Part shown: one piece after another, positions 1-64,000 of the stretch
Layout of the letters: every line of letters starts with the position of its first letter
Position numbering within the stretch: position 1 is the first letter of the stretch
Assembly (NCBI GenBank): GCA_950295325.1
Contig: OX485803.1
Location: 59,225,554 to 59,289,553 of the forward strand
DNA: 64,000 nucleotides
Direction: 5' to 3'
Source: Polytrichum commune
Lineage: Eukaryota; Streptophyta; Polytrichopsida; Polytrichales; Polytrichaceae
The notes under the pieces: model-generated
The model's input: the letters and a program-made list of their open reading frames with translations, nothing else
Told to the model about the DNA's origin: nothing
Database searches by the model: none
Program-made: the position numbers and the translations under genes

Positions 1-204
1 TATGTATCTTGAGAGTATGTCATGCCCCCTTCATTACCTAGTTTCTAGATATGTATCTCATTCATTGAGAGTGTGTTAATAGCACATTTGATGTTGTTTT
101 ATTGCATGTTTTTTCTAGTTATTTTTTTCGCACGATTTGTTATGTGTAACGATGTGTATTTCCACAACATAACCTTACCATCAACCGTGTTAATAGATGT
201 TGCA

Positions 205-422
205 CTATTTTGTCTAATTAGTATGGGTCACCATTCGGAGTTACATGTTGTTATCACTTTATATTGACATTATCATTATCTACCAACTAAGTTATATCAT
301 ACTCTTCATTGTTCATACAAACTCATGTTATTAGGATAAAAATTAATACTCTCCGTAAAATGTTGTAGTAATGCAGAACTCTGAATGGTAACCTACACTA
401 ATTAGACAATATAGTGTATTGA
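205..422. repeat. Foldback MITE-like element, copy A
   Basis: The two ends are imperfect reverse complements: about 205-262 reads cactattttgtctaattag and 352-422 reads back as cactatattgtctaattag followed by matching sequence, so the whole element can fold into a long hairpin with a short loop. Two more diverged members of the same family lie at 19376-19580 and 43503-43700. No coding capacity. The ends begin CACTA-like, but I could not define a clear target-site duplication, so the superfamily is open. Confidence 0.65.
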
Positions 423-484
423 TAGTTGATGAACATTGTAAGGCAAGCAATAGAGGTAAACAATCTTCGAATCCTGTGAGGCAA

Positions 485-790
485 TGATATCCTGGACTTA
501 GGCGTGGATGCTCATGCGAGTGGCCGATATCCTGGACTGAAACATGGACGCTCATTCAAGTGGGCACTGTCTTAATCTCAAACGTGGATGGTTATTCAGG
601 TGTCTACTGTCCCAAGTCTTTAACTTGCATGCTCATTCAAGTGGCCAAACGTCCCAATTCTCTACTGTGGATGTTCATTCAAGTGGCCAATGTCTTGATC
701 TCTAACCTGGATGCTCATTCAACTGTGATTTCAAGTCCTAATTTCATGCATGGATGCTCGTTCAAGTGGCCGCTGTTCAAATCGATGACA
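485..790. repeat. 40-41 bp minisatellite, about 7 copies
   Basis: A degenerate tandem repeat with the core gtggatgctcattcaagtgg recurs at about 505, 545, 585, 626, 667, 707 and 749, giving a steady 40-41 bp period. Units differ by several substitutions each, so the array is not recent. The open frame across it is a by-product of the repeat and not a gene. Confidence 0.8.
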
Positions 791-1605
791 AACTAGGGTG
801 TTCATTCTAATTCTCCAACCCTGCTAGAACGCAATTGTCATAATGGACTCATTCTCATTCTGCCTAGTCTCATTCTCAAGTGACATTCAGAAGTCACAAT
901 TACAATTAAAGATCGTCAGTTTTAACCCTAGATTAGCCGTGGCCCATTGCACATAGTGGCTCAGCCCACCATGCCCATTTGTGTGAAATGGATCGTGGTT
1001 ATAGACAGGAAATAAAGCATCTTCAAACCTCGTGTTGAAAAGAGCCATGTTCTGTACTTAGTGAGCAGTGGAGGTGTCTTCATCAGAGACGGCCAGTGTT
1101 TGAACAAAAGTTAAAAGCTTGGGATATTTGGTGCTACGATGCTTGTCCTGACTCGTGTCTGTAGAAAATTGCAATCAACTGCCTGGATTTGATCGTTGAC
1201 TTAAAACCTTTGCTTGGCTGTGTTCTCCACGTTGTAACCAGATAATTTGCACTGCGAAGCTGTATGCCGCTTTGGTAATCAAACGACTAGCGAGTACCAC
1301 ATCAAGGGGCAAAACATTCGTCACGCAATTTGCAACGTAAGGAGAAACCAAAAGCCGGTAATTTAGCTGCCGAGTCTTACCGGTAAACTTGGAAAGGAAC
1401 GCTAACTTTTGTAGCCACTAATCTATTGAGCTTATCTACACTATTATCTTAAGAGCAGATGATGCACTTAGCAATTGTATAAAGGTTCGTGCTTCAATAG
1501 GTGAATACATCCTTCTGGTTCAACCTCCAGGTCCATCGTGAATACATCATCAAGGGGGATCCAGAGCTTCTTCGATGGCGCCCTCAGTGGAATTGCACCT
1601 CAGTT

Positions 1606-2235
1606 GCATGGTGAGTAGAAGTTTCAAGTTTTGCAAACACATGGAACATCTGACTTTTGTTTCTAAGTTTCCTGCTTGTAGTTACAAACAGGTTGTTTCC
1701 AGACAGGCTGACCACCAAGAAGCTAGAACAAGTCACCTCCCTCCAATGTCACAGTGTGCTTTCCCGCAACCTTGATGGTAGGGTTCCCAATCGACGTTAG
1801 TCTGCTCTGTTTTGTGTATCCAACCTAGCTTCAGATTTGAACACAATAATTGACTGTAAATTCTCACGCTACTACTGCACACTTGGTATCCAGTTCATTG
1901 CTGTGTTGTGCACCATGATGAGCAGAAGTTTCATGTTGTGCAAAGACATGGAAAACCTGGCTAGATTTCTGTGTTTCCTGCTTAGTATATATAGTGATAA
2001 AATGACATTTTCCAGAAACGGCAGTGATCGCTAAGAAGCTTAGAACGAGTTACCTCCCTCCAATGTCATAGTCATGTGTATCCCGCAACCTTGATGGTAG
2101 ACTTCCTAATCGATGTTAGGCTGCTCTATTGTGTGTATCCAACTTAGCTTATGAATTGAAACACAATATTTCGCTTCCGGTACTCTCACATTACTCCTGG
2201 CACACATTTGGTTTCCAGTGCATTGATGTGTTGTG
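1606..2235. repeat. Direct tandem duplication of about 315 bp
   Basis: Sequence starting at 1608 (atggtgagtagaagtttcaa) is repeated from 1916 (atgatgagcagaagtttcat). The match continues through tacctccctccaatgtca and cgcaaccttgatggtag to about 2230, with roughly four in five bases conserved. The second copy ends immediately before the spherulin-4 gene, so the duplication probably lies in or next to its promoter or leader. Confidence 0.75.
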
Positions 2236-2289
2236 CAACCGAATCTCACGTGTTCAATTCAATTCACATCCTTTGATGCTCAGGCCCCA

Positions 2290-3564
2290 ATGCGACGATA
2301 CCTCTCATTCATGTCCTTCGTAATTCTTCTCGCAACGGTGCCGGGTTTCATTAAAGGAGACACATGCTTCACATGCGGCAAACAAGAAATTGCTGTACCC
2401 TCGTATGTCTGGCCCTGCAGTGGCAGTGCTGGCTGTGCTTGGGACGTGTTCAAAACAGGTGCGTCGATTGTCATCATCAATCCTAACAGTGGCCCGGATA
2501 CGGCGGCCAACTCAGATTTTGCGAATTTGGTGACATCCGTGAAAAACAATTCTACGGTGACGACGGTGCTGGGTTATGTACCGACAACCTATGGCAACCG
2601 GAACACTTCACAGGTGTTATCCGACATCGACGCCTATTACCAGTTCTATCCCATGATCGATGGCATCTTTCTCGATGAAGGGAGCACCAGCTGCGACAGC
2701 ACCAATCTGACCAACTACAACTCTTACGATGCAAGAGTCAAGAGCAAGGATAGCTTGGGTTTCACAGTTCTCAACTGGGGTGCTGTGGGGTCCGAATGCT
2801 ACCTGATTAACACCACGATCGACACATACTGCACCTTTGAAGGTACGATTGTTCGAGAACACTATATGACAGCACTAATTAAGACGCCTTCAAATCAATG
2901 ATCAAAATCTTCTTAACTGGACACCTATATGTGAGTGGTACATGGCAAGATTTGGAGTGTAGAGTCCATACCACAGACGCGTGTTACGATGAGGTTGGCT
3001 ACATTATGCTTATGCTAGAAAATACATTCTGGGTTTGGTACTTTAAGCAATCGTGTGATCTATGTGATCGTTAAAGAGGAAGAGCTAGAGAAAGACAATC
3101 ACTTTGACTTCCGACCATAACTTCCAAATGAGATTTCGAGACTTGAAAATGACAATCTACGTGATACCCAGCTGCTAATCGGATGAGACCATCCCCCATC
3201 TGATTCAAATGGCCCAAAGTGTATGTGGATTTGAATTTGGAAGGGCTTACAATAGGATGACGTACCCTGATAACGATGTTTCCCCATCTTTGCAGACAAT
3301 TACAACACATACATGTCAGCAGCCGTAAACCCACCAGCTTGGACCTCCAACTACGACCCCAGCGCATTCTGGAACATCGTGCACTCCGCCCCGAACGTCA
3401 AAACCAGTGTGCAGGCAGCTGTGAGTCTAGCCAAGACTCGACGTGCAGGCTATTTTTACATCACGGATGCTGTTTACAACACCCCTGCTGACAATCCCTA
3501 CAATGTGACTCCCTCATCAACAACATGGAAGGCTGAAGTTGTTGGCGCAAAGCTTCGTGTCTGA
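2290..3564 (+). CDS. Spherulin-4 family secreted protein (two exons)
   Basis: Exons 2290-2842 and 3296-3564 join in phase 1 across a GT-AG intron (2843-3295) to give 273 residues. The chosen ATG at 2290 starts a typical signal peptide (MRRYLSF then FVILLATVPGFIKG); an upstream in-frame ATG at 2233 would spoil it. The mature part has the spherulin-4 landmarks in order: VPSYVWP, GASIVIINPNSGP, VLGYVPTTYG, and GIFLDEG with an acidic pair at the expected active-site strand. Several cysteines and N-glycosylation sequons fit secretion. The family has a TIM-barrel, glycosidase-like fold and is known from slime moulds, fungi and bacteria; its substrate is not established. The open frame, clean splice sites and conserved core suggest a working gene. 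The family name rests on motif recognition only. Confidence 0.85.
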
Positions 3565-4427
3565 AGAGCGGAACTAATTACTTCCTCCGCCTCCCGCAAG
3601 TTCAAAAGGTAGAGAGGTAGATTATAGATGATGGACGGATGAGGGTTTAGGGTCGTGACTAGTACGTCACCATGAGCGTTTTGGTCCACATCGGAATGAG
3701 AGGCTCTCAATCCAGCATTCATTGTGCACCATTTTCTTCAATGGAAATCAACGTCGTTTGCTGATACCATAGGACCTGAATATTGAATTCCCTCCGTGTG
3801 GACTTGAAAAGATTGTGATGAATGCAGTTTAGATCTCATTGAACAAACAAACACTGAAACTGGCCTTAATATTTGTTGGGGGGGCGGGGGGGTACCAAAC
3901 TGTCATGTAAACCATGGCATGGTACACTAAATATGATATTTGTCATCCCAACTTAGTTTTAGTACATCCAATTGCCAATTATTGAAACAAAGTTTGGTAT
4001 AATGTGCATCTTAACGAGTATGTGATGAAATGTTGTCATGGATGATTGAAATTTGGATGAAAATCCACTTAGTAAGTGACAGTACTTGCGACTCTGTGGA
4101 TCTATAATGCACAGATTTTATTACAAGGAATGACAAATATTGCAGGTTAACATTTAGTGTTGGTGACACTCCACCGCGGTTTACAATTAGTGTACAAACT
4201 GTCATGTAAACCATCGAATGGTACATTAAGTATGATATTCATGGCATTTTATGTCAATGCGGTACTTTTTTTAGGGACAATTTCTCTGAATAAGTTTACA
4301 AATATTGTCATCCCAACTTACTTTCAGTTCATCCACATGCCATCTTGGTTAATATATAACACCATAACTTCAGATAAAATCACAATAACAGTAGCTTCGA
4401 CAAAATTTTATTTTCTTCTCATTTGAC

Positions 4428-4730
4428 CGGGTAAGTCATTTAGTGCATTTTTATAATGACGTGCAACCTCAATGCAAGGAAGATTAAATCCATTCGACAT
4501 AATTTTTTTTTAAATATTTCCAAATAATTTCGGGACTATAAAAAGAGTATAATCTCATTACATGTAAGGTAGATAGACTTTAAATGAAGACCAATAAATT
4601 TTATTTATTAATAATATAGGGTTTAAGATAAGTTTTCGAGTAGGCTTAGTTTTGCACAAATGCTTCATGATATTTGAATGAAAATTACAACATATGCCAA
4701 AAAAGGATAGAAATTCCCAATGATCATTAT
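4428..4730. mobile_element. Diverged relative of the CACGGGTAG hAT-like MITE family
   Basis: From 4428 the sequence ccgggtaagtcatttagtgc and the following gacgtgca, gattaaat and ataatatagggttt stretches parallel, in order, the left half of the better preserved element at 42410-42971. I cannot find its right end, so it is truncated or too decayed to see. Confidence 0.4.
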
Positions 4731-5430
4731 TGATCGTCTTCCTCATCCTGCATTCTTGCATTTCTGCACTTCCAATCGCCAACACCTAGGATTTCCATTC
4801 CACTTTCTAGAGACTATGTTTTTTGTTTTTTGTGTTTAGGGTTTACGAAAGAAGGGAAGTAGAGAGCAATTCATAGGTTGACAACGCATTTATGGTTTTG
4901 GGGCTAAATTGCCATGGAGTGGGTATTTATGAACACACGTTCATTCTTGTTGTGTCCCAAGTATGACATGGATGCCTACATAGCAACACTTTTTGGAGGT
5001 GAGGCTTGGGACTTGTGTTGAGAGTTGGGTCTAGTTTTTTACACAACAAAACTCTCAACACAAGTCTTGGAGTTTTTTTTGCACAAAATAAACAGGATCC
5101 GACTTTTCATGAATATAAGCCATATTTTAATGGTTTCTTGAGGCTCAAAAAAGTTGAGACTTTGACTCCATGTTCGTGAATTGCTAACATGAGTGGGACT
5201 TGGGATTTGGGACCCCATGTGGACTGGCCCTCATTGTAAACCACCTTTGTAGGGTCACCAACACTAAATGTAAACCTAACATTATTTGTCATTCCTTGTG
5301 AAATTTATTTTAGCAATATAGAATTAGAATGTTGCAACTACTATGACCTACTAAGTGATTTTTCATCCAAATTTCAATTATTTATAGCAATATTTCATCA
5401 TAGAAATGTTAGGATGCAAAATATGCCAAA

Positions 5431-5977
5431 CCCGGGTACGCAACTCCCATATTATATGCAGGGGGCATCGTACTTAAAACAGCTTAGAGGACGGCTTTTG
5501 TAAAAATTATATCAAATTATATCAAATTAAAATGATCAAAAAGTTGGGTGAAGACCAAATTAAATAAAATGAGATGAAAGAAAAGTTGGGTAAAGACCAA
5601 ATTAAATAAAATGAGATGAAAAAAAAGTTGGGTTGCATATTTATTAAGCCTCCCATTAAAATTATAAGCCACGAATAGTTGCCTCCCATTAAAATTATAA
5701 TTCATTCACAATGTTAAAATTTTATTAAAAAGTCCAAAAAGTTGGGTAGTTTGACCTATGGTACCTGTATTAAAAAATCATATAATTAGGTTTTTAATGC
5801 AATTATATGCTTCAAAATATATTCATTTCCTATATATAATTATATTTTTGGATTCCTTGTTAGAAGGGCTACAAGGGTTTCCTACATTAAAACAAATTGT
5901 ATCACTCAATATTGGACTAAAACGCATTATAAGTGATTATAATCAGGACCATATAATACGGGAGTTGCGTACCCAGG
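5431..5977. mobile_element. Non-autonomous DNA transposon (MITE), 547 bp, nested in an older repeat
   Basis: The ends are inverted repeats of about 28 bp with two mismatches: the left end reads CCCGGGTACGCAACTCCC and the right end, in reverse complement, CCTGGGTACGCAACTCCC, both followed by RTATTATATG. The flanks carry a direct repeat of atgccaaa (5423-5430 and 5978-5985), extendable to 9 bp if the element is taken to start one base later. An 8-9 bp duplication fits hAT or Mutator-like elements. There is no coding capacity. Removing the element restores the continuity of the surrounding inverted repeat, which supports the boundaries. Confidence 0.85.
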
Positions 5978-6259
5978 ATGCCAAACATTTGTTTCAATCA
6001 TTGACATTTGGATGAAGTAAAAGTAAATTGGGATGACAGTACCTGTAAACTTATTCGTAAGTAGCGTCACCGGGGTTACCACAGTGACACAAAATACCAT
6101 ACGGCACTAACTACAATATTTAGTGTGGTTCTTAGATCCACACACCACCAAAAATTTATAAAATTTATAAAATTAAAAAATAAGGAACTTGATTTATGTA
6201 TATTGTACTGAGCCCACTTACTTTTGTCAAACTTTTGGGAGGTTGGAAAGAGATGTAAT

Positions 6260-7044
6260 CTCGGGGGGTGCACCTTTCATTAAAACCTAGAATCACGTGC
6301 GTTCACTGCATACTCTAAAAACCCCCTATATACAAGTTATTTTTTGTGAAATGAAGTAATACACATACAATTGCAACAATAAATATACAAGTGACAATAT
6401 GTATACACAAAAAAACATCCATTCATATATAGTCATTAACATAAGTATACAAATATACTTTTGAACAATAATCAACCCCTATAATATGTATAACAAAATA
6501 TCCTAGCTTTCATTAGCAAAGTCGTTGAAAACTTTTTCATCTCCCAGATGTAACTCATAAATATTTGATTCACCAATATATGTCATTGTAGCCAATGCAA
6601 TTATTGTCTCTAAGTCTACCGTCAAATGATCAATAAGATCATATGTCCACTTGTTATTAGCCCCTTTTTGATACCAACATAAACCAATCTCCTTGTTACT
6701 TTGAGCTGAACGAATCATTTCAAAACCCTAATACTGCCTCTTTCCCCGATATTACCTTGACACCTTGTACATGGTTCATACTACCCTATAAGGTTGCTAA
6801 CGAAAATCGCTAATCCCAGTTAATCCTAATTTCATCCAATATGAAAACTTATGATATGTAGTATAATAATAGTACCATACAAGTACAATTATTGTATACT
6901 TTTTAAAGGCCTTCCATATATGTACGTAACTATAAATTATAACATGTATACCATATGTATACGTAATACGGCAAGGTCCAAATCAATACCCCTCCTGTGC
7001 ACTCACGTATACTCGTACATATTTAGTACAGTGCACCCCCCGAG
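6260..7044. mobile_element. hAT-like MITE, 785 bp
   Basis: The 14-bp ends CTCGGGGGGTGCAC (6260-6273) and its exact reverse complement (7031-7044) are flanked by a perfect 8-bp direct repeat GATGTAAT (6252-6259 and 7045-7052). Perfect ends and duplication imply a fairly recent insertion. No transposase-like frame is present. An 8-bp duplication is the hAT signature, but the short G-rich ends are not diagnostic. Confidence 0.85.
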
Positions 7045-7100
7045 GATGTAATAGGCACACGAGACCCATAACATTATTCAACCAAGTATGGAGGGTGGGT

Positions 7101-7822
7101 GGGGTATGGGGGTGGACTCTTTATTGGAAACCTAATGACGTGCATGGGTCACTATGAAACTAAACCTCCTATATACGAGAACTTTATATATATAGAAAAA
7201 AATGTATATGTACTAACGGCACTCTAGAAAATAAACTCATGTATTTATACTAAGTTGTTCGAGTTTAATGCGATAAATGCTTCCACTGCTTATGCAAAAT
7301 ATATTATATGAATTAAATATGACTTTATTATGTAAAATCCATGTTCACTTTCTAATGAAAAAGCCATTGAATTTTTTTTCCATCCATAGCATGTAACTCA
7401 TTGATTACATCAAACAAACAAAGACAAGAGCACAATAACTTAGCCACAATCCAGAGAGAAAAACTCAAAGGACCCCATGAGCACTCCAAGAGCCTCTAGC
7501 TTGTCTTAGAACCCGAATGCAAACTGTAACAAGAATGGACAAGGGAGTTGTAATTTGAGGACTATTATCACATGACAACAATTCCAGACAAAAACATGAA
7601 TTGGATGAAACTAACACATTTATTGTCAATCTTTCCTCTAAACCCTAGGGCCCATTTTTGTACATTTACCTTCACTCAACATTCTTAATAGCCTTTCCAA
7701 ATGTGCACACTGGTGGAAAACAATACCTCTCCTTGTCTATAGTATGTATGCTAATGACTCAAATAATACCCCTTCTTACACTCAAATTAGTTTGTACGTG
7801 ATATGAATAGTCCACCCCCTAG
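7101..7822. mobile_element. Diverged sibling of the 6260-7044 element
   Basis: The left part (gggggtggactctttattgg, then gacgtgcatgggtcactat, then cctcctatataccg-like sequence) and the right part (gaatagtccaccccct) follow the same order as the neighbouring element. The ends are inverted copies of each other. Boundaries are approximate and the flanking duplication is obscured by G-runs. Confidence 0.55.
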
Positions 7823-8525
7823 GGGGGTGGGGTCAAGAATAAAGTCAGATACTATTTGGGAACTATACCACAGTTATTCTCTATCCAACATTGCTTTATG
7901 ATGTTTAACCTAATAAACTTAGGTGAAGTATTGTCACTGTGTATTATTAGATTGTAACAGCTGATAGCAGTTGCATAATGTTATGCCCAAAAACATTTAT
8001 CAAAATCCAATGCAATTGTGCACAAATCCCTACAAATTGAATGGCAACTTTCTTTGGAGTGATATAAATCAACACTATCATGACATAAGCATGCCTCATT
8101 TGGTCACTTCTCTTACAGAATCCTAACTTGATTTGTGTGCACTTAGGTCTGGATTCGAGAGAACAAACACCCAAAAGACACATGTTTATAAAATATTGGA
8201 CCAATACTTGGCATCGGTGAAAGCTAATGACAATGTCCAATATTCACAAAAACTAAGTCCAGTGGCACTAGTCATGTACAGTAGCCTTTCCTTGGAGTTT
8301 GTAAGGACCTACATAATTTCCTCCACATTTGGTTGTATGGGTCAATTCCCACATTCGCGGTATGTATTCTACTACTTTGTCAAATAAAGAATGACTCGAG
8401 ACCATTGTTTTGGGGTCCTCCTTGTAGATGTATCTTTGATGCTTGGAAACCCTACCGAAGTTCTTCCTTAAAGTAGTATTGATGTCGGGACATGTATGAT
8501 TCAACTTATTTGCAATTTCTCAAAA

Positions 8526-8554
8526 TAACACTATATTTGTTAAATTGAGACTTT
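8526..8554 (+). repeat. 29-bp motif with an inverted partner at 26534-26562
   Basis: TAACACTATATTTGTTAAAT followed by TGAGACTTT is matched in reverse complement at 26534-26562 with one mismatch in 29. The two copies face each other across 18 kb that contain the ParB-like gene, all recognisable palindromes and the DUF7869-type gene. This may be a terminal or sub-terminal repeat of a large element, or two unrelated insertions of one family. Confidence 0.6.
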
Positions 8555-8683
8555 TTGGGCATTTTGAGACATTCACAGAAATAAGAACAAGGATAAATGG
8601 AACACATATTGGAGAAAGTTGTAAGATGCGAACACTTTGAAGCGGGTGTTTAGAACAAGAACCCCATTAATAACTCATATTTG

Positions 8684-8960
8684 GGATTGTTTAGGGCGGG
8701 CAATCCAAACCTTAGGCCAAGTTGAAGGGGAAATCTTAAAACATTCATATTATCGCACAAAAACTTGTATGAATATGGTTTAGGTAGGGCAATCCAAACC
8801 ATAGATCATATTGAAGGGGAAATATGTGAACCAATATAATATAACATACAAAATATTCCAAACTCATATTTGTGATGGTTTAGGTAGGGCAATCCAAACC
8901 TTAGACCATATGGAAGGGGAAATCATGTGACACTTATATTATTGCAAAAAAAAACATACA
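8684..8960 (+). repeat. About 100-bp tandem repeat, three copies, with decayed palindrome core
   Basis: Each copy contains tttaggtagggcaatccaaa followed by a variant of ttagaccatatggaagggga. The core resembles the TTTGGGTC-N4-GACCCAAA palindromes found further on; the sequence at 19119 (tttaggtaggacgacccaaa then cattagactatg) is intermediate between the two. I therefore read these as decayed members of the palindrome family, lying just past the 3' end of the ParB-like gene. Confidence 0.6.
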
Positions 8961-9065
8961 AAGTGTGGCATGTAAAATGCATAGCATGCTAACACCACAC
9001 ATCCATTGGATAGTGCGACCCAAAATGTTCTTGCCTATGGCCCAAAACCCTACGCCTACTATGGC

Positions 9066-9862
9066 CTATCTAGCCTCGGAGACTACCTCTTTTTCTTTTG
9101 CTTCATTTTTTTTTGTTTTTTTTTGTTTTGCCTCTTTTTCTTTTGCTGCGGCTTCTTTTGCTCGCATTGCTTCAACATTCCTGAAAATCTCCGCCCCGCG
9201 ACTATAGCCATTCTTGGGGTGACCGCCATCAATAACACATTTTGGATTCCGTCGGCCGCCCGAATTATACGACGAAGAATTCGAATACGATGAAGTGGAC
9301 TGTCTTGCATTTTTGGTCATGGAGTAGAAACGCTCCAACTCGACGGACGCACTAGCCCGCATAGGTTTACGGGTGGGAGCAACCTGCAACGCGTCAATGC
9401 AAGACCACATGTGTTAGTTTAGGGAGGAAGACCCAAACGTGTCACACGTTCATTTTTTTAGAGCAAAATGATTGTAACGCGCGGTTAACCATGTGTGGGG
9501 GGGTTCACCTTGTCACCGGGGCCATTTGCGTCGGAGTTGGCGAGGAGGGGCAAGGCGTCCCGCAAAGGAATAGGAAGGGTTCCACTCTTCGTAGGCCGAG
9601 CGTCTATCCGCAGCCGCCGTTGAGGTGTAATACTGCCGCCGGGCCGAGAGGGGGACGTCTGGACGCATTTGCGATTTATGCCCTTGAGCGGCGACGGGGA
9701 CGGAGAATGCCGGAAGATTTGCTTGGGTGGGGGGCTATCGACGACGCCGGCGTCAAGAGGCTCCTTGGAGTAGTCGATGGTGGAAGCGGCATCGTAGACG
9801 GTCTCGTAGAAGAAGCTCCCCAAGTTTGATTCGCTGACGATCTCAATCGAGGGCTCCAAACG
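9066..9862 (-). CDS. Two 3' exons: disordered region and lysine/glutamate-rich tail
   Basis: Exon 9509-9862 begins after a pyrimidine tract and tag and reads RLEPSIEIVSESNLGSFFYE; it ends GPGDK before gtgaac. Exon 9066-9383 starts after ttgcag with VAPTRKPMRA and ends in an alternating K/E/A tail (KEKEAKQKKTKKNEAKEKE). Both junctions are phase 0 and the frame runs on across the intron, so these belong to one transcript, most simply as the 3' end of the NIF phosphatase gene just upstream. No catalytic domain is recognisable; the tail looks like a charged helix or nuclear signal. The link to the preceding exon is uncertain because no phase-0 donor is visible before that frame's stop. Confidence 0.55.
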
Positions 9863-9973
9863 CTAGCGCAAAAAAGGAAACAAAACAAAACCCAAGGGGA
9901 GGGGGGAGCATGTGAAAATCGATATACAATTGAGGCATAATATATCACACACAATGGCACACCATGTAGTATC

Positions 9974-10786
9974 TCAAATGAATTTATTATATTTCGCGTG
10001 AGCGTACAACTCTCTATACATATAGTCCTTCGGATCCATGTATCTTTCGCCTATCGGATTACAACTAAGGAACCGGGGCACGGGTAGTCCGCTCCCCACG
10101 AGCGTTTGGATGTACTTAAGTAGGTCTAACAAAAAGCGGTCTCGGACCTTCTCGACCGTCCACGTGGGGCAAACTATGAAGTTCGAGGTTGGGTTCAAAA
10201 TGTTTTTGGAAGCGTTGTCGTCCACCATCAACATGTTGTCACGGGTGGGGCGAACGTCGTAGGGACAGCCGACCATGGTCGGACGCTGGTCCCATACGAC
10301 AGGCTTCAAGACCTTAAGAAATTGGTTTACGGCGGGGTTGTTGGGCTTCTTCACAACCCTGCCCTCAGGGGTGTATAATGTTTTACAAGAATCCTGTCCT
10401 AGGACCAAGCACGGGGGTTGGAGTCCCTTGAAGATGAACTCCACGACGGCCTGGGTATTCTCGGACTTCATGGAGCTCCAAATGATCACCCACCATTTGG
10501 ATAGGGCGACCTGTAGGAAGCGCCGAAGCCACGGGCGGAGGTACACTAGCTTGCTTTTGATGTACGCGGGGGGTCCATCGTAGTTGGCATCCTCGGGCTT
10601 GCAGAAAGGTACCGTGGGGACCCTCGGACAATGCACGCACTGGACAAGGACCCCGTTGAGGTCTAGCACCAGGAACCGGGTCTTGGGAGGCGAAGGTGGC
10701 GAGGGCAAAATCGGGGGGACCAGCACGCTGTCCTCCACACTCCTCGGGGAGGATCGGTGGGGAGCCGCGACGCTATGCTCCGGACC
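9974..10786 (-). CDS. FCP1/NIF (CTD-phosphatase-like, HAD superfamily) module
   Basis: After a splice acceptor (pyrimidine-rich tract, gccgcag) the frame reads GPEHSVAAPHRSSPRS and then, from 10738, 254 residues ending at a stop at 9974-9976. There is no ATG at the beginning, consistent with an internal exon. HAD motif I is FLVLDLNGVLVQ, the thiol/serine motif is VIIWSSM, and motif III is MLMVDDNASKN, as in plant NLI-interacting-factor phosphatases. The second acidic residue of DxDxT is Asn here, a change I recall in a plant NIF subgroup and one expected to weaken or alter phosphatase chemistry. The upstream exon (11279-12763) ends in phase 0, so the module may be the C-terminal part of the ParB-like gene. 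Otherwise it is a separate gene lacking a visible start. Confidence 0.75.
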   Translation of the reverse strand, partial: GPEHSVAAPHRSSPRSVEDSVLVPPILPSPPSPPKTRFLVLDLNGVLVQCVHCPRVPTVPFCKPEDANYDGPPAYIKSKLVYLRPWLRRFLQVALSKWWVIIWSSMKSENTQAVVEFIFKGLQPPCLVLGQDSCKTLYTPEGRVVKKPNNPAVNQFLKVLKPVVWDQRPTMVGCPYDVRPTRDNMLMVDDNASKNILNPTSNFIVCPTWTVEKVRDRFLLDLLKYIQTLVGSGLPVPRFLSCNPIGERYMDPKDYMYRELYAHAKYNKFI

Positions 10787-11236
10787 CTGCGGCGACGAGC
10801 GAGAGAAGGCGGCGAGGACTATGTTATGCTATGTCCATCTCAAGCAGAACGGAAATTTTGTGCAAACACAAGAAGAATTGGACCATTGGTGGCAACAAAA
10901 ACATACAAGGGGAACAACATACATTGGGACACGGATGCAAACATATGGGCGCCAAAAATAATAATTTTATTTTTACAAATCTCTATGTACAATTTGATGG
11001 GGGGGGGGGGGGACCGCGGTGAACGAGGGCATTCACACTATCCTAATTCTACATCCACAAAATTGGTTGCGCGCCGCCAAGGTCGAGCGTAGTCGAATGC
11101 AGACGAGACGAAGGGGATCGCGGGGGGGGCACGTTGGGGGGAGGGGGAGCAAGTGTAGAGCAGGGGGGGCAGGGGGTGTGCATTTCCTCCTAGCAAGGGG
11201 GACATGACCACGCCAACAAGACAGTGACCCAGGAAG

Positions 11237-11256
11237 TTTGGGTCGGTCGATCCAAA
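11237..11256. repeat. Palindrome family copy, intron 3
   Basis: TTTGGGTCGGTCGATCCAAA lies within the proposed intron between 11279 and 10786. It has one mismatch from full symmetry in the right arm. Confidence 0.85.
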
Positions 11257-11278
11257 CTGGGAGGGCTCAGTGTATTAC

Positions 11279-12763
11279 CTCGCCCTGGTCATGTCTCGAC
11301 GATGTGGAAGCCTCCACCGTCCCCGCTGCCCCGCCTCTCTCGCCACCGCCTTCTCCGACGACGTCAAGAACCTTCTCCTGCAAACGATCGGCATCAGGCC
11401 CTTGTCCTAAACCAATCTCCGCATGTGCATCATGCATGGGTTCATCGATTTGGTTAGGAGTAGAGGTATCACTAGGCCCTTGCAGGCCTTCAACATCTAG
11501 CATGGCCGTGTCTAGTTGACACCCATGTTGGTCAAGGGAGGACTGCGCTGCAACGGGGTTTGGGTCGCCCGACCCAAACTGTCCTGCATCTGGAGAGGGC
11601 CCTTCGGACACTACAGTGGATGGTGGGTTTGGGTCGGTCGACCCAAACATCCTGGGGTCGTCCGATTGGTGGGGGGGCGCCATGACTATGGGGGGCCGAC
11701 GTGGTGGAGGGCCCAAAGGGGAGGAGGCTCCAAAGACGCGCCAGATGTTGGGGTCATCCACTTGCTGGACCGGCGCGTACGGAACTTGGTGGGGCCGAAT
11801 CAAGTGCTGGAAGCTGAAAGACGATTGCGGCAAAGGCTGTTGAGGGATGCTCTGCGCAGGGAAGCCGGGGGGCAAGTGCGGGAAGGAGCTGGAGGGAGCC
11901 ACCACCAAACCTTGCGCCCACATTCCTTGTATCACTTGTGATATCAAGTCGGCGTGGGACGGAGGTTGGGCCATTGCCCTTTGACGCTCCTGCTCCAACA
12001 GGAGAGCCCTCAGCTCTGCGACCTCGTTCCGCATTGAGGGTTCTTCCGCGGCAGCCTTCTGCAGGCGGACTCGCTGCTCCTCGTCCCTCCTCATCTTCTC
12101 GTTCGCCTCCTCCACAGTCAGGACCTCGGGCTTCACCCTAACTATGCCAGCGAACGCTGTCGGGGACGGGGGATCTGATCTTAGCCGTTTGGCGAGCTCA
12201 ATGTCATCGTTGTCCTCGCTGCTTATGGCAATGGTCTCCTCCACGGAGTAGTCGCCATACAGCTTCTTCCCCTTTAACTTCCTCCTCTCCCTGAACGTGG
12301 CGGTGGCGTCCCTGGAGTACATGTCACGTGCATCGTCCACCGTCAGGACGGGCACCAGCTTACTCTGCGGGGTTGCCGCCCGCATCGCCTTCTTCCGTTG
12401 AGGGGCTTCGGATTCTTGCGTGAAGCCCGTTGCCCCTTCCTCCACGTCGCCTTCCTTCTCCGCCTCCTCGTGCTCCTCTTCTTCCTCCTCCTCCTCGACC
12501 TCGCCACCTTCTGTGCGGGACGGATTGCCCGGATGCAACCCGACCAGAGGTTCGGGTACTTGGGTTGTGGCCCTCATGGCCATTTCTTCCGGGTTGATCC
12601 GCCTCGCCCTATCAAGAGGGTTTTCGCCCCCCTGAACAACCTCGTCGACGTAGCTACCCGGGATCCAATCGAGGATGTCCATCTTCTTCGCCAGCGATCT
12701 CTGCGTCCTGTAAAATGGCAGATCGCCATCCTCTATGTAGGAGTATATACTCAGCCCCGACAT
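11279..12763 (-). CDS. Disordered, coiled-coil linker exon of the ParB-like gene, with in-frame palindromes
   Basis: This open exon of 495 codons has acceptor gattgtgcag before MSGLSIYSYIEDGDLPFY and a donor after GQGE, both phase 0. The first 40 residues continue the methyltransferase-like fold of the previous exon (IEDGDLPFYRTQRSLAKKM). The rest is low complexity: an acidic E-run, a basic/charged coiled-coil stretch (VEEANEKMRRDEEQRVRLQK onwards), then a Pro/Gln-rich tail. Two 20-bp palindromes (11559-11578, 11628-11647) lie inside the exon, in frame, and are translated as FGSGDPN and FGSTDPN. The exon has no internal stop although its upstream neighbours do. Confidence 0.6.
11559..11578. 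repeat. Palindrome family copy inside coding sequence
   Basis: TTTGGGTCGCCCGACCCAAA, with perfect 8-bp arms, in frame within the linker exon (encodes FGSGDPN on the minus strand). Confidence 0.9.
11628..11647. repeat. Palindrome family copy inside coding sequence
   Basis: TTTGGGTCGGTCGACCCAAA, with perfect 8-bp arms, in frame within the linker exon (encodes FGSTDPN on the minus strand), 69 bp from the previous copy, that is 23 codons. Confidence 0.9.
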
Positions 12764-12834
12764 CTGCACAATCCAAGTTATATAGACATTAGAATTATGC
12801 GAGGGACATAAACAAGACCAAAAACAATATCTAG

Positions 12835-12890
12835 TTTGGGTCGATCGACCCAAACCAACAAAGACCCTAGTTTGGGTCGATCGACCCAAA
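12835..12890. repeat. Two perfect 20-bp palindromes in intron 2
   Basis: TTTGGGTCGATCGACCCAAA occurs at 12835-12854 and 12871-12890, 36 bp apart, within the 156-bp intron 12764-12919. Both copies are fully self-complementary. Confidence 0.95.
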
Positions 12891-12919
12891 CTGCACACGA
12901 GCTATAGAAAATCACTTAC

Positions 12920-14251
12920 CATGGCAGCATAGATAGGTTTCGAGCCTCTGAAGACGTTGAAGATGCAGTCCCCTTTCCTCGTCAGCGTCCTCATCATTCT
13001 CACGTAAAATTCCATACGCAGCTCATCTGCGGGATAGTTCGCGTATTTAGCCTCGTCGTAGAGGCACTTGTTGGCACCCAACCCTTCTGGAACTTAGAAG
13101 AGTTTGTCCATCCGGGATATAGGGTGGTTCGGCACCTTCAGCAACTCCGCTTTATACACGAAGTACAAACACAAGACATTGACGAACTTGGTCTTCTTGT
13201 CCCTCAACGTTGTGTAAGCCCCCTCCGCCGGTGCGGCGATGTAGTGAGACCTGGAGACTACATACTCCGGCTGCAGTTTCCGGACAAGCTCGTACACCTG
13301 CTCCGCCCTCCTATCCTCGACTATCCAAAGCCAGATATCTACCTCCCTGAACTTAGGGCTTGCATAATCGACGAACTTAGACAGGAAGGGGTCGTAGAAG
13401 AGGGTGCTCATCGTGCCCTCAAATGAGCTTCCAGGAATATTCATGAAATCAATCATCCCAAAAGGAAAGCGGTCCCTTGCTTTCGTCCTTATCGCCATTC
13501 TGGCGTCTTGACCTGGCCAACCTTGAATTTTCAAAGGGTCGACGGTGACAAGGTTGAAGTACGCTTCCCCTTCAAACTGGACAATCTTTTTCTCCTTGAT
13601 GAAGTTCGAGAACGCACGCGCTGTGTGATCCGGAAGCGCCCGGTTCTTCCCACCCTTCACCATTTTGGCCCGCAAGAAGTCGTCCCCCGCTTCCCTTATT
13701 AGAGCCGTCATGGAGGCACTGGTGAACTTATATTCAGCTTTGAATGATCTCCAGTTAACCTCATGAACCTCGCCGTCCACGACAATATTCCTCTCTGGCA
13801 CCAATTTATGCAGCTCCTGTACGATAGTCGTCTTCTTTTTCCTGTTGTCCGTCCATTCCTTCATGGTGTAGCATGAAGGAACGAAGGATTTTGGTTTTTG
13901 GAAGACAATCTTCGGGTGCACCCAGCACCTCTTCGCCGTGGGTGCCACGTGCAGGATGTGCGATGCCGCTTTCTCCACCTCCGTCTCTGACAACCCTTGA
14001 AGAGTTCTAAAAAACTCTCTCACGAGAGGCTTCATCTGCTTGAAGCGCGAGGTTTGGCTGAAATAAATGCCAGTGTCGGGATCCATCAAATCCCCCGTCT
14101 CGTGCTTTTCAAACACGGTTTTTCACTTCTTCCAAACTGAGTCCGATGCTGTAATCAAGTAAATCTCCCCCTTGAGGTCGCTGTATTTCTTCTGCTTGTG
14201 GCTCGAATTATCAATGGAGGGGAATTTGTTGATCATTTGGTATTTGAAATC
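12920..14251 (-). pseudogene. Methyltransferase-like exon of the ParB-like gene
   Basis: The acceptor at 14252 precedes DFKYQMINKFPS and the donor after YAAM is gtaagt; both junctions are phase 0. The frame is open apart from a TGA at 14123-14125 and a TAA at 13094-13096, after which similar-quality coding sequence resumes (VPEGLGANKCLYDEAKYANY), so the exon is damaged or a pseudogene. The C-terminal block RTLTRKGDCIFNVFRGSKPI followed by YAAM resembles the FxGxG region of beta-class DNA methyltransferases, with GMIDFMNIPG upstream where a DPPY-type motif would fall. Both motifs are degenerate, so catalysis is doubtful and the family call is my inference. Confidence 0.5.
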
Positions 14252-14342
14252 CTGGACGTGAACAAAACATAACATTTGAATGCGTGTTAGATATGTACAT
14301 GTGATTTTCAAACCATATCATGACCAACATCTGCAACAAGAG

Positions 14343-14598
14343 TTTGGGTCGATCGACCCAAACTAAAAAACACAAGACTACAACAATTGTTTGGGTCGAT
14401 CGACCCAAACTAAAAAAACACAAGACTGCAACAATTGTTTGGGTCGATCGACCCAAACTAAAAAAACACAAGACTGTAACAATTGTTTGGGTCGATCGAC
14501 CCAAACTAGAAAACACAAGACTGCAACAATTGTTTGGGTCGAGCGACCCAAACTAGATAAACAAGGCTGCACCAGGTGTTTGGGTTGGTCGACCCAAA
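14343..14598. repeat. Six palindromes at 46-48 bp period in intron 1
   Basis: Copies start at 14343, 14390, 14438, 14486, 14533 and 14579. The first four have the perfect core TCGATCGA, the fifth TCGAGCGA and the sixth a G-T change in one arm. The unit is the 20-bp palindrome plus about 27 bp reading taaaaaacacaagactgcaa then caattg. The whole array lies within intron 14252-14608. Confidence 0.95.
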
Positions 14599-14608
14599 CA
14601 GTACTCAC

Positions 14609-15803
14609 CTCCCACTTGGGATTCTTGTCCTTCGCATTCTCCCTCTCCTTGGGAGGCCTACCATAGAACTCCCACACCTCCTGCGAGGCCATGATATTCC
14701 TTATCCAGGACGCTTGGTAGGCCCTCTTCTTGTTTCCCATATTGAAGTACCGGGAGATGTCACTGAGTTTGGTCTCATCGTCAAACCACACCACCAGTGC
14801 CTTCCAAACCTTCAGGTTCTCCTTCTGATTGTTGGGATCATCCCACTCATTCATGAGTTGGATTTTCTTGGATGCCTCCACGCTGTGCTGGCCGTCTATG
14901 AGCCAAAAATCGCCCTTCTGAATTGTTGGCCACATTTCAGGTGTAGTCATTTTCTTGAGACCCTGTGGCATCACTACAATCGTTTGCCTGTCGTCTTTAA
15001 ACTGCTCGCAAACGATTTGCGCGATTATCCAGTCAACGTAGGCGTCCTCCTTTGCCCGGACACACTTCGCCGGGCTTCGGCATGCGCAACTCCGGTGATA
15101 CTGGCTCGTCAATCATCACAGAGGACTCTCCCGCCCGCTTGGATGGAGATGTTTGACGGCTCCCAGAAGGTGTAGGCGTCTCGCTATCCGTCGGTGTTTG
15201 TGAGGGAGTGGTCCTCCGCGAGTCAGCCGGTACTGGTCGCGGCTTCCTCACCGATTGAGGTCTTGACGACCCTGCACCTTCCTCTGTTGTAGCTTTCCGC
15301 CTCACGGGTTGCTGAGACTTGGTTTTGCTCTGCAGGGCTTTGTTGAGCACGCTGATTGCATGCTTTAGTTTCGTGAATCGGCTCGACACCTTTGTGTTCG
15401 ATGTACTGTTATCGATGAATATGGACTCCGGTTTGATGACGTCTGGTTCTACACATGTTTCTTTTGCATAGATAGCGTCAAAGGGTTCGGAGAACTGGTG
15501 CATAAACATATGCGCGTTCTGGACAGCGTTGTTCTCGAGGATGACATCCACGTAGTCTCCAAGAGACTGAACCAATGCCACCTCCCACCCCGTAAGAGGA
15601 GCCCATGTGTGCTTCTCCACGGTCCCAACCTTCACAACAAAAATCATTTTGTATTGCGAACCCTTAACCACTTGGATAGACCACGCGACGACAAACCCGT
15701 CCTTAGGAATGTAGGAGTTATCTTCCGGTGTTTCGTGCTCTTGCCATATCATGTCTGGCGCAAGCATGAACCACCTTTCACCTGGTCGTTTCTTTGGGGC
15801 CAT
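14609..15803 (-). pseudogene. ParB/sulfiredoxin-like N-terminal exon
   Basis: The ATG at 15803 (MAPKKRPGERWFML) directly follows a splice acceptor (ccttgcag), implying a leader intron. After a Ser/Pro/Thr-rich linker the exon encodes GDFWLIDGQHSVEASKKIQL, the hallmark DGQHxxxA helix of ParB-type nuclease/CTPase domains, here with Ser in place of the usual Arg. Next comes a helical block (VWKALVVWFDDETKLSDISR then YFNMGNKKRAYQ) of the kind seen after that domain. The exon ends WE before gtgagt. The reading frame shifts by one base between about 15112 and 15040, so either the gene is broken or a base is wrong in the assembly. Eukaryotic ParB-like proteins are rare and I do not know the function of this one. 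Confidence 0.55.
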
Positions 15804-15830
15804 CTGCAAGGAATGAAGCCCCAATGTTAG

Positions 15831-15850
15831 TTTCGATCGGTCGACCCAAA
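15831..15850. repeat. Palindrome family copy in the leader intron
   Basis: TTTCGATCGGTCGACCCAAA, with a one-base mismatch in the left arm, just upstream of the ParB-like exon. Confidence 0.85.
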
Positions 15851-16047
15851 CTTCTTCAAACTGAATAGAAGTTACGTGATGTAATTGAAATGTAATAGAT
15901 TGCCGCATGTATTTTGTTGGTTTGTGTATTGTTATATGTGAACATCATTTAATGGTGATATTGTATTTTTATTTTTGGGTGGACTTGCATTTTATATTGT
16001 ATCTAACATCATAGATTGTTTGATGGGTTTATAATTAGAAGACTGTG

Positions 16048-16366
16048 TTTGGGTCGAGCGACCCAAACATTAGCCCTTGTTTGCGTCCAGCGACCCAAGA
16101 ATGAGAGGACCCTAGTTTGTATTGTTATATGTGAACATCATTTGTATGCTGACATCGGATTATTTAGTTTTGGGTGGATTTGTATTTTATATTGTATCTA
16201 ACATCATGGATTTCTTTATGAGTTTAGGGTTTAGAAGACTGTGTTTGGGTCAAGCGACCCAAACATCAGCCTTTGTTTGGGTGGAGGGTTTCAAACGTCT
16301 GCCTTTGTTTTGATCGAGCGACCCAAACATTAGCCTTTGTTTGGGTCGTCTCCCCAAAGTGTTTTT
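16048..16366. repeat. Four to six palindrome copies upstream of the ParB-like gene
   Basis: Clear copies are at 16048-16067 (core TCGAGCGA), 16080-16099 (decayed), 16244-16263 (TCAAGCGA) and 16308-16327; weaker ones lie near 16276 and 16340. Most are followed by a form of cattagcctttg. About 190 bp around the copies at 16048 and 16244 is itself a direct duplication (shared tttgtattttatattgtatc, then taacatcat). Confidence 0.85.
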
Positions 16367-16519
16367 TATTAATATATTTTAAAAGTTTGCACGTAGCATA
16401 AACAATGCTTATGCGTTGTGTATGCTACAACACTAAGAGACCAGAAACATAACACAATACCTTTGAAATTTGCACTGCAAACACTTTGGAGTAGATGATG
16501 TCTCTTTCCAATAACCTTC

Positions 16520-16757
16520 AATAACAACTCTGGAATCTCTGAAACAACTATTCAATCTCAAACAACTCTGGAATCCCTCAAACAACTCTTCAATCTCTCA
16601 AACAACTCTTCAATCTCACAAACAACTCTGAAATCTCTCAAACAAATACTGGATCTCTCAAAAGACTTCTGAATCTCTCAAACGACTTCTAAATGTCTCA
16701 AGCAACTCGTGAATCTATCACAAAATTACAGAATCGCTCAAACGACTTTGAAATCTT
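16520..16757. repeat. About 20-bp tandem repeat (caaacaactcttgaatctct)
   Basis: Roughly ten imperfect units of caaacaactcttcaatctct-like sequence run head to tail; a related acaacactcttgaacactct tract follows at 16835-16895. No gene is apparent here. It lies upstream of the ParB-like gene on its strand and could be leader sequence or a plain minisatellite. Confidence 0.75.
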
Positions 16758-16899
16758 TTGCACTACACAAGAACTCCTGATACTCACAAGCACAATTTCA
16801 ACCTCCTACACGATGTTCTCCTAACTTCTTGCCACACTCTTCAACACTCAACAACACTCTTGAACACTCTTGAACAACACTCTTGAAAACTCCTCTACT

Positions 16900-17840
16900 A
16901 AGTTCCTTTACCCTCACGCACTAAACCTTTCCTCCGCAAGTTTCTGTGTTTTTCAAGACTCTTCCTAAAACCTAAGATTGGATAAGAGTTATGCAAGAGC
17001 AAAAGCAAAAGCAAGAGCAAAAAGAGAAATAATGAAGAAGAAGCAGAATGGTGGGAATACCGCGCCTGAATCGCCGCGGTGCTTCGCGAAAGCGGCGCTT
17101 CAGGAGAGGCGGCGCTTCCAAGCGAGGCGCGGAGGGAATGCTTGGCGCGGAGAGAGAGAGAAAGAATTCGAAAAGGTGACATTTGGGGTTTTGTTCACCT
17201 CGGGAATTGGCCCCACCCCCGCCAATAGGCGGCCCACAGGATTAGGGTATCCACGTAATTAGGATTTCGGGGAACCCTAAATCCTAAAGCCTAACTCTAA
17301 ACCCTTAGCGGGTATTACTTATTTCAATGAACTAAGGTGCTACATGAAATATACTAAGGTGCGGTGCCAAGGCATTCTTGCAACAAAACTTTATGCCAAA
17401 GCTTATACTTAACCCCTACTTACATGACACCATACACTAAACTTTCCAAACACGTTGAAGTCGTTGGTTTCTCTTTTGTTTGAGCAGGTTAGAAAAATAA
17501 TACAATTGCATTGTCGGGTAGAGAGGGTTCCGCCTTGGGAAAGCGCTGGGCTTCTGGCTGCAACTAGATTTTATCGGACCCGTCGAATCTTCTGATCTTC
17601 AATCGAATCTTCCGGTCTTCTAGTCTTCAATTTCTTCTAATCTTCAACCTCTTTCCCGTCGACCTATCCTGTTGCGGCTCTATATGGATAAAGGGTAAGG
17701 GTAGTGTGATAAGAAACCACGGGCTTCGGACGGGTAAAACGGGACGTCAGAACACGAGCTGACGTCCGAAAGATTGGCTCCTAAACTTTCAAACCCACGG
17801 TGACCAGCAATCGCGCCTCACCAGTGGGAACGACAGAAAA
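16900..17840. other. Stretch without a recognisable gene
   Basis: This contains a GC-richer patch (17050-17170) and pyrimidine-rich sequence around 17580-17650. I see no splice-supported coding sequence. Confidence 0.5.
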
Positions 17841-19950
17841 CAACCTTGTGGTTGATTAATCCCACTTCGTTGTCACAAACAACCTTGTGGGTCATTAATC
17901 CCACTTCGTTGTCACACAGGAAACAAATTACGATGCAGAAATGAAATGCAACTAGCCTCCAAAACCGGCTTGGAATCACACACACAAGAAAAAAAACAAC
18001 GTGCCACAAGCAACCACACATTCGAGTCTTGAAGCCTTCAATTCTTTAATCTGTCCGTCTTCTATGGTCGGTCGAAGTCTCAGCTCTTCTTTTAAGAACC
18101 AACAGACTTCCCTCCACTCAAACAAGCACAAATCTTGATTGCTAACTTCCAAAACAACAAGTGAGATCTCTCATGAATCACAAATCCCTCGTATTTTATT
18201 TCATATTCTTCTCAAAACAACTCACACCGTGAGCTTCGAATCCACTTCTCTCTCTCTACAACTTCTCTCCCACAATAATCACACCCTCTTTCCTTCACCA
18301 CCTCTCCCTATCCATGCGAGAGACAAAGTTCTCTCTTATCCTCATCACATGGCTTCTAATCACCCATTGGTCCAAAGTAACTCAAGATAACTAAAAGACA
18401 AAAATAAACTATGAGTAAATAAAAAGGTAATCTATTTCTATCATTTGGTAAAGGTAACTAAAAGTAACTATGAGTAAACATAAAGGTAAGCAACTTCTAT
18501 CCACTTCTATCCTTAGGTAATGATAACTAAAATAAACTATGAGTAAATAAAAAAAGTAATCTACTTCTATTCTTTATTATTTTTCTCCAAGACCAAGACT
18601 CACAATGCAATATTAAATACGTGCACATCTATATAGTGTACGTATTTACATCACGACAGCGTGACATATAACGATGTAATCATTGACATTTAGACTTTCC
18701 CAATGATGCCAACAACTATGCCTTTCACCACGTTTGAAGGCCAAGGATTAACCAACTGTTTTTTAAAGCGTTGATTATAAGTTATGAAAGGTTGCTAAAA
18801 TTCAAATGAGTTTAAGGGTGAAAGTCCTCACCATCTTCTGATTCAACCTCTACTCTTCCTGCAAGATATAGCCTAAAGATATGTACTTAGGCCAACTAAT
18901 TTCCCAATTTGAAGAAGGATGAATGGCTAAAATCCTCTCTTTTAAAAAATTTGTAGGTAAAATTTCCTACATGTTTTTTATCACATACTAGGTTGATATC
19001 CTATGCTCTTAAATTGTGCATAGGCTCTTTGTCCTACACTCTCAAAATTTTATAGGCTAAGTCTCTTATTTTTTAGGCTGCATTTGTATTAATCACTATA
19101 TTCGTTAATCTGGGATGGTTTAGGTAGGACGACCCAAACATTAGACTATGTTGTTGTGGTCCTGCTTTAAAATTGGTTCTAAGCCCTTGAAATAATTGGA
19201 TGACTTTATGGTTATATTCTCAAACCTAAGTTTGATCCAAGACTTCATGTATAACTCTACTATGATGTATAAAATGCCCCCCACCCCCACCTCGCACCCC
19301 ACCAAAGCTTTTGTACAAGTTTCTCAAGTTTTCAATCCCTTGTGCTTGTGATCATTTCCTAATCCACTAGACTATTTTCTCTAATTAGTGTGGCATAACA
19401 TTCGGAGTTACACATTTCTATAACATTTAATAGAAAGTATTTTTTCATCCAAATAACATAAGTAGGTAGTATGCACACGAAAAATTATGATATGACTTAG
19501 TTCGTAAAAAACGATAATGTCGGTAAAAAGTTATAGCAAGACATAATTCTGAAGTGCACAAGTGCACCTCTCGTTCATCCAACATAAAGCCCTTAAATAG
19601 TATGTAACTTAAAGGCTATTCAACATAAAGCCCTTAAATAGTATGTAACTTGAAGTATTCAACATAAAGCCCTTAAATAGTATGTACCTTGAACTCTGGA
19701 GTACACTAACCTGGTGCTACATAAAATGTGTTATTCTACTAAACTAACCATTTATATAGCCAATGCATTCTTACAACAAAACTTTGTGCTAAACGAATAC
19801 TTAACCCTTACTTACATGACACCATACCCTAAATTTTCCAAACACATTGAGGGCATTGGTTTCTCTTTTGTTCGAGCATGTTAGGAAAACCATACAATTG
19901 CGTGATATTCAACGATGTAATCATTGACATCTAGACTTTACCAATGATGC
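17345..19950. repeat. Diverged direct-repeat blocks
   Basis: Sequence at about 17345-17515 (cattcttgcaacaaaacttt, tacttacatgacaccatac, ggtttctcttttgtttgagc) recurs at about 19765-19905. A second block (cgatgtaatcattgacat, then ccaatgatgccaacaact) occurs at 18673-18718 and 19914-19960. A 39-bp unit is duplicated at 17841-17918 (caaccttgtgg, cccacttcgttgtcac), and a 39-41 bp unit (aacataaagcccttaaatag) is present three times at 19581-19695. No coding sequence is visible. Confidence 0.65.
19376..19580. repeat. Foldback MITE-like element, copy C
   Basis: ctctaattagtgtgg, cattcggagttacac and the inward-facing ttatagcaagacataattct correspond to the arms of the element at 205-422. It is more diverged, and its right end is close to the 41-bp tandem repeat. 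Confidence 0.45.
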
Positions 19951-20154
19951 CAACAACTCACACGATATTGAATGAATAAAAAAGTCTACCCACACCCCCT
20001 AACATGTGGAACAATTAGAATACTTGAGTGTGGAGCCTATTAAATGAATACATTTCCCAACTGCATTTTGTAAGGGTTTTGAAATGCATGAGCCTTATTT
20101 GAAAATGCTAACATGCTCAAGTTTTAAGTACATCCCTGATATTGTGACTTTGAT

Positions 20155-20975
20155 GAATCGCAGAGTGGCCAATAAACCATGGTTCATGATATATTTAATA
20201 TATATTAAATTGTGATAGAAGAGTAAATCGGAGAAGCAGAACATCAAATGGAGCCATTCACGCAATCATGTTGTTATACATGTTCCCTCCATGTATATTA
20301 GATGATGGCGCAAGATAAAATAGATGTTGTTTGTATATGGGGGCATCAGTGAACCACAACTACATTTGGTGTTTAGGGTTTAGGAGATAGGAGATAGGGT
20401 TATAAGATATTAATCTATCCAATGTCAATGTATAACATTGTCTTACTAGTGAGAAGAGTCTTATAGGAAGGTTATAGTAAAGACGATCTTGATTATGTTA
20501 ATTTGTTATTTGAGACGTTTAAACGCGATATATTGATTGCTCTTGTGTTTATTCAAATAACATGAAATGTTGTGGATGTTAATAGGGGTTAGGGGTGCAA
20601 CTTTAGATGTTTTGCTCACTTTAGGGAATCACATAGTCGCTAATAAACCATGGTTCATGATGTATTGAATATATGGAATGTGATGCAAAAGTTAATCGGA
20701 GAAGCACAACATGAAATGAAGCCATTCAAGCAATCATGTTGTTGTTCATTGTTCTCTTCACGTGTATTAGATAATGGAGGAAGATATAACATAGATTGTT
20801 TGCATAATATGAAGAAGAGTCTAATCGGAAGGTCATAGTAAATACAATCTTGATCATGTGAATATGCTATATGGGACGTTTAAACATGATATCCTAATTG
20901 GTTTTGTATTTAGTCAATATGTATTTCATGTTGTGGATGTTATAAGGGTTTAGGGTCCAATTTTGGATGTTTTGC
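20155..20975. repeat. Direct duplication of about 400 bp
   Basis: The blocks at about 20155-20560 and 20630-20975 share ataaaccatggttcatgat, aatcggagaagca, caatcatgttgtt, gtattagat and gggacgtttaaac-like stretches in the same order. Function unknown. Confidence 0.6.
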
Positions 20976-21891
20976 TCACACACATTAGTAAACTTGAAGT
21001 GAACTTGATGATGGATTCAAGTAACATTAAAAGATTGAACTAAAAAGGGACATTGGTAGTTAGTATCCCCTTAACAACGTCCACAACGTGTTCGTCATTC
21101 CCACACTTGCATGCGAGATAATAGAGCAATGTTCTAGGGTTTAGGGTTTAGTGGAGACAAATAAATAATTCTATTCATCATGACAATGGCCTCAAGCCTT
21201 GGAAACTCTCTCATAATTGCAGCCTCCAAATGGCCCAAACCCCACCTAAATAGGTTTACACTTGAAAGCATTGAATGGAGTTGTGTTTGGGTCTACATAT
21301 TGGTTAAAATATGCCGTGATGATACTTGAAAAAATTAATGTGGCCGCCACCCTTCCTCCCAATGGCGTATGTCATATCCACACAAAACAAAAAAATAGAT
21401 TAAATAATATAGACTAAGTCATATGACGGCTGGGGTATCAAAGGGGCATTCATAGATGCGCATTTTTCTACTATAAACAGAAAACGGGGAATGCTGTCAG
21501 GAGGTTTGAAATAACCTTTGCAAGAGAAGAAGGCGGGGAAGGCATCCAATGACAAAGTCTGGGAAGCGGAGGTGGATAGTATAAAGGGGCACGCCCCCCA
21601 GAAGTTGGTCATTTTTTTCTCTTCTCCCGCTGCCGAATTCGTAGAGAGAACTCTTAGTAGGAGCTGTACTTCAAGGTTCGTGCATGCTGCCGTTCATGAG
21701 CACTTATCCACAGCATGCAAGTTCATGAGCACCTACCCACAGCATGCAAGCCCACCGTGAAGTTTGCAATGAGCTCAAATTCACCACACCACGCAATATC
21801 CGCCGCATTATACGCCGGATTTTGTGGTGTACTTGGGCGAACCTTCACCTTTCCACTAGTGTTGGCGGGTTTTGAATCTGACCCTATGAGG

Positions 21892-22760
21892 TTTGGGTCG
21901 ACCGACCCAAACCTGTCCACTAGTGTGTAAGGGTTTATGTATGACCCTTAACAGGTTTGGGTCGGTCGACCCAAATCCCAACCCCAGTGTGTTAGGGTTT
22001 TTTTCTGACCCTTATGAGATTTGGGTCGACCGACCCAAACCCCTACCTGGTGTGGGTGGATGTACCCTTCTGAGGTTTGGGTCGGTTGACCCAAACCCCT
22101 ACCCCAGTGTGTTCAATTTTTTTTTATCCTTATGAGGTTTGGGTCGACCGACCCAAACCCCTACCTGGTGTGGGTGGATGTACCCTTATGAGGTTTGGGT
22201 CGGTCGACCCAAACCCCTACCCCAGTGTGTTCAATTTTTTTTTTGACCCTTATGAGGTTTGGGTCGACCGACCCAAACCCCTACTTGGTGTGGGTGGATG
22301 TACCCTTGTGAGGTTTGGGTCGGTCGACCCAAACCCCTACCCCAGTGTGTTCAATTTTTTTTGACCCTTATGAGGTTTGGGTCGACCGACCCAAACCCCT
22401 ACCCCTGTGTGGGTGGATGTACCCTTATGAGGTTTGGGTCGGTCGACCCAAACCCCTACCCCAGTGTGTTCAATTCTTTTTACCCTTATGAGGTTTGGCT
22501 CGACCGACCCAAACCCCTACCTCGTGTGGGTGGATGTATCCTTATGAGGTTTGGGTCGGTCGACCCAAACCCCTACCCCAGTGTTTTCAATTTTTTTTGA
22601 CCCTTATGAGGTTTGGGTCGGTCGACCCAAACCCCTACCCCAGTGTGTTAGGGGTTCTGTCTCGACCCTTGTGTGGTTTGGGTCGGTCGACCCAAACCCC
22701 TACCCCAGTGTGTTAGGGTTTCAGTATGACCCTTATGAGGTTTGGGCCGGTCGACCCAAA
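21892..22760. repeat. Array of 15 palindromes with alternating core orientation
   Basis: The 20-bp units start at 21892, 21956, 22020, 22076, 22138, 22194, 22258, 22314, 22376, 22433, 22494, 22550, 22612, 22677 and 22741. From the first to the twelfth the centre alternates between TCGACCGA and TCGGTCGA (the copy at 22076 has TCGGTTGA), that is, the unit is flipped each time; the last three all have the TCGGTCGA-type centre. In the middle of the array the spacing alternates between 56-57 and 61-64 bp, giving a dimer of about 118-120 bp. The intervening sequence is conserved (cccctaccccagtgtgttca; gtgtgggtggatgtaccctt). The array ends 200 bp before the DUF7869-type frame. Confidence 0.95.
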
Positions 22761-22961
22761 CGCCCACCAAAATATTTTTTGGAACTTTTTTTGGACTTGC
22801 GCACAATGTTGGGAGTTCACAGTGTAGTTGTGTTGGAAATGTCTTCATCCTCGGTGTCCCCATTGATCATGGTGTCTTGCATTTTCCGATATTTGATTCT
22901 TTTTAGACCCTTACATTCTTTCCATGTGTGTTGAGGTTTCATGTGCATGTGTGTAGGTGCA

Positions 22962-25900
22962 ATGGAGGGAGTTGGTGGAAGAGGGAATTTCTTCTCTGAC
23001 GACATGGGCAACACGCAATCTACATCTGAGGATGAGCTAGACATTGTCGGGGAGGATAGTTTTGATGACAGTGCAGATGAAGGTAACTTGGGGAGTCCTT
23101 CGCCATCTGCCCTTTCTTGCCCTATTGTGGAATGTGCGGGGCTTTCACGAGCATCATGAGTGAATTTGGATGTGGTACTTGTTAATGACAATGGGGTTGC
23201 TGTGGCGGAGGGTATTTGTCGTAACACACATCCACAAGATTGCATTGATGAAAACCCCCTTGGCACCGACGACGTTGGAGTTGTTATATTGGAATCACTC
23301 GTACATTCCGAAGTGAATCCAACTCATAGGTTCTCGTTGCGAAGGTGGCCGTTGAGGAATGTGACAATTGAGGGGGTTAGCTTGCATGACCATGAGCGAC
23401 GACACATCCAAATCCAACACGAGCTCCAAGCACACATTAGGCCACGCAAAGGCCTACGGAAGTACGATACATTGGCACGTCCTACTCCGTCTACAAATGA
23501 GTGTAAACGTCAAAGGTTGCTATGTGAGGAGTCTATTAGAGAAGTTGCCACAAAGGATTGTTGTGTACATCGTTGTTGCCAATTGTTCCCAAGGGATAAA
23601 TTGAAGGCCATCCGCGAAGAAATGTGGCTTGGAGATTTCTGTCTCAGATCCACCAAAAAGCTTGATGTCCATAGGGCGATACATGTGAACGGAGCGGGTC
23701 GTAAGGTCATCACCCTTGAGAGCATAGACGTGTGTTGTACGGCATGGTACACCATTCACGGTGTGTCGAAAGCGGAATTTTATAGACAAGCCGCGTATGC
23801 CAAGGAAGGACGCCGGTCTCGTCACCATAGGAATACGGGCTTGAAGAAACCAAGGGAAGCAACGAAACAAGCAACAGCCACTCTGGCAACCATCATTGTC
23901 CCCCTTGCCGATGCAATGCCGCACAAAACACGCACACTCGCAACCGGTGAAAAGGTTGTGGAGAAGGTTCTTCCTACAGGCACGAAATGGAAAGACATAT
24001 TGTTGGACGTAAACGCAGTTGGCGAGAAGGCTGGGTTGGACCCTATTTCGTTGTCGAAACTGAGTGCAATAAAAAAATCGAACTTTAGCGAATACATCAC
24101 AAAAAGACGAGGCGACAAATTTGCCCGTTGTTCCAAATGCGAGAAGTTGAAACGCCTTCGAGATGCACACACGATGGGGACAGAGTCCTATGCAGCACAT
24201 CAAATGAACTATTTCAAGCATGTGAACATGCAAGAAACACACCGTAATGATTACTACACAAATAGAGTTTTATCCATCTCTAGGCCTTTGTAGGTCCTTA
24301 CAATCATCCATGATAAAATGGACCATGCCAAAACAGCCTCACCATGTTTTGCAAATCGAATAAAAGCCACGGACGGCCTTTTTAAGCTTCCTGTATCGGT
24401 TACAGGTGATTTTGATAACAATTGCATTGCATTACCTAAACACAAATTTGTGCTTTTAGGTTTGTACTTGGGGCCATAGATGTACACCATGTGAATTTTT
24501 TGGTGTTATAGTTGAATATTAAACCATTGGGGTGGCTTTGCAGTAATGATTGCACATGGGCATGGTGATGTCAAGTATGCTCATTATGCTCTTGATTTGT
24601 ATCCGGCGGATTCAAACCACACGATAGGGTCATTTGCAAAGCTTTTATGTGATTTGGAGAAACCGCCGTCCTATTCATCAAAATTGTTATTTGAAAACTC
24701 GGGATCAACACCTCTATATGAAGCGGTCTTGGATGGAAGAGATGTATGCGTGCACTCCTTGCCGGAGCCACCAAGTGAAGATGTGATTGCCAAGAATTTG
24801 CCCCCAACTTTGCGTGTCCAGTTGGACAATTGTGCGAAGGACAATAAAAGTAGATATGTTTTTGCCTATTGGTCGTTGTTGGTTGCGAAAGGCATTTTCA
24901 AGGAGGTTTTTGTGTCCTTTCTATTGGTAGGCCACACGCACGATGATATCGATGCATCTTTTGGGCGGTGGAGCATGAAGTTGCGCGAGGAGGATTTTCC
25001 AACAATCCCATTGTTGATGAAGTCGTACATGTATTTGGAGAACATTCCCGTCATCCCCCATATGATCGAGGAGGTTCCAGACTTCAAGGCATTTATAGAA
25101 CCGTATATTCGAAGCGGAGCTCACCGATTGATCAGGCATACGAAGACACAACAATTTCGGTTCTACGTGCGTGACGATGGTGTCCCCGCCATGCAATACA
25201 AGTTGTTGTGCACATCACAAGACTGGAGCCCACCGGAGGGTCTCCTTGTATGGCGTGTTGATGGGGAAGGAAGGACGATGTTGCCTGACGGAGAGCTTAA
25301 GCCTTGCAAACCAATACCCATGAAGAATTTGGAGGACATTTGTAAAGGCATATCAGGCTTCATACAATATTGGGAGAGTTTGAGGGTAGCGGATGTTGGT
25401 GGATCGTGTTGGCTTCGTTACGGAAGTTGGATACAATATTGGACACGTGTTCGTGGCGCTTTGACAAACCTTCATCAAGATACACCCCTTACTTTAAGGC
25501 ATGGGTTTTGGCCACAAACACGTGTCAATGTACAACCTTCGGAGGCTAGTCTTTTGGGAAATGGAGAGGTTCGAGAGGAGTTTGATGTGGACGACCATTA
25601 CGTGGGGCCTGCTAGTAGTCGTCCGCCACCATCTTTCCGCATTGCAGTGGATTGTCATGAAGGTTATATGCTCATTTTGCGTCCTGGAGATGAGACATAT
25701 GCAAAGCCAGTGTGGGTGGCAAGAGCTTTGTCCAAACCAAATTTTGTAACTTCCAACCCTCATTTTCGACAAATACAAGTAGAGTACTACCGACCGACAA
25801 CACAGAATGAAGATGTTGTTCGGCATTATACAGGCTGGGATACAAACCCTAACTTTCGGTGGAAGGTGGATTCTGAGCACGGTCCATCTTGGGTAGATAC

Positions 25901-26030
25901 AGATTCCATATTCATAGCATGGAAACCACGGAAAAATCATAGTGGATCAGTGTCCATCCCTCAAAAGTACATAACTTTTGCAAAATACAACCTTGCTCGG
26001 ATCGCAGAAGAAGCAACCCACGTTGAATGA
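22962..26030 (+). pseudogene. DUF7869-type gene (possible RNase H-fold transposase), two in-frame stops
   Basis: The frame from the ATG at 22962 runs to 24405, then a 138-bp GT-AG intron (24406-24543, phase 1), then 24544-26030. The N-terminal region is acidic, followed by a basic, Cys-containing part (KDCCVHRCCQLF; CSKCEKLKRLRDAH, possibly zinc-binding). The conserved block is LTIIHDKMDHAKTASP, HGHGDVKYAHYALDLYP, VQLDNCAKDNKSRYVF, then FLLVGHTHDDIDASFGRWS. This is the signature I associate with the DUF7869 domain; the spaced Asp residues suggest an RNase H-like active site, which is inference. An in-frame TGA at 23157-23159 and TAG at 24291-24293 interrupt an otherwise well conserved frame, so the copy is probably inactive but not old. 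Confidence 0.7.
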
Positions 26031-26039
26031 GAAGTTGAG

Positions 26040-28400
26040 AGGATTGTGTTAGCATGATTATAGTGTAATATGTAATTCGACGAATATATATTACTCATAT
26101 GTGTGCTCCTCAAACTTGGGGCAAAGTTTGGGTAGAACTTGCGAATGCTATATTGTTTGGGGTTGGATGAATATCCATTTACTATATTTCAATACAGTTG
26201 TGAAGTTCATTTTTTTATTAAGTTTGGGACTAAATTTTCCATTGAAGAAAAATGCATTTATTGCATGTACTTTGTATGTTGCAATGTCTATATTTTATTG
26301 ACCATGCTAATAATAGAAATCATTTTATATGTTTCTAGGGTGAAACTAGTTTGGAGTGCTCTACCCAAAGTGTTTTTGTTGATGAAGTTGGTGTTGAGTG
26401 CTCTACCATATGTGCTTATGTCCACACCCCATAGATTTGGGATATTAGAACATATAATATATTTGAGATTGTTCGCAATATAGTTTTGGAACACGGAATG
26501 TTGTTTGATCCATATATTAATTTGAGACTAGAGAAAGTCTCAATTTAACGAATATAGTGTTAAATGTCAAAAGACCCAAAAAGAAAATGTCACTCTCAAC
26601 CATAGTGGGTGGCAACAACTAGAGCTCCACATCTAGCATCATCTCTTTCGGTATAATCGTATTGTATGGAATATAAGCCTTTATAAGTGCAAGCTCCTTC
26701 CTATTGTGACGGCTTGGTTTTTTGAACATCTTGATAAATCATGGGCTGCACATGCTATCATGTGTTTAAGGCTTGGTGATAAAGGTACTTGAGATTTATG
26801 TTCATCGCTCAACATAAAAGTGCGCTTGTGACGCCCAAGATGTTCATGTGACGATCTTGTAGTTTTGTGCGTTGCAAGATGTTGGCTCTTACCATTGGTC
26901 TTCAGTTTGTTAGTTTGATTCTTGGATATTTAAATTCTTACATGTTCGGTCTATACATTAAGTTCAGTCCTTGTGTGGGCCTTTGTCTTGATTTCTATTT
27001 TGAGTTTTTTTGGGATAAATGAGAAGAAGTTGTTTATGTGAGGTGTATTATGTCTGTTATTAACAAAATGGTCATTATATACCAAAAATAAAATAAAATG
27101 ATTTACCAACAAGATTCCAAATTTTGCTTTATATCTAGGTTATAGAATATTACATTAATGAAGCACACGATTGAATGTGGTTTCCAAAGTAATGAGCAAT
27201 TGTTTATAGACAATATTTGCAAAGCAATGTGTTGATATTAAAATGTGAACCTAATGGACACATAAGGAAAATAATCAACAACTTATTACTCTTCATAACC
27301 TCATACAGTCATTTACAATCTCTATCATAAGTCATATATCTTGTGCTAAGTGAGAGCATGCCACTATGGCTTGATCCCAAGACCATGCATTGGGTGGGCC
27401 TTCATCATTTGACAAAGAGTCAAGGCTAGCTTGAACCTTGAGCAGTTTTTGACACTTTATCCTCCTAGGCTCTCAAATGCATGATAAAAGAACCAAATTC
27501 ACCGGTACCTGTACCGACAACATTTATATATCTATTTGGGAACTTCCTTCTCACTATCTAGTGCCTATCATATTCAAATCTTCTATTTATTTTGTGACTC
27601 GATTGATAGTGAATTGTCCACAACTTTCCCCATATTATAAGCTTCATGTCAATTGGAAATACAATTGACATACCACATAGAAGTGTGGTAAGTAAATAAG
27701 TAGAAATTCAACTAGATTTTCAACTAAATCCTATTTGTATCATCATCATTATGTTTTTCTTGGGTGGTGGAGAGGCTTCAATTTGTCAATTTCTCATTGG
27801 ATTGTACAAATAATGTCCATTCGAGGATCACAACACTGGGTTCGAAACATTCAATGTTTGGTCTCTTTTAGATGCTAGGAATTTAGATTCCAAAAGCAAA
27901 ACACAACTAAAACCAACACACCCACCCACCTCAATCGTTCAAACCATTCCAAGTGAGAGGTGTAGGTGCCCATGACATGTTCCATTAGGTAATGTTTTCT
28001 ATAATCGCTCACCACATGCCATGATAATTAAAAAAGACCACCGATTTGAAGGTTGAGAGAGGTTTGAAGGTTGCGAAGTGCACTCGCATGCAACAATTCC
28101 CTTGCACCTTGCGGAAGCAGGCAAGACCCAACTTGTGAAGCACAAGTTCCCAAACTTCATACACATATTGATATAAAACATTGTGGTTCCAAGTCGAGGC
28201 TTCTAATTAGGCAAGGGCCTTAGGCAAGTTCCACTCCATATATGCAATTTGTAAATTATGCCTTGAAGCGTGTGTGGGCGGCCCTCAACTCAAGGTGGGT
28301 ATTGAAGTAAAACTCTTCCAAAATGCGGGAGTGCAAGGCATTATTCTCAAGCCCATAAAGACCAGAACTTGACAAACTCAACCATGACGTGATATCTAAG
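26040..28400. other. Intergenic stretch without a recognisable gene
   Basis: AT-rich sequence following the DUF7869-type gene. Apart from the inverted 29-bp motif at 26534-26562 I see no supported gene or well-bounded element. Confidence 0.5.
26534..26562 (-). repeat. Inverted partner of the 8526-8554 motif
   Basis: It reads in reverse complement TAACACTATATTCGTTAAAT then TGAGACTTT, 28 of 29 bases identical to 8526-8554. It lies 500 bp past the stop of the DUF7869-type gene. Confidence 0.6.
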
Positions 28401-28429
28401 AGGGTCGTAGATAACATCTTTGACTAGTC

Positions 28430-30113
28430 GACAGTGTCTGGGAACTCTTTGAGAACCGCTTAGAGAACGCGAGAACAGACGGCAAATACAAACGGCAGAC
28501 TCTCAGCGTGCCAGAGACGACCTGGCCAGGTCCGACCGGCCGACGCGTGGCAACCTTCTTGCATCTACCCGGTGGGTAGAGGAGAGGGGTCCTCAGATCT
28601 AAATGTACCTGTCGACTACATGTCCATGGCGGGAACTTCCCTAGGAAACACCCCGCACTCAGGCAGGGCGCGTCTGTGCAGTACAGTGGAAAGTGCTCCA
28701 AGGGTCTGTTCGCCTATTTCTCCACATTTCCACGCCTTCTTGCGAGCTTCTCAAACGACTTATTAGACTGCGTTTCAGAGATTCTCATTTTTTTTTGTAG
28801 CTTTAGTGCCAGAAATTTATAGATATTTTGGATTATTTTAGAGAAATTGTAAAGCTCGGATGCGAGATTTGGAGCGATTCCTCTTTCAGGTGTTTGGATC
28901 TGAGAATTTCAAACACTGTGCAGCCTTCCTCACTCGGTCGCGCGCCTTGGTGAAGGTTACTCGTCTCGACACACTGCCGATGCTGACTTGACTCTATCAG
29001 TCAAATTTTTTCTTGGATTTTCTTTGTCGGAGCTAATTGGAGCTGATTGTGGAGGCAGGATTGCGAGGAATTGGAGGTTTAAGGTATATTGCGCGCTTTG
29101 TAGTTCTGGTTTTTCTTAGAGGTTTTTGTATTGATGTGATCAGAATTGCACTGCTTTCTTGATGGCTAATTCTGTCTTCTTTCTGTTATTCAAGGTAATT
29201 TCTTGCTGTGCATCTCTATACAATTGTCCGTCGTTTGATTAGTGGATATTTCTATTGAAGTTCGTTTTGAAGACTCTGTACTGGTGGTTTGATGATGAAG
29301 ATTGCTCGCGAGAGCCAATTGCGATGGTCTTCTTGGTAGTTTTTATTGATAGTTTTGTGATCGTTGAACTGAATTAGAAGCAGACGAAGAGCCTCTATTT
29401 CTGCAATTAACTGAACGGAGAATACACAGTCAAATTTGGCGATAGTCTATCTGTCACACTCAAGTCCAATTGCAAGATTCCATGCCTCCCATTTGCCTGC
29501 AATCATTGGCTTGCAATTATTGGCGTTATATCAAACTGGATGCTACCGATTTTCTTGATCTGAAAGTACAACTCGACACGAAATATTTTCTTCCCACAAG
29601 CCCCGTAGGATCGCCGTTCTTCATAGTCATTCACTGTGGTCATTCAGAGCTTGATTATTTCGACCATTTAGCTTTCTCTCTTCCTGGTTTTCGTACGAGT
29701 GATCATTTTATTTGCGGATTCAAGCTGTGTTGTGTACTACTTGGTTTGCTTGAGGTGAATCTTCAAGGACGTACAGTCAAATCAGCTCAAACGACTATCT
29801 GATCAGATTAGAATGCAGTAACATCCACATTCCATCCTGGATAAAACTGCACTTGTTGTCGTGTTAGTAAATTTCTCAGCAGAGTTAATTCTTTCCGGTC
29901 AGCACTGTTATGTGGCAAATTTGTTGCTGATCACTTTGACAAACTGGTTCGCCTGTTGTAAAAAAAGCAGGCCTGCGAGTGTCGAGAGGCTTCTGATTCT
30001 GTTCCAGTATCTTGCCTTTCAAAGGCAGTGAAGACTCAAGGAGGTATTAACAAGAAACGTTGTGGTTGAAATTGAGAGCTATTAAAGCAGGTAACATTTA
30101 TTTGTTATATGGA
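28430..30113 (+). promoter_or_regulatory. Likely promoter and 5' leader of PLD gene 1
   Basis: Base composition rises sharply in GC from about 28430, including a gacgcgtggc element at about 28540. Transcript-like leader sequence follows, with plausible splice sites (ttaaggtatatt near 29081; attaaagcaggtaac near 30086). The start site and leader introns cannot be fixed by eye. The paralogue at 53 kb has a better defined leader intron, which makes one here likely. Confidence 0.4.
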
Positions 30114-33100
30114 ATGATGAGGAATTCACAACAGAATGGAGGGCCTTGGGGATTGGGCAAATGGTTCCGATCAAGTAGTTCGGGGCCTTCAGCTCCTCCA
30201 GAACAGGCGTACCCTCCCCCGACTCCTTATTATCCTGCACCAAATACCCCTTCGTATCCTGGTGCTAACCCCTCTCGACAAGGATCGCTGCATGAAGTTC
30301 CTTCGCAGGCTTACCCTGCGCCAGCGTCACCGAGCGGACAATATCCTGCAGTCAATGTCCATCAACCCCAACCCTTTCAAGCAGTAGACCCGCCATACCC
30401 ACCATACCCGCCATACCCGCCTCAGGGAGCTCCCTTTTATCCACCACCGGGCCCCCCGCCTCAGGGAGCCCCCTTTTTCCCACCCCCGCCCCCCCCGCCT
30501 GGAGACTCTCCATATGTGCTACGACAGCCCACCGGAAACTCCCAGCCTTGTTCTCGACAGCTCTCGCAAGGGAACCAGGCTCCGAGATGCAGCGGAGGAG
30601 CTCCATATGATCAAATGGCTGATCCTACTGCTTCACACAATTTGCCATCAAGACCTGGCTCCTGCCATGGCCCGCCAGTTGGGAGCTCGTTTGGCCAGCC
30701 CGGTTTGCATTCAACCATTGTTCCTTTTCCTTAAATGCATTGTAGAAGCAATGTTTATCATAGTATATCAGGGATTGTTAAATTTACCACGTAGTTCTTT
30801 AAAACGTCGCGGTACACTTGAAGAGGAGCAAGGTATCATCTCTGCTTCCTCATTTCAGATTACAATTAGAATCGCTCAAATTTTATGTAACCGCACGATG
30901 CGTCTTTGTGGTCGTTTTAACCAATGTGCAGTCGATTTAACAACCCCTTATTTTGAAAGCATACGGAAACCAATGACCTTCTGGTCGCAGACATGTCACA
31001 TTTTGGGGGGAAGTTGAGGACGAGTTCCCCAACACCGGAACCTTCGACCTTCGGTTTATGGAAGACATGCAAAGATTAGTTACAATCTTTTTAGGACAAT
31101 CTTCCTTCATATCCACCAAACTCCTTCGTACTTATCATGTTGATAGTGACAGCCATAAGCATCTAGACTGTCAAATGGCGGGCCCCTCTTAATTGAAGAT
31201 TCAATTGTAAGGCAGCCGGTGGTCCGTGGAACTCACTTAGCTGACCTCCTGGGAAACTGGGACTTAAAAGTCTTTACTTAATTATATAAGAAATATTGCA
31301 TTTTTTTCAATAGTAAAGATGACTGAACAGAGAGTGAGCTTTCCTCCATTAGCATTTCTTTTAGAAGCATACGATGATTCGATGTAAAGGAAGATTTGTA
31401 GAGTTTCTCGCATAGGCTCCAAATTCTCACGGGAAAGGTGGGAAGTCTCTCATCTTTTTTCAGATGAGTTGTTGGTTAACCATATGCGGATCCTCAATAG
31501 TCTTCTGCAAGTCCCTAAAATTTTTTACCTACCATTCTTGAGACGGCTACTGACACCATTGGTGAGCTCTCTCAAGATAAATTTACAAGATGGAATGATG
31601 TTGTTGCAAAAACCTAGTTCATACGGTTGCTTGAATTGAATGTAGCATTCTAGTCCGACATCATGATTCCATATCGATATTGAATTCTGTCTAGACTTCT
31701 TCGTATAGTCTCCGTCTCGATTGCAATTGGGCGCCGGTACCAGTCAGTAACTCTTGTGGGATTCGTTTTGAACTGCTCAATTTTCTCAATTTTAAAATGA
31801 GACCTATATGTCTTGTGGTCAACAGGTGGGCCTTACCAGGGGCAACAAGGATATGGCGGTCCCCAACCATCATTCAATCATTCTGGGTCCATGTATAGCA
31901 CTGATCCAGGTAATAATTTCTGTCTTCAGTTTTTGTTTGATCTTGCCAGTGTATGTATCATGTCTCGTGTCCATGTAAGTGTCCAACTTGATGAAGAACA
32001 AACTCAATTCTCCAGTTTCGTGGTTTATGACAAGACTCGTGCTAGAAAAGCTGAAAGGAATTTTAGCTATGTCATTATTAATGGCAGATCTTATGTTTTC
32101 TCACTCGATTGTTGTTTTCCGGTGGACATGTCTGGAAATGACAGGTACATTTGACTCGCCAGTTACATGCAATAATTCAGCCTTCCTCAACTCTGTGTCG
32201 GAGTCTACCCGTCACTCATTGGCCCTCACTCTGCTCCATGGAACTTTGGACGTGACGATTTACGAGGCCGTGAATCTTCCGAATATGGATTTGTTTTCTG
32301 AAAAGTTACGAGTGTTAGCATCCAGTCACCTTGATAAGCTGAAATCCAAAGCAAGTAAACATGCTCCAAACGTAGGCATCACTAGTGATCCTTATGCAAC
32401 AGTAATATTGGCCGGTGCAAAGGTGGCACGGACTCGGGTTATCAGCAATAATGCGAATCCTCAATGGAATGAGCACTTCTCCATACCAGTGGCACACTAC
32501 GTGTATCATATCTCCTTACTTGTCAAAGACCAAGATGTGGTAGGAAGTCAATACATTGGGGATCTTAGAGTGCCAGTTGAGCACGTCCTCGATGGGGGTG
32601 TTGTTGATGGCTGGTTTGATCTGTTGAACGCCCAAGGGAATATTTGCCATCCAGGTGCTAAGCTGCGTTTCAATATGCGCTATTCTCCGGTAGAACTAAA
32701 TCCTATCTACACACAAGGAGTGGGAACTGATTCACGTGGTGTACCCCATACTTATTTCCCCTCGAGAAGAGGATGTCGACTTACCCTCTATCAGGATGCC
32801 CACGTTTACGACAACACACTTCCTAATATTGTTCTTGATGGTGGCATGGTGTATAAGCATGGACGATGTTGGGAGGATATTTGTAGTGCCATCAATGACG
32901 CACAGCACATGATTTACATAACAGGCTGGTCTGTCTATGACAAGGTTAAGTTGGTACGAGACATAAATCGTCCAAGTCCTCAAGGAGGAGACATGACGCT
33001 AGGTGAACTTTTGAAGAAGAAGGCTACCCAGGGAGTTCGTGTACTGTTGCTACTTTGGGATGACAAAACATCGCATGACCTGGTTTTCTTGAAAACGGTA

Positions 33101-36100
33101 GGGTGGCTGTTTCTTCACTTTGTTTAGGTCGTAGTCAAGAACTCAACACTGGCTTAGATGGTTTTGATTTGGACTTATTTGAGGTGTTGTTTTTGGGAAG
33201 CCTTGCAATGTGAAAGAACTTTTGTGGTGGCTCCTGTACGACTAATTGAATATTCCGTAAAGACGGAAATTTTTTAGTAGCTTCTAGACATGATCAGGGT
33301 ATTCTACATTAATCACCGCTAAGCAGTTTGTAATCCTAAACAGTGTGTATTCATATAACTCTACTGCTAAGAGGGGGTAAATGACACTTTTCTGTGGTTG
33401 GTTGGGTAGAAGCAAGTTCTGAATCCTAGGTAGCACTAGATTGTCCTGGATTCTGGACAGAAATGCAAGGTGTAAGGCTGATCCCATTGTGCTTGGATTC
33501 AGGAAGGTGTAATGAATACTCATGATGAGGAAACAAAGAAGTTCTTTAAGGGCTCCGGGGTGTGCTGTGTTCTGGCCTCACGATATGGTGCGTCCAAGAT
33601 GAGTTGGTTTAGGCAAAGGGTACATTACAGTGCTTTCCACCACCTTATAGAAATAATCAAGGGATGAGTGTTTTCATGCACTTCTTTCAGCTATTATTTG
33701 CACTATGCAATGAGCAACCAGTACCTCTATTCTGCACGCTGTTGTATTCCTGGTTATACCTCATGGAGCAAGTAAAAGACAGATGGTGGGTACTTTGTTT
33801 TGTTGAACCTCACACTTGATGACCCAAAATTTTCAATGCAGGTTGTTGGAACACTTTACACACATCACCAGAAAACCATCATAGTTGACAGTCCCGGACC
33901 TCAACAACGAAGGGTGTTGACATCTTTCCTGGGCGGTTTGGATCTTACTGGTGGGCGATGGGACACACCCTCCCATTTAATTTTTGCATCATTGCAGAAT
34001 GAACATAAAAATGATTTCCGCCAGAAGTCTTGGGAGGTGAACCTCTTATGAAAATCTCTTGCCTGATGTTGTTTATTTATGCTGTGCTCCATTACTCCGT
34101 TTCACAGAACAGAATAAAGGTTATGAAAGATGGATCGTCATTGTTGAGGAGTTTTATCTGAAGATTTTGAAGAGAAAAGCAGAGAATGGGAATCGTGACA
34201 CATGATACAAACATGGAATTGATTGCATACAACATGTGGACAAAACATAATGTGTTGAGCTGACAGTTTCTGTTGTCGTTGGAACAGGGTCAACCTGAGA
34301 ATGGTGGTCCTAGGGAACCTTGGCATGACTTGCACTGTAAAATTGAAGGACCTGCTGCCTATGATGTTCTCACCAACTTCGAGCAGCGGTGGAGAAAATC
34401 TACCAGAACGCATGATGATGAATTACTCAACATTAACCGTCATGATAAAATTATGAGTGCTTCAAATCAAGCTCCTCTTGGTGGAGATCCAGCGCTCTTT
34501 CAAAGTGATGACAACGATCCAGAAACTTGGCATGTGCAGGTAGAATTCCGTACTTTTCATTAAATCAGTGAGAAGGTCATTTTGTAGATCTTGACATCGG
34601 TAAAATGAGTTTAATGCTCTGAAATTGGACGAGTGATAGTCTTATGCAAGCATTCCAATTTGACACATCATGTCCCACTTGTAGCAAATACAGAATCAAT
34701 GTGAAATATTCACGTAGGTATTCTGAAGTTGCATAACATTCAATTGGATAGCTCAGTAATCAACATATTATGGATAAGGAGTGCACTATTTACATTACGT
34801 AATAGGTTTAGCAAAGGTTGCATTGTTCTTGCAGGTTTTCAGATCCATTGACTCTGGATCTGTTAAGGGCTTCCCCACTGATGCTGACGAGGTTCGAGCA
34901 CAGGTAAAATTCAAGTACTCAGGAGGCCATCCGGTTGACTTCTGTGCTACTTTTGCACATTCTGGACATTGTGTTGTGATAGGAAGTGCTGGACGTCATC
35001 TTACCTCCAGTTTCTCTAATTTGATTGAGCGCTTTTTCTTTGCACACAAGCAGTTTCATACAAATCCTAAGTCACTCAGTCATAAACGTCTGGAAGTGTA
35101 GTATGTTTTGATTCTGGTGCAGATGAAGCATGGATGGTAGATTAAGACATGATGACGTGCAATTTGGTGGATTGTGATGCAGAACCTTGTGTTGGGAAAG
35201 AATGTAGCCACAGATATAAGCATACAGATGGCTTATGTGAAGGCAATTCGATCTGCTCAGCATTTCATATACATTGAGAACCAGTACTTCCTGGGTTCTT
35301 CTTACAATTGGCCAGATTATGATACAGCTGGTAATTCACACGCTACCATCTTGTGTTTTAAACTATGGTGTATGAGGTTCACCATGTAATTCAGTGCAGA
35401 TTGCCATGGTTTTTTATTTAAAGACTTTGTTGAAGATTAAAACAGCTTTGCTTGGTGGTTGTTGAATAGGTGCCAACCACATCATTCCAATGGAACTGGT
35501 ATTGAAGATTTGCAGCAAGATCAGGGAGGGCAAGAGATTCTCTGTGTACATTGTCGTACCCATGTGGCCTGAAGGCATCCCAGACAGCGGGCCTGTGGAG
35601 GAAATTCTATACTTTCAGGTACCTTTCCAGCGGTTTTGTAGTTGATTCTCATCTCGGCCATTGCCAAGAAGACTTGGGCTTCATTGTGTGACTGATTGCA
35701 TTTGCAGCTTGGGTTAATGTTGTCAGGTTTATCCTCATAATTGTGCTAGGGTGGTCATTCTTTTCTCTCCACTAGGCTTTACTGGAAAGTTTGGTATAAA
35801 CTGTGTTTTGAAGTCTTCATAAAAATATCATTATACACTTAAGTTAAAAATAAACATCCTGAGAATGCACATGGTCCAATATTTGATATTGATGTGGAAT
35901 TTCTGTACATAGACACAAACGATGAAGTTGATGTACACAATTATCGCGGATACATTGCGAGATTGTGAGCTCTTGCACTTAAAACCAACAGACTACTTGA
36001 ATTTCTACTGTCTTGGAGCAAGAGAAACCATCAAGCCAGGCGAGCCTGGGCCATTGAAGCCTCCTGATGCGAAATCAAAACAGGTGAGTAATATGCAAAT

Positions 36101-37362
36101 ATTCTAATTGTTCTCCTGCTTCTAATAGCGCAACTTTGGTTCTCCAAGTTACTGGAAAGTTTCCTTAGTCAAAAGGTGGGACGAGGAGTGACAACAGGTT
36201 TGGAGGTTTATAAATTTTCCGGGACTAAATTTTCAGATGCATCTAGGTGACATAAATATGTCTCTGGAGTTTTATAGACTTGACTACCTGTTGACACTTA
36301 TGACATTCTGGCTACAGAGGGAAGCACAAAAGAACAGGCGAATGATGATATATGTGCACTCCAAGGGAATGGTTGTGGATGATGAGTATGTGATCATTGG
36401 TTCTGCCAATATAAATCAGCGCTCAATGGATGGATCAAGAGACACTGAGATCGCCATGGGAGGCTATCAACCGCATCATACCTGGGCTCGCAAGAATATG
36501 GTGCATCCTCGAGGCCAGGTGAGTCTGGTGGCATACACCTCCATAAATATGTACCATGTAAAGACCTAGTAGTTTGAGACTTGAGATTTCATGTTTTTCT
36601 TACACCCAAAAGACTTCTAAATAAGGACTCTAATGCATTTTAAAATTGGTAAATTGAACTTTAATATTGATACAAATGAGGGCACTGCTCTGCTATATAT
36701 ATCATTCCTTGTCAGTGTCTGATTTTTTTCTGTGAAAATGATGAGCTTGACGTTTATATTTGATATTACATAAACATCTCTGTTGTTTGTTTGACAACAT
36801 CATACGTAAACAAGCAAAGATCTAGGCAAGGTATCTATACTTAATTAACAAGGGCCTGGTTTTTTTTTTGAACACCACTACTTTTTGGGTTCTCTAGTTT
36901 TTTGAGGTTGATATTAAAAATCTAGGCAAGAACATCAGGAGAGGCTTATGAAGTTCAGTCTTTGATCACCTCTATTCACCACGTTTATGTGATATCAGAT
37001 TGTAGGCTTCTTTGTGCCTGTGTATACAAAATCTTCCCTGCTTCTCATTTTATTAAAATGTGCAGGTCTTTGGCTATCGGATGTCATTGTGGGCGGAGCA
37101 CTTGGGCTGTTTACTACCAACGTTTGAGGCACCGGAGAGTTTGGCATGTGTGCGAACAGTGAATGACATGGCAGAGAGGAACTGGCAGCAATATGTTTCT
37201 CCAGAAGTCACTGACATGAGGGGCCATCTCATTCGCTATCCTTTGAAAATAGAGGATGATGGAACAGTGAACAATCTCCCAGGTTATGAAAGTTTTCCTG
37301 ATGTGGGTGGGAAGATCATGGGATGCAATCACCCTGAACTCCCCGATGATTTAACTTCATAG
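30114..37362 (+). CDS. Phospholipase D, C2-domain beta/gamma type, with proline-rich N-terminus
   Basis: The enzyme hydrolyses phospholipids to phosphatidic acid at membranes, in a Ca2+-dependent way through its C2 domain. Coding exons: 30114-30702, 31826-31909, 32145-33097, 33503-33619, 33842-34036, 34288-34539, 34835-34903, 35183-35330, 35470-35618, 35913-36083, 36318-36518, 37066-37362. All introns are GT-AG and in frame, giving 1074 residues, close to plant PLD-beta length. Residues 1-224 are rich in Pro, Tyr and Gly (repeated PPYPPYPP-type segments); the C2 domain follows at about 250-400. HKD motif 1 has H590/K592/D597 (HHQKTIIVD) and HKD motif 2 H923/K925/D930 ([20 protein letters not shown]). 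All catalytic residues are present. ATG 30114 or 30117 may be used; the paralogue supports the second (its start is M-A-R-N). The nearest family match is PLD-beta by the long N-terminus; PLD-gamma cannot be excluded. Confidence 0.95.
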
Positions 37363-39943
37363 TCTTGCTGTGATTCTACCACATGTTGATGCGGCTTGAA
37401 TAGTGCAGGGGCATTTCTGATTGCTCCTTCATTCTTCAAACTAGGTAATGGATGTGAGGAGTGTCGCCAGGGTTGAAGTAGGCACTCAACCTATCTCGCC
37501 AAAGTAGGTATTGGATGCTTACTACAGCCGGTGGCAGGGTGATACTTGTCCATTACCGGGAGTAGTGGTCAGATCATGGCAGGATCGTCAAGTATGGCTG
37601 ATAATGTGCCTCTTCCTATCCAACTAGGAACAGACACTCCAGAAAAATTCCTTGGCATCACTACCAATAGATAAAGATTTGTGCTTAGTTAGTCTGATTC
37701 CTCTTGTTTGCAAACATAAGCAAGCAGTGTAATTACATTGTCTTTAGGACCTCACCAGAGTGATTACTTGAAGGTAATATATTATTACTTAGTATTATTA
37801 TTGACGCAGAGTGAACTTGATAGAGCTATGAAAGGCTTCAAGCCCAATTTTACATACCAAATCAGTAGAAATAACCCTCTGCGTTTCCATCCAAGGCGTG
37901 TGAATTTGCTCAAGCTTGAAGTCCACATATTTGATGAACTCTTTAGACAAAGCTTTGCAGGGATATGATTTTTGGATCAAGTCTTCATACATGGAAGCCT
38001 GTGAGAAGGGTGATACATCTCTTTACTGTTGCTCATGTAGTATGTACTTGGCTTGGGATTTGTGGCATCTACGGAAAGCCATCCATCATGGATGAAGGGG
38101 CTCCAGTTAAAAAAGACCCCTACAAGATTTATTGCGCTCATTTTTAATGTAGAATATGGAGCTTGGATTCAGTAGTGCTCTTTGTGGCTTGAGATGTGAA
38201 TCTGGAATTAGGTGGTGTAGGATTTTTAGAATGTACATCAGTTTGAGATCTAGGCTGGACTGACGTGTATTGAGTGAGGATGAGGTTGAGGCATTGCTAG
38301 TTAGGGTTTGGGGGTAGATCAGAGGGTCCTTGTTGGAGGTATGGTGAAGGGATTTGTGAAGGAAATTGTGAGCAGATGTACGACTCTTGTTGGAGGATTG
38401 ATGGAGTATCTTTGTGGAAATGTAGCGTGTAGTCACGTTTTTGTAAAACAAAGAAGAGTATGATAAAGAATAAACTTCTCATCAAATCTTGTGTGCCATA
38501 CGGTTCTTTCTAGAGTCATTTTGTCACGGTGATGGTTTAAGTTGTTTGGATCTAGTGGTCCGAAGCGTTTCCTCATTGTGGCATAGTTGTTTTCTCACTC
38601 CCAAATCCGCATCGTTGCAATGTCTTAAGAAGATGATAGAAAATGAACATAAGATGCCCACTGAAAATGTTATCCTTGTCAAACAATTTTTTTTCCTCTT
38701 CTTTGATGATTGGTCACACAACAAATTCAACCTACTCTACCAAAATAAATCCACTCCCATAATCACCCCTCACTCTACAATACTTTGAATCACCTTTGCT
38801 TCCAATATACTACCAAAATAAAGAATCCCTAGTCACAACTATCCTAAAAGTCTCCCATACTAATAACCCACCACAAATATATACCTTCTTATAAAAAAAC
38901 TCCTTACCACACTCCTTCCTTCTTGCACCACATATCACATCACATCCCCCCCAAGAAGTAAACAACCCACCTTAAAAAAATCCCCAAAGAGTGGCACACA
39001 ATCCAAATACCACCTATCACAAATCCATACACCCGCCCCCAGTCCATCATCAATAACAAACATCCTTCCCCTAAGATTCCCACCCACTCAATCTTACTTC
39101 ACATGGGTCCTTTACTCCACTTGACAAAGAAGGAAACGGGAACATTGGAGGATTGGGGGTCTATAACGTATCATTACAAACCAATATAGCATAACGCCTA
39201 ATATGACACCCAAACATCCTCCAAGCCAATTATTCACAATACTCTTTGCAGTGGAACAAACCAAACAACTCACCATAGATAACCTAAATAACACCTTAAC
39301 CACATCAAAAGCCCTTCTTCCCAATATAATCACCCCAACAAACTACTCATAATAATCCGCATAGTGAACATAGTAAAACACTCTCACCATAACATCACCA
39401 TTCATAAAGTCAAAGCCCAGACAAACATACGAGGAAATGACAGATAATACAAACTTGCCCAAAAAGGAGTTGAAGCACCACACATTTTGGATACCCCCTT
39501 CCACCTTATTAGTCGTCAAACACCATATTGGCCATCAATCCCACCAACATGTGTACAACATGATGGCTTGGTCCACAACCTAACGAGATACATCGAAAAT
39601 GAATATGAAAGTGCACTATTTCACATGCAATAAATACACTACCCTGTGTAAACAAATGGCTCTCAAACACAAATATACACTTAAAATGGTCAAAACCTAT
39701 TTTCAAACGTCCCTTGGATTACTGACACACGGGTCACACAAACCCTCAGATTCAAGTACCCCATACACCTAGGCAACTACCGTAAAAAAAACACATCCTC
39801 CAACAAGACATATCCCCATTAACCTATGCTTTACCAATCAAAATGATACATGCCTTCACCCACTATCATTTTGTAAAAACAAGCACATAAACAATCTACC
39901 GACAAATAGACATAACAAAGCAATTCACGCCCCTAGCAAACAG
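37363..39943. other. 3' flank of PLD gene 1 and intergenic DNA
   Basis: The 3' untranslated region presumably occupies the first few hundred bases. From about 38700 the sequence is A/C-rich and low in complexity. No supported gene. Confidence 0.5.
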
Positions 39944-39951
39944 ATTAGTGG

Positions 39952-40359
39952 CACGGGTAGATCACTCCATTGTCAAGTTGAACACCACGTGCGACCAAAA
40001 AAAATCTTCTTTTGGTAAGTTGCACCACCAAAATGGGTCAAAATTTTATCAAAATTTTTTCATGAGTAGATATACACAGTACCTATGACATAGCCAAAAG
40101 TGGTAACTAAATTCGATGATTTGTTTTTTCATAAAACATATCATTTCTAACTAGAATGACACAAAATTGAACTAAAACAATTACTAAGAAAATAAAGATG
40201 ACTAAAAATTTCAAAAAAGTATACAAAAGATACTATCAATGGTCATGTATATGTAGAAAAAATATCATAAATTTTAAAATTATATATGGCATGTAATATA
40301 GGGGTAGCAAACTTTGTCCGCACGTGGTGTCAACTTGACAATGAAGTGACCTCCCCGTG
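39952..40359. mobile_element. hAT-like MITE, 408 bp
   Basis: The ends are long inverted repeats: the left reads CACGGGTAGATCACTCCATT and the right, reversed, CACGGGGAGGTCACTTCATT. Both continue with gtcaagttga and accacgtgcg, so they match over about 45 bp. An 8-bp target duplication ATTAGTGG flanks it (39944-39951 and 40360-40367). No coding capacity. It shares end sequences with 42410-42971. Confidence 0.9.
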
Positions 40360-41371
40360 ATTAGTGGCCCACTCAAAGATAAAATGCTTCAGTCTAATTA
40401 CTGCCGGCTCAAACGAAGGTCACAAACTAGACAACACCATACCATCATGGCTACTCCCATGCACATGCTACCTACTAGGATGCAAATGTCCAACCCGCTT
40501 AAGACCGGACATACTTTGCCTTATGGGGGGCCATCCACAACCATACCACCATGCACACCCAAACCTGAAGATACAAATCTTTGAAGTAACATAAATTCCC
40601 CACGAAGGCCACAAATCAAAAACTGGATAAATATTCCATCCTACAACCTTGTCTCTCCCAACTAGGGTGGGAAGTAGTACCACCCATTGTTATCATAGAA
40701 GATATTTGAGGTACCATACACACAACAACTACCAAACACCTCCAAGACCTCCAAATCCCTACATACAAAATCCACAAACTAACAAAAACTTTCTCAAAAA
40801 TAGCCATATGCTACCTAACACACAATAAACTCAACAAAAGAAAACTATAAAAGAACCAAATGCCAATCCCACTAGACTAAAATCCACCCACTACCATCCC
40901 AATGGGACATAATTATCTCCAAACTAACACCACCCTACATTCCACCTGTGAAAATAGGCATTAAACCATCCCCACCCCCACAACCATGCGGTCATGGAAA
41001 AGAGGTGGTGAACGGACATCGCATATCTATGTAGGAACACGGACGTTCTTTCTTTTATTTAATTTAATTTTCTTTCTTTCTTTGGTTGTTTAATTAATTA
41101 GTATATGTTGGGCCAAGGCCTTTGGAGAAAAAAAAACTTAAAAAAACTTAGTAGCAAATCTTATAGTTACGGAAATTACTAACTTCATTCATAGAATATG
41201 GCAATTGTACATCCAACCTCAAATGGCCTTGCTAACAAACCCTCCATGTAGGCCTCTAACATGCACGTAGAGGGAGCACGCACAGAGCCACTTGACCCAT
41301 TGACAATGGAGCCCGCAACCGTGCGGCGGTGGCAAGCTCATTGTCCTAGCCAACAAACCTTGGATGTTGCT

Positions 41372-42404
41372 TCAATCTTGAGGGTCTAGAAGCTTCAACT
41401 TCAAAAGACATTGCTCACCTTCTGGTACTCCCGCACATATGTCCTCTTCAAGCCAATGCTTTTGAAAATCTATGAACACATGGTCCCTCATGCCAATATC
41501 GCAATCAAATTTGTAATGCATGATTGATCTCTTGGTCCTCCTCCTAATTATCCATTGCAAGTTGTTGCGCATTAGCATACCTCATGTTGGCAACACCCAT
41601 AATGGTATCAAAGAAAACATTAGATGTTTTTCCAAGTCAATGTTGGTAGGATTCGTCATGATTTCTCATATTGAAGCCGCACACCTCACATCCATACCCA
41701 CCAACCTTAACGGAATCACCCAAGTTGGATTTGGGTAAAATTGACCACTCTTATATGTGTCATACAAAGTTCCAGGTAGAGTAACACCCACATGTTTCTT
41801 CATATGGAATCGAGCCCATTGATGTGCCTTTTGCAAAATATTGCTTTGATATAGACACAACGCAGTCGTTCAAACCAATCTTCCTGATTCTCGCATATTC
41901 CAACTTACCTTCATTCATGTCATTGTCAAAACATTATGATGAACAAACTCAAAATGCTCCTCCCCATTGTCCTTTATACAATAACCAACCAGGCCCTTGA
42001 AAGCATGCAAACCTCATCCCTTAAGTTCTTGCACAAGACAACATGACCCATCGGAGGACTCACATCCCAACCCAAACAAATCTCAATTTTCTTGTTCAAC
42101 ACTAGTAGAGTATTAAAATTCCGCTTGACAACCATTTGGAAATGCTTGTGCATCAATGTGCCACCCTCTCCACTTAGCACAAGCTTGCAATACAATTCTC
42201 CTCAAGAAACCTCTTCAAATTCACAAGAAGTCCAACATCTATATCCACACCTCCAACCGCAATGGTGACTAAAGGCTTGATATATTTGAGACATGCACAT
42301 GTTCGTTCTTTGCATGCAAGTGAGCAAGAGCATGCATCCTCAAAGGCATGGCAACTACACCATAGCCCAACCTCAACACAAATTTTAGAGCTAATGGTGG
42401 ACAC
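41372..42404 (-). pseudogene. Decayed minus-strand coding remnants, unidentified
   Basis: Several short frames on this strand have protein-like composition (for example ICLGWDVSPPMGHVVLCKNL at about 42.0 kb and HMKKHVGVTLPGTLYDTYKS at about 41.8 kb), separated by stops and frame changes. I do not recognise the family. It may be a fossil gene or a transposon frame; the hAT-like insertion at 42410 lies at its 5' edge. Confidence 0.25.
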
Positions 42405-42409
42405 AGACG

Positions 42410-42971
42410 CACGGGTAGGTCACTTAGTGCATTTTAAAAACGACGTGCGGCATAATATAGAGAGGATTAAAATCATTTGAAATAAAAATTATAAAGGAAT
42501 TCAAAATAATGAAGGGGCCATTAAATGTAGACAATCCCATTATAAGTAAGTTAGATGGACATAAAATGTGGGCCATTATTTTTTTGTAAAATTAATATAG
42601 GGGCTGAAGATAAGGATCCTAGAAGGTATGGTTAGTATGTTTGCTATGGTCTCCTATGTGTTTTCTTCATAACTTTGTTTACAATGATATTACTGTTTGC
42701 ACCCTTCTTTGTTTCCATGGTTTCCCTTAACACTCGTCAATGCGTTAGGAAGTAGATTAGCTTTTATTACTTAAAAGGAATATAGAGTACAAAAAATTAC
42801 AGTGACTTGGACAATATAAGTAATGGAAGGGTGCAAACAAATGGGCCATTTTTGAAATTTAAGTAATTTTAGGGAGGCTTTAATTCAACCCTTGAAGGTA
42901 AATAGCCCCAAAACAAAAAAACCCCCAGCCGCACGTGGTGCATAAAAATGCCTTAGAGTGACCTACCCGTG
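42410..42971. mobile_element. hAT-like MITE, 562 bp
   Basis: Inverted ends: CACGGGTAGGTCACTTAGTG on the left and, reversed, CACGGGTAGGTCACTCTAAG on the right, each followed by a gcattttt stretch and acgtgcggc. An 8-bp duplication CACAGACG flanks it (42402-42409 and 42972-42979). It is inserted in the repeat unit that is intact at 43195, which confirms the boundaries. No coding capacity. Confidence 0.9.
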
Positions 42972-42980
42972 CACAGACGA

Positions 42981-43395
42981 CACAATGCTCTCACAGATAC
43001 TAATAAATGACATTGGCAGTGGCAACATTCTCGCAATGTTGAGTACTATAGCACCACAAGCCACAACTTGTTGTCCTTGTTGGGATGACACCTTCATCCC
43101 ATGAAGAAAATTGTATCCATTATCCATGTTGCCATGTCTACCACCATAGCTCAACCTCAACACAAATTTTAGAGCTAATGGTGGACACACACGACACAAT
43201 GCTCTCGCAGATACTAATAAATGACATTGGCAGTGGCAACATTCTCGCAATGTTGAGTACTATAGCACCACAAGCCACAACTCGTTGTCCTTGTTGGGAC
43301 GACACCTTCATCCCATGAAGAAAACTGTATCCATTATCCATGTTGCCATGTCTACCACCCTAGCTCCATCGAAAGCAACCACCCCCCCCCCCCCC
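42981..43395. repeat. 214-bp tandem duplication interrupted upstream by a MITE
   Basis: cacaatgctctc at 42981 recurs at 43195, and the copies (atgacattggcagtggcaac, ccaccttcatcccatgaag-like, ccatgttgccatgtctacca) are nearly identical. A partial third unit lies at 42355-42409 on the other side of the inserted MITE. A run of 17 C follows near 43382. Confidence 0.85.
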
Positions 43396-43502
43396 CCCAA
43401 TCACCACCACCACCAATAACCTTGAACAAATCCCACTTATTAAGGTAGAGGTGCCTTAAACCACCACAATACATGCCTTGTTTTATTACCATGCACAATT
43501 AC

Positions 43503-43700
43503 ACAAAGTTGTCCTATTAGTGTGGGTTACCATATAGAGCTACGTGTTGTTGTAACTTTTACCAACTAAAATATATCATATTCTTTGGTGTGCACAGTAG
43601 ATACTTATGTTATTTGGGTAAAAGATGATACTCTTAATAAAATGTAATAGCAATGTGTAGCTTCAAATGGTAAACCACACTAATTAGGCAAAAAAAATGT
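43503..43700. repeat. Foldback MITE-like element, copy B
   Basis: tcctattagtgtgggttacc on the left is matched in reverse by ggtaaaccacactaattagg on the right, with internal sequence like that of the copy at 205-422. No clear target duplication. Confidence 0.6.
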
Positions 43701-44729
43701 AGTTTGAGAATTATATGTGAGTCAATGCTTAATCTCATGCGCCGTAAAAAAATAACTTCAAACCTGATAACTTTTTCATACAAAACCCAAACAATGTATT
43801 TTTTGGTGCATTAGAATCCTCTTCATCATGCTCACAAATAAATACACAATATTGATTGATGTGAAGATAAAAATCTGACCACTGGTTACTCTTTGGCAAT
43901 TAGCATTAGAGAAGGGGTAATTTCTAGGGTAATATCATCCAAGTCTGAAATCCAAGTATGACCACTTTTAGAAATTGTGACAGATTCTCATTGCAATTGG
44001 TGAGGTGTTTTGGGTGAAACAAATGCAAAAAGTCTAGTTGCAAAGTTCCTAAACTAACAACATTAGATGTCCAAAGATAATTACAATTGCATAACCCAAC
44101 ATTGGATCTTGAAATATTAGTGATGTCATCTTGGGGGGTCACTTCCATATTTTCGAAAACTTAGTGAGAGCAAATATAGGGTCCACTTTAAAGTTGCAAA
44201 CTATAAACTATAAAACTTGTATTTGTAACGCTATATGTTGAACTCCGTGGTATAAATAAATTAGGGTGATTACAAATTGATCATGTTAGAAAAATCTCAA
44301 ACCTAACACATCATAGGGTTTAGTAGGGTGGGGAATTAAAATAATATATATTAGGGCCCCGCAGTATGGATGAGCACCAATGGATGACATCTCATGAATA
44401 TTTCTTGGTAGTTGGACGTAATTCGTCGGGTTAGATGCCGGAAGGGCTCCCAATGGGTCTGCGCATTTTGTCTGGCTTTGTGAGTTCCCAATTCATGTTT
44501 GTGGGAGCTCTTCAAAATTTTCCTACATGTGTAAACTCCCAGCATCTTGCAAACTTGGTGAATGTTGATGGTTGATTATTGAAGGTTGGATAGTAGGCGC
44601 ATGCACATAGTTGTGCTCCTTAGGTGCGCCAATCCCAATCTTCACATTTCCTACTTTTGGTTTCTTTCTCGCTTGATAGGTGGGCATGGTTTATATTTTT
44701 GAATTATTGTTGTGATTTCGCACATTTTT

Positions 44730-45400
44730 GTGGGATCATTGTCGATGTAGAGGAGGGGAACATTGTCAACATAATGCATTCATATGAGCAATACCAACTA
44801 CAACTTGAGGTACTCGATTCTAATGAGTTTGTTGGTCACAAAACCATGTTTGCAATGTCTTTGAACTTGAAATTGTTCTCATTTGTTGATACCTATGCAG
44901 TCCATAATTTTTTGGATCTTGCAAGTATGTTGAAGGCGACACATATGCAAAATTCAAACCACTACTTGAAGGTATTCATATCGTAGATTGGCCCTTACAA
45001 TAATTTGATATTGAGAACAAATGCTTGATTAACAATAAGCTTCGAGGGTCTCAATAGAGTTTCTTCGGATGTATATGATTTGCCACTAGTCCATCCTAAC
45101 CTTGAATCCATAAAGCACATGCATGTGCTTGACCTATGTTTTGTTCTTGACTTCCAACAAACTCTATAATGCATAGCAAAGGAGATTGAAATGCAAGATC
45201 TTACCCCTCTTGATGACTTTGACCAGCCATTGCCTCCACTTGTAGGTTCTAGAGTTACTAGTGAGAACACTAACCATGTGGCATTTGACCTAAAACCCAC
45301 ATTGGTGAGTGCTGAGGTTATGGCTCGATGCTTGCTAGCCAAAGAGAAACTTAAGAGAGTTATGAAATTAATCACCAATGGCACTCAAGGCCTTTGGATC
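44730..45400 (+). mobile_element. Possible LTR-retrotransposon fossil (aspartic-protease region)
   Basis: A short frame contains FVDTYAVHNFLDLASMLK, reminiscent of the D-S/T-G-A-T-H-N-F protease signature of Ty3-type elements. More protein-like sequence follows downstream. It is heavily decayed and clearly broken. I see no flanking long terminal repeats and no reverse transcriptase nearby, so it would be an old, isolated fragment. Confidence 0.25.
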
Positions 45401-45409
45401 TTAATTTTG

Positions 45410-46774
45410 TGGGGTACATATGTTGATGTGGGAATTATGATCTTGTACGTGTAAGTGTTAGATTCTACATGACATCAACAAAAACTATAATTTATAATTA
45501 CTAGATGCCCATATAAAAGAAGAATAAACACCAAGTTAACCTACCCATAAGGTCCTAGAAAATTGGTGAATGTTAGAAAATTGTACAATAATAGGGTCCA
45601 CAATATTTTCCTTGTGCAATGTATTAGGCCCCTTAAAACACCTTGTGTTATCACGTGTTCCCACTAAATACAAGGGAGTGACCCCCCCCCCCCCCCCACA
45701 AATCCCGTACTATCATTCAAATTTTCTAGGACACAACATGAGCTAGCATGCAAGTTGGTTGCCCAACAAAGCTAAAGTTGTTTTATGATCCTTCAAAAAA
45801 ATTAATTTTTTTTTGTGGCCATATGAGGGGAGTGGTCTAGCTTGAGGTTTTCCTTTGTGAAGTGAATATACTTAGGTGGAGTACTATTCACTTTGCAAAG
45901 GTGGCCCAAAATAAGAGGAGAATAATGCTCTTAAGAATTTTAAGATTCTTGACACTATGGGTGCAACACCTTAGTGTTGAGTAATTTTATGTAAAGATCA
46001 CACGAATCAACACATATCTAATTTCTATAGAGTAGTGGTCCCTTAGTAATTTTGTATACATATTATTGTACTCAAAGAGCCCCATTACAACACGTGACAA
46101 CGCGACACGTGTACAATATTGAGCATAGTACTCACCATGTCATGGGGACTGCTTGTTGTGGTCTAAGGTAGAGGGTGCTAAAACCAACACCCCATCGAAA
46201 ACCAACACCTATAAACGCCTCCCAATTGCCAACACTCTATGACCTTGAATTGTACCTGGTGGTGTCTGGGCCCACGCAGTGACGGTTTTAGGTGCCATTA
46301 GTGGTGCCACCTCATAGTGGCCTTCACTACCTCCATGTAGGGTAGGTAATAGGCTCCACTCTATCTAGGGTTGGTTCAAAGTGGGATTAGGGTGGCTTGT
46401 CAATGCCTATTCTAGCCATTCTATTCAAAACGCCAAGGACACAAAAGGGTTATTTCCTAGGATGCAAGGGGGTCGGTTCCCAAGATGCAAGGTGATGGTT
46501 TTGCAAGCAAACCAGGTGGGATCATGGAGGTAGTTGTGTGGCTTTGTGTACCATTACTACTTGGGCTTTGATGTAGTTTGGGTCTAGTACCCAACTATGT
46601 TGTGTTGGTTCTTGGCAATGAAGGTGGGGGTCCTCATCATATGCGAGGTTGCCATACATGGGGCCTATGGATTGGTTTAAGGAAGCTAGTAGTTTTGACT
46701 TTGAATATTCATCAAAAATTCAATTGAGACTAAATTTTTTTGTTCTTTCTTGATACCTATGTTCAACTTAATGG

Positions 46775-46822
<48 letters not shown>

Positions 46823-47800
46823 ATACCAACCACATAGCCATATGTATGTGCAATAACTTGAAGTGTTGGTTTAAGCACCCTTTACCTTAATATATTTGTT
46901 GTGCTAGTGTCCAATGATAACACGACACGTTAATGAAATCTGAGATGGCGAGCGCTACAAACATAACTTTATTCAAATCCATAACAATGTTATGTGGGAT
47001 TGACAATAGAATTATTCATTGATTCAACCGGAGTTTTGGTAGGGAATGGGTTGTTTTGCATGCATAACTTTCCATGTTCGGTAAGTTTTGGGTGCATGCT
47101 TGGAATCAATGTGGAGGTGTGAACGAAGGACATTCCATATTGGTTCATTGAGGGCCAAAATCATTTTGGCATCTCTTGGCATGCCAAAATACAGTAACAC
47201 CCCAAATTCCCCAATGACTCCTAGCGGAGGTCAGGGATTGTCCCCACAGATCTGGAACCCCTAATTTAATTCAGGGACTTAAAAATGGAGCATTACATTC
47301 TGTTTCAAATAAACTAGATAATTTTCCCGAAGGTCAATTTCATAGCTCTTCTGCTTGCGTCACCTTGCATCACCTTGCAGAGTGAGTAGGCCGCTGTATT
47401 CCCAAGTTTAAATCATATTATATGTGGGAGCCAAGAGCCATAACCATGAAATTATGAGAGCCCAAAAGTAGTGTCCAAACGAGGCTCGTCCCAAGACACT
47501 TCCAAAAACATGCAGTGTAGTCACAAGCCCTCAAGTGCAGCATGAAGTCATATGTGACTGGGCCCTCAACCAAATGCTACTTCAATGAATTTCTATTCAC
47601 GTGGGGTCCTCACACATGATATAATATAAAAATCAACGGTTGTGAGATTGAAGAGTGGCATGGACTCCCCAGTTTTGTGTTAGGCCTATCTTCAAGAAGT
47701 GGTTTTTGAAAAGAGTCCAAGTAACCATGAAACATGATCCATTTAATGGCATGTAGACATTCATTTTGCATTCACTTACTCTATTGCTCCCTCAAGCGTA
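45410..47800. other. Intergenic stretch without a recognisable gene
   Basis: It holds a run of C at 45681-45697, the (TA)n tract and AT-rich unique-looking sequence. No supported coding region. Confidence 0.5.
46778..46819. repeat. (TA)n microsatellite
   Basis: About 20 uninterrupted TA units. Confidence 0.95.
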
Positions 47801-48179
47801 GTGTAAGAGTATCCCCACCAGGCTGGGTACCTGGCAGGGGAACGGCACTCCGGACATCTAGCTGCCAGGGCCGCCAAGCCCAAACGTCTACCAATTGCCG
47901 ATGTCGGGTAAATGGGGCCCCGGGGTGGGCATTCCACAGGAGTTGGCTGGGTAATTTTGCCTCGGGGACCGTGCTTCTCACGGCAACGCCATTGTTCAAA
48001 TCTCTTTTCTTTGGATTTATTCTACAAAGTCAGCAAGGGGAGAAGATGTGGCTGCAATGGGTGGGAGGACAGAGAAGGGCATGAACTTCTGCTGAAAGGA
48101 GGAAGAAGAGTGTTGTAGGAGCCTCATGCACGCTTCTACAGACTCTAGGAGAGGGATAGGGCAAAAGAATGCTGCATTT

Positions 48180-48472
48180 TGGTCATTTGTGCGTCGCACT
48201 ATGCAAGGCACAAACCCAAGGGAGGAGTAGATCGTCTTGCTAGGTCTTTGGAGACAAAGTGGTGTGACATAAAGGCTACTATGGCCAAGTTCACTGGTTG
48301 CTATTGGACAATCAAAGATCTTGATGAGAGTAGAAAAATAGAAGATGATATTGTCTTGGATTCTATGAACTTGTACAAACAAAAATGTGGGAAGGCATTG
48401 TTGGTTGTTGCGAAAAAGTTATCCTCATTTTGTAACAATCTTCATGGGCAAGCGGAAGACTGTAGGGTATGA
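48180..48472 (+). pseudogene. Harbinger ORF1 (Myb/SANT-like, NAM-associated) remnant
   Basis: RSLETKWCDIKATMAKFTGC, YWTIKDLDESRKIEDDIVLD and MNLYKQKCGKA follow the pattern of the plant Harbinger DNA-binding partner protein (R-S-L-x-x-K-W-x-x-I, then an N/D-E-S-G/R-K turn and a final helix). The N-terminal third is not readable in one frame. Confidence 0.75.
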
Positions 48473-49059
48473 TGTGCCTGCTCCAAACCAATTCCTGGTT
48501 GATAAACTTGATGTTGTCTCCCCTAATGGTGACGTTCTACCCACCAATTCCTCACCTGCATAGATCCAACCTGAAGTGACATATTTGTTGACTGCAGTCT
48601 GTCGTATGATGGTTGTCATGTACCCCATACATCATATTCAATTTGATCATACACACACAATGAGATTTAATGAGATTCAATCTGATTGAACACCCCAAAC
48701 ATAATTCCACAATTTGATCCCTAAAGTAGCCCACAATCTGCATCCTAAACCATCGCAACCTGATTGCTAAACACTCACACAATATGTTGCCTAAACACTC
48801 TCGAAATTTGTTGCCTAAACATTCACACAATTAGATTGCACAACCCAATTTGCAATCCAACTAAAATCAAAAAACAACTAAAATTTGCAATCCAATTCAC
48901 AATACATGTATTGAATAAACATATAGTGTGCATTAAAAAGATGTCCAAAATATCAAACATCATACATGTAGAACTTATAATAAGATGATCTCCAAAATAC
49001 AAGAAGTGCCCCAAAAATACTATAGAGCAATAATAATTTGAATAATAATTCAAAATAAC

Positions 49060-50975
49060 CTAATGATAATGAGAACCTTTTTCATTCCACAAATGTTGAA
49101 CCAAATCATCGCGCAAAGAGAAATAAGTTTCTGAGTCTTGTAGGTTGGACGTGCCAACTTGCAAGTAGTTGAAAGTGAATCCCCTCCTCAATGTAGTTTG
49201 AGATGAGCTTGGAGCATGAAAGATAGGAAAATCTGCATCAGCCTCATCCTCAATGATCATATTATGCATAATGATACATGTGTACATGACATCAACCATA
49301 TCGAATGTGCTCCATAATCTGCAAGGATGTGCAATCATGGATCATCTTGATTGCAAGACACCAAAACATCTCTCCACATCTTTTCACGCAGATTCTTGAC
49401 AAGCAGAGAAGTTGCTTTCTTTTTGGTCTTCTAGATCTTGTAGACTTTGCACGAAACAACTCCATTTAGGATAAATTCCTTCAGTAAGTATATAGTATTT
49501 ATCATACGAGTTTCCGTTAACCCTGGGTAGGGCACTCGCGAAAATTTATTAAACCATGTGAGAAAGAATGTAGGGTATTTTTTATTCATTTGTGAGAAAA
49601 TTTATACAATTCTTCGATATAATGAAGCACCTCTTCAATTACAAAGTTGTGTGTATAAAAAAATAAGGGTACCATATAATGTATCAATTTATCTAATTCT
49701 TTCAATCTAAAATAGGGTTGGGAATAGTAGGTAGAGAAAAAAATATTGAGACAGAGGTATACAATGCATTTTATGGTGGTCAATGGATGAAAAACTATCC
49801 ATTTTCAATCCAAATTCCCGAATGAAAAATTTGGATGACAAAGGTTTTGGTGTTCTTTGCTTTGTGCGATGTATCTTTGATTTCTGCCTAGGGTTGCTTG
49901 CGCCAATGCAACGCTGCTTGTGAGGCATGATTTGGTGTTAAAGTTCTTGACGTGCATTTTGTGGTTGTGTGCGGTTTTCAGAGTTCTAGTAGTAGAATCT
50001 TGTCTTTTCAAGAGTCCTATGATTCGTCATTCATGGGGTCAAATATAAAAATTATAAGGGACATAGGGTACTAGAAACTAGTCCACTTGCAACTTTATAA
50101 ATACAAATAGGGTCATCTAAAATGAAAAAAATTAGATTTAATTGTACTGATAGGGTGTAAAGAATTCCAATTTCTTAGATAAATAGCCCCATGATAAATA
50201 CCCTTCCGTCGTAGATGAGTTATTAAATACATGTATGAGTGCCCTACCCAGGCCGTTAACCCAAAAACCCACTCCATTCACATGACCAGTAATTAGATTC
50301 CACACTAGAGGGCTCCTCTCTAGAATATTCAGGTCATTGTTGTCCCTTGGAATGCCAAAAAATGCATGCCAAATCCACAACCTATAATCTCAAACAACCT
50401 CCAAGATGATGGACTTGTTCTTGTTTTTGTCTTGATAGGACCAATGTAAAGCAACATGACATAGTTTCCATTTCCAGTGCATGCAATCAATGCTTCCAAA
50501 CATACCAAGCCACCCCCTATCTTGGTTCACAGTCATTTATGTTACAATGTCCTCACAAATGGGTTGACGCAAGTATTCATGTTCAAAACACATGCAAACC
50601 CCCCTATACCAACGAGACATGGATTCTCGAACAGTGTTAGGGGCCATCCTACAATATTCTTGCGCCTTTGTTGGTGTACTAAGCGATAGCATGCGCATGG
50701 CAACTATTGTTTTCTGCAAGGAAGACAAACCAATAGCACCTGCGCAATTTGTTTTATGCTCAAAGTAATCATCACTCTCACAAACATAATTGTGCAATCG
50801 CAAAAAAAAGACACTTACGCATCCTATAAACCTCGCAAAAAGAGGCAACATAAAAAACGGGTGTCTCGGAGAAATAATCATTGTAAAGCAATTATGCATG
50901 AAACAACGCAAGCCTATCTTTGATTGGTTTTCTACTTGGTCAGCTACCACCCCTCTGAATGGGTTCATCATCTAA
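49060..50975 (-). pseudogene. PIF/Harbinger transposase remnant
   Basis: Reading on the minus strand, several frames in the right order carry family landmarks. They are DDYFEHKTNCAGAIGLSSLQ and KTIVAMRML near 50.7 kb, GSIDCMHWKWK near 50.48 kb (first catalytic Asp), LWIWHAFFGIPRDNNDLNIL near 50.35 kb, and MYTCIIMHNMIIEDE near 49.28 kb. The C-terminus at 49060 ends in a typical LRDDLVQHLWNEKG. Frame changes and stops separate these blocks, and the region around 49.4-50.1 kb is the most degraded. Confidence 0.85.
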
Positions 50976-51689
50976 GGAGTCTATATGGTTCATCACGTAT
51001 TCTTCTTGATCATCATCTTTGAAATTGTCCCTAATACCTTGGTTGTAAGCCCTCCACTGTTTAGACATGATAACAACTCGCACAAAGGTCCTATCAACAA
51101 AGTTCCACCATAAGAAAAAAGAAGCTCTACAAGATCAAAAAAAATTTGAGAATGGAAATAAAAATGAATGACAGACAATGTAAATATGCAATGCAACCTT
51201 GAGCACTAAACCTCACACCCGAAACAATAATCGAGGAATAATGATGCGTCCATAGTTGAGCTTTGATAGCATCTAATTATTCAAATGATATGTGGTTGTG
51301 CCATTCATGCGCACTGTTCGCTTGAAATAATTACACTAAACCCAATGGTATCAATTGACCAATCGTGTGACCTTGACAATGTATGTAGGAATTTGTGGAT
51401 TATGTGGAATCTTCTTAATCAATTGTTCAAAGAACCCAATAAATCCAACATAGGTATACATTCATATAATGACAATTGAGTGGTATGTGGATAGGTATAA
51501 AAATAATAAAGATATAAGAACAACCATGCAAGAAACATTAATGCTAACATAGATTGGATTTGCTAAATATCTTGTACTAGTGTGGTGTTTTATTTCATTA
51601 CCCCAATTTGCATCCCCCACTATGTTGGGCTGCTAGCCAGGGCATGTAGCCTTTGACAATGCCCAGGCTAGTGGAGATGCTCTAAAGCG

Positions 51690-53252
51690 CACTTGGACCG
51701 GCTCCGACTTTTCTACCGACGAGAGTGCTTGAAGTCCAATGGTCACGGGCCCTCACTACAGCAACCCCTACAGATCACTAAGTTTTACTAGTATTAAATA
51801 TTCCTGTAGGGCACTGTTGAAGTTCGCATCTGACGGTGCAAGTTGTCGGTGGACCTGTTCTTCCAGCGTCCAGGTCAGGGGGTACCCAGGGGAAGTAAAA
51901 AAACATCACCTTAAAACAAAGAATTCTCAAACATGATGTCACCAGGACGCTGTAAACGTCAAAAGCATCCGGGACGGATCCTAGGTTCCTAGTTTTAGTT
52001 GCCTTGCAGTACTAATTCGGCCCCGGGTCAGGAATTGTTTGCTTCTATTGAGTTTTAAAATCTGGAATATAAAATTTGGCGATTGAATCTTGGAATCCGG
52101 AGTCACGTCCAACTAGAGACATCTACAAAGATAGATTTTAATTAATTGGTAGTACGCGCTTTCAAAGATGTTAGGAGATTCCAGCAAATTGGTACTTTGC
52201 TTCAAAGTGCTCACTATATAGTCCTCTGTAGTTCGATCGGCAACAACATGCAAGCTGCAAGCTTCAGAACTCATTGAAGAGGGTTTTTGTGCAGGCTGGA
52301 TTTGTTTTGGGGAAGCGACGATTACAGATGCAGTTACTTATGCAATGTAAGTTACATGCCTACCTGGTTTTTTTTATCTTCATATGATCAGGAATGTGCG
52401 CGTTGCTTTTAGTTCTGGACTCCAAGTCGAGAATGTTAATTTTCAGAGTCCATGATTTTATGTAATTCGTAGTTATTTGATGGTATATGCTTGCAGCCGG
52501 TGCTTGATCATAAAGATTAGAATGGAAACACCTACTATACAGCTAGGATTGTGGGTTCAGGGCGACAGGGTTTTCCGATTCAATGTGCCCAAAATGACGT
52601 TAGTCCAAATTGACGATCCTGCAAGTAACTACACAATTTTGTTCTGCAGCACTTTGTGGGTTGATTCGAAGTAGTTCTCGCTGGTAGATAACCTCGATTT
52701 CATAGCGGTCTGTGGGCCAAAATACTGAGGTCTGAAAATCAATGTGACCACCATATCCCTGCAACAGCCCTTCCTAATGACTATTAGTCAGTTTGATCAG
52801 TAGTTAGTTCTTATTCGACCGTTTGAGTATATTTTTATAGAAAATGCTTTGTTTGGGTAGCTGTTTTTGTGTACCGCTTGAGTTTCTTGAGGTGTATATA
52901 GGTGAGTAGATTCACCTCAGACCTCTATTATCAAATCAAAGTGCTGCAGATGTGAGCGCGGCCCTTAACAAAAGGGTAATTTGGAAATGGCATTCACCAT
53001 TCTGACAACGGTAATTCCAGGCTAATTTGTTGCTAGATGAAATTTGAATTGTGACTGGCCCAGCGATAAATCAATCTGCGAATAAAATTATATTGCTGTT
53101 GAATTGTTAGTACTTTTCACATACATCAGGCGCAGGTTCTGGCTGTTGCTCTTTTTTTTTATAGGTGCTCTTTTCTCTTGTTTCAGAAGCAGACCTGACT
53201 TGTCACAAAATTTGGACAATGAGTTCTTGAAGACGCGAATTTCTTATATGGG
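51690..53252 (+). promoter_or_regulatory. Promoter, leader exon and leader intron of PLD gene 2
   Basis: A TATA-like box (ctatatag, 52213-52220) precedes a leader exon that ends before gtaagt at 52347. A good acceptor (tcttttctcttgtttcag) ends at 53186, 66 bp before the start codon. A transcription start near 52245 and a single leader intron 52347-53186 are therefore plausible. The region begins only about 500 bp from the right end of the Harbinger element. Confidence 0.5.
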
Positions 53253-56200
53253 ATGGCGAGGAACAATTCACAACAGAATGAAGGGACTACGAGTTCAATG
53301 ATAAAATATTTTCGATCAAGTGGATCTGGGGCTTCAGCCCCTCCCGGCAAGGAGGATGCTACCGATCCAGGCAAGACTCTCTTCCTCCAACTCAAACTTG
53401 CCTAGAATGTTTAGAACTTCCTGGCTAATGTCACCAAGATCATCAACTTTGGGGAAATTTCATTTTTGACGAGGAAAGATGTGGCCAATTTCCCAAAGTT
53501 CCTTTTGTGTGCCAATAATAAACCAGTGTTGTCTTTTGATTTTTTGACATCCTAGAAACCTTCAAGATCAATTCTAAGAAGCCCTTCCATTATATCTAAA
53601 AAACGCTTTTGGCAATTCTTGCATTTTCTCACTAGATTAAAGCTGCTAATGATTGATCTTCAGGGAACACTCTCTTCCTCCCACTCAAGCTTGCCCAGAA
53701 TGTTTGGAGCTTCCTGGCTAATGTCACAAAGAGCATCAACTTTGGGGAGTTTCATTTCATCGGGAAACATGGGGTCATCAAATTGCCCAAAGTTCCTTCT
53801 GTACCAATATTACACCAGTATTGTCTCTTGGTTTCCCGACATCCTAGAAACTTCAACAACTCCAAGAAGCCTTTCCATTTTGTATTGAAAGAACGCATTT
53901 GGCAATTGTTCTTGCAAATTCTCACAAGATTGAACTTGCTGGTGAATCATCTTCAGGGTCGACGACGACGGTGGTTGCAACTCAGGCGGCAGTCTCAAGC
54001 AGCAATTCAACTTTCGTCACATCTGTATCAACTTTTTTCAGCTCAGTATCTCCCTACAGTCGTTCATTGAAGTCCATAGACTACCCGACAACGCTACTCC
54101 ATGGAACTTTGGAGGTGACAATTTCGGAGGCCTCAGGTCTTCCGAACATGGATAGTTTTCACGAGAAGCTCAATCTCTTCACTTCCGGTCACCTTGACAG
54201 ACTGAAAGCCAAAGCAGCCAAACACGCTCCCGATGTTTGCATCCAAACCAGTGACCCTTATGTGATAGTAATGTTGGCGGGGGCAAAGGTTGCAAGAACA
54301 CGTGTGATTAGCAACAACGTGAACCCTAAATGGAATGAACATTTCTCCATCCCAGTTGCACATAATGTGCATCAAATCTTGTTTATTGTCAAAGACCAAG
54401 ATACGATAGGATCTGAGCGCATTGGAGAAGTCGCAATTCCAGTTGACCATGTCCTCAGTGACGCTGTCGTGGATGGCTGGTTCGATATCTTGGATCCCCA
54501 AGGCAAACCTCGCCGTCCTGGTGCCAAGCTTGGGATCACTATGCGCTATTCTCCGGTACAACAAAGCCCTGATTACACACAAGGAGTGGGAAGTGATGAG
54601 TCACTTTGTGTACCGGAAACCTATTTTCCTTCGAGAAAAGGATGTCGACTTACCCTCTTTCAGGATGCCCATGTCTACGACGACTGTCTTCCTAAGATTG
54701 AGCTTGATGGTGGGATGGTTTATGAGCAAGGTCGATGCTGGGAGGAAATTTGTAGTGCCATTAATGATGCACAGCATTTGATTTACATCACAGGCTGGTC
54801 AGTGTATGACAAGGTTAAGTTGGTGCGAGATAGAAACCGTCCAGTTCTTGAAGGAGGGGAGTTGACGCTCGGTGAGCTTTTGAAGAAGAAGGCTTCTCAG
54901 GGTGTTCGTGTGTTGTTGCTAGTTTGGGATGACGTTACATCGCATGACATGTTAATGAGAAAGGTATGTTGTCTGTCAAATCTGAACTTTTCTTGAAATG
55001 AGCAGTGTCTATGGGGTTTTACCGGAATCTTAGAGTTGGTGATCTGTATAACGTGAAATCCTGGCACAATTTGAGAGGAGTTGTGGTGTCTGCTCTAGGA
55101 CTTGTCTAATGAGAAGGGTGTGTTCTCTGTTTAATCCTCACTTTTCTTGACATGAATAGTCTCAATGGGGTGTTACCTGAATTTCTTACAGGCGATGATA
55201 TGTAGAATGTAAATGCCTGGTACAATTTAAAAGGACTTGTGGTCATGTCTTCTCTTGGACTTGTCTGATGAGAAGGGTATGTTCTCTGTTTCTTTAATTT
55301 TCCTGAAATGAGCAGTCTCAATGGGGTTTTACCTGAATTTCTTTTACACTGCTTTGCACACGCCGAACGTCGGACGTTTCGGAACGTTCGACGTCTTAAA
55401 AAGTAGCCTTGTGTGTGAGTGCAATTTATTTGAGACGTCGAGCGAATCTGCAACGTTACGTTCAGGTAAAGTGTTCCTGTAGAAAGTCTTGACTCACACA
55501 CGAGGATGAGAAACCAATAAAGTTGTCACCAATCGCACGCCGAGATTTGTGACGAGGAAAATAACTTAGGTCCATCGTCTTATTGTGTTTTGAGAGTCGT
55601 CAAACGCTTTGAAACGGTCGACGACTGTGTAGAACACCGCGATCAGACGTCGACCTTTCTCGGTCCGAATTTAAAGTGCACAAAAAGGTGGCTCTCCAAC
55701 TTGTGGAAGGGTCCTACATGTTCCGAAACGTCCGACTTCGCCGTGTGTGTAGTGGTGCATCAGAGGCAGTGATTTGTAGAATGTAAAAAAACTGGCACAA
55801 TTTGAAAGGACTTGTGGTGTTTGGTCTGGGACTTATTGAAGTTCCAATTTTAGTGTTTGCATTTTGTGAGTAACTCCCAGGGATTTGAGGGCGTGCCAAA
55901 AAACAAAAATTTAATATGCATCGGTTTGGTGCTTCTTCTGCTAAGAATTGTAATCTCTTACACGGCAGTCAGATAGCATTATAGTTTCTGCGACTGAATT
56001 GCTAAGGGGGGTGGGGACAAATTCTAGTTGATCATTTCAAGCAAGTAGAAAACCTCAGGTTGTAAATTGGAGATGTTGACAGACTTTGTTTGAGATGCTG
56101 ATGCCGTTGAATTTCAGGAGGGGTTACTGGAGACGCACGATGAGGTAACGAAGAAATTCTTTAAACGCTCCGAGGTGTACTGTGTTTTGGCTCCGCGATT

Positions 56201-59200
56201 CGGTGCGACCAAGATGAGCTGGATTAGGAGAAATGTATGTGAATTCCAGTCTTTACAAATTCACCATACATGAATCACTTAAGGTGACTGTTAGTAGTAC
56301 TGTCTGTCTCTATGCACTAGACTATGCTTCAGCTGTTGTCTGCACTAAGAAATGAATTTAATCCACACTGCCCCATGTTTTGCAAGCTTCTGCTTTCATG
56401 TTCAGTAATTCCTCATGGATCAAGTGCAAGTCTGCTGATGTGAAACTGTATTTCAGGTTCATGGAAAAATGTACTCACATCACCAGAAAACTATCATACT
56501 TGATAGTGGTCCTCATGAAGCAAGGGTGTTGACATCATTCGTAGGCGGTTTGGATCTCACTGATGGTCGATGGGACACACCCTCCCATTTGCTTTTTGGA
56601 TCATTGCAGCATGATCACAAAGATGATTTTTACCAGAAGTCTTGGAAGGTGAGCCTTTAGTGAATATTACTTTCTGAGACTCATCTTTTTGCGTGCTCCA
56701 TTATAAATAATAGCTCTACATCCAGTAACAACGTTAAGCTGAAGTGCTGTAAGGATCTAATTTTGTCTATGAGCTGTCTTTCAGGAAGGAGTAATCTGTC
56801 CAGAGTGAAGGAAGAGTTCGATGGGGAGAATGAAACATCAAAATTAAGTAGTTCGCATGGATTCTTGTCGATGAAAATGGAATCATATATGTATGAATTT
56901 TGAGATTGCTCACTAGAGATGATCTGGTATGATCTGAATGTGTTGATGTTGAAACAGTTTGTACCGAAGAGTGGTGGTCCTAGGCAACCTTGGCATGACT
57001 TGCACTGTAAAATTGAAGGGCATGCTGCTTACGATGTTCTCACCAACTTCGAGCAGCGCTGGAGGAAAGCAACCAAGAAACATGATGACATGTTGCTTGA
57101 CATCCACCGTCATGATAAGCTTATAGTTCCTTCAGATCGAGCTCCTTTGGATGGAGATCCAGAGCTCTTTCTTAATGACGACAAAGATCCAGAAACTTGG
57201 CATGTGCAGGTGGGATTCCACAATATCCTTGAGAATCTCATCTTGTAAATGTTGACATTGGTACAGTGAATTTAATTCCATCGTCTTTACATTCTGATTG
57301 AGCTGCTGAGATTCTTATCGAAGTATTGCGAAGTCATGACATTGGTAGTCCCACCTGTGACTCACAAATAAACAAGCAAGTGATGGTCTGGATTTGCATA
57401 CCATTCACATGGTTTACCGCAGTATTCACCATTTTTATTTACACGGTTCACCTAATGATTTCAACAAATGGTTGCATTGTGTGTTGCAGATTTTTAGATC
57501 CATTGACGCAGGTTCTGTTTCGGGCTTCCCCGCTACTGCTCAGGAAGTTAAAAAAAGGGTAAATAACCACATTGGCAGCAGATCATACTGTTGTATTCTG
57601 TGTTAGTTATAATCAGGATTTCACCTTTTTTTAAATACCAGTAAGGGATGGATAATTGACGGTGTTTTTGTATTTACTACCATGTGGGTCTATATACAAT
57701 GCAAGAACCTTCATACCTAGGCAAAATTGTCCTAGTATCATATATGGTTTAGAATGGTGTTGATCCAAATAATAACTCGGATATACAAAGATTCTCTCAC
57801 AAGACATACCAACCAGATATCTATATTTGAGTGGTATTACAATTTTGATATCCTTGGGTAGGTTCTTTGATACCATTATTGATGTTGATTATTGATACCA
57901 TGCATTCACCTATTTGCCAGACCGATTCACTAGTAAATACCCTTAGTCAGGCAAGCTGGTTTATGATGGTATTTAAGCTGGTGAGATTGTAGTGTGTTTT
58001 GAGATATGTGATGCATGAATTTTACATTTCAACATCATGGGATGCAATACGGTGGAATGTGATGCAGCATCTTGTGTGGGGAAAGAGTGTAGCCATAGAT
58101 GCAAGCATACAAAAGGCTTATGTGAAGGCAATTCGATCTGCTCAGCATTTCATTTACATTGAGAACCAGTACTTCCTGGGTTCTTCTTACAACTGGCCAG
58201 ATTATAAAACAGCCGGTAATTATAATCCTCACGCTACTATTTTGTTCCAATGCTTCGATCTATGCCAAAGTCCGGAACACATTTAATTGACCTGGAACTT
58301 CTTGCCAGCTGTTTTTATCAACATGAGTTTGATGAAGAATTTAAGATTGTTTCTTGGTGGTTGTTGAATACTAGGTGCCAATCACATCATTCCAATGGAA
58401 CTGGCATTGAGGATTTGTAGCAAGATCAGAGAGGGCAAGAGATTCTGTGTGTACATTGTGGTGCCTATGTGGCCTGAGGGCAACCCTAACGACAAGACTA
58501 TGCAAGAGATTCTATATTTTCAGGTACATTCCCAGCCATTTCTGTGCTAAATTTGAATTCAAGGCAGTCTCAACAATCTGATCACATCCAGCACTTGGCT
58601 AGGTATTTTAGGTGATTCTATTGATTCTAGTGTGGCACTAGGCTTAGAGTAGAACTTGGGAAGGAATGCTACAAAGCTTCTGGGGCGTCTGTCATGTGAC
58701 ATACATATTTCAATATTCGATATAATGTGGAATTTGTGTGAATATTAGAGCCAAACAATGAAGATGATGTACACAATGATTGCGGATACATTGCGAGAAA
58801 CTGGACTTCTGGACTCAAAGCCAACAGATTATTTGAGTTTCTACTGTCTCGGGGCAAGAGAAACCAAAAAGCCAGGAGAGCCTGAACCATTGCAACCCCC
58901 AAGTACAAAAACAAGCCAGGTGAGTACTATCCAATTGTGATTATATTGCTCCCTTGAGAATAATGACTTTAATTGCTGCATTAGATAATTTTGGTACTGA
59001 ATGTGGGACAAGAAATCTCACAAGCTTTGGTCCATTGGTTTCCTGGAAGTTGAATTCCTTCACGGTAAGGTGATATACAAAAAGGAAGTCTTAAACCTAA
59101 GACTTCAACCTGGATTCCAAGGAGACTCCGAGGTTGAATCATTTGCAATTGGCGAAGTACTTGGATGGGTGACCTTCCTAGCACTTGATTTCCAATTCAC

Positions 59201-61091
59201 TCTACCATCTATGGTCTACCTAATCATAGGGGAGGTATCTGGATGAACCATATATTTTCAATCAACCTTGTGAGAAACCTAAGGTCTTGCTCTTGGGGGA
59301 CATAGATGCAGGCCATCTTCAAGGTGTTCACCTTTGAAAAGAGCCAACAATCTTCAGGGGCCCTCTCATTCTCGTGATGCTCGTTTCAGGATTACATAAA
59401 GACAAGCATTAGACCAACTCGAAAATGACACAACACCATATATGGGGTATATGGGTGAACTGGATATTTTCCACCAACCATATGAGAACCTAGGGGTTTG
59501 CCCTTGGGGGAGATAGGTGTGGGGCGGCTTGTCATGGCCCTTTCATGGTGTTCACCTTTGAAAGGAGGCAATAGTCTTCACGGGTCCTCTAATTCTTGTG
59601 ATGCTCATTTCTAGATTATATATAGCTTAGACCAAATCGAAAATGAAGCAACAACATATAGTGGGGATATGTGGATGAATCAAATGTTTTCAACCAACCA
59701 TGTGGGAACCTAGGGGCTTGCCCTAGAGGAGATAGGTGCAAGCTGGCTTGTCTTGGAGGGAGATAGGTGTGGGCTTGGCTTGTCCTAATGTTCATTAGGC
59801 ATTCATTTTTGAAAGGAGACAATATTCTTGAGGGGCCCTCTTATTCTTGTGACGCTTGTTTTGAGATTACATATAGACTTAGACCAACTCGAAGATGAAA
59901 CATCAACACCATAATTTACACCGATGGCAACATCCGAGTCCTCTCTTCTTTCTTATATACGAATGTGTGTATAAAGCCTTGCAGATTGACAATTGGCACT
60001 TTGGCTACAGGCTCAATCACAAATGAACAGGCGAATGATGATCTATGTGCACTCCAAGGGAATGGTTGTAGATGATGAGTATGTAATCATTGGTTCTGCC
60101 AATATAAATCAGCGCTCAATGGATGGATCAAGAGACACTGAGATCGCCATGGGAGGCTATCAACCGCATCACACCTGGGCTCGCAAGAATATGGTGCATC
60201 CTCGAGGCCAGGTGAGTCTTGTGGCATACACCACATAATTCTTACCATGAAATATCCTACTAATATAGAGATTCTTACCCAATTTAGTTCTTGAAGTTTG
60301 ACATGCACAATATCTGGATAGGGATTTGTGGTGTCCATGTAAACTCATTCATCAGAAAGATGAGAACGCAGTGAACTATTTTTCTAGCCTAAAATGACTA
60401 CTTTTAGAGTATTAGACTCTGAAAATGACATCAGAGACTGACTTAGTCTAGCGGAGTCTACTAAGAACCCCAATCCCATAATATCCATGCTCTTTACATG
60501 GCAATATTTAGGGTATAGGGTCCCTTGTCAACCAACTTATTTTGTGAGCAAGGTCTGAGCACAATAAACTATACTTCAATCAATGAGGGCACACTTTTTG
60601 TTATATACCATTACTTATTTGGAAAATCTAGTTTGATGAGCTTGATAACAAAGATGTAGGCAAAGGATGTCGAGAGAGACTTATGAAGGTCAGTCTTTGA
60701 TCAGCTCTATTCACACGTGTATGTGATATCAAATTATATGCTTTTATGGCTCTGGATACAAAATCTTCCCTGCTTCTCATTGTACCGAAATGTACAGGTC
60801 TATGGCTATCGGATGTCATTGTGGGCGGAGCACTTGGGCTGTTTAGAACCAACGTTTGACACACCCGAGAGCTTGGAGTGCATCCAGAGGGTGAATGACA
60901 TGGCAGAAAGGAATTGGCAAAAATATGTTGCCCCAGAAGTCACTGACATGAAAGGCCATCTCCTTCGCTACCCGTTGAAAATAGAGGATGATGGAACGGT
61001 GGACAGTCTCCCAGGTTATGAAACTTTTCCTGATGTAGGCGGGAAGATCATGGGATGTAATTCTGATATCCCGGATGATTTAACTACATAG
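53253..61091 (+). CDS. Phospholipase D, C2-domain beta/gamma type, short N-terminus (tandem paralogue)
   Basis: Coding exons: 53253-53370, 53957-54963, 56118-56234, 56457-56648, 56958-57209, 57490-57558, 58068-58215, 58375-58523, 58749-58919, 60011-60211, 60798-61091, giving 905 residues. The splice positions and phases equal those of PLD gene 1, which lacks only the merging of the first two exons. The start [10 protein letters not shown] matches the beginning of gene 1, but the proline-rich stretch of about 170 residues is absent. The C2 domain lies at about 75-230. HKD motif 1 has H423/K425/D430 and HKD motif 2 H755/K757/D762, all intact. Intron 1 appears to use a GC donor (gatccag, then gcaaga). 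Both genes share direction and lie 16 kb apart, so they arose by tandem duplication; the frames are open and both look functional. Confidence 0.95.
53371..53956 (+). repeat. 293-bp tandem duplication filling intron 1 of PLD gene 2
   Basis: The units begin at 53371 (gcaagactctcttcctccaa) and 53664 (ggaacactctcttcctccca). They share cctggctaatgtcac, catcaactttgggga, ttcccgacatcctagaaa-like and gcttttggcaatt-like stretches. Each unit ends in a potential splice acceptor (gatcttcag; catcttcag), so the duplication created a second candidate 3' splice site inside the intron. Confidence 0.85.
54964..55850 (+). repeat. About 155-bp unit present three times in intron 2 of PLD gene 2
   Basis: Units start at 54964, about 55116 and about 55275. 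They share gtatgttctctgtt, cttttcttgaaatgagcagt, caatggggttttacctgaat and cacaatttgaaaggacttgt. The unit begins with the splice donor sequence itself (aaggtatgtt), so donor-like sites are repeated downstream. The third unit is split by the insertion at 55346-55765. Confidence 0.8.
55346..55765. mobile_element. Terminal-inverted-repeat insertion in intron 2 of PLD gene 2
   Basis: CG-rich sequence unlike its surroundings interrupts the third intronic repeat unit. Its ends are inverted: the left has gccgaacgtcggacgtttcg, the right, reversed, gcgaagtcggacgtttcgga, with a weaker match further out (actgctttgcacac versus cactacacacac). The exact ends and target duplication are not clear. No coding capacity; it appears to be a MITE. 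Confidence 0.65.
59112..59174 (+). repeat. 5S rRNA-like segment (possible 5S-derived SINE or pseudogene) in intron 9 of PLD gene 2
   Basis: ggattccaaggagactccga, ggttgaatcatttgcaattg and gcgaagtacttggatgggtg then acc follow the 3' two thirds of plant 5S rRNA in order. The 12-base C-box (GGATGGGTGACC, 59163-59174) is intact, and about seven in ten bases agree overall. The 5' part is missing. It lies in the sense orientation in an intron. It may be the head of a 5S-derived SINE or a lone pseudogene. Confidence 0.6.
59242..59940 (+). repeat. About 215-bp tandem repeat, three copies, in intron 9 of PLD gene 2
   Basis: Units start near 59242, 59454 and 59673. Each contains ttttcaaccaaccatgtg-like, aacctaggggcttgcccttg-like, gtgttcacctttgaaaggag and cttagaccaactcgaaaatg-like sequence. 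It directly follows the 5S-like segment and may be part of the same element, amplified locally. Confidence 0.75.
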
Positions 61092-62213
61092 TCTTGCTGT
61101 GGTTCTTCTACCACATTTTGATTCTGCTTGAATAGGTGCAGGAGCTATTTTGCTGAAGTGGGTCCCCAATTTACCAAGCTGCAGTAGCTGCAGTAGCAGC
61201 AGCAAAGCAGGTATTGGGTGTTCATTACAACCAATGCATAGTAAGGGAGGATACAAGTCCAATTTTTGAGCGTAGTAGTTAGGTTGTGACATTTCATCAA
61301 TTATGGGTGATATTAATTACGGGGATAGTGTGCCTCCTATCCAATTTGAAATTGACACCTCTGCAAAACCCCTTGGCATGACTACTACCAGTAGGTAGAG
61401 AGTAGCCTGCTTCCTCCGGTTTACAAGGGTGAGCAACAGGTGCAAATATATTGTTGGATTGAGTGCATAGAGCTCTTTAAAACTCATCTTCAAGATGATT
61501 TCTAGAAATCACGTATCTTCCAATGGCTTTGTCCTTGAATTCATCTGTTGTCAAAAAATTTGACAATAATAAATACTCACGTTGTGGTAGAAAACTAAAT
61601 TCAGACTGTATCTAATCAGCTCCATTGTGTGATGTCCATGTGTTCAACACACAAGCAACCATCAACCATGATACTGCAATTATGATCTATAAATAATCTC
61701 AGAATTTTTCCTTGAACAATGATTATAAGGAGCACAAGAAGACTACTTAATCTCCAACCGTACACATTGGTGCTTATCATCACAACAAATGATTGAAATA
61801 AGTGGAACTTAGGGATTAACACAATGTGACATTAGTTCTTGCAGCGAGTGCCATTTCTGCATAAACCTCCAGAAAGTCCATAATAAAACATCAGCCGTAT
61901 TAGGTACTAATCATGAGTTGACCTTTGAATCCAGAACACAATGTTCAATATGATCAGGATTCTAAATACAAATTTCTGTGCAACTTTGCACTGTTCGTTG
62001 TACAGTAACCTCCTTGGGAAGAGAGACTCCAGAAACTGCCTAAGAAATTGTGATAGTTGAAAATCTCAGCTTATCAAAAATGAAGCCGGAATGATACTGT
62101 GTAGTCTCTGCAAAATTAACAAAATAAAGAGGATATTGACATCATTAACTCCTCTGGCTTTTGGGACTTTAAATAAATGGCCCAGCAGTATTAAAGTACT
62201 GTACAGAAGAAAA
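61092..62213. other. Convergent 3' flanks of PLD gene 2 and the minus-strand gene
   Basis: No supported coding sequence. It should hold the 3' untranslated regions of both neighbouring genes. Confidence 0.5.
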
Positions 62214-63794
62214 TCATGTTCTACCCGGGAACCTTCGTATGTGATCTGAAGACTTGCCCAAGAAAAAATCCTCATCTTGTGGCATGGATGCTGTAGCCTC
62301 GATCTCTTGTTCGGGTCTTTCCTGCCTGTGCTCATTGGGAGCAATTGAAACACGGTTGACCCCATCTTTAGCCCACCACTGTTGCCATTCTTTTGTTTTC
62401 ACCAGTTTGTCCATCTCTGCGCTTGTGATATCTGTGGCTTTGTAATCTGTACTACTCAAAGCCTTGCGACCAGGAGTCTTATGAAATGATGAATAAAACT
62501 CTCTGAAACTCAATGCAGTAGGAGTTATCTGTGTAGGAGTAGTCCGCCGAGGAGGCGTAGATATATAAGCACGAGGAGTAGACATTCCATCCAGCACTTT
62601 TGGCACTGCACATGCAGAAATTGGAATGCATTAGAGAAAAATGACACGCTTTTAATTTGATCTTGGAATGTCATCCACACTTGATGAGCCTGTAATCCCT
62701 GGAATATCATGTGTTCCATCTTACAATCGTTTCTTGCACATAGTGGAACATCGTTTGCTTACTTGGAGCCAGTAACATCTGTTAGCTGACACTTTAAAGA
62801 CTACTGGACAGAAATCTGATTACAACTAGGAGGAAGACCCCACAAAGAAAGACTCTTTCAAGATACTGCTCCTCTCTGCTCGCCTGGACAGAAAGGCAAA
62901 TAGTACAAATATAAAGATTTCCCACATTTGTAACCCAAATAGCTGATAATATATTCTTTCAAAATTGGAATTCATACCTGGCGATTTCTTCTTTGATAAT
63001 GCACTGATCTGCTCCGATCTCATTAATGCCTCCTTCCCAGGAAGATTTTGAAGAGCATCTGCCTGTTGTTTGGTCATCTTCTTCTTAGGAAAGTGCGGTG
63101 ACGAATAAAAACTTCCTGATGTTTGTCTGGCAAGCATATCCAGGCACCAACTGTAAGTTGTGGCAGCCAAGGTTTCTACAACTCATGCTAACAACTACAT
63201 TGTGAACTTCTATATTGGACGTATTGATCACAGGACAATAAGTTGGCTATAGTGCCTTTGTGGCTCTAATATTTGGTCTCAAAGAAGTTCCCAGTACCCT
63301 ATTGACTACAAAAAGAATTGCAGCAATCCTCATCATGGAAAAAAGTACTGCAAAAGGATGATCCCAGCCAAACAACAAACAAAAAACATCTTCCCCTGCA
63401 TTATTGAAATAATAGAAACGAGGGCAACAACTTACTTCGACCATAACTGCTCCCATTTCTCCCCTACCCGCACAAGAAGACCGTCTGAGTTTGAAAAGCT
63501 GAGCACATTACAAACTGATCAGAACTATCCTTCAAGGCACAAAAAGAATAGACCACAAGTATATGTGTACACATGCTTGCATTCATGAATGACAACCAAT
63601 CCATTTAAAGTTCCTTAGATCAGCTATAGTCAAACTATAACAGGACATAAATAACCTGCAGAAAGGAAGAACACTCACTCTGGCCATTGAAGTTCGAGAA
63701 AATTTGGAATCTCCTGGTACAACTTCCTCATGAGCCATACAATGCCTGATCCCATTGCAAGCAAAATTACTGAAAAGGCCCCATCATATGAAGA
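62214..63794 (-). CDS. 3' part of an unidentified gene with a hydrophobic segment
   Basis: Four exons are visible on the minus strand: 63679-63794, 63436-63498, 62978-63150 and 62214-62605, all with GT-AG borders and a frame that runs through to the stop (744 nt, 247 residues). The first part has a hydrophobic segment (AFSVILLAMGSGIVWLMRKL) fit for a membrane helix. A Trp-rich motif follows (VGEKWEQLWSNWCLDMLARQ), then a basic, Ser/Thr/Pro-rich tail with STPRAYISTPPRRTTPTQ and KEWQQWWAKDG. I do not recognise the family. The clean splice signals and the strong Trp pattern argue for a conserved host gene whose 5' end lies beyond 64000. Confidence 0.8.
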
Positions 63795-64000
63795 CTGCAA
63801 CAAGCATGAAACACGAATGTTAGAACACCTCTGGCATATGTACACTATTTTCCAACATAAAATAAAGAGGAGGTATCGAAGAAGAAGAAAAGACACAAAA
63901 AATTATATAGATTTTCAGTACCAAATGGCCACAAACCAAAAAAACCTAAATGGCAGAGACATACTCCTACATAGCAACTGCTCTGATGACATCTCTGCTG
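63795..64000 (-). other. Intron and possible further exon of the minus-strand gene
   Basis: The gene upstream of 63794 continues out of the window. No exon can be placed with confidence in this last 200 bp. Confidence 0.4.

Follow-up and report, generated by a model that had tools for sequence, protein, structure and literature searches.

Candidate family-specific palindromic sites for element-encoded proteins in giant DNA transposons of Polytrichum commune

A 64,000-nt stretch of the moss Polytrichum commune (contig OX485803.1), here called the window, carries one short palindrome many times over, and the question it raises is what such a site is for. Comparison of the element that holds it with related elements suggests that the DNA of each transposon family is labelled for a protein encoded by that family.

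The palindrome and its transposon

The palindrome (P1) is a 22-bp unit, GTTTGGGTCG-NN-CGACCCAAAC, in which only the central two bases vary; its arms are 10 bp long, not 8 bp around a variable 4-bp centre as in the original prediction. The tally of about 31 copies within 11.5 kb is reproduced: 31 good sites, with at most two of the 20 fixed bases changed (none in 20 sites, one in eight, two in three), span 11236-22761. A scan of the window with up to three mismatches returned 34 sites, against a mean of 0.42 and a maximum of 3 in shuffles. Elsewhere the window holds only weaker relatives with four or five changes, close to the left end of the element (8689, 8778, 8878 and 9417) and at 26349; the end-near relatives have counterparts in other element copies (for the left-end trio at 8689-8899, two in copy A and three each in copies B and C). 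The observation that good copies are missing elsewhere in the window stands, but the motif is no local feature: exact copies number 9731 in the 407.8-Mb genome (reversed-pattern control 0), 9231 of them with the outer G...C pair. Over the examined part of C1 the motif is not scattered at random but concentrated in two types of transposon, and eight evenly spaced 10-kb samples of C1 held no site with up to four mismatches. A collection of prokaryote genomes gave one exact match.

All 31 good sites fall inside a single transposon (Table 1), which matches copies A (C1:2112.8-2129.8k) and B (C1:1174.9-1193.5k) at 90-98% over most long blocks and at 69-84% in some non-coding stretches. Sola-type DNA transposons have a 4-bp target duplication, and one of this length was found in all three copies with both ends visible (AAAT, ATAA and AAGG). 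A mobile foldback or MITE unit, one of the options first proposed, was rejected: the ends and target duplications are those of the 18-kb element around the motif.

The ParB-like and DUF7869-type genes with which the sites had been associated are more than neighbours, as both belong to the site-carrying element, in divergent orientation. DUF7869 is the only named Pfam domain of the presumed transposase (a literature search did not find DUF7869 by name), and the window copy of its gene has an in-frame stop at 23157. The accessory protein joins a DGQH motif, in the second exon stretch of its gene, to a CTD-phosphatase-like part, which copies A-C retain and which is 41% conserved in the related element L040; the accessory gene exons gave no significant Pfam match. 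The window copy of this gene lacks about 120 bp between the first two stretches, present in copies A, B and C, and two in-frame stops interrupt its third stretch.

Table 1. Coordinates of the element, its genes and its palindromes in the window
Feature	Position	Strand	Remarks
DNA transposon, ~18 kb	8527..26561		shared with copies A and B; flanks differ outside
Target-site duplication AAAT, left	8523..8526		
Target-site duplication AAAT, right	26562..26565		
Left terminal inverted repeat, 28 bp	8527..8554	+	1 difference from right repeat
Right terminal inverted repeat	26534..26561	-	
Three degenerate P1 relatives (8689, 8778, 8878), 4 changes each	8689..8899		near left end
CTD-phosphatase-like (NIF/FCP) coding part 9974-10828 and following ORF 9485-9862	9485..10828	-	Pfam NIF E 1.2e-13
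Palindrome directly beyond stop of accessory ORF	11236..11257		
Two palindromes (11558, 11627) in last coding exon of accessory gene	11558..11648		
Accessory gene; exon stretches ~15803-15066, 15088-14609, 14251-12920, 12763-11267	11267..15803	-	borders partly predicted
Intron with two palindromes 36 bp apart	12764..12919	-	GT...AG borders
Intron with six palindromes, unit 46-48 bp	14252..14608	-	GT...AG borders
Region 5' of accessory start codon, palindromes 15830-16328	15804..16460	-	probable 5'-UTR intron; AG border 15804, far border uncertain
Isolated palindrome, 2 changes, between the two genes	19118..19139		same place in copies A and B
Array of 15 palindromes, unit 56-65 bp, upstream of transposase start codon	21891..22761		presumed leader
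DUF7869 protein gene, presumed transposase; ORFs 23160-24293, 24516-26030	22962..26030	+	Pfam DUF7869 E 4.1e-40

Constraint and decay at the sites

Introns and coding sequence both carry P1, as does the DNA upstream of the transposase start. Copy C matches the window at 59 of 60 palindrome bases and at 1148 of 1461 positions in their surroundings (78.6%; 21% differ), which bears out the constraint proposed at the outset; the two coding-exon palindromes keep 40 of 40 fixed bases, their flanks 113 of 168. A functionless minisatellite, its unit expanded by slippage inside the transposon, would account for arrays with units of 32, 36, 46-48, 56-65 and 78 bp (the last in copy C, between the two genes) and for array lengths that differ between element copies. 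Unit and spacer do not evolve as one, however, as those of an ordinary satellite would: the same 22 bp are common to arrays with different spacers, and isolated sites are retained, in coding sequence too, with the constancy just given. Slippage also leaves unexplained a compensated change at homologous introns of sister families, GGACG..CGTCC against GAACG..CGTTC, and we consider this explanation very improbable.

Compensation of this kind, for which the original prediction had proposed a check, did not appear within the P1 family. Among 197 sites with at most three changes, on loci mostly chosen for holding P1, 142 were intact, 29 changed in the left arm only, 21 in the right only and five in both, where 4.5 are expected if the arms change independently; such independence argues against a hairpin maintained by pairing. 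Perfect inverted repeats in presumably transcribed regions would suit RNA or single-stranded hairpins (a small-RNA source, termination or splicing signals), but a 2-bp loop would be poor for an RNA hairpin, and with the arms decaying separately we give this option hardly any credence.

Changes at CpG and GpC were 160/1350 and 148/1393 among window-type element copies, 40/277 and 55/313 among copies of a second (SWIM) transposon type, and 159/356 and 167/598 in other repeats, where a CpG excess is present. Having no clear CpG-decay excess among element copies is as expected if the copies escaped methylation; it may reflect their young age, and the non-coding part of the element at 16400-22900 has a CpG value of 0.58, as poor as background, which counts against escape.

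Sister palindromes and the accessory protein

Elements of the L040/L064 type encode a DUF7869 protein that is 65-75% identical to that of the window in the parts seen, and their end (L040:4181) differs from the left terminal repeat at 2 of 26 bases, whereas their accessory exons are 25-41% identical to the window type (the DGQH exon of L043, L045, L047 and L048 is 45-49% identical). In these elements a different palindrome occupies the corresponding places in the introns and also precedes the transposase gene: equivalents of intron 12764..12919 in L040, L044 and L046, and of intron 14252..14608 in related families, contain other palindromes, and L064 has its other palindrome upstream of its DUF7869 gene.

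Sister palindromes were read off one to three elements each and then searched genome-wide with reversed-pattern controls. Two that stand at the same intron positions in related elements, TTTACGGACG-NN-CGTCCGTAAA and TTTACGAACG-NN-CGTTCGTAAA, have 1147 and 2909 exact copies (control 0 for each), and two further palindromes of the SWIM type have 552 (control 1) and 997 (control 0). The five candidate palindromes together account for 15,336 exact copies in one genome, the private sites of the families being 18-22 bp long. Another palindrome, guessed from decayed remnants (L051, L052), had six exact copies (control 0) and stays outside the main claim.

The DG-x-H motif, which we take as a sign of the ParB/Srx (DGQHR) superfamily, is present in the accessory proteins, with DGQH in six and DGQY in two of eight window-type sequences and DGNH in all seven SWIM-type ones. 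Profile matches to this superfamily were not significant (DUF1015 E 0.048 and 0.059, DUF6551 0.058, DGQHR 0.25), unrelated families match the accessory exons equally well (MPN396 0.023, DfrA3 0.11), a PDB search with the accessory protein gave no convincing relative, and AlphaFold models of both accessory exons were unusable (pLDDT 40 and 35). The motif and the sub-threshold matches make the protein possibly ParB-like. An hhalign comparison of window-type and SWIM-type accessory proteins gave a probability of 2.1% over 20 columns around the motif, and we therefore do not claim homology. Pfam matches of the SWIM-element ORFs were SWIM at E 0.076 and DUF6208 at E 0.064. By eye this element looks MULE-like, which we do not claim.

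Association was evaluated on clusters joined at 15 kb, with 17 places of one 78-bp array entered at regular steps, some off by 1 bp. Among the first places listed on C1, clusters lay with their own accessory class in 6 of 7 cases for P2, 4 of 6 for P3, 3 of 5 for P4 and 4 of 6 for P6, where 0.006-0.055 hits are expected. For P1, four of six clusters (first places listed on C1) had listed window- or SWIM-type matches; the other two are copy C and L030, and the latter matches the SWIM element at 95.7% over 2984 bp. Protein searches gave at least 126-182 matches each, with about 150 or fewer of the 926-1910 initial candidates scored, so that copy numbers are lower bounds and a cluster without a listed match may still have the gene. 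The per cent classes (40, 54, 70 and similar) denote identity to the query of each search.

We read the palindromes as family-specific targets of a DNA-binding dimer, for which the element's own DGQH accessory protein is the likeliest candidate, in a VANC-like anti-silencing system, and put the probability of this at roughly 0.55; the original suggestion of a dimeric protein site is thus the interpretation we keep. Each family would maintain many copies of its private site in accessory introns, ahead of the transposase start and between the genes, and its accessory protein would act only on elements of that kind, labelling and opening them, with escape from silencing as the outcome. We infer protein binding, the accessory protein as binder and the escape alike, because in the families compared the palindrome switches with the accessory protein but transposase and ends remain similar, sister palindromes occur genome-wide with controls of 0-1, palindromes cluster with their own accessory class on C1, their bases are kept better than the surroundings, CpG decay between element copies shows no clear excess, and the layout (accessory introns, upstream of the transposase) is as described for VANDAL21 (PMC5735166). 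Several results count against self-recognition. An own-class match was absent, among the matches listed, in 7 of the 24 P2, P3, P4 and P6 clusters (1, 2, 2 and 2); of four upstream regions examined for the P6 class, that of L063 has a 158-bp tandem array without the expected palindrome; and in the covered part of C1 only four of the nine accessory genes listed for the 70-87% class lie close to an exact P6. In addition, P1 is common to two element types whose accessory proteins have no secure relation, the ParB matches are sub-threshold, and the palindrome guessed from remnants has only six exact copies.

This use of P1 by one family of the SWIM type, with no detectable similarity between the types, would also fit a DNA-binding factor of the host (activator, insulator, chromatin protein) whose sites several transposons captured for expression. 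So would the location of sites in introns and ahead of start codons, both being places open to host activators. Variation of the palindrome with the element's own gene is not expected of a host factor, however; the palindrome differs together with the accessory protein in elements of similar transposase and ends, and five distinct palindromes track accessory classes, so we hold this explanation to be rather unlikely. That the sites serve the transposase in cutting and joining is improbable. In CACTA elements a second protein, TnpA, does use numerous subterminal sites (PMC2613891), and degenerate P1 relatives lie close to both ends here, but the 31 good sites occupy introns, coding sequence and inter-gene space at least 2.7 kb inside both ends, and the palindrome is replaced between families while transposase and ends remain alike. 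Self-recognition could also take a ParB-parS-like form, which we think doubtful: a DGQH dimer would load at its family's palindromes in introns and leader, spread and bar silencing factors, with the phosphatase-like part promoting transcription, new specificities would appear as protein and palindrome change in step, so that every family has a private address, and two unrelated transposon types would have adopted the trick.

Comparison with known systems

Bacterial ParB-parS systems have palindromic sites clustered near the ParB gene. The moss element likewise has clustered palindromic sites in the neighbourhood of a gene whose product is possibly ParB-like, but site, host and genetic setting are different, no ParB match is significant, and a Pfam scan of eight window ORFs gave no ParA-type match. 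CACTA elements have a 3-bp target duplication, against 4 bp here. The TnpA sites of the CACTA element Spm/En are subterminal and act in excision, whereas the good sites here are internal; in common are a second DNA-binding protein (here predicted) with many sites, and site and protein that vary among elements (PMC2613891).

A literature search on ParB-like or DUF7869 transposons in moss or bryophytes, on Polytrichum and on palindromic anti-silencing returned nothing on point. Beyond the mosses, Sola1-1_Ec32 of Ectocarpus (21.5 kb) is likewise a giant DNA transposon; its accessory protein has a ParB-like domain, and similar proteins are cited from green and red algae (PMC12477816). Its protein has a DNA methyltransferase domain in place of the CTD-phosphatase-like part seen here, where the scanned ORFs gave no methyltransferase match. 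Such proteins, the authors propose, bind the transposon that encodes them; the passage on this element names no binding site (PMC12477816), and the five palindromes are now candidates, in family-specific versions.

In Arabidopsis, VANC accessory proteins encoded by VANDAL elements bind a motif and demethylate (PMC5735166, PMC10398659), and our best reading is that the moss system works like this anti-silencing with an apparently unrelated protein. Both kinds of element encode a transposase (here presumed) and an accessory protein, with short motifs in many, often tandem, copies in accessory introns and upstream of the transposase; in both the motif varies among related families and the transposase is better conserved than the accessory protein; and VANC6 motifs occur also in the unrelated AT9TSD1, like P1 in two element types (PMC5735166, PMC10398659). 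VANC motifs are 8-9 bp and in those accounts are not described as palindromes (PMC5735166, PMC10398659), against 18-22-bp palindromes here; VANC is DUF1985/DUF287, for which Pfam scans of the exons and relatives here gave no match; and binding and demethylation were demonstrated for VANC, whereas here they are predictions. Palindromes that switch with the accessory protein make protein-site coevolution in selfish DNA testable by simple binding assays, and they suggest that sequence-specific self-marking of transposons, as by VANC in Arabidopsis, arose more than once.

The P1 palindrome and its carrier transposon

The palindrome family originally predicted in the window is real, with 34 sites at up to three mismatches where 0.42 are expected. 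Its unit, P1, is GTTTGGGTCG-NN-CGACCCAAAC, and the roughly 31 copies claimed correspond to 31 sites with at most two changes in the 20 fixed bases, from 11236 to 22761 (20, 8 and 3 sites with 0, 1 and 2 changes). The centre does vary as claimed, but only the central dinucleotide is free, giving a 22-bp unit rather than a 4-bp variable centre. In the seven regions first examined, 160 sites carry no more than one change; with the strands pooled, their central dinucleotide was AC (73), AA (30), AG (27) or AT (23), more rarely CC (3), GC (3) or GA (1), and never CG, CA or TA. The choice is non-random, AC/GT, AA/TT, AG/CT and AT making up 153 of these 160 window-family sites. Tandem duplications with units of 156-293 bp lie outside the element (42972-43366, 53368-53958, 54946-55343 and 59318-59738), and no good P1 copy was found within these four.

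The stretch 8527-26561 is common to two other places on the chromosome-scale contig C1 (copies A and B), most long blocks being 90-98% identical and certain non-coding parts 69-84%, while the flanks of the three copies are unrelated. All three copies, each with both ends seen, have their own 4-bp target duplication (AAAT, ATAA, AAGG). The shared block, the inverted ends and the copy-specific duplications therefore define a DNA transposon of ~18 kb, whose DUF7869 protein is presumably the transposase. P1 sites lie in introns, leader, flank and coding sequence of one gene and in front of another, a predicted placement that agrees with the site map of the element.

Features of the window element
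Feature	Position	Strand	Detail
Terminal inverted repeats			28 bp; one difference between ends
NIF/FCP phosphatase-like part	9974-10828	-	E 1.2e-13
Accessory gene with DGQH motif			Divergent from DUF7869 gene
P1 sites			Two in last accessory exon; one more just beyond stop
Accessory-gene intron with P1 sites	12764-12919		GT...AG borders
Accessory-gene intron with P1 sites	14252-14608		GT...AG borders
P1 sites			Region before accessory start codon
P1 site			Single, between the two divergent genes
P1 array	21891-22761		Upstream of start codon of presumed transposase
DUF7869 protein gene		+	Pfam E 4.1e-40

In-frame stops in both genes and the loss of ~120 bp of the accessory gene argue that the window copy is probably not autonomous. 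The phosphatase-like part reads DLNGVL, with identical letters in the distant relative L040 described below; the HAD/FCP signature expected is DxDxT/V, and this part may therefore be a changed or inactive phosphatase. Imperfect P1 relatives (GTTTAGGTAGGGCAATCCAAAC and similar) lie near the element ends (8689-8899, 26349-26370). Copies A and B have counterparts at corresponding positions, as does copy C at its left end, the only end fetched; these relatives are possibly subterminal sites of another protein.

Palindromes and accessory proteins across related elements

L040, one of eight unselected C1 pieces, holds a distant relative of the window element, with identities of 39% in the DGQH exon, 37% in the next exon, 25% in the last and 41% in the phosphatase part. 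P1 with up to four changes is absent from it, and the same two introns hold four decayed copies of P2 (TTTACGGACG-NN-CGTCCGTAAA), which, searched as a prediction, gave 1147 exact genome copies (reversed control 0). In L064, a fuller L040-type copy, a P2 array lies directly upstream of the DUF7869 gene, whose protein is, in the parts seen, 65 and 75% identical to the two window ORFs; between the element end in L040 and that of the window element, 2 differences were counted in 26 bases. Similar transposase and ends are thus combined with a different palindrome and a different accessory protein, whose exons are 25-49% identical across the related elements. With classes defined by accessory-exon identity, the 54% class, measured against L040, has P3 (TTTACGAACG-NN-CGTTCGTAAA; 2909 genome copies, control 0) in the same introns (three pieces, L045, L046 and L048), and the P2-P3 difference is compensated on both arms. 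The 70% class (L043, L044, L047) retains P2, with one unit altered on both arms, and the window class retains P1 down to 72-75% identity (L049, L050).

P1 is also carried, mostly in 32-bp units, by a second transposon type (L029, L030, L031/L032) in which similarity to the window genes was not detectable. Its large gene has a sub-threshold Pfam match (E 0.076) to a SWIM-like finger; one P1 array, probably intronic, sits between two ORFs of this gene, and a second lies between it and a divergent WDGNHR-motif gene. No secure relation was found between the window-type and SWIM-type accessory proteins, which share P1. A 40% relative of the WDGNHR gene has P4 (GGKTTCGG-NN-CCGAAMCC; 552 genome copies, control 1) upstream (L041, L042), and further relatives have P6 (GTGTCTCGG-NN-CCGAGACAC; 997 copies, control 0) in three of the four upstream regions fetched (L060-L062, not L063). 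The exception, L063 (C1:21183801-21185800), where the downstream accessory gene is of SWIM type at 70% identity, holds a 158-bp tandem array with a short TCGGGCCCGA core and no long palindrome. A further palindrome guessed from decayed remnants had just 6 genome copies.

The preferred central dinucleotide seems to differ by family: in the places listed, P2 centres are CG and CA/TG and P4 centres mostly GA/TC, as are those of P6 in most places. A P6 array from L031:8608 to L032:1946 (C1:468608-471946), between parts of P1-bearing SWIM-type elements, has TA in 13/13 exact copies listed, at spacings mostly of ~138 bp or multiples, and is away from any listed gene of P6's accessory class.

C1 palindrome clusters were compared with listed accessory matches of their own class within 10 kb. 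The original prediction had proposed testing for enrichment near ParB-like and DUF7869-type genes; for the accessory genes there was a match at 6/7 P2, 4/6 P3, 3/5 P4 and 4/6 P6 clusters, against 0.006-0.055 matches expected; 7 of these 24 clusters had no listed own-class match. For P1 it was 4/6 among the matches listed, the remaining two being the SWIM-type remnant L030 (95.7% over 2984 bp) and copy C. Only two off-class matches fell within 10 kb, both at P6 (a single site and an array inside the SWIM-type region L031/L032). Conversely, in the part of C1 covered by the listings, the own palindrome accompanied 2/2 listed accessory genes of the window class, 5/5 of the L040 class, 4/4 of the L045 class and 3/3 of the L054 class at ≥93%; exact P6 was near only 4/9 listed genes of the 70-87% class.

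Genome-wide spread, conservation and methylation trace

The 20-bp P1 core has 9731 exact copies in 407.8 Mb (backwards pattern 0), 9231 of which also keep the outer base pair; none occurs in the eight unselected C1 pieces, each of 10 kb and taken at 10-Mb steps. A genome search with the accessory exon gave at least 182 matches, from 1910 first-look candidates. Compared over 6 kb on the side of the accessory gene, copy C (C1:614-629k) and the window element show 78% identity. In the last exon and tail, palindrome fixed bases are identical at 59/60 positions against 1148/1461 others, and in the 220 bp around two coding P1 sites at 40/40 against 113/168; in introns and intergenic space the spacers differ (78-bp versus 56-65-bp units) and the palindrome is identical. 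The compensated arm changes envisaged for P1 did not appear within the family. The arms decay independently (of 197 sites, 142 intact, 29 changed on the left, 21 on the right and 5 on both, with 4.5 expected), and the one site with both members of a pair changed was uncompensated.

CpG observed/expected is 0.79 in the element, 0.58 in its non-coding part 16400-22900 and 0.47-0.59 in the background. Transitions between the window element and its two close copies number 160/1350 at CpG and 148/1393 at GpC, and between SWIM-type copies 40/277 and 55/313, whereas other repeats, which are older than the element copies, show a CpG excess (159/356 versus 167/598). This pattern weakly suggests escape of the element from methylation.

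Candidate binder and known systems

The pattern is real, strong and coherent across families. We infer that the palindromes are recognition sites of the element-encoded accessory protein, which would be the best candidate binder because changes of site go with changes in this protein rather than in the transposase or the element ends; a dimer would recognise two 8-10 bp half sites flanking the 2-bp spacer. The profile relation of the accessory protein to ParB is below significance, and predicted models were unusable.

In Ectocarpus, a Sola1 element of 21.5 kb is reported to encode ParB-like accessory proteins, transcribed oppositely to its transposase, and to these the authors ascribe possible binding to their own transposon (PMC12477816). 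The present elements would supply candidate sites. The two systems are different things: the ORFs scanned here gave no match to a methyltransferase, and their ParB relation is below significance. The likeness to VANC, the Arabidopsis anti-silencing system, as described in PMC5735166, lies in site positions and in the change of site with the accessory protein; one VANC motif is also used by an unrelated element, as P1 is here in two types. Self-marking of transposons by element-encoded proteins is already known, and what is new here is the candidate binding-site side, with its putative function.
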